DNA from: Nymphaea colorata
Taxonomy: Eukaryota; Streptophyta; Magnoliopsida; Nymphaeales; Nymphaeaceae
Direction: 5' to 3'
Assembly (NCBI RefSeq): GCF_008831285.2
Contig: NC_045139.1
Span: 30,111,206 to 30,175,205 of the forward strand
DNA: 64,000 bases
In this document: piece by piece, positions 1-64,000 of the stretch
Numbering within the stretch: position 1 is the first letter of the stretch
Layout: every line of letters begins with the position of its first letter
Program-made: the position numbers and the translations under genes
The notes under the pieces: model-generated
Database searches by the model: none
What the model was told of the DNA's origin: nothing
Seen by the model: only the letters and a program-made list of their open reading frames with translations

Positions 1-293
1 TTTCTCTTCTTCCCTTTCATATCATCAACTTTTTCGTTTATTAGTAATAATTATGTTGGTGGGTGGAGCTCTTGTTCAAACATTCAAACAGTAAAAAAAG
101 TGCCAATTTCTAGGCCTGTCTGTGGAAAATTTTCCGCAGGGAAACGACAGTAGGTTTAAGTAGCGATGGCGGATAAAGTAGCTTCATCTCCAAGTCTGCT
201 GACCTATATATAGATGAGGCCTTCACCACAAGAGACAAAGTGTAGCAGATCTTTAGAAGCAAAAGAGAGAAAACCCATTTGCCTGACGTTAGA
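1..293 (+). promoter_or_regulatory. promoter and 5' UTR of first tau GST gene
   Basis: Upstream region of the GST gene that starts at 294. A clean TATATATA box lies at 205-212, about 82 bases before the ATG, at a distance that suits a plant core promoter with a short leader. Much of the segment from about 45 to 270 can be matched to 13620-13940 upstream of the second GST gene, including the stretch AAGTGTAGCAGATCTT just before the leader. The duplication therefore included the promoter. No stress element was identified with confidence. Confidence 0.6.
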
Positions 294-1084
294 ATGGCCA
301 GCGAAGATGTTGTTCTCTATGGCACATGGAGTAGCTCTTTCGTTGACAGAGTGAAATGGGCTCTGAAGATGAAGGGGGTGGAGTCCCAGTTTGTTGAAGA
401 AGACCTGCTCAACAAGAGCCCCATGTTGCTGCAGTACAACCCAGTTCACAAGAAGGTCCCCGTGCTCGTGCATGCCGGAAAACCGATCGCAGAATCGACC
501 GTGATCCTCCAATACATCGATGAAGTATGGCCGCAGAATCCGATCATGCCTGAGGACCCATATGACAGAGCCACGGCAAGGTTCTGGGCCAAGTTTATTG
601 ATGAAAAAGTAAGCAAAAATAAGTAATCTTATCTTATTCCAAAGTCGAATCTCAGATTAGGGGTATACCAATCCCCACACAGCAAGAATCTAATGGTTGG
701 TTTTCTTTTATTTCTACCAAGTGTAAGGAAGCTGTATGGGCTGCAATTGGCCCTTGTACAAATGAACCGGGGAAGAACGTAGAGCCTGCTCTGGCGGCGC
801 TCCGAGTGCTGGATGATCATCTGGGAGGCCGGAAATTCTTTTCCGGCGACACCATTGGATACGTCGACTTAGTCGCAGGGTGGATCCCTCGCTGGATGGC
901 GGCGGTGGAAGAATTTGCAGGCACGAAGCTTCTTGATCCTCAAAGATTCCCATCACTTCACGCTTGGGCCTGTAATTTTCTCGAGGTCCCGATCATCAAG
1001 GACAATCTAGCGCCTCAGGACAAGCTTGTTGGACGCATGAAGGAATACAGGGAGATTTATTTGGCTAAGTGTGCTTGCAGCTGA
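294..1084 (+). CDS. tau-class glutathione S-transferase, copy 1 (2 exons)
   Basis: Exons are 294-608 and 722-1084, joined in phase 0, giving 225 aa. The donor is GTAAGC at 609; the acceptor AG is at 720-721. The ATG at 294 is the first in frame and fits the family N-terminus. The protein should conjugate glutathione to electrophiles in the cytosol, as plant GSTUs do. Residues 1-80 form the thioredoxin-like domain, with [16 protein letters not shown] holding the catalytic serine and [16 protein letters not shown] the glutathione-binding ES motif. The rest is the helical tau domain ([16 protein letters not shown]). The intron after residue 105 is at the usual GSTU position. The proline that normally follows the catalytic serine (W-x-S-P-F) is serine here. 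A copia element lies 46 bases after the stop codon and has displaced the original downstream sequence. About 90% alike to the copy at 13960. Confidence 0.93.
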
Positions 1085-1130
1085 ACTTCCTTCATTTCAG
1101 GTGAGGGAAAAGAATTCCCACCGCCCAAAT

Positions 1131-1329
1131 TATCAACAAATGAAGAAATAAGGGCAATCTCACACCACACAAGGGTTAACGTGGTTCGGCCAACGGCCAA
1201 CATCCACCGGTGAACTATTTTTGGTTTTCTTTCATTCTCATGTTTTTGTTTTGGTTCATATAGTGAAGTAAATGATTGAATAAAGGAAAATAATAAAAGA
1301 AACCAATCTCTCCAACCGTTGCCTCAACA
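1131..1329 (-). repeat. 3' LTR of copia element 1
   Basis: About 199 bp. It shares with the 6104-6364 copy the stretch GAAATAAGGGCAATCTCACA, the ACGTGGTTCGGCCA block and the TGTTGAGGCAA terminus. Relative to that copy it lacks the segment with AGAGGAAAGTATGATAACTT and the TTCAAACATA block, and carries scattered substitutions. Confidence 0.88.
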
Positions 1330-1338
1330 ATCTCTCCC

Positions 1339-1845
1339 TCAAGTTAGAGAGCTGATGTCAATCTGCCCCAACTTGCTAGTTATCCATTGATGTTGCTTCT
1401 TTCGTAGAGCTTTAGTAAATATATCTGTCAATTGATGTTGGGTACCAACATAAGGAGTACATATTGTTTTGTTTTGGATTTTTTCACGAATAAAGTGACA
1501 ATCAATCTCGATATGCTTAGTTCGTTCATAGAACACTGGATTTGCACCAATATAAATGGCTGCCATGTTGTCGCACATGAGATTCATGGGTTTCTCAATT
1601 TTGATTATCATATCCAGAAGAAGCGCTTTGACCCACACAAGTTCACTGACACATGTTGCCATAGCTTTATATTCAGCCTCTACACTAGATCTAGCCACCA
1701 CATTTTGTTTTTTGCTTTTCCATGTGACAAGGTTACCTCCCACGATAGTACAAAATTCGGTGGTTGATCTTTTATCACTCTGATCTCCAACCCAATATGC
1801 ATCTGTGTATCCGACCACTTCAAGGTTGTTATTTCTTTTCATCAA
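1339..1845 (-). pseudogene. copia element 1 RNase H fragment
   Basis: A 168-codon open stretch encodes the copia RNase H domain: YTDAYWVGDQSDKRSTTEFC, then SSVEAEYKAMA, then the RTKHIEIDCHFIREKI block and the C-terminal TDIFTKAL. It runs to the natural stop of the polyprotein just before the polypurine tract. Upstream it is separated from the reverse transcriptase piece by a frameshift, so it is not expressed as a full polyprotein. Confidence 0.85.
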
Positions 1846-1848
1846 AAT

Positions 1849-3514
1849 TCATTTTCCTGCACTCGCCTTTAAATATTTGAGAATACAATGAATAGTTTCC
1901 AAATGTATAGACCGAGGACTTTGCATAGCTTGGCTTATCATGTTGACTGCAAACGTGATGTATAGCCGAGTTACGGTCAAATAAATTAGCTTTCCAATAA
2001 GTCGTTGAAAACATTGAACATCTTGAATTGGTTTGCCATCGTCTTTTCTGATTTTGTAGTTGAGGTGAAGAGGAGTTGAACTTGGCTTAGCTCCTAGGAA
2101 TCCTATTTTTTTGAGAAGATCCAACGTGCATTTCCTTTGACATAAAAAAACCTTCCTCCGAATGTGTGACTTCAATACCCAACAAATATCTCAATTTCCC
2201 TAAATCTTTAATTTCAAACTTGTCGTGCAATATGACTTTGACTTTCTTCATTTGTTTTATATTGTCTCCAATAACAATAATGTCATCAACATACACCAGT
2301 AAGATAACAATATCTTGCAGGGAGCGAGAGACAAACATAGTGTAGTCTGCAGTGCTTTGCTTAAACCCGATCTCAATAAGAACACTACTGAGTTTCGAGA
2401 ACCATGCCCATGGAGACTGCTTTAGCCCATAGATAGATTTTTTGAGTCTGGGCTGATGTTTGATGCCCTAAGGAGGATCCATATAAACTTCTTGTTCTAG
2501 ATTCTCATGCAAGAACGCATTCTTGACATCAAGTTGAAATGTATCCCAGTTCTTATTTGCTGCCACGGATAGAAGGATACGAATGAAGTTCATCTTAACA
2601 ACAGGGGCGAAGGTCTCTGTGAAGTCAACACCTTCTTGTTGGGTGAATCCCTTTGCGACTAATCTGGCCTTATATCTGTCCACACTTCCATCACTGTTGC
2701 ATTTTATTTCGTATATCCACCAACATCCCATTGGTTTCTTTCCTTCTGGTAGGGGAACAATAGTCCAAGTTTGATTTTTATCTAAGGCCATCAACTCTTC
2801 ATTCATAGCTTTCTGCCATTTAGGATCAAGATTGGCTTCCTGAAAGGTTGAGGGTTCATGGTGAGAGTAGGTGTTGAGAACATAGTTCTGGTACTTGGTT
2901 GACAGTTTACTAAAATCTATGTCTTTTTCAATGGGGTGTTTGGAGTGTGCAAGATTGGAACAGAACGGATAAAAATTAGAAGGTCTTCTTCCTTCAGGTA
3001 TGCTATTGTCAATAGTTGGGCTTTGTGGACTCGAGGAGGATGATTCACGATCTTGAGGGTCAAGATTACTCACAATAGGGTTACTCACTACAGGGTAAGA
3101 AACCGGTGGGAGAGTGCTGGGAGGAGAACAATGAGAGGAGATAGAAGATGACATAGTGGAATTGAAGCCATCAAAAACTGGGAAAAAAGTTTTTAGAGAA
3201 GATTGATGGCATAATTCATTGTGGTTGTGATTACTATGACTCTTCATCTCCCCCTCACAATGAATGGGTGTTGAAAAAAACGGCTCGTCTTTGAAAAATT
3301 TGACATCCCTTGAGATGTGCAATTTATTAGTGGTAGGATCAAAACACTTAAAACCTTTTTTGGAAGTGGAATAGCCCACAAAGACACATTTGATGGCACG
3401 TTTTTGTAACTTATTTTGAAATTGTTGTTGAAGATGGACAAAACACTTGCACCCAAAGATTTTCAAATGATATATAAAGACATTTCGTTGGGTCAAAATT
3501 GCCGTCGGAGCCAT
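1849..3514 (-). pseudogene. copia element 1 integrase C-terminus and reverse transcriptase, broken
   Basis: 2468-3514 encodes the end of integrase ([10 protein letters not shown], then the [17 protein letters not shown] block) and the start of reverse transcriptase ([38 protein letters not shown]), ending at a premature stop after YMDPP. The catalytic YVDD box (YVDDIIVIGD) falls in 2087-2338 in another frame, and the following RT thumb and connection part (KIGFLGAKPSSTPLHLN) in 1849-2175. At least two frame changes and one stop separate these parts. Confidence 0.85.
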
Positions 3515-5590
3515 ATTTTCAAGTCTCTCGCTGGAAAGACAATTAATTATATAGCAGGATGTAGCTATGGCATCTGCCTAATATTCATCTGGCATGTTCA
3601 TGTGAAACATCAAAGTACGCACGACATTCAAAAGATGACGATTCTTCCTTTGGGCGACACCATTCTATTGTGGTGTGTCTGTACAAGTCGTTTGAGGAAC
3701 TATTCCTTTGTGTGATCAGAAATCCTACAAAACTTCATTAATATACTCACCACCATTGTCAGAACGAATATGTTTAATCTTTTTTTCAAATTGAGTCAAA
3801 ATCATTTGATAAAAATTTTGAAAAATTTTAGAAACCCCATGCTTGTGTTTTAAAAAATAGATCCATGTTATTCAAGACTTATCCTCAATAAATGTCACAT
3901 AGCATCGAAATCCGAATATAGAATCAAGAGAGGCGGGACCCCACACGTCAGAATGAACAAGATCAAATAAGATAGAGATACGTTTAGCAACATTATTAAA
4001 AGGCAAGCGAGTAGACTTTGCGAATTCACAAGCATCACATGATTTTGTAGAAATAGATAACTGAGGAAATAAAGTTCTAACAATTTTATGAGAGGCATGG
4101 CCTAATCTTGAATGCCATAAACCAAATTGTTCAGTAGAGGAGGCATGATTAAACAACGCAAAAGTTTTGTAATCTAAAAAATATAAGTCGCCTCGTTGGA
4201 CGCCTCTACCAATCTCCTTCTTCGATTCCTTGTCTGGAAAACAATATCTTTAGCTGAGAAAATGGCAAGACAGCTATGTGTAAGAGTAATCTTGCTTACT
4301 GATAAAAGACTAGTAGAAATATTATGAACGTGAAGAACTTCAGAGTCTTTATCACTACAAAGCAATTTCATGCGACTTGAGCCCGCAACCCTCATTGCCG
4401 AGCCATCAGCAGTAAAAACAGGTTTGAAGTTTTTAAAATTTTTTGAAGTGGCCGGCTGGTTGGTCATGTGTTCAGTGGCACCGGAGTCGACTACCCAATT
4501 TATAATAGGAGAATGTAAAGAAAAAGCACAGTACATACCTGGATTGTCAATGTTGACAACATCAGAAATAGGTTGAGATGATACCAAATTTGCATTTGTC
4601 ATTTGAGAAAAAAATTTCATCATCTCTTTTTTAGTGACAAAGTGGGCTGTCATGTCCTATTTGTTTGGCTTTTGAGCGACTCCTTTGTCACGTGGTGGCT
4701 TGCCAACGAGGTTCCAACATCTGTCTCATGTGTGGCCAAGTTTATGACAATAAGTGCACTCGAAGCGAGATTGATTTTGAGGCCTATCTTGGCCAGTAGA
4801 GACAGTCGATGCATTGTTCATTAATAGACCTTGCCCTTTGGAAAGATATGCTACCTTGTCTGGATGCTCAGCAGGTTGAACATTGGATGTAATAGGGCTG
4901 GAAACCATCAATTTTCTACGAGTTTCTTCTCGTTGGATCATAGCACAAACAAAATTGAAGGATGGAAGCGGAGTCGTCATAAGTACTTCGCTGCGAAGAT
5001 GCTCATAATATTGACTAAGTCCACCAAGAAGTTTAAAAATTTTGTCTTCTTCAAGTCGTTGTTGTTGTACTTTGAGATCAATAATGGGTGGCCAATACAT
5101 AAGCATCTCATCAAACATCCCTGAAGAGTACCAACATACACATTAAATGATTTATCTTGACGCATAAATCTAGCAATTTCATTTTGCAATTCATAGATAC
5201 GAGTAGTGTTACTTTGCTGACCATACACTTATTTAACGGCCTCCCACATTTCTTTAGCCGTTTCCATGAACATAAGCCCCTTACTGATTTGAGGTTCCAT
5301 GGAATTGTATAACCAAGACATAACCATGTCGTTTTCAGACTCCCATTGTATATACTTAGGATCAGTAGGTTCAGGTTTAGGTTTGCACCTGTAATGTAGC
5401 CGACTTTTCCTTTACCACTTAGAAAGAGCTTTGCTGCCTTAGACCAGCTGATGTAGTCGGTGCCAGAAAAAATGGTCGTTGTGATCTTAAGAGGATGATT
5501 TTCTTGAGTCATTACTCTGGAACTGTTGGATCCACCATCATAATGATTTGGTGGGAATGAAGACGGTTGCGTTTCTATGTTGAATGCCAT
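3515..5590 (-). pseudogene. copia element 1 gag, protease and integrase N-terminus, broken
   Basis: The gag start is probably the ATG whose first base is 5590 (MAFNIETQPSSFPPNHYDGG), with FSGTDYISWSKAAKLFL of the N-terminal gag domain, then frameshifts. A zinc-knuckle remnant FECTYCHKLGHT sits near 4726-4760. Protease WVVDSGATEHM lies in 4174-4653. The GAG-pre-integrase motif LWHSRLGHASHKIV and integrase start HSDVWGPASLDS lie in 3872-4156. The integrase core between about 3515 and 3870 has no open frame left. Confidence 0.82.
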
Positions 5591-6090
5591 GACAATACAA
5601 CGGTGGAATACCCGGGCCGTCTGATGTTGGGCAAACAGACAATCGATCGGTGACAATGAGGAATTCGTCTGAAGCCCACGTCTTTAAAGTCGACCTCCCT
5701 TTCTTAAGAAAGAGAAGATCGAGAGAGGCCGCGTGCTTTTCCCTCTTCTCTGAAATTTTTGGCTTTCCCTCTCTGGAAAGGAAGACAGGATAGAGAAGGA
5801 GCACGGGGTGTCTTTGTTCTTGGTCTGCCGCTTCGATTGTTTAAGTCTGTTAGATCAATGAAGTGGCAGCATTCATTCGGCGATCATATCCACGCGAGCA
5901 GATGGAGGAAGACACAAAAATAAAAAGGCAGACGGGATTGATATTGTTTTTCTCCTTTTTCTTTCTTTTTCTTTCTCTATTTTCCTCTGTTCTTCCCAAC
6001 TTATTCTCAGAAGTTTGAATGCGATTGCCATCGGTCCTCTATTTTTTGGCAGAACACACTTCTGGAAAAGACGAAGGACCAGGAGGATGC

Positions 6091-6103
6091 TGCTCTGATA
6101 TCA
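6091..6103 (-). other. primer-binding site of copia element 1
   Basis: In element orientation TGATATCAGAGCA, immediately inside the 5' LTR. The copia consensus complementary to initiator Met-tRNA is TGGTATCAGAGC, so only one base differs. It fixes the inner edge of the 5' LTR at 6104. Confidence 0.82.
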
Positions 6104-6364
6104 TATCAAGAAATGAAGAAATAAGGGCAATCTCACACCACACAAGGGTTAACGTGGTTCGGCCATTACTGCCTACATCCACGGGTGAACTATTTTTGCT
6201 TTTCTTTCACTCTCATCTTTTTGTTTTGGTTCACATTTCAAACATATAGTGAAGTGAACGATTGAATACAACAGGGAAGAAAAATAATAAAAGAAACAAA
6301 TCTTCTGCAGAAGAGGAAAGTATGATAACTTTCCTCATGCCACAAGCTAGCCATTGCCTCAACA
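6104..6364 (-). repeat. 5' LTR of copia element 1
   Basis: 261 bp, the longer of the two LTRs. It is bounded inside by the primer-binding site and outside by the CAAAT duplication at 6365-6369. Begins TGTTGAGGCAATGGC in element orientation. Confidence 0.88.
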
Positions 6365-7571
6365 CAAATAAAGGCGAAAACATTCCCTTCCTCGACTCAT
6401 ATAAAGTTCGCCGCCATAGGACATCAGCATAAAGACTGGCTGCAATCCAGCTGCAGCACCATCCCCTCTGGATGTGCATCGTTCTCTTCACCACCCAGTA
6501 TCAAGCTGCAAATAAAACTAAGAATAAAAAGCAAGATTGGCACCTAGATAAAAAGATGAAAATATGTGACACTGGTGAACATTTCAACTATAACAGTTGT
6601 TGTATCAAAGCCAGCATTTGGCTGCAAAATAAGATGAAATGCCAACTCTTAACAAATTAATGTAGGACGGAAGCAACTTCAAAGATCTTTTTTTATTTAA
6701 ATTGTTAGACCGCAAGCTGCTAGATCTTGTCAATGATAAGGATGTAAGAATGATCCAATTACTTCAATCATGCTGCAGAATCAAATAATGCCGATGATAA
6801 AAATAAGAATGTTTCAATCATTCTGCAAAAATCATGCATCAATTATCTAATAACCTGATCACAGCTGCTTGATTGCAACTTTAGTTACACATCTTCCAAT
6901 TTTAGAAGCTTTTTGATCTACTCATATCAGGTTGTGTTATCTTTGTGTTTCTCATTCTGGATATAAATAGTCAGGTCATGTACGCACCCAAGTTCATTCG
7001 AACAACATTCTTGGTTCTATTACATAAATTCATTCAGATTCACAGATTTGAAGTAAATTTTCGATGAGCAGATTGACAATCAGTTCTTTATACAACAAAT
7101 TGCAAAGCATTGTAGTAACATGAACAACAATCAACTCTTTATTCAAGGATCTGACCTACTTCTATCAAATTGTGTTATCTTTGTGTTTTTTCATTCTGGT
7201 TATAAATGATCAAGTCATGTACAGACCCGAGTTCATTCAAGTAAAATTCTTGATTCTATTAATGGGCATTTGAATTTGTGGAATTTCACTATAGCAATGG
7301 AACTTTATTTCCACCATACAATAAGAGCCCCATGCTTCATCAAACACGGAATTTAGAAACCCAGGGGGGTGGTGCTGGTATTATTATACCATGAATAAAA
7401 GGTGCGACTTTAATCCTGAGAAAGCCATAATCCTGAGAAAGCCATATAAGTGCTCGCATGCAGCATGCATTCACGCCTTTTCTGCCATTAAGCTTACATG
7501 ATCATCTTCTTCTTCCCCCTTGCTGGCAGCAGGCATTCACACAGTCGCCCAATCAACAATCGTGGGTATGA

Positions 7572-7645
<74 letters not shown>

Positions 7646-7892
7646 AATTCCCCATTTTCGACATGTGGCTCTTTGCCTTCTTTTTGTTGAATAGATGGGC
7701 AGCTATCTCCTGGGCTTTCTACTTCACGAGCTAGATCTCATCCATAGGAGGAGGGATGTTGTTGTATGAGGGCTGTGTTTGGAAGTCGGAAGGCAGTGAG
7801 GTGATGGGCGCAGACAGCTAGTTACCTGCACAGTGCACACCCGAGTGATGTTATCTTTGTGTTTCTGATTCTGGTTATAAATAATCAGGTAA
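6365..7892. other. intergenic spacer with LTR-like repeat fragments
   Basis: No gene was seen. Two related stretches at about 6917-7022 and 7155-7260 share GTTATCTTTGTGTTT, a TATAAAT box-like motif, AGGTCATGTAC/AAGTCATGTAC and ATTCTTG(A/G)TTCTATT. A third fragment (GTTATCTTTGTGTTTCTGATT) lies at 7849-7892. The 7014-7160 part is also matched at 11838-11990. These look like scattered remains of an LTR-type repeat. A TC microsatellite interrupts the spacer. Confidence 0.5.
7577..7642. repeat. (TC)n microsatellite
   Basis: An uninterrupted run of about 33 TC dinucleotides, flanked by AAACT and GTCAATTCC. A run of this length is expected to be length-polymorphic. Confidence 0.95.
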
Positions 7893-8249
7893 TGTATAAA
7901 AGAAAGAATGAAAGAGCAGAGGAAAGACAAATTTACGTGGTTCAGTCAATTCGACTTACATCCACGAGAGATCATTTCTTTGTTTCTATTTCATCATCCT
8001 ACATCATACATAGAGACTTTTCTTTTTAACATGGTTCCATTTGAACCGTTGTAAATATATTTCCTTTCTATTTTGTTTTCAGCTGTTTCTCTTGGTATTG
8101 GTTGGAGACGTTGAGTCCTCTTTCCATCTTCAATTCTCTTACCGTTGTCACCAAGCCTCTTTCCATCTTCAATTCTTTTTCCGTTGCCATCATTGTTCTT
8201 TCCATCTTCAATTCTCCTTTCTTTGGTAGAGTCGTGTCTTTCCTTAAGA
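7893..8249 (-). repeat. 3' LTR of copia element 2 with internal tandem repeat
   Basis: The inner edge is set by the polypurine tract; the outer edge is placed at TGTATAAAAG (7893), giving a CA end in element orientation, and is approximate. The LTR carries the ACGTGGTTCAGTCAATT block that resembles the ACGTGGTTCGGCCA block of element 1. Three copies of a unit of about 45 bp with core CTTTCCATCTTCAATTCT lie at about 8119-8218. Confidence 0.65.
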
Positions 8250-9906
8250 TCCCCCCTCAAGTTCACCGTCTTAGAAGAAGATGTGAGCTTGACTAGATTG
8301 AGTTGAGGGAGAATTGAGTGGTGAGGACGCTTCATTAAAGGCTTGGTAAAAATATCTGCAATTTGGTCCTTAGTAGACACATATTGAATCATCATCTCTC
8401 CATGAGCTAATTTCTCCCGAACAAAGTGTAAATCGATTTATGATATACAGGATGTGATGCAAGTTAAGCTGCCCCAACATTATCACACCAAAGAACAGGT
8501 TTTGATTCTTGAGATATTCCAAGTTCATGAAGGAGTAGTTGAACCCAAGTGATTTCCGCAGTGGCGTTAGCAATAGATCTATATTCTGCCTCTGTGCTAG
8601 ATCTTGATACAACATTTTGTTTCTTGGCACTCCAAGATACTAGATTTTCTCCAATAAAAACTACATATCCGCCAGTCGATCGTCTGCCATCTGGGCATCC
8701 TGCCCAATCAGAATCACTGTACGTCATAATATTCATAGTGAATGATCTCTTAAGAAGTAAGGCATGATCTATGGTGAACTTCAGATATCTGAGTATGCGC
8801 TTGACAGCTGCCCAATGGAGGTCGGTTGGAGAATGCATAAATTGGCATACTTTATTTATAGCGAAAGCGATGTCAGGTCTTGTCATGGTTGCATATTGCA
8901 ATCCTCCAACAATACTTCTATACAAAGAATGATCATTGAATTTTGTCCCAGATGAAACAGTTAAGATAGGACTTGTAGCCATAGGTGTTGACATGGGTTT
9001 GGCGCCGATCATATTTGTTTGTTTCAATAAATCTCTAATGTACTTTTGTTGAGAAAGGATCAATCCTTGAGTGGTATGTTTAACTTCGATGCCCAAAAAA
9101 TAATGTAAATCTCATAAGTCTTTGATGGCAAATTCAGAGCTAAATGAGAGAATAAGCTTTTGCATATAAATTTCTGAATTTCCTGTAACAATGATGTCAT
9201 CAACATATACAAGGACATATGCAATGATATTTTCTTTTCTAAAAATGAAGAGTGATGTATCAGTACGCGCTTCTTGGAATCCCATTTTGTAAAGAAATGT
9301 ACTCAGTCTAGCAAACCAAGCTCTTGGAGCTTGTTTTAGACCATACAAAGCTTTATGTAATTTGCACACATGTTTTGGAAAACGATGATTTTCAAAACCA
9401 GGTGGTTGAGTCATAAAAACTTCTTCAATAAGAGTTCCATGGAGGAATGCGTTTTGTACGTCAAGTTGTTTAATTTTCCATTTGTTTTGAAGAGCAATGG
9501 TCAAGACAGTCCTAATAGTGGTAGGTTTGACAACATGGCTAAAAGTTTCGGTGTAGTCTATTCCTTCCTTTTGACTATATCCCTTGGCTACTAACCTAGC
9601 TTTGTACCGTTCTATAGAGTCATCCGCCTTCCTTTTTATCTTGAAAACTCATTTACACCCAATAACAAGCTTGGCATCCTTGGGAGAAACAAGTGTCCAA
9701 GTTTGATTTCGGACAAGTGCGTTGTATTCATTTTCCATAGCTTCTTTCCACTTCTCACGTTGCAAGGCTTCAATATGACTAGGTGGTTCACTTTCCTCAG
9801 TCAAGAAAGATGTTAAAGCTAAATGGTATTTGGTAGAAGAATATGATTGAAAATCTTGAAGTTTTGTGTTTGGTTTGACTATTCCTAGTTGTGAACGAGT
9901 AACCAT
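8250..9906 (-). pseudogene. copia element 2 reverse transcriptase and RNase H, broken
   Basis: Pieces in successive frames: 9649-9906 (NEYNALVRNQTWTLVSPK, the segment before RT), 9112-9504 ([30 protein letters not shown] and the catalytic [11 protein letters not shown]), 8464-9096 (MGIEVKHTTQGLILSQQKYI, YSDSDWAGCPDGRRSTGGY, SSTEAEYRSIA) and the RNase H end around 8300-8395 (TKDQIADIFTKPL). Stops or frameshifts lie near 9110, 9640 and 8460. The domain core residues are still recognisable, so decay is moderate. Confidence 0.85.
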
Positions 9907-9915
9907 CGTATGAGT

Positions 9916-11370
9916 TCATGAGGGAGCAGGCATTCCATATTCAATTGGATCAGCTCTACAAGTGGGATTTGGTGCAAGATGTACATCATCTTGGTTGTGT
10001 CTTGGTTCACCATTTGTGCTATGACTTTGGTTGTCACTTTGACCACCTAGTTGTTGATTGTCATCAAACTCGTCGAAATGAGGGCATTGCTCTATATTTG
10101 GATCAGCATGATGTGTCACAAGATGTGGCTCTAAGGTTTGGATGGTAGTGAGTTTTGGAGCAGGTAGAGCAAAGAAAATAGGATGGCTACCTTGGTTTTC
10201 TGGCTTGTAATTTTCTCTATATTTTTGTGTTTTGAATGGAAATTCTTTTTCATTGAAAACAACATGTCGTGTCACAAAAATTTTATTGTTTTTTAAATTC
10301 AAACAGTAGTAGCCTTTTTGTTGTGGAGCATACCCCAAAAAGACACTTCGTTCAGATCTATAGTCAAGTTTATGTTTTGTATATGGACGAAGATAAGGAA
10401 AACACTTGCAACCAAAAACTTTTAGGAAATTGTAATCTGGTGCTCTTTTAAAAAGTTTTACCAAGGGTGATGGATAATCAAGAGTTTTTGTTGGCATGCG
10501 GTTAATAAGATAGACTGCACTAGAAAAAGCATATGACCAGAATTCTTTTGGAACATTAGCATCAGCCATAAGTGCATGACCTGTTTCTACTATGTGCCGG
10601 TGACGTCTTTCAGACATACTGTTTTATTCAGAAGTGTGTGGACAGGTGATTCTATGACCGATGCCATGCTCAATCAAAAAAAAAATTAATCCTACAAATT
10701 CACCGCCTCCATCTATATGAAGATATTTAATTTTGTAATCTGTAAGATTTTCAACCAGAGATTTGAAGGCTTTAAATGTGATGGAAACATCAGATTTATT
10801 TTTCAGTAAGTATAACCATGTGTATCTAGAGAAACCATCCACAAAAATCACATAGTATCTAAAATTATTTGAACTTGTAATTGGAGATGGACCCCAAACG
10901 TCTGAATAAATAATTTCAAGAGAAACAGTCGCTTTATATGTAGAGGTTTTAGAGGGCAATTTATGATGTTTGGCTTTAAGACAAGCCTCACACAAAGACA
11001 TAGAAAACATGCTATCATAAAGCAAATCAGAATTAACTAAGAGTCTTTTAACTAATGAAAAAGCTGGATGTCCAAGACGTTTGTGCCATATATCAATATG
11101 CTCCTTGTTGCAGCTCAATGCTTCTTTATTCTTGATGTCAAGCTTTATTTTGTAGAGACCTCCACTAGTTGTTCCTTGGCGGAGCACCATCCCTGTTACT
11201 CGGTCCTTAACAAAACATAAGTCAGGATGGAATTCAAAACAAACATTATTATCCCTACAAATTTTTTGAACTAATAGCAAGTTTTTAGTAATTTTTGGCT
11301 CATGAAGAATACCATTTAAGCACAAGTTTGGAGATAAATTGTTGATGTCATTGGTGATGTGGTGGGTCAC
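9916..11370 (-). pseudogene. copia element 2 integrase, broken
   Basis: 10624-11370 holds GAG-pre-integrase (HIDIWHKRLGHPAFSLV, CEACLKAKHHKLPS) and the integrase core start (IYSDVWGPSPITSS, VDGFSRYTWLYLLKNKSD, LHIDGGGEFVG). After a stop near 10620 the frame resumes at 10617 (RRHRHIVETGHALMADANVP, YLINRMPTKTL, FGCKCFPYLR, VFLGYAPQQKGYYC) down to 9916. Just upstream, near 11362-11390, the protease triad survives as YPDSGVTHH. Confidence 0.83.
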
Positions 11371-11493
11371 TCCCGAATCCGGATACCAATTATCGTCCCC
11401 TACTTGCTGGTTGTGAGAATTTCCAATTGAAGAGTGATAGGCTTGAGGACTCGATCCAAAGTTAGGTCGTTTTTCTTTGAGAAGATTGGTATA

Positions 11494-11837
11494 TCAATAG
11501 CAGTTCTTAGCTACATGCCTAACTTTCTCACATATTTGACAAGTCAGTCTTTCTTTTCCTTGAAAATTCCTGTTCTTGTTTTGATAATTATTTCTCCCTC
11601 TTCCTCTATAGTTTTGATGTCTACCATAATTGTTCTTTATCACATTGTTGGCAACTGGAGTCAAAGATTCAACTTGGACTTCATTCTCCTTTTGGTTTGC
11701 CTCTTGCATAAGGAGGAGACCGTGCAACTCATTTAACGTTATAGCCTCCTTTCTAATTTCCATGCTAGTTCTGAAGGCAGCATACTCTGGTAAACCTTTA
11801 AGAATATAGAGGACCAAATCATCTTGACAAGCAACGT
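11494..11837 (-). pseudogene. copia element 2 gag C-terminal fragment
   Basis: Encodes the gag part DDLVLYILKGLPEYAAFRTS followed by a basic linker rich in R, G, N and Q and a zinc knuckle CQICEKVRHVAKNC. In the knuckle the usual glycine of CxxCxxxGHxxxxC is arginine. The N-terminal half of gag is missing, which marks the truncation point of the element. Confidence 0.8.
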
Positions 11838-13599
11838 TCTTGATTCTATTTCTGACTTTGTTAAGATCAATCTGTTGTGCATAGATTGAAGTAAATTTTT
11901 GGCAAGCAGCAACCAGTTCTTGTACAACAAATTTAAAAGCGTTTCAGCAACATGAGCACATTGAGCAACAATCGGTTCTCAATTCAAGGATCAGACGAGC
12001 AAAATCAGCTCTTGAATTGAATCTTCAAAAATAGTTTCATCCATCATATACATGCAGTTATATACAACAGAGCTTAAAATCTCTATAAGTTTGAAGAACC
12101 AAGAGTTTTAGCCAAAGTAACTCACGAAAAAATGACATTAGAACAGAAATGTAACGTCCAGTGTGCACCACTCCAGTGTCAATATATCGCCATTTTCTAT
12201 TGAGTTCGAGCTTCATGATTAGAAGTCTAATTTAACAAAGTCAAACAATGTTAATGCGTTGACATGTTAAGACCCTAAACAACCATGTAATGCTTTGTCT
12301 GTATCCTGGCATGTGTTGCAAAATGAGAAGCTTTTATTTGGAGAGTCGGCTCCAGCAGCAGAGAAAGGTGGGATCTCTGTGGGGCGTATGCTCCATGGTT
12401 CCCACTCTTTAGAAACTTGAGTTATGGAGTAACCCCACGAGATCAGGATCATTGCCACATGATCAATTAAAAATTTGTTAACCATATATTTAGTGCCTCA
12501 TAAAAAAAATTTGTGGCTGTGCCCCTAGTCGGCTGAATGGTCATTATTAAACACAAGAAGGAGATATATTGCTCCTTGAAGCATTGAATCCTGAGTGAAC
12601 CGATTCGGAGCGGAAATGGGAAACGGATTTCGGATTTGAGAGAGACATTGGTGAACAGGTTGATCTCAGTCTAATTTGAATCTGTTCCTTTGCCTCTTTT
12701 CGTTTCTGCCTTGTCAAATTAGTAGTAAATAGCTTCATATAGATTGCCACAAATTCTCAATGAACACGGTTGAGTAAGCGTTCTTTATCTTCAAGTCAAG
12801 CTTAGGCTCTTGTTTGTAATTTTAAATCATGATTTAAGATGAACCTTTCACCATCTTACCATCGTGAAAATTTTATTTACAGCTCCTCTTCTAAAAGGTT
12901 GGCACCAAATATCTGATCTTTTTGCTAACCTTTCAGCTTATTTGCACCACAAAATGTATTTTTCAAGTTACAAGAAAACATTAAAAAAAAAAATCAAAGC
13001 TTGATTTATAGATTAGACTTTTCAAATATTTCAAATTCAATAGAGAGAGCACAAATTTTTGAATCAAATGTTCATTTCATTCAGGACAGGCCTCCTCCTT
13101 CAATTTCATCCGATGGTCTTCCTTATCTTTTTCCATAATTTTATTGATGATTTCAAGGATTTGTTTGCTAGAGATTTAGATCTATAAATTTTAACTATTA
13201 TTTGTCAAGCCATTTTTGGATTGATGAATGTGTGGCATTTCAAATCATCATTTCTAATGAAACATATAGAGAGAGAGAACCATTCACATGGTTGGCTCGG
13301 GCATGGTTGCTCAAGGAGGTGGCTCGGGTTGGGTTGGTGGAGTCGGCCAGGGGACTCGGCTTAGTTTGGTGGCGTCTCGGTCGGATGTCCAAGGCTGTAT
13401 CTTATCGGTAGAAGCCTGTCTATGATGGCAGGTCAGACAGCTGATGTGAATAATAGATGTGAGTAGCAAACTTATGTTAATGTAAAATTTTTTAAATCCA
13501 TCGATTCTTCTTTTCATCTTCCATATGTTCGGACCCCCAATCACCAACCCAAAAATTTATTTCTTTTCCTTTACTTTCATGTCTTCCTTTCGCCATCTA
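11838..13599. other. intergenic spacer
   Basis: The first part (11838-12000) matches the repeat at 7014-7160 (GAAGTAAATTTT, GTACAACAAATT, CAACAATC, TTCAAGGATC). From 12000 to 13599 no gene, RNA or ordered repeat was recognised; the longest open frames are below 80 codons and lack family motifs. Confidence 0.5.
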
Positions 13600-13959
13600 T
13601 GATTCTTTTATATAGATTGGTAATAACTATCATGGTTGGTGGCGGAGCTCATGTTCAAACATTTAAACAGTCAAAATGTTAGATTGCAAGTTAACTTCAG
13701 AATTTTCCTCGTCCGTAGAAGTGTCGGACTCAGCAAACTCGGCTTCTAGAAAAGTTCATCGCTGTCAAAATGTCCTCATTTCTAGGCTTGTCCGTGGAAA
13801 AGTTTCCGCAGGTAAAAGACAAGATGTTTGAAGTAGCGATAAAGTAGCTTGATCTCCAAGTCTGCAGCCTAGATATAGACGAGGCCTTCAACACGAGAGG
13901 CCAAGTGTAGCAGATCTTCAGAAGCAAAAGAAAAGCTCTTAATTTCCTAGAAACACAAA
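13600..13959 (+). promoter_or_regulatory. promoter and 5' UTR of second tau GST gene
   Basis: Aligns with the region before the first GST gene. Compared with it, about 94 bp are inserted (13680-13773), and the insert is bracketed by a 10-bp direct repeat GTCAAAATGT at 13670-13679 and 13764-13773. The TATA box of the first copy is altered here to TAGATATAGA near 13870. The leader AAGTGTAGCAGATCTTCAGAAGC is conserved. Confidence 0.6.
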
Positions 13960-14824
13960 ATGGGCAGCGACGATGTTGTTCTCTATGGCACGTGGAGTAG
14001 CTTTTTCGTTGACAGAGTGAAATGGGCTCTGAAAATGAAGGGGGTGGAGTACCAGTACGTTGAAGAAGACCTGTTGAACAAGAGCCCCATGTTGCTGCAG
14101 TACAACCCAGTCTACAAGAAGGTCCCGGTGTTCGTGCATGCCGGAAACCCGATAGCGGAGTCGACTGTGATCCTCCAATACATCGACGAAGTATGGCCGC
14201 AGAATCCAATCATGCCCGAGGATCCCTATGACAGAGCCATGGCCAGGTTCTGGGCCAAGTTTATTGATGAAAAGGTACGCAAAATTTAGTAATCTTATCT
14301 TATTCCAAAGTTGATTCTGTCTAGATTAATTTGATGCAAGTTATTCGGGGTATACCAATTCACACATAGCAAGAATCTAATGGTTGGCTTTCCTTTGTTT
14401 CTACCAAAGTATACCAATTCCCACATAGCAAGAATCTAATGGTTGGTTTTCTTTTGTTTTTACCAAGTGTAAGGAAGCTGTGTGGGCCGCAATTAGCCCT
14501 TTTACAGATGAGCCAGGGAAGAACATAGAGCCTGCTCTGGCAGCTCTTGAGGTGCTGGATGATCATCTGAGAGGCCGGAAATTCTTTTCCGGCGACACCA
14601 TTGGATACACCGACTTAGTTGCCGGGTGGATCCCTCGATGGATGGCGGCGATGGAAGAGTTTGCAGGCACGAAGCTGCTTGATCCTCAAAGATTCCCATC
14701 CCTTCACGCTTGGGCCTGCAAGTTTCTCGAGGTTCCGATCATCAGGGACAGCCAAGCGCCTCATGACAAGCTTGTTGAACGCATAAAGGAATACAGGAAG
14801 TTGCATTTGGCTAAGTTAAAGTGA
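13960..14824 (+). CDS. tau-class glutathione S-transferase, copy 2 (2 exons)
   Basis: Exons 13960-14274 and 14468-14824 join in phase 0 and give 223 aa. The donor is GTACGC at 14275 and the acceptor ends at 14467. The predicted role is the same as for the copy at 294: cytosolic glutathione conjugation. The start [20 protein letters not shown] keeps the catalytic serine, but the next residue is phenylalanine where most GSTUs have proline. The ES glutathione motif ([15 protein letters not shown]) and the tau helical domain ([28 protein letters not shown]) are intact. The intron is 193 bp against 113 bp in the other copy; most of the difference is a 59-bp tandem duplication that ends at the acceptor. 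The C-terminus (LHLAKLK) differs from copy 1 (IYLAKCACS). Confidence 0.94.
14350..14467 (+). repeat. 59-bp tandem duplication in GST copy 2 intron
   Basis: Units 14350-14408 and 14409-14467 both run from GTATACCAATT to TTACCAAG/CTACCAAA. The second unit supplies the acceptor TTTTTACCAAG used at 14467. The first unit ends CTACCAAA, with A in place of the final G, so it has lost the acceptor at that point. GST copy 1 has a single unit (about 662-721). Confidence 0.9.
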
Positions 14825-15070
14825 GCTTCCCGTATTCGGTTCACCGGCCATGCCACACATGAACCCTCCTGTTCTGTCTCTTGTTTGTTTACTGTCAGAT
14901 TTATCATTAGATGTTGTCTATTTGGAATTAAGAGTTCCTTCTGTTTTGAGGAGCCAGTCTGGGCATTCTCTTGTGTCTTTGTTGTCAGATCTATCACCTA
15001 AAAATTTGCAATAAGATTTCCACTTGGAAAATGACAGAATACAACAAGGTTGAAATGCAACCAATGCTTG

Positions 15071-15073
<3 letters not shown>

Positions 15074-15108
<35 letters not shown>
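15074..15108. repeat. (TA)n microsatellite
   Basis: About 17 TA dinucleotides, followed by AAGAGAAAGAGAAAGAGAG. Confidence 0.93.
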
Positions 15109-15110
<2 letters not shown>

Positions 15111-16248
15111 AGAAAGAGAAAGAGAGCACTAACCTACTGTCAACTCGAGAGAAGGGTCAAATGAACGTCACACCACAGCAGATAACAGGACATAGAGAGA
15201 GGGAGGCAGGGGATGTTTAAGTTCAAAAACCCCCCACAAAGAAATCAAGATTTCTATTGTATATTTCATATTATGTTTTTCATTCTCATGTATGTGGATA
15301 TGTATAATCGTATTTACAGTTTTTGAGAAGTATTTAGCAATATTGGAGGGCCCTTTAGCATCAATGGGCCGAGATACATGTGGGCTGGTGTGGGCCGTCC
15401 TGCACCCGCACCAGCCCATCAAAAGTTTTATTGGAAAAATAGAAAATGACATTGTAATGACTTAAAAAATACATGGAGCGCCAAACATCAGACTTGTGCT
15501 GGCGTTTCGGCCACCCCTCAACGAATATTCTAGCTCCGCCTCTGCCCATCATATTTTTGAATGGCAACATAATCCAGCTTTCGTTATGTAGAACAATACT
15601 ATTGTTTATTTTCCACTAATCTGAGTTTAGAGGGGCCAAACGACAAAACTTGACCCTTGGAGTTGCATAAGGGTCATCGCTCTGACTCATAGCATGGCCT
15701 ATTCCCCAGCTCATCTGCTTCTCTAATGTCGCTAGTTGATTTGGACTTTGGATTCATGTGGTGATCTAGGAAATAGTATGATGAGCATAATGGGCCAAGA
15801 ACCTTGTAAAAGAAGAAAATTGCTTGCTGTCATTAGTCAAGTGACTTGGTGTCCCAGCTCTTGGTTTCAAATCGATCATCAGTAGAAACCTGTTCCATAT
15901 AAAAGAGATGTTCAATTTAGGAGTCTCTGTAAGATTCGATCGATTGATAATTATATCCCAACCTATTTTCTAATTGATGGGAGTGATGACCTAGTTAAAT
16001 GACAGCGTTTTATCAGGCCTGGGCTCCTTCCTCCTTACCTCTTGGTCTTATACCTGAATGCAGAATGCAAGTGGATGCAAGGTAAAGGCACCAATGCCAC
16101 TCACTATGCCAGTCTGCACTGTTTGGTCAAATTCTTCAACTAACCAAATAGGCAGCCCAAGAATGATCATGTTGATGAAAGGAAGGCAATGACCAATGAA
16201 CAGGATATACTGTGATATCTGTAACTTTTTACTACACACTCAATTATC

Positions 16249-16437
16249 AAGGTCAAGTACCTTGCAGCACAATTCTCTCTTTCTGTCTCTCTCTCTGCCC
16301 CCATAAACTACATATTTGGTGATGAACGTATGCACCTTGCTGCACAAGTCTCTCTCTCTTTCTCTTTCTTACTTTACAAACTACATAATGATCAACGTCA
16401 GGTACCTTGCTGCACGAGTCTCTCTCTTTCTCACAAA
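16249..16437. repeat. three-unit minisatellite, about 70 bp period
   Basis: Units begin near 16249, 16321 and 16389. Each has GTACCTTGCTGCAC or a close variant followed by a CT-rich run and ACAAACTACAT or a similar tail. The units are diverged, so the array is not recent. Confidence 0.75.
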
Positions 16438-16522
16438 CATTCATATACTTGCGTAGCAGACACATATGGATTTCGATTGGAGTTTGCTTTTAAAAGGGCA
16501 AAGGGTTAAGCAGACCCTTACC

Positions 16523-16719
16523 TTCAAGGAGCGGAGACAGGGGGGCCGGCAGGGGTTATACCCCTTTCAGATTTTTAAAAAATAAAAAAGTTTTACTTAT
16601 AGGTTTTACAAATTTTAGTTTAACTTACATAAAATATTTTGAAAAATTATACTCGGCCTTTGAAAATTTTGAATTTATAATTAGTCACCCACAACAAAAA
16701 ATTCTTGGTTCCGCCACTA
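16523..16719. mobile_element. candidate small TIR element
   Basis: An AT-rich segment starts with AAGGAGCGGAGACAGG and ends with CTTGGTTCCGCCACT, which are imperfect inverted copies of each other. CTTACC lies on both sides (16517-16522 and 16720-16725) and may be a target-site duplication, though a few bases separate it from the left terminus. It has no coding capacity. Such GGCGGAGCCAGG-type termini are frequent in plant genomes. Confidence 0.4.
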
Positions 16720-17271
16720 CTTACCGTCTATGCTGATAGAAACGTGCTGCATGTTGAATCTTATTTAGTTTCAACAACGTCCACGGCCTGTGGACAGAAT
16801 TGAGTGTGTTTCAAACTCTTTAGAAGGAACAGGTATGAGGATGGCGGAAAAGTAGCTGTGGACAATTGTCAGCTAAACTCGGTCCTCTATCAAGAGAAAC
16901 TCACAAACATGAGGTCCGTATTTTGTAATAAAGGCCAAAAGACAGTCCTCCAAATGAAAATTTACCTTGGAAGTTTTCTGCTACTAATAGAAACACCAAT
17001 GTGTGGAAACTGCATGCAATGATTATGTTCAACAAGAGTCTAGAATTTTCAGGATTTTCAAGCTTACGTTCAGTAAATCTGGGGATCGTTGTGTTTGCGC
17101 AGGAATGTAACTAAGTGGCTTTTGAACGAGCCAATCTGGAGAAATGGATATACCCAAACAAGTCACGCTTAGAGATCTCTAAGGGTTTAACTGGGCCCCC
17201 GTTTCATTTTGATCACCAAGTTTAAACAATACCATATATGCATAGAAAACTGGAAAGCGCCAGGCATTATA

Positions 17272-19020
17272 TTACCAATAATCTTTACAAGAACATTGTC
17301 CTTGTTTGAAGTGATGAAATCGAACTCGATCCCTTACTGTAATTACTCTACTGTAAACACGAGATAGGAGTTTGATCACTGAATGACAGTCACCACAGAC
17401 TCGAAGATTTTTTATAACACGAAGAGGCTGGTTATCAGACGTCTGAAGAATGCCAAAGGCAATGGCAAGCCTTTCGCTGTGGAGGCCAAGTGCATTTTCC
17501 TTCTCTTCCTCATCGATATCATGTAACACGTCTGCTGTGGTAGCAACATAACCCTCACTCTTTAGTTTCACGTTCATCTTGTCAAGCATTTCATAGATCT
17601 CTGCAGTATGGGGGTGGGATTCATCTCCCATGACAAATTCATGAAAAGTGTTATTAAGTTCTATCATGCTGTAGCCGTGCTCTTTTTCGGCCTTCCTTTT
17701 CTTCATCAACCCTCTCACTCTAGTTACATCAGACCATCTACCTGAAGAAGCATATACGTTCGAAACGAGCACATAATTATCACCACCATGAGGATCCAGC
17801 TCAAGGAGATGCTTTGATATGCAACTGCTGAGCTCAACATCTCCATGGATCCTGCAACAATTAAGCAATGCCCGCCAAAGGACTTCGTTAGGCTTTATCG
17901 GCATGCTCATGATGAAGTCATAGGCTTCCTGCGTTTGCCCAGCACGGCAAAGCAAATCCACCATGCACCCATAATGCTCAATCTGGGGAGCAATTCCATA
18001 CTTTCTTGACATGCTGTCAAAATGGAACTTACCCTCCTCGAGCAATCCAGAATGACTGCAAGCAAATAACACGCTTGTGAAAGTAACACAGTTCGGTCTA
18101 AGATTTGATCTTTTCATTTGGGCGAAAATTTCAAGAGCCCTTTCACCAAGTCCATGAATGGCCAGACCACCTATCATGGAAGACCATGCCAAGGCATCCT
18201 TCTCAGGCATATTATTAAAGACCTTCAGCGCTTCAGCCAATCCACCACACTTGCTGTACATATCCACCAGCGAGGTGCCAAGAACAACATCAACAGGCAC
18301 ATCATGCTTGTCAATATAGGCATGAACCCACCTGCCCAAGTCCAAAGAGCCAAGCTGTGCACACGCACCCAAAACGCTAGCCAAGGTGAAGCCATCGACT
18401 TCCATGGAGCTGCGTTGCATCTCTCTGAAGAGCGCCAAGGCATCCCTGGGCATTCCATTCTGGGAATAGCCCGCAATCACTGTGCTCCAAGACGCGGGAT
18501 CCCTCTCAGCCATTTCATCAAATATTTTGCGTGCCTCGTCCAACCGTCCACAGGCGACCGCCCACTTCAAAATTCCATTGGCAACAGCCAAATCCGAGTC
18601 CAACCCCATCTTCAATACCTGCGCACGAATCTCGTTCCCCTCTACCACTCTCACCAGTCGACCACACACTTTCAGAACAAAGGCGGCCGTGAACGAATTC
18701 CCTCGGAGGCCAGAACCATGGATTCTCCTATACAAACTAATGGCGCAAATTGCTGAATTGCTTCTCGAGTAACCCTGAAGCATGGTGTTGTAAACGAAGA
18801 GATTGGGATTGGGCATCCGCGAGAAGACCAGGTGGGCATAGTCCATATGTCCCGAGAACGAGACTGCGGAGGCTTGCAGAAGCTTGCTCGCCAGAAAACC
18901 ATCTTGGTCGAGTCCCTCTCGGATCAAGAGGGCGTGAAGGGACTTCAGGCTTAAAATAGAAGAGCACCTCCTGATCAGAGACGAAAACAAGCTCCTTCGT
19001 TGCTCAACGACGCTTTGCAT
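17272..19020 (-). CDS. PPR protein, PLS class with E and DYW domains
   Basis: One uninterrupted frame of 582 codons. The ATG at 19020 starts MQSVVEQRRSLFSSLIRRC, and a basic N-terminus is consistent with import into an organelle. PPR motifs fill about residues 70-390 (for example NLFVYNTMLQGYSRSN, DPASWSTVIAGYSQNGMP, DALAWSSMIGGLAIHG, NCVTFTSVLFACSHSGLLEEG), then the E region (NEVLWRALLNCCRIHG) and a full DYW domain ending CSCKDYW. The DYW deaminase-like signature is complete: HSE at 514-516 and CGDC at 542-545. Proteins of this class act as site-specific C-to-U RNA editing factors in mitochondria or plastids; the target cannot be inferred. It has no introns, as is typical. The number of PPR repeats is on the short side for the class. 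Confidence 0.95.
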   Translation of the reverse strand: MQSVVEQRRSLFSSLIRRCSSILSLKSLHALLIREGLDQDGFLASKLLQASAVSFSGHMDYAHLVFSRMPNPNLFVYNTMLQGYSRSNSAICAISLYRRIHGSGLRGNSFTAAFVLKVCGRLVRVVEGNEIRAQVLKMGLDSDLAVANGILKWAVACGRLDEARKIFDEMAERDPASWSTVIAGYSQNGMPRDALALFREMQRSSMEVDGFTLASVLGACAQLGSLDLGRWVHAYIDKHDVPVDVVLGTSLVDMYSKCGGLAEALKVFNNMPEKDALAWSSMIGGLAIHGLGERALEIFAQMKRSNLRPNCVTFTSVLFACSHSGLLEEGKFHFDSMSRKYGIAPQIEHYGCMVDLLCRAGQTQEAYDFIMSMPIKPNEVLWRALLNCCRIHGDVELSSCISKHLLELDPHGGDNYVLVSNVYASSGRWSDVTRVRGLMKKRKAEKEHGYSMIELNNTFHEFVMGDESHPHTAEIYEMLDKMNVKLKSEGYVATTADVLHDIDEEEKENALGLHSERLAIAFGILQTSDNQPLRVIKNLRVCGDCHSVIKLLSRVYSRVITVRDRVRFHHFKQGQCSCKDYW

Positions 19021-20018
19021 TTACAATGTGACAACAAAGCTAAACTTTCCACAGATCTACCTCTCCTTGTCTCTTGCATTCTAAAAGCAAACACAGCCGT
19101 GACAAATCAAAACGTATCTCTTTCAAGGTTGAATGTTCTCTTCCACTGAAGAAATCATAACGACCCATCAACATCAAATGATTCTTCTTGTTCATTAGAT
19201 GTGATTCCTCTCGTTCCCATCCCCACTCCAGTTTCTCCCCTTCTCCTGCTGTATCTCGACGTGGCGTTCCTGTCGCGTGCTTCTGCTGGCGACCGAGTTC
19301 TATTTCAACGCACCTTTCCATTGGATGGGTAAATGTTTTATGCTGTACCCTTATCAGCGCACGTTTAATAACATTATAAGAATTTGTTGTTTATAAGAAT
19401 TCTTTAGCAAAAAAGACGATATTAAAATGTTAACAAAGTCGTTTTTACAAATTAAAGCGTTTGTCGGAGTTAAAACTTTTCAAAGTAAACCAAAGAGAAG
19501 ACTTAATGATATGGACTTGATAAGACTTTTGGAGCCAGTGAACAGTAAGAATGAGTGAATGATATAAATAAAAGGCAAACCGACCCTCCAAGACTCGTCG
19601 TCGAGAGCTTTGTGGCCGAGGGAACACAGTTTCAGAGGCTCGGCAAGGCAGAGGACTCCCCAAATTCTGAAAAACTGCAGTTTCAGTAGTTGAAGTTGAA
19701 GTTGAAGCAAGAAAGAGAGGTGAGGAACATCCCCTTTTTTTTTCTGTTTACTTTTGCCTACTTTGGGTAGATGTGTCGTTGTTTTATTGAGTTTTAGATG
19801 GAGTTTGCTAATAAAACTGTTGTGTTCCTGAAACACATGCCCTTAGACCGCATGTTTTAAGAACACTATACTTTTGTTTGTAACATAATATGTTTGCTTG
19901 TCTAGTATTTGCTTGTTGTTTGATTTTCGTCGGCATCATGTTTTTGCGTTTTAAGTGGTGCTTAAGTTAAAAGGTGCATCATTGCCATTGTTAACATAGA
20001 CTCAACTTAAAACCCCAA

Positions 20019-20183
20019 GGGTCTGTTTGGTGAATGAAATAAAATGTAATTGTTTCATGAACATCATCCAAAGATTGCAGCTGATTCATAAAATACCTTA
20101 AAAAGTATTTTACAAATATGTCTCTAACTTTTGAGATAGATTTATTAAATATTATAGAAGAGTTGCATTTGCCAAACATGCCC
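20019..20183. mobile_element. MITE-like element, Tourist-type termini
   Basis: 165 bp without coding capacity. The left terminus GGGTCTGTTTGGTGAATG and the right terminus CATTTGCCAAACATGCCC are inverted repeats with a few mismatches. GGG-N-CTGTTTGG termini are typical of PIF/Harbinger-derived MITEs. A matching 3-bp duplication was not found at the edges (left CAA, right GTA). Confidence 0.6.
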
Positions 20184-20995
20184 GTAGAGAAATAGGAATT
20201 GAGAGACCTTCGAGTTTCTTTATTGGTTTAGAGTCTAGATGGGTTGTGAACCTCTCTTTTTACTCATAATATAAGAATTCTTAATGCAAGGCGATTTGTT
20301 TTTCAATCACATGTTTCAAAAAACACAATACTCCTTTGTAGTATGCTCCCTCTCTCGGTGGGCCGGGGGTTCTAGTCATGGGGTTGAACCCGATGTATCC
20401 AGAAAGAAAAACAATGACTGGAGTGGGAGAGTCAGAGTAGAAAAGAGGATTCATGGCTTCTTTCTCTCGTTCAAAAGCATGCATGAGACTTTCATCTCCC
20501 ATGGCTGTTAAGTGATAAAAGTATTTCTCCGACAACTTAGCACGTTTGATTTGTAAATGGGGTTCACTTTTGGCGAAAATTTTCTAACAATTAAAATTAT
20601 GATCGATTTCTTTGAGATGCCAACTTGAGTTGAGAGTGTTTAGCATAAGATGGATTCGTCCTGTACTGCACCTCCTATATCATCATGGACTTTTGAAGTT
20701 TGGAGGGGACATATGATCATGGCATCCATATCTTGTCTTTGAAACCTACTAACATATTATGTTTGAAATGGAAAGACATGGTACTAGAAAATTGTTCAAG
20801 TGAGAAGAAGGTTTTAACTCCAGTTTATTCTTTTTTAAAAAAAAAAATTCATGTAGTTTGTCCTAGAAATTTGTTCTAGTAATTAGAAAAAGGTTTTAAC
20901 TCAAGATCTTTGTTGTTTCTAATTTCGTGTAGCTTGTCCATGAGACTGAGTTGGTCTTTTATTAGTAAAATATGAAAAGAGATGAACTTAGGAAG

Positions 20996-21180
20996 CGACT
21001 CGACGTAATTGTGTTTTGTGGGTAGGCGCTTGACTTGACTATGACTTGACGTAATTAACTTTACTTCGGCGGTTGACAGTTTCGTCACTTAGGCGTACTT
21101 GGCAAGTTAAACGGTACGATCAAACTCAACTTGACTTTGATTGACTTGGCTAGGCTTGACTCGACTAGATCCTGCTTATT
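20996..21180. repeat. degenerate GACTTGAC low-complexity repeat
   Basis: Recurrent GACTCGAC, GACTTGACT, GACTTGACG, AACTTGACTTTGATTGACTT and GACTCGACTAG. This short-period degenerate repeat resembles the TCGAGCT-rich tract at 58590-59050. Confidence 0.55.
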
Positions 21181-21622
21181 CGTTTCTCTCCAATTTCATG
21201 ATTGTCATGTAAAAAGAATAGGGATATCCTACAAAATAAACATCAAGCCACTAACGATAAATAAAAAAAGTATTTTCTTGTCCAATCTAATTTTATAAAC
21301 ATGAACCTTAAGAGTGATTTGATAGAAATGATACTAATTTAGGATTGTAGACATTTTTGTATGTTTATATTTTCTTTGGATTAAATTATATTTATATTTT
21401 CTTTGGAACAATGTACCACGTATGTATTTTATACACATTTTATGCTCATCTTTCTTATTAGGAAGTACATAGAAATACATATTAGATCCAAGAACAGCGG
21501 TGCTGATTGTTGCAGAGAATTTCTTGGTGTTGGCCTCCATCGATAACGACGTCACTCACCCCAGGAAGGAGATCAAGAACAACAACTCTCTTTCGGGAGA
21601 AGAGGAAGAAGACGAAGTGAGG

Positions 21623-23755
21623 ATGAGACGTGGCATATGCGATAGCTCCACCGGAGAGTTGGACTCAAGCGGCTTCACCAAGCCGATGCCTCTGATCGGG
21701 CTCTACATTGCAGGAGCTACGATGCTCTGTTTCCTTCTCATGGCTGCCGACGTCTTCACGAGCTTCCGCGTTAGAATTTACTGGATCAGATGCAAACTGT
21801 TCGGACTGAACGCCACCACCATAGCTCTGCTCTCTGTTGCCACAAAATTGCCCGGAGATCTCAACACTTCAATGCCAGCGCCCTTAGACCAACTCACAAA
21901 AATTAGTGGAACAGTTCTCTTGTGCACCTCCATGGGTTTCAGCATGCAGAGTTTGGGAACAATGGAGGGTTTGGAGCTGCTCTCCAACGTAGTGGCTCTG
22001 TCAATCTTAGTAATCACAGTGTTCGTTAACATCTGCATTCAGATGAGAACCGGTGCCATCTTCGCCTATCTGCCTGAACACGTCATGGTTCTGTGCATAA
22101 TGCTACTCCTGCTCTTCATCATGGGCATTACTGCTGTGACCAAAACACTAATCAAGGAAGCCATTGAAGAAGAATTATCAGAAAAACGCCGGATTTTTGC
22201 TTCCCAGCATCCTACGTGTGATGCTACTGATCCCCAAGTAAAATTGGAGAACTGCAAGACCATGGTCTCTAAAGTGTGGATGACGACGCACACCAGCAAC
22301 CTGCAACATGCCACCAGCCACTTTATTGGTCCTACAGTTGAAGTACTTGCCCTCTTGAGTGCTGTTTTGCTGTTAGAAACAGGGGTCAAAGCTCTTCTCT
22401 TCTCCACGGGGAAGAAATCTCGGGATCTTGGTGCTTTCTGTAAGGGCGATTCTGATTATGGTTGGTCGATTCAGATAATATTGGCATCTCAGGGACTTAC
22501 AATTCTGTTGGCGAGCCTTGCTATCTCCATTCGGTTGTTCCACTTTGCCGCTTCTGTTAGAAACCCCACAGAATTTCTCAAAATTGAATCCCAAATTTGG
22601 CTATCGTATGCAATGGGCTTGCTTGGAGTGGCTGCAAGGATTCCACAGCACCATCTTCCACGGAAATGGAAAGGCGTCGACTGTGCATCCGTTGTTCGAC
22701 AATGGGCTTCGAACTCGATGGTCATTCTATGTCTTATCACACTCATGATGCTGAGGACGATGTCGACAGCCATATGCTTTGCGCTCAGCGTCGTCCATTT
22801 CTTGTTCAGATCATCACTTAATGGCTGCTTCAACAAAGCAAGAAGTAGAGATCAAGGAGAGGCTTCGACGACCACCAACCGGAGAACCGCGCTGGTAGAG
22901 TACATAGTCTATCCGCCACCAAAGCAACTTGGGTATTTGTCTGAGATCTTCAGCCAGCCAACGGACGCGTGGATAAGGAGCGGAAGCGACGCAGTCACTC
23001 GTAAAGCCACTCCCTTGCTCGAACTCCTGTTTTGCCTTGATGGGCATCAAGTAGATGACTGGCATCGCGAAGACCCTGTTTGGCTCCTTTTCAGGAAGCA
23101 CATCGACGAAGACGAAGGCTGCTGCGATCTGTTCCTGGCTTTTCTGGTTTACATCAGCAAAGCACTAGCGGCCACTGATGCACAAGAGCAATATCAATCA
23201 TCTTCCGAGGCAGAGAAGTTGGCGAGTGCAGTGAGGGGGTTTCGTAAGCTCCTCTGCTTTGCAGACAAGTTTGCTTTCATCAAGCAACAAACTCATGAGG
23301 CACCAAGGATTGCTGCAAAACTCATGTGGCGGCAAATGCAGGCCCGGAATTACAGTCCCCCCACGAGTTCCGCTAGCGCAATCAAGGACATGGTGGATGA
23401 AACTTTCGAATTGGTCGCCATTGAAATGTTTACATACGGCTTCAGCTTCAGAAAAGTTAAAAACAAGCTGGACAAAATGGGAGCAATTTTTGACATGCGG
23501 CCCCTGAGGGACCGCCGAGCACCTGCTGAATTGGTGGACTGGCTGAGGCCGAGGATTGCTTATATCTTGCTTCACTGCTGCTCCAACATCCTCAACCAGA
23601 TACAGAAACTGGGAGGAGGTGAATTCGAATTGCAGGAAGAAGATGTGAGGGAAGCAGCTGAGGTCTTGGGCATGATCCAGGGCCTCGACCAACATCTCCA
23701 TCCCTTGTTTCAAACAGTTTATAATCTCTCTGCAGGATCTGGCTCCCTGGTGTAA
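21623..23755 (+). CDS. plant multipass membrane protein, function unknown
   Basis: A single exon of 710 codons from the first in-frame ATG (21623) to TAA. The frame stays open upstream to about 21473 but has no earlier ATG, so 21623 is chosen. The N-terminal half has about eight hydrophobic segments, including MPLIGLYIAGATMLCFLLMA, ISGTVLLCTSMGFSM, LLSNVVALSILVITVFVNIC, VMVLCIMLLLLFIMGITAV, VEVLALLSAVLLLETGVKAL, IILASQGLTILLASLAIS and MVILCLITLMMLRTMSTAIC. The segment after the first helix (IYWIRCKLFGLNATTIALLS, KLPGDLNTSMPAPLDQLTKI) matches, from memory, a plant family annotated only as hypothetical membrane protein. The C-terminal 300 residues look soluble and helical, with acidic and basic stretches. 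No catalytic motif, transporter signature or named domain was recognised. Confidence 0.8.
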   Translation: MRRGICDSSTGELDSSGFTKPMPLIGLYIAGATMLCFLLMAADVFTSFRVRIYWIRCKLFGLNATTIALLSVATKLPGDLNTSMPAPLDQLTKISGTVLLCTSMGFSMQSLGTMEGLELLSNVVALSILVITVFVNICIQMRTGAIFAYLPEHVMVLCIMLLLLFIMGITAVTKTLIKEAIEEELSEKRRIFASQHPTCDATDPQVKLENCKTMVSKVWMTTHTSNLQHATSHFIGPTVEVLALLSAVLLLETGVKALLFSTGKKSRDLGAFCKGDSDYGWSIQIILASQGLTILLASLAISIRLFHFAASVRNPTEFLKIESQIWLSYAMGLLGVAARIPQHHLPRKWKGVDCASVVRQWASNSMVILCLITLMMLRTMSTAICFALSVVHFLFRSSLNGCFNKARSRDQGEASTTTNRRTALVEYIVYPPPKQLGYLSEIFSQPTDAWIRSGSDAVTRKATPLLELLFCLDGHQVDDWHREDPVWLLFRKHIDEDEGCCDLFLAFLVYISKALAATDAQEQYQSSSEAEKLASAVRGFRKLLCFADKFAFIKQQTHEAPRIAAKLMWRQMQARNYSPPTSSASAIKDMVDETFELVAIEMFTYGFSFRKVKNKLDKMGAIFDMRPLRDRRAPAELVDWLRPRIAYILLHCCSNILNQIQKLGGGEFELQEEDVREAAEVLGMIQGLDQHLHPLFQTVYNLSAGSGSLV

Positions 23756-24362
23756 TGGGAGGCCTGCGTTCGGATGAAATTGGTGACCTCTCGATCGGGA
23801 AGCCCACATTTGGAAAGCCAGATTATCGACCACTTTCCTGATGAGGCTTTCTTTTCTTGTTTCTCCGTTTGCATCTTCTTTAGTTGGTCTCTCTTTATGC
23901 AGCTAATGTTCTTCATCAGAGTATGAGGATGGAGAAATTATCTTAATTAAATATCTCTATCAACATCACCATCAAAAACCATGTAAAAGTTACTTAATTA
24001 TGTTTTCCAACACAAAACCAATAATTAGAAGTTTGAAATCCTGTAGTTTTACAACTGTGCAAATTCGTAAGTTTGCCTAGATACGCGTTTTTGAAGCCCC
24101 CACTTGAAAGGAGAAACGAAAGAAAGACTATAAGAACATATATAAACCGCTCTATGATTATAAGCGGTGCACAGTCATGAACTACTTTTCCACACACTCA
24201 CTAGAGTCTCTACATAGGGTCATATTTATACATAAGAGAGAAGTCTCCACTCTCTACAGTCTACAGCACAACGCCACCTGTGACAGTGGTCCGTAGCGCT
24301 GCCGGTTATTCACAACGTGCAGCGGCCATTAAAAGTGGAAACGGTGGTGGTGGAAGACTCTG

Positions 24363-24392
<30 letters not shown>
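23756..24392. other. intergenic spacer between convergent genes
   Basis: 3' flanks of the membrane-protein gene (+) and of the small heat shock protein gene (-). It ends in a CT-rich run at about 24362-24395, which forms the 3' UTR start of the sHSP gene. No gene was seen. Confidence 0.5.
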
Positions 24393-24394
<2 letters not shown>

Positions 24395-24981
24395 AACTGA
24401 TGTCGATGAGCCTGACGTTACTCTGCGGCAAGGCGCCGACCTTAGGCACCACCACCCGCAGCACCCCGTGTTCCATGGAGCACTTGATGTCGTCCAGGTT
24501 GGCGTTCACCGGCAACCGGAATCTCCTCCTGAAGCTGCCCCTCCGCCTCTCCACCCTGTGCCACGTATCGCCCACGTTCTCCTCCTCCTTGATCCTCTCG
24601 CCGCTTATCTCCAGCACGTTCTGATCCACTACCTGGACCCTTACGTCCTCCTTCCTTGCCCCTGCACCCGACTCGTCAATTAGAACCAAAAGAAACCAAC
24701 AAGGAAAGCAAACAGGGACGAGACCAGCTCAGCCAAGCCCGGCCGAGAAGCTCGAACCATGGGCTGCGCTCGAGCCCACACTCACCGGGGATCTCGGCCG
24801 TGAAGATGTGGGCGGTGTCCGTCTCGCGCCAGTCGACGAATGTGTGCGCCAGGGCGGTGGTTTCGTCGCCGGCTCCTCCCGGCCACAAGCGGCCGGTGTC
24901 CCACGGCGACCCCGTCCGCCAGTCGAATGGGTCCCACACATCGTAGCCCCCACCGTACCACGGGCTCGTCGACGACGCCAT
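24393..24981 (-). CDS. small heat shock protein (HSP20/alpha-crystallin), 2 exons
   Basis: Exon 1 is 24786-24981 and exon 2 is 24393-24661 on the minus strand. The split codon gives Gly66, and the protein has 154 aa. The donor is GTGAGT and the acceptor GTGCAG. The N-terminus MASSTSPWYGGGYDVWDPFDW is like cytosolic class I sHSPs. The alpha-crystallin domain runs from about residue 45 (FVDWRETDTAHIFTAEIPG) through VLEISGERIKEEE and FRRRFRLPVNANLDDIKCSM to GVLRVVVPK, and the C-terminal IxI-like motif is RLIDIS. sHSPs bind unfolding proteins without ATP. Class I genes usually lack introns, so the 124-bp intron inside the domain is unusual. The first exon is very GC-rich (over 60%), unlike its AT-rich surroundings. 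Without the intron no correct domain can be read. Confidence 0.88.
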
Positions 24982-25045
24982 TCCCTTTCTCCTTCTCACC
25001 AACCCCCACCTGAGTGCGGCAACGTCGCCGGCCCCCGGCGGCTGC

Positions 25046-25051
25046 TTTATA
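25046..25051 (-). promoter_or_regulatory. TATA box of the small heat shock protein gene
   Basis: TATAAA on the minus strand, about 65 bases upstream of the ATG at 24981. No perfect array of alternating nGAAn and nTTCn heat shock elements was found by eye in the 200 bases upstream. Confidence 0.55.
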
Positions 25052-27093
25052 AGCCGGAGCGGCCGCACGAGTTACCGACGCGTGCGACGCGTACGTGTTT
25101 GTGAGCAACGCATGCGCGCAGGCACGTAGCCGGCGGCCGTTTCCGGCTACTCGACCTGGTGCATGTGGCGGCAGGCGTATGGAGGCCGGTGGGTACCGGG
25201 TGACCGCCTCTGGCGATCCGTTCTTAAGCTGGACCAAAATCCAGTTCAGCCATTAATTGGATCTTAACCTGTTCCTGGTGTATGCCTGACCCAGGTCAAA
25301 ACTAAATTTTACTTTAACGCAATTGTTTTAATTTTATCCGACGGATGCGGTCAAGCATTTTCTACTAATCTATAAATAAGCGACTTGCGTGGGTATGTGA
25401 GGGCAATTGCCCACACGTGCCCTCGTATGGTCAAGATGTGTTTTCCTCTAGTATTTCATGTTTTCTTGGATTCAAAACAAATATAATGCGCCTAGATCTG
25501 GTTAAATCGATGTCAGCTTAAAGGCGCCAAGCTAGACTTGCTGAAAAATGAACTGAACCAAGTAGTTTTTCGGTTCCCTTGAAGTTCGATATTTATAAGT
25601 TCTCAGTAGATCCAGTTATATCTCCTGTTAGATCTAGTTCAGATCTTAGCCACATTGTTTACTCTTGTCATTCACATGACCAGTGTGTTGAATTCAGATC
25701 TTCAAATGAACTTGTGCTGTTAGATGTTCAACCGACCAATGTTACAAATAATGGCATCGATGCTTCCTAGTTTGCTCTTCATGTATAGACCTGCATTGCC
25801 TTTTTTTTTAATTATTTTAATCTAAAAGATATTTAAAACGTTTTAAATTGATTGAAAATATGAAAAAATAAAATTAAAACCTGTTTGGCTTCCTATCATA
25901 TTGCTACGGGATAGAGGCAATGTATATTAAAAGATGAGTATAATAAGTATTTCATCCTACTACTTACTAATAATCTGAACAGCTAAGATCAAAACTTATA
26001 ACTTTCTTCCTTTATCGGCACAAAAGGACATACATCTTACAATTCGAAACAAAGACCAACTGCCTATTAACCAATCATATTAACTTATTGCGCTACACCA
26101 AGCCAACCTTGATACAATGTATCATACTAGTTGAACTTTCGGGTATAAAGCAAAATTCATAATAATGCAACCAACTCTTGACCCACATCAGTAGGTTTGT
26201 TTCTCCCTCTTTGCCAATGAAAAACTATTAGACTTTGAATTTGTTTGAAATTTAGTCACTCAAAAAGTATACCTTAAGCAAGTCCATAGATCGGTTTGAG
26301 ATGGGTATACAGCTAATATCAAAACCAACCAGTCTCATCATAAGATCCGAATTCGAATTTGCAACCAAAAAATCATATCCAATTTTTAAAATCTGACCTC
26401 ATCAAAGTTAGATATTCTAATTTGGAAAAGGTTTTTAAGTGGATGAAAATTCTCTTTTCTGATCATCCGCATCCAACTTCGAATTAAGTATCAAAAAATG
26501 CTCTTATCAAGTCTTACTATCAGGATCCAATTTCAAATTAGACATCCTAACCGAATCCGAATCGTTTACATCCTTAGGGAGTAAAAAACAGGGCGCCTCT
26601 TCCCCACCACATCCTGTGCGGAGGCAGAGAAGGTAGTAGAAACGCTCCAAATTGCTGAGGATGCCGCCGAGTCGCCGATGCATAAGGCCCCATCGCCTCT
26701 GGCTCCCCAAATAGGCCCTTTTTCCAAATCCCAACTAGCTCTCTGTCCATATTTATTTCTTTCCGTCTTTCTTCCATCTTCTTTCTCTCTGATGTCCTCC
26801 TCCTGCGTTTTGTTTGGTGGCTTGATTATTTCCTAACCTAAGTCTCCTAATAAATCAATCCTTGGTCTCACCTCTCCTACGTATTGTGTTAGTAAGTCCC
26901 TCCTTCTCGACAAGCGTGTGGCGCTCTTGTTCCAGAAATTGGATGTTGCTTTCCTATTTAATCCAGAGATTTGTATAGTAGTTTCTTTGGTGGCAGGTTC
27001 TTTTGTGAATCAAAAGATGAGGATTTGATGGTAGTCGGATCAGCTATGCGTTACTAGTTCGTCGTAGGGGTGTTGAAGGAGATAACTGTTACA
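25052..27093. other. intergenic spacer between divergent genes
   Basis: About 2 kb between the sHSP gene (-) and the AAA gene (+). The first 200 bases are GC-rich; the rest is AT-rich and without a recognisable gene. 26760-27093 is pyrimidine-rich and is the likely core promoter and 5' UTR of the AAA gene. Confidence 0.45.
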
Positions 27094-43991
<16,898 letters not shown>

Positions 43992-44919
43992 CCTTGGGAG
44001 TTAAAACACCCCTCTAATCTCTCTGAAGTCTTCGTTATACTTATAGTAGCTTTTGGCCTGTAGTCTAAGAGAAGGTGAGGTCCTTTTTCTTTGATATTTT
44101 TGCCAGATAATATTTGTAAATCATCAGAGGACTCAATTCCAATCGGAATACTTCGTGTAATCATTTCATTCATTTTTCTTAAAGGTTATAAAATGAAAAC
44201 TCGATTCTTAGTCTTCTTCCCTATTAAGGCAGCAAATGGAAACCCTCTCCCTCCCTCCCTCCCCAACACACACAGCACAGGCAAGACAGTTGCGTATTTA
44301 GTTTGAGAGTTGCAGCAAACATGTGAAATCGATATCTAGGAAATCAGAATTTGGGATAAAAGATCGGCCTCACATGAAGGGAAGGGATTGTTGCAAGTGC
44401 AGGATGCGATTTTATGCCGTTTAACCGTTCCAGATGCTTCTACAGTAGGCGAACCGGCAAGCCAATTCTTTTACTATCCAAGCTGTTTTAATGGGGTTAA
44501 AGTTTATGCCTCTGCCTTTTCTTGATTCCGATGCCGCGCGAGCGTTTTCTGTTTCCCCCTTAGAGGTGCCAAGGAAACTTGTAAAAGACCAAATCCCCTG
44601 GTCTCACCTGACCACACTGGTAAAGCTCGGGACCCTAAGTTGCATCTTTGAAGAGCATCAATTCCATTCTCACTCATTAATTACATATAACCTTACCACA
44701 TGCTTTCGGTGGTTGTCCCATAAGTGATTAACCCACAAAAAGAAAAAAATGTCCACAACACATTCTAAGAATAATAACCAACTAATGATATCACCAGGCT
44801 TAGGAAACATCCTGTGAATTGCAACAACTTCAGAAAACAGTGGTTTGAGAGCGTCTAACAGTGTCCAAATGGGATAGAGGACAGGGCTTGCCAGTAGAGA
44901 GGCTTACAGTAATGATTCA
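43992..44919. other. 3' flank of the AAA gene and spacer
   Basis: 3' UTR and downstream region of the AAA gene up to the young copia element. It includes CTCCCTCCCTCCCTCC (about 44244-44260) and ACACACA simple sequence. No other gene was seen. Confidence 0.5.
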
Positions 44920-45324
44920 TGTTAAGAAATATGATTTCTTATTGTTGTTATCTCTTAATTAGGTATTATCTTAGTTAAGAGCTAGTTTAGGATTAGTTAG
45001 GAATTAGTTTAGGATTTAGTTTATTTCTTTCTTTTCTCTTTATTTTTTATTTTTTATTTTTTTATTTTTTTATTATTTCTGCCAAACTAGCCGTTGGCAG
45101 TTCCAACAGCTCTATTAAGAGCTGTTGGAACTAGCCCAACGGCTAGTTTAGCTCATCTCTTCTTATTCTCTCTTATAAATATCCTTGTAACAGTCTTTGT
45201 AAAGGATAAGCTGTATTTTACAGCCTTTATATTGTTTATTGAATGAGTATTACTCTTCTTCACTTGGCCTTAGTGCCTTTTTGGTATTATATGTATTCTT
45301 TGTGACTGTTATAGTCACTTTTCA
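44920..45324 (+). repeat. 5' LTR of copia element 3
   Basis: 405 bp. It contains a TATAAATA box at 45174-45181, expected to start the genomic transcript, and a 66-bp near-perfect hairpin (45084-45149). It reads as identical to the 3' LTR. Confidence 0.95.
45084..45149. repeat. long inverted repeat (hairpin) in the LTR
   Basis: The arms AAACTAGCCGTTGG-CAGTTCC and its complement around GAGCTGTTGGAACTAGCCC, ending CGGCTAGTTT, pair over almost the whole length with a short loop at TCTATTAAGA. It sits about 25 bp upstream of the TATA box. The same hairpin is at 50003-50068 in the other LTR. Confidence 0.88.
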
Positions 45325-45326
45325 CA

Positions 45327-45337
45327 TGGTATCAGAG
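45327..45337 (+). other. primer-binding site of copia element 3
   Basis: TGGTATCAGAG, complementary to the 3' end of initiator Met-tRNA, the primer used by most copia elements. The twelfth base is A instead of the usual C. Confidence 0.9.
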
Positions 45338-45536
45338 ACATTGGGCTGATTCTCAAAGCTTGTTAAAGGCTGCTGCTGAGATTTTATGTTGCTGGTTTGA
45401 TTGAAGAGATTCTTTGCTGGAGGATATAATTTCTTGAAGGCCTTTTTGCTGCGGTTGCTCACCAACTGTTTGGTGAAATTTCTAGAAGAGTTTTTTCTTG
45501 ACTTCTTTGGAGATTATTGTTTCAAGTATTGCTCTC

Positions 45537-48500
45537 ATGGAAGACTCCAAAGTTTCAATTGAAGGAGGAAGCTATTATGCTCCATACAAGCTTGACGGAA
45601 CCAATTATACACTATGGGCAAAATGTTTGGAAATGCATATCAAAGGAAAATATTTATGGGGCTTCATAAGAGGTACGTCTATCCCTCCCACTCTCAAGTT
45701 GACCAAAATAGAAAATGGGATTGAAAAACAACTAGATGGAGTGGAAAGACAAAATGCTATGAATGAATATTACAAAAAATTAGACGATTGGGAAGCTAAA
45801 AATTCTAGGATTAAAGAATGGATTTATGGAAGTATTGAACTTAGAATTGCCCAAAATCTTATGTATTATGAAAAGGCTAGTGAAGTTTGGGAATATCTTA
45901 AGGGAATGTTCACCCAAAAAGATATGGCCCGAAAGTATCTTTTGATTCAAAAGGCCCAAAGTATCAAGCAAGGAGAGAAAAATGTTAGAGAATTTTTCAT
46001 GGAAATCTCTAGTGTATGGAATGAGTTAGATCAACTAAGTCCCGAACTAGGGTTGGACTGCAAATGCCATGAGATTAGAAGAAATGAAATAGATGAATTT
46101 CGGTTTTTTCAATTCCTTCAAGGGCTACGGCCCGAATTTGAACAAATAAGGTCAGCCCTTCTTTCTTCATCCTCTCCTCCACTCATTCATGAACTTCTTA
46201 CAAAGCTAAGTGGAGAGGAAACTAGAATGAAATTATCCAAAGAAATGGATAAAGATAGTGTTCTTGTCTCAAAACAAGAAGAAGAAAGAGCCTTAGCCGC
46301 CTCTAGACCTGGAAACAACATCAAGTCTTTTAGACCTCCTCACTTTAAGAATCAAATTAGAGGAGAATATAAAGTTATTTGCCACTTTTGTCATGAACCG
46401 GGTCACATAAGACCTAGTTGCCCAAAGTTGAACAACAATGAAGGACAATCGCGGAATCTTGGAGGAAATTTTCTCAAAGGAGGAACTTCATATCCACAAG
46501 GAGGGCAACACAACCGGGGAATTTCATTTCCTCAAGGTGGACATTACAACATTAGACAATTTGATCAAAGAAAGGCCGCAAATGTCACAAATGAAGGATG
46601 TGATCTATCATCTATATCCACAACGTTGAATCAAATCATGACAGCCCTTCAACCCATGATCAAGGAGTCAAATTCCGGAGCACTAGCAACAACGGCATCC
46701 ATCTCCAACACTCCTGGTATGTTTTCTTGGCTTTTAGATTCTGGTGCATCTTTTCATATGACACCAAATATATCATCTTTGACCAAATTTGAAAGAACAA
46801 GAAAAGAATCAAATGTTGTTACCGCCGATGGAACTTCTTTAAGTGTTAAAGGGATTGGGAATTTTGAAAAAGAATTTGGAAAACAAAAATTTTTTGTTCC
46901 AAAAGTTAGTTATGTTCCTAAACTTAATCTTAACTTACTTTCTGTGTCACAAATCTCAGATCTTGGATTTGATGTTGTTTTCTCATCAAATAAATGTTTG
47001 GTGCAGGATCACCAAACCGGGAGATTGATTGGGGAAGGTTTTAGAAAAGGGGACCTTTACTACATGGACAATTTATGCATCCCCAAAGAAAAGTTTTGTC
47101 ACTATGTTGAAAATGTGGACATCAATGTTTGGCACCAAAGATTAGGTCATCCAAATGTTAGAAAATTGTCTATGATGAACCCTACCAAGAATATTTGTAT
47201 TGAAAATTTTAAATGTAATGATTGTATACATGGAAAAATGAAATCTTTATCTTTTGGAGAAAGGAACTTCTTCTCTTTTTTGCCTTTTGAGCTTGTTCAT
47301 TCCGATGTATGGGGACCCTCTCCTATCATGTCAAAAGGAGGGCTATCATATTATGTGATCTTTGTTGATGACTTCACTAGGTATTGTTGGATATATTTCC
47401 TAAAACATAAATCCGAAGTTTTTGAGATATTCAAAAATTTTCACATGTTAGTACAAACACAATTCAATGCTAAATTAAAAATTTTAAGGACTGATTCCGG
47501 AGGTGAATACATTTCAAATGAGTTCGAAAGATATTTGAAAAACTATGGGATAGTCCACCAAAAATCTTGTCCAAGAACACCTCAACAAAATGGACTTTCA
47601 GAAAGAAAACATAGGCACATAATTGAAACAACAAGAACCCTTCTTATTTCCAAAAATGTGCCTAAAAACTTTTGGGCTGAAACCGCACTTGCCTCTGTTT
47701 ATCTTATAAACAGAATGCCTTCAAAAGTTTTACATAATACCACTCCGTTTGAAAAATTATTCAAGTATGAACCCGATTTCAATAGACTTCGTATTTTTGG
47801 ATGCAAATGTTTTGTTCTTAATGACAAGGCTGATAAGCTAAGTTCAAAAGTTATTGAATGTGCTTTTATTGGTTATTCTGAAACCCAAAAAGGCTACAAA
47901 TGTTATGACTCAATTAAAGACAAGATCATTGTCTCAAGGAATGTAAGGTTTTGTGAAGATGAAAGTGGTTTTAAAAATTGTGGGGAGTCACAACACAATA
48001 ATGATTATTCCTTTTTATTTAAGTTCCTTTCTCAATGTGATGATGAAATGCATGATGGTGATGATAGCAACACTGGTGGTAATGATAGTAGAATGGCCAA
48101 GGATATAATCACTTATCATAGAAGAAACCGGCAACAAGAAGTTGGTGAAGAAGAACATCATGAGACCATTGATCTCCAACCAACTCATAGTGGAGAAAAC
48201 CTTAGGAGATCCACTAGAAATGTAAGACAACCCAATAGGTTTGTGTCTTATGAAACTTTTACTCCATCTCATAGAGCTAGAATTAATGCCATTCACTCTC
48301 ACTTTGAACCTTCTACTTTTAATGAAGCATCCAAATATATTGAGTGGAAGAATGCCATGTTAGAAGAATTGGATGCCTTGAGAAAAGCCCAAACTTGGGA
48401 AATACAAGATTTACCTATAGGGAAAAAGACTATTGGATGCAAGTGGGTATACAAGGTGAAAACTAAAAGTGATGGATCCCTAGAAAGGTATAAAGCAAGG

Positions 48501-49826
48501 CTTGTTGCCAAAGGTTACACTCAAGAATATGGTATTGACTATGAGGAAACATTTGCCCCTGTAGCTAGAATGACTACTGTTAGGACCCTTATTGCTTTAG
48601 CATCTGTTAAAAACTGGAATATCTATCAAATGGATGTTAAAAATGCCTTTTTAAATGGGGATCTTATGGAAGAGGTTTATATGGAAGTACCACCAGGGTT
48701 GTCTGTTCCTCAAAGGAAAGTTCTTAGACTTAAGAAGGCTCTTTATGGCCTCAAACAAGCTCCTAAAGCTTGGTTTGACCGTTTTAATTCTGTTATTTCT
48801 GATTATGGGTTTCATTCTTGCTTAACTGACACTGCCTTGTTTGTTAAGTATACTACTGCAGGTATCATAATTCTTCTACTGTATGTTGATGATATGATCA
48901 TTACAGGTAGTGATAAGGAAGGTATTAAAGAATGTAAGAAATTACTACAAGAAACTTTTGAAATGAAAGATTTAGGTTTTCTAACGTACTTCTTGGGTAT
49001 TGAGGTTGCATACTCTACTAGAGGATATTTTTTGTCACAAACTAAGTTTGCTGCAGAGATCATTGCTAAATCAGGCATAACAGATGATAAGGTCACAGAA
49101 ACTCCTGAAGCAGTAGGAAGCAAGATGAAGATTGATGATGGAGTTCCACTTGCCAATCCCACTCCTTACCGACAACTTGTGGGATCCTTGATGTACCTTA
49201 GCATCACTCGGCCTGACATTGCTCATGCAGTTCATACTGTGAGTCAATTTCAACATGCTCCATCAACCGTTCATATGGGAGCTGTTCTTCGTATCATCAG
49301 ATATATTAAGGGAACAATAAACAAGGGAGTATTTATGTCTTCCTCTTCCTCCTTGAACTTGATTGCTTATACTGATGCTGATTGGGGAGGAGATCCTAAT
49401 GATAGACACTCAACTACTGGATTTTGTGTTTTTCTAGGAGAATCACTCATCTCATGGAAATGCAAAAAGCAACAGAAAGTCTCACTATCCTCTACTGAAG
49501 CTGAATATCGAGCCATGGCTTCTACAACTATGGAAATTGTCTGGCTTCGCCAAATGCTCCTTGATATGGGAATAAAGATAGAAGAACCCACTGATTTATG
49601 CTGCGACAACAAGAGTTCTATCTACATTGCCAAGAATCAAACATTCCATGAACGAACAAAGCATATAGAAATGGACTGTCACTATGTTCGTGAAGAATTT
49701 TTGAAGAAGACTATCAAACTTCCATATGTCTCCTCCGAGTTCCAGCTGGCTGATTTCTTCACAAAGCCTCTATGTTCTCCCAGATTCAACTTTCTTTTAG
49801 ATAAACTTTCGGTGATAGCACCGTAA
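45537..49826 (+). CDS. copia gag-pol polyprotein, intact
   Basis: 1429 aa in one frame from the first ATG after the primer-binding site (MEDSKVSIEGGSYYAPYKLD) to a TAA just before the polypurine tract. In order: gag (LDGTNYTLWAKCLEMHIKG), a zinc knuckle CHFCHEPGHIRPSC (46380-46421), protease LLDSGASFHM (near 46733), GAG-pre-integrase VWHQRLGHPNVRKL, integrase with the DDE residues in HSDVWGPSP, LRTDSGGEY and QQNGLSERKHRHI, reverse transcriptase [13 protein letters not shown] with catalytic YVDD at 48882-48893, and RNase H (AYTDADWGGDPNDRHSTTGF, SSTEAEYRAMA, TKHIEMDCHYVREEF). No stop or frameshift breaks it. The gene makes the particle protein and the enzymes for copying and integrating the element. 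Gag and pol are in one frame, as usual for plant copia elements. Confidence 0.96.
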   Translation: MEDSKVSIEGGSYYAPYKLDGTNYTLWAKCLEMHIKGKYLWGFIRGTSIPPTLKLTKIENGIEKQLDGVERQNAMNEYYKKLDDWEAKNSRIKEWIYGSIELRIAQNLMYYEKASEVWEYLKGMFTQKDMARKYLLIQKAQSIKQGEKNVREFFMEISSVWNELDQLSPELGLDCKCHEIRRNEIDEFRFFQFLQGLRPEFEQIRSALLSSSSPPLIHELLTKLSGEETRMKLSKEMDKDSVLVSKQEEERALAASRPGNNIKSFRPPHFKNQIRGEYKVICHFCHEPGHIRPSCPKLNNNEGQSRNLGGNFLKGGTSYPQGGQHNRGISFPQGGHYNIRQFDQRKAANVTNEGCDLSSISTTLNQIMTALQPMIKESNSGALATTASISNTPGMFSWLLDSGASFHMTPNISSLTKFERTRKESNVVTADGTSLSVKGIGNFEKEFGKQKFFVPKVSYVPKLNLNLLSVSQISDLGFDVVFSSNKCLVQDHQTGRLIGEGFRKGDLYYMDNLCIPKEKFCHYVENVDINVWHQRLGHPNVRKLSMMNPTKNICIENFKCNDCIHGKMKSLSFGERNFFSFLPFELVHSDVWGPSPIMSKGGLSYYVIFVDDFTRYCWIYFLKHKSEVFEIFKNFHMLVQTQFNAKLKILRTDSGGEYISNEFERYLKNYGIVHQKSCPRTPQQNGLSERKHRHIIETTRTLLISKNVPKNFWAETALASVYLINRMPSKVLHNTTPFEKLFKYEPDFNRLRIFGCKCFVLNDKADKLSSKVIECAFIGYSETQKGYKCYDSIKDKIIVSRNVRFCEDESGFKNCGESQHNNDYSFLFKFLSQCDDEMHDGDDSNTGGNDSRMAKDIITYHRRNRQQEVGEEEHHETIDLQPTHSGENLRRSTRNVRQPNRFVSYETFTPSHRARINAIHSHFEPSTFNEASKYIEWKNAMLEELDALRKAQTWEIQDLPIGKKTIGCKWVYKVKTKSDGSLERYKARLVAKGYTQEYGIDYEETFAPVARMTTVRTLIALASVKNWNIYQMDVKNAFLNGDLMEEVYMEVPPGLSVPQRKVLRLKKALYGLKQAPKAWFDRFNSVISDYGFHSCLTDTALFVKYTTAGIIILLLYVDDMIITGSDKEGIKECKKLLQETFEMKDLGFLTYFLGIEVAYSTRGYFLSQTKFAAEIIAKSGITDDKVTETPEAVGSKMKIDDGVPLANPTPYRQLVGSLMYLSITRPDIAHAVHTVSQFQHAPSTVHMGAVLRIIRYIKGTINKGVFMSSSSSLNLIAYTDADWGGDPNDRHSTTGFCVFLGESLISWKCKKQQKVSLSSTEAEYRAMASTTMEIVWLRQMLLDMGIKIEEPTDLCCDNKSSIYIAKNQTFHERTKHIEMDCHYVREEFLKKTIKLPYVSSEFQLADFFTKPLCSPRFNFLLDKLSVIAP

Positions 49827-49830
49827 GTTT

Positions 49831-49838
49831 AAGGGGGG
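49831..49838 (+). other. polypurine tract of copia element 3
   Basis: AAGGGGGG immediately before the TG of the 3' LTR, the plus-strand primer of reverse transcription. Confidence 0.88.
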
Positions 49839-50243
49839 TGTTAAGAAATATGATTTCTTATTGTTGTTATCTCTTAATTAGGTATTATCTTAGTTAAGAG
49901 CTAGTTTAGGATTAGTTAGGAATTAGTTTAGGATTTAGTTTATTTCTTTCTTTTCTCTTTATTTTTTATTTTTTATTTTTTTATTTTTTTATTATTTCTG
50001 CCAAACTAGCCGTTGGCAGTTCCAACAGCTCTATTAAGAGCTGTTGGAACTAGCCCAACGGCTAGTTTAGCTCATCTCTTCTTATTCTCTCTTATAAATA
50101 TCCTTGTAACAGTCTTTGTAAAGGATAAGCTGTATTTTACAGCCTTTATATTGTTTATTGAATGAGTATTACTCTTCTTCACTTGGCCTTAGTGCCTTTT
50201 TGGTATTATATGTATTCTTTGTGACTGTTATAGTCACTTTTCA
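49839..50243 (+). repeat. 3' LTR of copia element 3
   Basis: 405 bp, read base for base the same as the 5' LTR, including the poly-T-rich stretch and the hairpin at 50003-50068. Confidence 0.95.
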
Positions 50244-50691
50244 TACGACCTCATATGGGTCTGCAAATTACATCAAAATAAGAGGTTCTTGATACGGTTT
50301 ACTTGTATAAGTTGAGAGCCAAAAAAAAAAAAAAATTTTTGAAAGTATTCCTTGCATTTGTCTTGTTGCATGAGCAGCTGGTTCAAAGTTTTCCCTTGCA
50401 AAAGATGAAACTTCTTTTTCTACGTTGAAATAGCCCGTCTACAATTACGAGTCTCTCAACCTAAACCGAAAAAGACTTAAAAGTCATATCAGTGTCGATT
50501 TGAAAATTATATATATATTTCCTAGTAAAAGCACATCCGCTCACTTTCTCTCTGATCCCAAATGCAGCCAAAACTTTTCATCTTCTAAACTCTTTCATTA
50601 ATAGATCTTTACAAACATCTACAGGGGGATCTAGCGGTAAATGGTGAATAATTACAATGGCAGAATTGAATATTGGAAACATCAAACCGTG
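50244..50691. other. spacer and 3' UTR of ABCF5
   Basis: Contains an A-run followed by T-run (about 50322-50340) and a short TATATATAT stretch. It includes the 3' UTR of the minus-strand ABCF gene. No gene was seen. Confidence 0.5.
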
Positions 50692-53600
50692 TTAGTTCCA
50701 TCTTTTCGCATTCTTTAGCCCTTTTGACTTTGCTTTTGCCTGCTGAAATGCCATCATTTTTTGCTTTTTCCTTGCTTCTTTTTCAGCCTGTGAATATTTC
50801 ATATAGTCATTGCAATGCATAGTTTACTTGTTGCAAGGGTTACTGGATCAGCAAATGTACCTTTGACATCTTAGATTTTGCCTTCACCTTTGGAGCCTTC
50901 TCCTCCAGCTCTGCTTCACGCTCGAGTTCCCTCTGTCTAGCCTCAAGGTTTTTCTCAAGGTAATACTGTAAAACAAATTATATATGACATCCTTTTGATA
51001 ATGGTGTGAAACAAAGCATTATGGTGCATGAAGCAGCAATCTTACTGTAGGAACAGAACAAATGAGAAACATATTGAGCATACACACACACACACAAAAC
51101 ATCAGGCAGGAACTACCATATGTGTAATTAGTGGTCCCAATAAGGCTGAGAAATATTGTGGAAAAGACCACTTAGTTCTAACCAAAATTTAACCATTCCA
51201 AGAGTTTCTCCACTTCAGTAGATTAAGGTTGAGATTCCTTCAATGAGATTTGTCTTTTAATTTCAAGTTTCAACATGTTCATTCCAAAAATATGTACAAC
51301 TGATGATTAAGATTATTCTAGTGCAATAGCTTGTGTGTGAACAAGTTCCAACATTCTTATCTAGAGTGAAAGGTTTCTTCACAAAAATGCACGTCACAGC
51401 TAGTCTGCCCATCAAGTGATCGCAAGAAAGGAGTTTATATTACTGTACTCTGAAAACAGTGCCAAGTTGTTGACAGTGGAACCTAGGTTATCTCCAGCAC
51501 TACAAGCATATATTCAGTATTATCCCACACAACATTTGACAAGGTCAATATTAGATTGGCAAACAGAATTGCGAAAGATTAGCTGGAAGCAGTAAAACAT
51601 TAACAATGGCTTCAATGCACTTACGTTATAATCCCCTGCATAGTCTTGAAGTTTTCCATCCTTCACCTCAATTACTCTATTAACTATCTGTCTTATAAAA
51701 TATCGATCATGAGAAACTGTAATAACAGTGCCCTTGTACTCTGTTATTGCCTCCTATAAAAACAGTTGGAAGATCAGAAAATTATGTTGCTTTATGCCCA
51801 GCAACCAAGTAAATAAGGAATAAAGAATAATGTGAAAAACGTTACAACGTTTACCTCAAGCATCTCCTTTGATGGTATGTCAAGATGATTGGTCGGTTCA
51901 TCTAAAACAAGCAAAGTTGATGGCTTCACCATAAACTTACAAAATGCAAGTCGTGCCTGAAAAGGCAAGGGCAAGAATAGATGTAAAGTATAGAAAACCC
52001 ACAGGATCAAGCTACAGAAAGGTGCAAACCAGGTATTGGGCCACCACTCATGTAGATAAACAATGATATCACTGATTGGACATTTGATTATACACCCAAG
52101 ATGACTTTTCAGAAGGGATTTCTCACACGTTTTTTCTAATCTCAAAAGTAACAATAGCTAGTGCTTCAGAAGGGATTACAAAATGCAAGTCGTGCCTAAA
52201 CTGACAAAGAAGATTTTCAAAATATGTTAAAGGAACGGAACAGGAAATGCATAAGTACACATCTGGAACTAAAGAAAAAGATATTAAGGTTGCAATGGAG
52301 GACATAGAGGTCATTTGAAATGGAGGATACAAAGGTCATAAGTAAAAATGACAAAGCCATACGGGAATTTCATGTAGTTACATGACCAAAACTAAAAATG
52401 ACCCGCAGTGGTATAGGATTAGTATGCCACACATTTCAAGCTAATCACTCAAGCGAACTTTGATGTTCAATCATCTCTCTCTCTCTCTCTATCACACACA
52501 CATAACAGAATTTGCAAGCTTTATGCTGAGACCAACATCACTAACCTTTTCGCCACCACTCAAGAAAGACACTTTTCTATCAAGCATGTCTGATTTGAAA
52601 TTACAACGACCAAGAAGCCCCTTTATATCATCAATTCTCCAGTCCTCAGCAACTTCTTCAACAGTCTCAAGCACTGTTTTCTCCAAGTCTAGAGCTTCTG
52701 CCTGATAAGGTTGTGACAAAAAAATTCAAGAATTAGATGCTTTTCACAATATGAGACAGGCCAAATGGTTATGTCCTCTTGGTGTTCAAGGTCATCTAAG
52801 CCTACTATTTATGTTGCATGTCAAACTGATGACTCGATGCAACTTAATTCACGAGAAAGCAAGCTAAACTCTCACGGCTTGATCTAGTTGAATGAGGTGC
52901 TGAACCATGTTTCCATGCAAGTTCTTTTTTTTTTGGCAATGTAATATTACCATTTGGCTTCCATGGAGATAGCTGATTCAGTTTTCCATTCTATGCCAAA
53001 TGCCGAAGCATAGTCCCAAAGAACTTGCCTTTTTCGAGAAAGACCCGATCAATGAAAATGAGAAAAACCTGTCTTTTTCCCCTTCTCTTAAAAAAACTCC
53101 ACAATGAATTTTTCACGTTTGCTTTTTGGCATTTTTTCACGCTTTGTTCTCATTATTCCATGTTACTTTTGCTTGAAAGTTTAAACTTAAGTTAAATTAT
53201 TTATCTTCATTTCTATCATTATTAAAGATATCATTTTCATTATTTTATCAACTTATTTTATGGTTTCTTGTTAGTTTTTCATTTTATTTTACCTTTTCTT
53301 AATTTTTAGGATTTTTTCTTTTTCTAAAAAAATTTGCCAAACTTTTTCCGAGACTTTCCTGAGATTCAGAAACTTCTCATCTAGTTGCAGGATAATCACT
53401 TTCTACACTGTCTTTCGGCACTAAACCTTGAAGTTTATTGGCAGTAGCAGATAAGTTTTGAACTTTTGATGCAATTACACAAGCTTTTATCATTTCATGC
53501 AATAAGAAAAATTACTGTTTCAGCCTGTCAATTATAGATCAGGTGTAAATAAAATCAAGTTATGACAATGGCCGTAGATACATAAAGCTTGTCAAGATAT

Positions 53601-56422
53601 TGATGATGCAGACGTCTGGAGAATGCTCTTCAATATGATATTAGATTATAATGAGCTTAAATGGTCAATAGAACAACTACGAATTACACAGCATAAACAA
53701 CACTAATTGATAGGACACAATACAAATAAAATCTTGCACAGCTTAAAATGCTATGTACCTGGTTCTGTTCAAAATAATTGGGCAGAACATTATGCTCCCC
53801 AATCAAAAGTTCACCGCCTTTTGGCTTCTCATAACCCATAATAAGTTTGAGCAACGTACTTTTTCCACATCCATTTGGACCGATTATAGCAATTTTCTCG
53901 CCCTTCTCAATAGAAATGCTTGCTTTATCAAACAGCAGCTAAACCATGAGACAAGAGTTGATTAGCAACACTATGCAAAGCTAGAACATTAGATATTATC
54001 TCAAGTTCACATATTTGCGTTGCAATATACAAAGACAGAGACCTTATCGTCATAGCCAAATTCTAGGCCCTTGATCGCTATGACAGATCTCCCACTTCTT
54101 CCCCGTTCAGGAAATCTGATTCTCATTTGTTTGCGCTGGAATGGCTTCTCAATCTGTTCTTCTTCTTGTAACTTCTCCAGTTTCTATCACAACATAAAAG
54201 AGAGTAAACAACTTCAATTGATGCTTCAGAAGGAGTTGGTAGATCAGATGAAATTTCTCCTCAGCAGAGATTAGCAGTAAAAGTTAAGGTAATACATCAT
54301 AACATAACATGGCAGCACAAAAGACTAAAAAGTTAAATTAGCATATGTTTATAGGTTTGAAGGTATATTTTCCTATATGATGAAATGTCTTCCAGAATAT
54401 TCCTTTTCAACTCCTGAGTACTTTCGTGTTCCAGATCAAAAGCTCCACCTGATGCACTATAAGAATGAAAGTCGGGTGACACTTGAGATCTCTAAAATGA
54501 AAAGTTTCTGCATAGTATTTGGTGTTTGTTCTCATTGAGGATTCCACGGAAAAGAGTGTCTTCTATTATTCCAATGAAAACAGCGGAATAGCTGATGCAG
54601 CCTTTCTTGCTACCGACAGTTGAAGACTGGCATAGCAACCAATAGTACCTTCCTTTGATGAATCAGTTACTGATATTCAAGAGAACAATTACAGCTGAAA
54701 ACTGCAGTTGTATCTTGAAAGCTTTGGCCATCAGTCTCCTTACTTTCAAGCTACTTCAACTGTTATCAACAGACTTTCCTGATTTCACCAGGGACCCCAT
54801 GAAGAGCGTGGAGGAAGTACACCATGTGTGAAATATGTGGAATGCGTTCCTTCTCCCAACGGAGAGTTCATGTTCGTACATGGTATATACCAATATGTAC
54901 GTTCTTTGTTTCTTTTGTTTTCCATTCCTTTATTACCCAAAGCGTATGTTGCTGAACTTGACACAACCTACCACAAGCACAGAAATAGACCTTGAAAAGG
55001 TGAAACAAATGGAGTTACCTTCTCTGCAGTTGATGCACGACCTGTATTAGCTCCACCACTCAATCGACTAATAATATCTTTTGTTTGCTCAATTTGCTTC
55101 TGCTGCTTTTCCCATGCCGCAAATTGGGTCTCTATCCATGCTTCTCTTGCTAGGATATACTGAGAATAATTTCCATCATAAGTCCTTGAAACTCCCATGT
55201 CTGTCTCCACAATCTTTGTGCACAGCTGATCAAGAAAAGCTCTGTCATGTGATATAACAACCATTGGTACATCTTGCTTCTGAAGGTAACCTTCCAACCA
55301 TTCTATCGTGTCGAGATCAAGGTGATTTGTGGGCTCATCCAAAAGAAGCAAATCAGGCTCCTGAAGCACCCAAAAAAAAAAAAAAAGAAGTCAAACGACG
55401 ACGTTATTTCAAAATAGTTTGTACAAAGCTAGCACTTATCAGCAAAAAGAAAAAGAAAGAAAAATAGCCAGCAGCTTAGACCAAAAGAGAAGGAAAGAAA
55501 AGCAGCAAAAGAAAGAAAGTACCTGGAGAAGAATCTTCCCCAGAGACATCCTCATCTGCCAACCACTACTAAATGAAGCAACTAATCTATCCGTGTCTTC
55601 GGGAGAGAACCCAAGCTCCGGCACCATCTTACTGATTTTCACGTCGACCTCATCGAGATCAACAGCATCTGCCCGCCTCTGAAGCAAGTCCAATTCATCC
55701 AAAAGCCTGCCCATCAATGCCAAATCATCCACCGCCTTTTCCAACGCCCTCTGTACCTTCTCAATCCTTTCCGCAATCTCCATTTCTTCCTTGAACGCAC
55801 TCATGAATTCTTCCTTCACCGTCCTACTAGGCGAGACCTCAAATTCCTGCGTCAAGAACGAGATTTTCATATTGGGCTTCGCCTTGATCAGGTACCCCGA
55901 ATCAGGCTCCTCTTCTCCCGCGATAATCTTCATTTGGGTCGTCTTCCCAGCACCATTAACCCCCACCAATCCCAGTTTCTCCCCCTTCTTCACCTCCCAA
56001 CTGACGTTCTTCAAGACTGTAACACCCTTAAAGCTCTTGCTGATGTTCTCTAACCTAACCCCAGACGAAATACTCGAAGCTCCACTCCCAACCTGCTTAT
56101 CTCTCTTCTTCGCCGACGTTTCCTTTTTTGAACTATCCGAAAACAGAGACTCTATATCCTCGACCTCTTCCTCTGTGGTGGTCGTCACTGTCTCCACGGC
56201 AACAGCCGAAAATCTAGGGCTTCTCGATCTAACGGAGAACTTCGATATCCTAGAAGCAATATCATCCTGAAATCTTAACCTAGTTTGAGCTAAAACAAGA
56301 CGTCGATTACAAGCAAACCTACGATTAAGGAATACCCTTCGACATTCTAGAAACTTGGTGTTAGCACAGAACAATGATTTTAGATCTACGCATGCGGGTT
56401 TGGAGGAAGAGACGATGTCCAT
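50692..56422 (-). CDS. ABCF5: ABC transporter F family protein, ABCF5 type (9 exons)
   Basis: Minus-strand exons: 55523-56422, 55019-55360, 54043-54183, 53759-53938, 52546-52701, 51855-51956, 51625-51753, 50861-50965, 50692-50787; all in phase 0, 2151 nt, 716 aa. ABCF proteins have two ABC ATPase domains and no membrane span; they work on ribosomes as translation factors (EF3/GCN20/Uup type). Residues 1-75 are basic and hydroxylated, like a plastid transit peptide. Domain 1: Walker A GVNGAGKT (154-161), signature FSSGWQMRM (284-292), Walker [14 protein letters not shown]-loop VISHDRAF. Domain 2: GPNGCGKS (481-488), LSGGEKARL (568-576), [19 protein letters not shown]. The C-terminal tail is charged and coiled-coil-like ([33 protein letters not shown]). 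The symbol rests on similarity recalled to Arabidopsis ABCF5 (692 aa). The domain 1 signature has Ser286 where the family has Gly. Confidence 0.93.
52176..52197 (-). repeat. 22-bp copy of the exon 6 splice junction inside ABCF5 intron 5
   Basis: Identical over 22 bases to 51937-51958, which spans the acceptor and first coding bases of exon 6 (GCACGACTTGCATTTTGTAA on the minus strand). The copy has its own TTTAG before the GCACGA, so it could act as a decoy acceptor; reading on from it reaches a stop after nine codons. Confidence 0.8.
53090..53400. repeat. dispersed AT-rich repeat in ABCF5 intron 4
   Basis: T-rich on the plus strand, with TTTTTAGGATTTTTTCTTTT and TTTTCCGAGACTTTCCTGAG. Its reverse complement resembles 36835-37100 in the AAA gene. 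No clear termini. Confidence 0.4.
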
Positions 56423-58587
56423 CGTCGTCCTCCCTCCGGTTCAGAAGGGGAAAACCACGAATTGTAAGGAAGAAACCCTCGAGGGTGAGGTAGAGCAGTA
56501 GAGACTCACGTTACTGCCGAAATGGAGAAAACCCAACGGAGCAGAAGGGATTCCAGGAAGAAACCTAGGGTTCTTGTAACAAAGTGAGATCGAAGGAACC
56601 TTCTCCCGCGAAGGATGAGTTGCAGAGGAAACTCCACCACCCGCTCTTTCTCTCCGCCATATATCAACGTTCAAAAGAGTAGGTAACACAAATACCCCTC
56701 CGTCCAATAAAACTTTCGTAGTTGCCATTCCTTTCTGAGAAAGTTATACCTTCGTCAGTATTAAACATGCGCGAAAATTGTTAAAATAAAGAATATTAAG
56801 GAAGAAAAACAAATTATATAATTGACAAAAAGGGTAACATGACATATTGAAAAATAATAAACTAAGTCTAATTAGATTTTAATTTATTAAGAAGGTAAAT
56901 AATATAACTAAGTCGAATTGTGTTTCAATTTCAGTAAATAAAAAAAAAGATTGTACATATATGAGGTCACTGTTTTTCTCTTCTTCTTTTTTCACCATTT
57001 GGGGAAGACCCAAATCTGAGATCCACTGTTATCCAATAATACATTGTTAATAAAGTGGAGGTTTCAAATTCTAAACGTAATTTTCTTCATGGATTTCTTC
57101 TGTTGAAATTCTAAAAAAGTAGTGCGTTTTTCTAGGTTCCTTGAAAAATTATATCCTTGAACGAAGTTCTTTGCTTTCATAAATGTAGCCCCCATCTTCA
57201 TCTATGACCACTAATAAAGCCATGCAAAACCCTATTCACAAATCTTTTTCCATAAATTGCAATGACTCCATGATCTCAATTCAAGTTTTTTGAAGTTTTC
57301 ATTTTCTCCCCTTTGTCATTAGTGTTGAACTGCTAATTTAAGTTTGTGTGTGCTTATTATATGTAATGTTTGTACCAATGTGTTTTGTGTACCTAAGATC
57401 AGAGATCTTTTAAGGATCTTTGAATTTGATATCTTGTGTAAGATCTAAGGTCTTTAACATATAAGTTGGATTGCTTAAAGGGACATAGCGTAACCAGGCG
57501 GCAAGATGGTTCACTTTTTAAGGGGTTTTAGGTTTGAATCTTACGTCAACTGTCACGTTCCAATGCATGATTCTTTTGGGCTGCAAATAGTAGCAAACAC
57601 AATTCTCGAGTTGATTGATGTACCACAAATTCACCTAACTCCTGAAACAAATCAAAACCTTAGAGGTATAAGGGTATGACCTTGTGGGTTTTACGTTAAA
57701 GGTAGTTTCTTCCAAGTAATATGGATTTAAAATCAATAGCTAACAAGAAATCTATCTCCAGAAATTTTGGATTTCAAATCTATGGTAACAGTGATGATAA
57801 TGCTTTTTAATCTACTTTGATTTTAGTGGACTCGCTGTTAAAGCCGGATCTCGCTCTCACTTTCATCAATAGATCTCAAGAAAATAAGAAATTAAGTGTC
57901 TGTTGTGCTTGAGGATTATGCTTTCACTCGATTAAGGGCCGAGCAGAAGCACTTTTCCTTTCTCCGGCTTCCAGGGTCTAAAGTTGTGTCGATACCTACA
58001 TTAAGTATGCATTTGCATTTTAATTATGTTATCCCTTTCTCTCCATAAGTGCAATTCTTAAGATGGGCAATTTGGTCATTTGGTAAAGACGGCGCTTTAT
58101 GCAGCCATGCGTATTTTGCATGGCTGGTTCTTGGCCAACATGATTGGGAATTTCTGGAGATAAATAAATTGTGGTGGCGAGAGGAGAAGAGGGATTTCAT
58201 CGAACACTTGGAGCCCATCGTGTGGTCCCTGTGATCATGAGGCTCAAACAATCCCTCAGTTTTGCGGCAGCTTCTGTCCCGGGACAAAATATCGCGGACT
58301 CGTTAGGTGAGTGACGCCCTCACGTATGTCATATCTAACCCCGTTTGATTCAACGGGGAACAAATCAAAGATGGCAAGCCAATCATCGGACGTTTATATT
58401 ATTTTATAATTCTTTTGTTTTTCATTTTAAATATTACAGGCTTAAAGTCTTTGGATGATCTTGTTCTTGTTATCCAAGTATGTCTTCGTTTCGAGATTTT
58501 CTTCCTTATATGGCGGCGCCCCTTGAAAATATGGGATAGTATTGATGCTTGATTTTTATTTTATGGTGAGATGGAGGGGTGAACAAC
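56423..58587. other. ABCF5 promoter region and spacer
   Basis: Next to ABCF5 is its 5' UTR and promoter (minus strand). A 95-codon open frame (ATG at 56728, stop at 56441) lies 18 bases before the ABCF5 start and would be an upstream ORF if transcription begins above it. A stretch at about 57478-57560 has weak similarity to tRNA-derived (SINE) promoter boxes. The rest shows no gene. Confidence 0.45.
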
Positions 58588-59050
58588 AACTGGGTTCGTG
58601 AACGAGTTTGAGTTCGGCTCGTGAACGAGTTCGAGCTGAGTCATTTGCTTAACGAGTCAAGTTTGAGTTCATGAGTTAACTCGTTCAAATAATAGAGTTG
58701 AGTTCGAGCTCAACATGTAACTGCCGAGTCAAGCTTGAGCCTTAATCGAGTTTGTCGAGCCTTAATCAAGTTGATATATTCAAACAAATTTACGAGTTTG
58801 TCGAGTCTTAATCGAGTTGAACTCGAGCTCAACACGTAATGATGAATATCAATTCTATTCAAACGAGTTTGTCGAGCCTTAATCAAATCAAGCTCCAGCT
58901 CGAGCTCGAGCTCAACACGTAGCTGCCGGGTCGAGCTCGAGCTGCTTCTGTCTAGCTATTCTCAAACTCGAGCCGAGTCGAGCTTGAGGTTTCATTAGTC
59001 GAGCCGAATTCGAGCTGACTAAACTCGAGCTCGACTCAGCTCCTGTTTAC
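58588..59050. repeat. degenerate GAGCTCGAG-rich repeat tract
   Basis: Repeated variants of CGAGTTTGTCGAGCCTTAAT, GAGCTCAACACGTA(G/A) and GAGCTCGAGCTCGAG, some in reverse orientation. GC-rich relative to its surroundings. No open reading frame or termini were recognised. Tracts of this type are common as dispersed repeats in plant genomes. Confidence 0.75.
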
Positions 59051-62000
59051 CTGAGATCAAGTTGGTGAATTTGAAACAGCCAAAACGACACGGTTGTTCT
59101 AGTTTGAATAGCGGAAACTACAACCGAACCTAAAAAATTTGTGGTGCATTTGGGAACATTCCATTGGAACGATAGGATAATCATCAGTTATAAGAAAAAA
59201 ATGATAAATACTATAGGAAAATCAAACCAAACATGGGCCCTGGCCTTTTGCCCAACTGATTAATGTTGCTATAAAATATGGAAGCCAGGGTAGTCCTTTC
59301 AAAGGTTGGCCAAGATGCCTATTGAATTGACCCAACTAGCAACTTGAGACAAAAACTGAGATTGACAACATTGAATTCACAAGCTTGAAAGAGAAAGAAT
59401 ATTCAATAAAACGATAGCAGGTGTTGGATGCTCTTTTAGTGATGCATCATCAAATCAAACAAGGACACTTGTGACAGATAATTTCCGGCGCCCGGACTCC
59501 TTTTCTTCCCCAAAGTAACCAGTTCTAAGATTTAGCCACATTACATTACTTAAAGGCATTTACCATTGTCACCCAAATAATGTTAAATCCTAAGGAGTTG
59601 TTTGGCAACAACAACCAGTATGTCGAAATTCTAAAGATTAAGGTAAATTCATAATACAACATAATAGAGTGTTTGAGGAGCTTGTTCTAACCATTAGAAC
59701 AGCTTCATGGAACCATGCAAGTGGTTCCCATTGGAATCCTTGGCGTGGTTCATTACATTACAATGGTACTTGTTCTCTAGGAGGCCCAAGCAAATAACAA
59801 ATTGTTACTGTTTGATGAATCTGTCGCAAAAATTAAAGCAAATTTATAAAACACTATAACACAATGTTTTATGAATCTATCATAAATTTTTTTTTTAGAT
59901 AGGTCTGTTTTCAGGTGAAAGGGGAGTGATTTCTGAATGGATCAGATTCAACAGGCCCGTTTCATGGACAGGATGGATCAGACCAACAGGTCTGATCTCA
60001 AACACCTAAAACATGTGAGGCCTAACACAAGGATCTCTTGCCGAATTTAACAAAAATGCAAGATAAAGAAAATTAGCATAAGATGATACGAACATCTGTT
60101 GGAACCAGCCCATGACATGTATGATGGGTCCAGAAACACATGCTTTAGGCAGATATAGAGATATCACTTGTATGGATTTGGATCGCAGTTTTGGATCCAC
60201 GTCTTCGCAAATGGTTTTTCTTTCTAAACATCCCATCACTAAAGCCTCCATATATCGTCCACATGTCACCTATTAAAGTGAGAAACCATATTAGAACCAT
60301 ACATTCTTTTATTAATATCCCATTTTCACAGTTTAGAAAAAAAAGAGAAGAAGATAAGAACAGGGAAAAAAAAAGTTTTGCACAAAAATCTGTAAGAATA
60401 AAAAATTACTTTTTTACATAAAGACAAAAACACCCAAGGAAAAGTGTCCTCCAACAAAAGGAAAAAAATGCACCTAGCTAGCCTCTTAGAGGTAACACCA
60501 GGGCCCTGGTGTTAACACCGCACTAAAAGAAGTGTATTAATGGCGACACTCTCTCCCCCTCTCAGTGTGGACGTGAAAATGAGCGAGTGATCCCATTAAT
60601 TGCAGTCGTGTTTGCATTAAATTTCAATTTTGAAGGAGGGTTGGTTTTATGGGACATGAAATGTTAGCATTTAAGAACAAACAGAAAGGCTACAAAGGAA
60701 AAGGGAGAAATCATGTGCATGGATTATACAAGTAATTCGAGTGAGAGCATAAGAGATCCACCACCTAGCAAAGAGTCGAAGCTTCTAATTAATTCATTAT
60801 TTTTTTGGGGTACTATCTTTCTGGAGTATGTAGCCTACTTTTTGTGCTTCTGTGTGCCCGTCCTTACTGAGCTTCAACTTAGCAAAAAATGTTGACACAC
60901 ACAAAATTCACTTCTACTGAATTAATAATTGTGCCAATCTAAGTAATCCAGTTTCAGTTCTTAGAAAACTTTACAAAAATAATTTCACTTAAGCTGGATC
61001 CTTACAAAAGGCACGTGGCATCACACTCCAATTATTTCGACTTGAAGGTTTTAATTATTTAGTCTTTAAAGCTTCATTATGCCAAATATAATTGTTTGCA
61101 TATTATTTCTTAAAAAGAGTCATGGATAAGAAATTGAAGCTAAACAGGCCAGAAAAATGCAACGTTTTCCCATCATTTTTAATTAGATCCAGACTCCGAA
61201 CTCTCCTTATAATTTGACCATATTGGTTCTTTGGGAGAAAGGATTTCATGCAATGCAGTTGCATAAAATATAGTGAAACTTGTTTGTTTCAATGTGTACC
61301 ATTGAAAACACATAATCGGATGTATAGGTTCCTTATATATTTCAACTTAGAAATACACTAAATCAGTTTGTCTCAATGTTGAATATGATTTTAAAGCTTA
61401 TAAATGTTTACAGACGTCCTAAGCACATGGAACTTCTGAGTTATTATGATATCCCATTTAGACTTCCAAGTTCCAAATCAATCGATCAAAAAACAAAAAA
61501 AATTGTAGGTTTTGGACCTTACAGTTCACACTCATGCTTCAAATATTGAAAGAACACTTCAAAAATAACTTCAAAAACATTAAAATAACAAAAATATGCT
61601 TAACTTCTGATTTCTTTCATTTGGTTGCCTAAATTACGTTACCAACCGGATATTAAAAAAAAAAAAAGCATTTTTTAAATTATTTCAGTACAAATAGAGC
61701 TCGTTTTTTGTGAAAATTCTTAGGACAGGAAAGTTTCAGCAGCTAAGACTTAAGACTGCATTGGGTCTATTGACTTTGTGGGACCCGATGTGGGTCCCGG
61801 TCCTAGCTGGGTCTTTCTGGAAATGCGAAATTCCAGATCTGCAAAACCCATGAAGTACCCACAAAATCAAGCAAAAATTAATAAGTATTTATTGATGATG
61901 AGCTTCTTCATGAGTCCTGTTCAATGCATGGCTGCCACTTTGTGGCCATCAACTCCTCCAGCCAAATTCACCAGAGGAAAAAGTTGAGCATAGAAAAACC

Positions 62001-63144
62001 AAAAGCATAGCTTTTTTACATAGCCATGTTACAGAAGCAGCCCCCACAATGTTTCTTCACGCATATTACAATTCTTTCTCAATCATTTTCAAGTTTATTC
62101 TTAATTTGTAGGAAACTATATGTTTATATTGTCAATGATCTTCTCATTTTTATATTTGTTCTTTTAACATCATTCAGTTTTTTCTTATTTGGTCCAGTTT
62201 CAGGTCAATTTTTTGGTTATGTTTGAAGAAAAGAATCATATTTTGTAATTTTTCTAAATAAATGGTATTTCTTTAGACATAGAAAGTAGAGTTTCTCTTG
62301 TTATTTTAGCTGCATTGGGACTTGGTCCAATTCTTTTCACACTTCATGCCACTTGTCTTATTTTCAAAGAGCTTCACGTGTCAACTCATTTTTTGCCTCT
62401 TTTACAACGCTGATTAACTTCAAGAACTAATTTCAAATGATTACGTGAACGGTTGTCAACAGTCACAAGGTAGAGATAAATCAAAATGGAACATACCCAC
62501 AAGGAAAACTGTAAAAATCCGGCCTATGTAAAGCTTCAAACATTCCATTTGAAAGTAAACGCAACCTGAAATAATTTATCACTGTAGATGCAAGTGCAAG
62601 CTTCAGTGCTTCACCCTACTCTCCGTTTAAGGTTTTAGCTGAAAAAAAGTCGATTACCAAAGGGAATCCGAATATTCCTGATGAAATCTTTCACCTGATG
62701 TACAGGTAAAAAAGCGTGAGCAGGAAAGACATCTGAAGCCACCAGACGCCAATCTAATTGTTCATGATCACTGTCACCACGACAGGTGGTCAACCATAAA
62801 AGTTGAGTTGATGACGCGCAATTAAGTTCAAACCTTTTCGTTTTGTCGCCTGCGTCGAAAAGAAAAAGAAAGCTAGAATAACTCATGTTGGTTCCTGATG
62901 GGCAGTTTTTTGGTGTTACGTGGGAAGGAAGAAGCTAAGTCTAACAGCTAAGGGATGGTAATTCTACAAAATGACGCTGCTGCTGAGTGAATGGCATGCG
63001 ACTTCGTGCCAAAGCTCCAACATAAAGCAGCAACGTCTATCTGCGCAGAGCCCCCCCACATAGAACATTTCTCTCTGTGTCTCTCTCTCGCAGAGGATTC
63101 TGTTTGATAGATCTGCGTATTGTAAAGATCCAAAAATATTCAAG
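59051..63144. other. gene-poor spacer
   Basis: About 4 kb of AT-rich sequence. No protein family, RNA gene or ordered repeat was recognised; open frames are below 90 codons and lack motifs. It includes A-rich runs near 59890, 60340-60380 and 61655. The last 200 bases (to 63144) have a CT-rich stretch near 63070-63090 that suits a 5' UTR for the following small gene. Confidence 0.45.
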
Positions 63145-63526
63145 ATGGTAGGTGGTGTCATGGACAACCAAAAGGAGGTAAAACGCTGTCTACGTTTTCC
63201 CTTTTCTTTTCCCTTTCGGTTTTCTCAGTTCGCGTCCAGAGTCTTAAAAGGTTGATGCTTTTCATGGGTGACTGATTTTCTTTACTGATATCTGCTCTCT
63301 GATATCTAAAATGGCTTCCATTTACTATTCATGTTCTTTAACAATCTATGTGTGTGTTGCATCTCTTGTTGGTCTCTTTAAGCAAGTCTGTTTAGCTTGT
63401 GGACAGGTCTATGTGGTAAATGAGAGCAACAAACTTCATAGGGTTCTTATTACAGAGGATCAGTTTAAGAGCAGAGGCTATAGCCTATCGGAGACATCTT
63501 TAGTCATAGATTGGTTGCCGTTGTAA
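63145..63526 (+). CDS. possible two-exon microprotein, 50 aa
   Basis: Exon 1 63145-63177 (MVGGVMDNQKE) ends in GAG followed by GTAAAA; exon 2 63407-63526 begins after TGTGGACAG and encodes VYVVNESNKLHRVLITEDQF to VIDWLPL, then TAA. The two join in phase 0. Exon 2 alone is an open extension of a frame beginning at 63311, but the splice acceptor directly before VYVV and the matching donor make the two-exon reading more natural. No domain or targeting signal is seen and the function is unknown. I have only an impression of similar short plant proteins, so this is a candidate, not an established gene. Confidence 0.5.
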
Positions 63527-64000
63527 ACATGGTCTCTGGATGCGTTTACGGAGGACATGCAAAAGTGTCCTTTATGGACCTTCGTTCATAGTTGTTACAG
63601 TTTCTTTTCTTTGAGATTCCAGTGGCGTTCTATATGCGCTTGGCCTGGCTTTTGTAATTGTAATATACCATGTATTAGAGTGTTCATTTAAAGCACATCG
63701 ATCTACAGCGAGGCGCGAAATCTCTGGTATGGCTATATAAAATCTTCTCAACGCGTTTAACTAATTAACATCATTGCACAGTTATGTTTCCTTTCGGGTG
63801 GAGTTGTCCTTTAAGTTTGGCCATCCATCACATAAACATAATCCCTGCTGTTCCGTCTTAAGGCCATTTTGATGAACGACAGAGAGTTGAACTTTTCGCG
63901 CTCATCGTTCAGCATTTGGGCATGTTCCCGACATATTCAAAAGTGAGCAAATGTATAACGTCCGGCCTCTTCAATTGCATGATGGCACATACCATGAGTA
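63527..64000. other. 3' flank of the microprotein candidate
   Basis: Includes AATATACC and TTTAAAG sequences that could lie in a 3' UTR and polyadenylation zone near 63660-63700. Nothing else was recognised up to the window end. Confidence 0.4.

Follow-up and report, generated by a model that had tools for sequence, protein, structure and literature searches.

A coding-intact Ty1/copia retrotransposon with identical LTRs and without a target site duplication in Nymphaea colorata

The 5.3-kb element at positions 44920 to 50243 (plus strand) of the window, i.e., the whole 64,000-nucleotide stretch of Nymphaea colorata DNA analyzed here, is a structurally complete, coding-intact plant LTR retrotransposon of a known kind, Ty1/copia. 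Its borders are the same as those of an initial annotation made from the sequence. Taken together, the evidence makes it highly probable that this is a full-length, probably autonomous copy from a recently mobile family and that a single textbook insertion did not produce the junctions now seen.

Element structure and coding capacity

The element is bounded by two 405-bp LTRs, at 44920 to 45324 and 49839 to 50243 (both plus strand), each starting with TG and ending with CA. The initial annotation had read them as identical and proposed their alignment as a check; a BLAST self-comparison gave 405/405 identical positions, and the repeat match ends at 405 bp. An LTR of 407 bp that takes in the following CA, with one end mismatch, was considered and is disfavored, as a 2-nt spacer is usual ahead of the primer-binding site (PBS) and the target site duplication (TSD) is missing under either choice of border. 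The sole TATA-like match within the LTR, TATAAAT at 45174 to 45180 (plus strand), is a putative TATA box. After the CA spacer, the PBS TGGTATCAGAG lies at 45327 to 45337 (plus strand) and is of the initiator-tRNA-Met type, agreeing with the consensus for that tRNA over 11 contiguous nucleotides and at 12/13 positions overall. The polypurine tract (PPT), read in the sequence as AAGGGGGG at 49831 to 49838 (plus strand), directly abuts the 3' LTR. Both priming sites are thus intact, as had been claimed.

A single gag-pol frame occupies 45537 to 49826 (plus strand), from the ATG at 45537 to the stop codon at 49824 to 49826. Its 1,429 codons contain no internal stop, so the unbroken frame of the initial annotation is confirmed, and they encode gag, a zinc knuckle, protease, integrase, reverse transcriptase (RT), and RNase H. 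Seven of the eight Pfam families listed for the polyprotein score above the cutoff (PF14223 and PF14244, both gag, gag_pre-integrs, Pol_BBD, rve, SH3_retrovirus, and RVT_2), the eighth being a zinc-finger model below it, and their order is that of Ty1/copia. No RNase H model is among these Pfam matches; the protease and RNase H are assigned by motif. By residue number, the zinc knuckle lies at 282, the protease DSGA at 401, the HHCC motif at 533, the D-D-35-E catalytic residues of integrase at D590, D653, and E689 (with a 35-residue gap between the last two), the YVDD motif of RT at 1116, and the motifs of RNase H at 1279, 1319, and 1356. The order is therefore gag, protease, integrase, RT, and RNase H, with integrase (533 to 689) ahead of RT. 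The closest solved structure is 7z0h (E value of 1.3e-19), the Ty1 integrase, and all nine listed structure matches are integrases.

If the element works as this anatomy suggests, its RNA would start in the LTR downstream of the TATA box at 45174, and gag-pol would be translated as a single polyprotein. Initiator tRNA-Met at 45327 and the PPT at 49831 to 49838 would prime reverse transcription, and the integrase would insert the cDNA. Four upstream ATGs, opening frames of 4 to 20 codons, lie between the putative start site and the start of gag.

Domain order, the single open reading frame, TG/CA ends, a tRNA-Met-type PBS, a PPT, and a size of 5.3 kb are all shared with the tRNA-Met-primed angiosperm Ty1/copia lineages (Pseudoviridae; REXdb Ale, Alesia, Angela, Ikeros, Ivana, SIRE, and Tork), from which the present element differs in having no TSD. 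In a comparison confined to the PBS, the agreement with the complete tRNA-Met type argues against the Bianca and TAR lineages, whose PBS features are not found here. Bianca carries a half-tRNA-Ile PBS, and TAR is predicted to be self-priming (PMC6317226).

Other repeats and genes in the window

Two further copia elements, at about 1360 to 5470 and at 8291 to 11391 (both minus strand, by homology), had been described as badly broken, and they are: the first has 10 in-frame stops over six tblastn stretches and the second has 5 over two stretches, and both show frame changes. Over these eight stretches the remnants are only 21 to 48% identical to the polyprotein and hence belong to different families. 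The first remnant is bracketed by direct repeats at 1131 to 1309 and 6104 to 6303 with an identity of 94% over aligned columns and of 84% by BLAST; these are probably its LTRs, and a PBS-like sequence can be seen by eye near 6092 to 6103. A longer direct repeat, 95 to 1070 and 13767 to 14816, was rejected as an LTR pair. Both copies contain glutathione S-transferase domains, pointing to a tandem gene duplication. The duplicates are about 89% identical in aligned columns and enclose the two broken copia remnants.

Elsewhere, the window contains a PPR-DYW gene at 17275 to 19020, which points to a land-plant host, a 760-codon open frame, measured stop to stop, at 21473 to 23752 (plus strand) with no Pfam match up to an E value of 1, and clusters of short direct repeats of about 125 to 290 bp, 84 to 90% identical, at 29247 to 31949. 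Scans of the window for tRNAs and Rfam families returned no matches. Pattern searches for relatives of the polyprotein gave 11 matching stretches in viral contigs and 24 in prokaryote contigs, none of which was confirmed, as expected for a plant element.

Absence of a target site duplication

A TSD is a mark of insertion, not of sequence family. At the expected positions, the 5' flank reads ATTCA (44915 to 44919, plus strand) and the 3' flank reads TACGA (50244 to 50248, plus strand), with 1/5 bases in common. No TSD of 4 to 6 bp is present at the element borders, where flank identity is 2/4, 1/5, and 1/6, a point that the initial annotation did not mention. When each border was moved by as much as 3 bases in either direction (49 combinations), no 5-mer pair did better than 4/5 positions, and both members of that pair lie partly inside the element. 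For comparison, 20,000 random pairs of 5-mers drawn from the window agree at 3/5 or more positions in 12% of cases and at 4/5 or more in 2%. The sole exact repeat of at least 5 bp near the borders, TTCAT, was also rejected as a TSD: its 3' copy overlaps the end of the LTR by four of five bases, and its 5' copy extends into the element by one base. Nothing outside the element is therefore duplicated.

How unusual this is can be judged in part from published surveys. Among wheat full-length candidates, 80 to 88% have a TSD with up to 2 mismatches accepted, and one centromeric family has it in 64%, for which inter-element recombination was the suggested reason (PMC9744471). A plant survey of 13,566 elements found a 5-bp TSD in 93.4%, a figure that yields no rate of absence since the TSD was a search criterion (PMC6317226). 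A minority of full-length plant elements thus also lack a TSD, and the Ty1/copia assignment stands. Nevertheless, a single textbook insertion is unsupported: it would not leave the junctions now seen. The LTR pair may stem from more than one insertion event, which weakens LTR dating. Recombination between elements, aberrant integration, and an assembly join all become real possibilities; the likeliest causes are recombination of two near-identical copies and integration with loss or misrepair of the target.

In the first of these two, ectopic recombination would have joined the 5' and 3' halves of two copies at different sites, and the flanks and LTRs would differ in origin. We regard this as a plausible but tentative reading, on a par with aberrant integration. 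It would explain why the TG/CA ends are exact at both LTRs and the TSD is nonetheless missing, and it has precedent: "intact elements without TSDs" are named as a product of unequal recombination (PMC7251063), in line with the proposal for the TSD-poor wheat family. LTR dating would no longer be valid after an event of this kind (PMC2672092). Against it, LTRs from two older insertions should differ, whereas these are identical, and two nearly identical donors would be required. Moreover, the window contains no second family member, and its sole other LTR match is a weak one (55 bp, 75% identity, E value of 0.002) at 36927 to 36981.

Equally tentative is a single true insertion with a deletion at the target or misrepair of the TSD. 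LTR identity and the intact frame are compatible with one recent event, and the surroundings fit as well. The element sits between an AAA-ATPase gene upstream (plus strand) and an ABC-F gene downstream (minus strand). The former has Pfam AAA matches in frames 40478 to 40651 and 41527 to 41727, and its putative last frame, 43878 to 43988, was assigned by eye without an AAA match and ends at 43988. The latter matches ABC_tran at 55442 to 56440 and ABC-F structures at 51795 to 52157; its putative last frame, 50695 to 50823, was likewise assigned by eye and ends at 50695. The element would thus lie about 0.9 kb and about 0.45 kb past the ends of two convergent genes, and both flanks, as the 3' sides of those genes, are compatible with a single, unremarkable intergenic region of about 1.4 kb. 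A minus-strand frame at 44673 to 44903 was considered as a gene cut at the 5' flank and was rejected, with Pfam giving no match up to an E value of 1 and the PDB none up to 5. TSD formation is cited as error-prone (PMC9744471), but 4/5 positions differ here, more than the 2 mismatches accepted in that study.

Long identical repeats are prone to misjoins. If contigs had been linked through a repeat of this kind, or if a different family member had been used to close a gap, the sequence would look the same, again with the TSD missing. The window contains no N, however, and we consider an assembly artifact less likely than either recombination or aberrant integration.

LTR identity and age

The zero differences over 405 bp would still be 5% probable at 0.53 million years (My) for a rate of 7e-9 substitutions per site per year and, if a slow rate of 2.5e-9 is assumed, at 1.48 My. 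For the faster rates of 1.5e-8 and 1.3e-8 quoted in PMC7251063, the corresponding ages are 0.25 and 0.28 My. The element had been called very young. This is probable given the LTRs, though the bound is softer than claimed: LTR identity points to an age probably under about 0.25 to 0.5 My at rates of 1.5e-8 to 0.7e-8, and not to a family that is active now. Likewise, the claim that identical LTRs mean little or no time since insertion holds insofar as the copy appears young; with the TSD missing, the LTRs alone cannot date its arrival at this site.

A second, weaker bound comes from the gag-pol frame and is independent of conversion between the LTRs. Of the 12,861 possible single changes in the frame, 682 would create a stop codon, and none is present. 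Under a model with equal rates and no selection, the chance that the frame is still stop-free falls to 5% after about 1.0 My at 1.3e-8 and after 5.3 My at 2.5e-9. This bears on a further explanation, an older element with LTRs homogenized by gene conversion and a TSD lost since. Potential conversion has been predicted for 25% of plant LTR pairs (PMC7251063). The intact 1,429-codon frame speaks against an older element, albeit weakly at slow rates, and we find this explanation unlikely. A recently mobile family is the preferred reading, with mobility most likely within the last few hundred thousand years.

A hairpin with MYB-type motifs in U3

Within U3 of the 5' LTR, 45081 to 45152 (plus strand) forms a near-perfect hairpin with a stem of about 30 bp and a 4-nt loop, repeated at 50000 to 50071 in the 3' LTR and not mentioned in the initial annotation. 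Folded as RNA, it reaches −53.6 kcal/mol (z score of −11.7), a value equaled in 0/200 shuffles; as DNA, it reaches −34.6 (z score of −12.4). Among 6,392 plus-strand windows of 81 nt taken in steps of 10, the two copies are the two lowest folds, the next being −42.9. Searches with patterns of this hairpin gave no match in viral contigs or in prokaryotic genome contigs, a result uninformative as to copy number in plants.

The hairpin includes four CNGTTR MYB cores, which are two independent cores doubled by the palindrome; in the window as a whole the motif is not enriched (179 found versus 192 expected). The consensus of the mitotic MSA element is YCYAACGGYYA, 11 bases long. It has one full match in the hairpin, at 45135 to 45145, while on the opposite arm the AACGG core is present in reverse orientation, without the full consensus; CCGTTGG-type sites lie on both arms in opposite orientation. 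The window contains three matches to YCYAACGGYYA, whereas the shuffles predict 0.12; two of the three are the hairpin site, once in each LTR. As this motif was chosen after the sequence had been seen, the excess is only suggestive, and the hairpin with its MYB/MSA-type sites is only a lead. In the literature, the AACGG core could be found in print but the letters of the 11-base consensus could not, and a search on narrow terms for MSA sites in LTRs, which is no proof of absence, returned nothing. AACGG cores near start sites are known to vary in number and orientation (PMC10905365, PMC8964727).

One could imagine the LTR as a cell-cycle-timed promoter, in which an MSA-type MYB3R palindrome would drive transcription in dividing cells at G2/M, when access to the nucleus would be easiest. 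The full MSA-type site and the second AACGG core would then precede the start site suggested by the TATA box by about 70 and 115 bp, and in the genomic RNA the palindrome would fold as a hairpin close to the 3' end. We hold such a role to be very improbable.

The LTR of the tomato copia element Rider, at about 398 bp, is similar in length to the present 405 bp, and the MYB motif of tobacco Tto1 differs from those found here. Rider has the MYB motifs CTGTTG and CTGTTA in its LTR, and the Tto1 LTR is under MYB control by NtMYB2 (PMC6762207); MYB motifs and MYB control in copia LTRs are therefore already known. The present LTR shares both of these motifs with Rider, a likeness by description, while a hairpin is not part of the account of Rider consulted here. 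MYB control of the present LTR, as in Tto1, would be a prediction from motif matches.

Implications

The missing TSD counsels caution, in that LTR identity alone does not mean that an element has just inserted where it is found. The mitotic MYB-type palindrome would matter for the element only if its expression proved to be cell-cycle dependent. As a coding-intact copy with identical LTRs, the element may reasonably be regarded as a candidate from which new insertions and markers could arise in its host.
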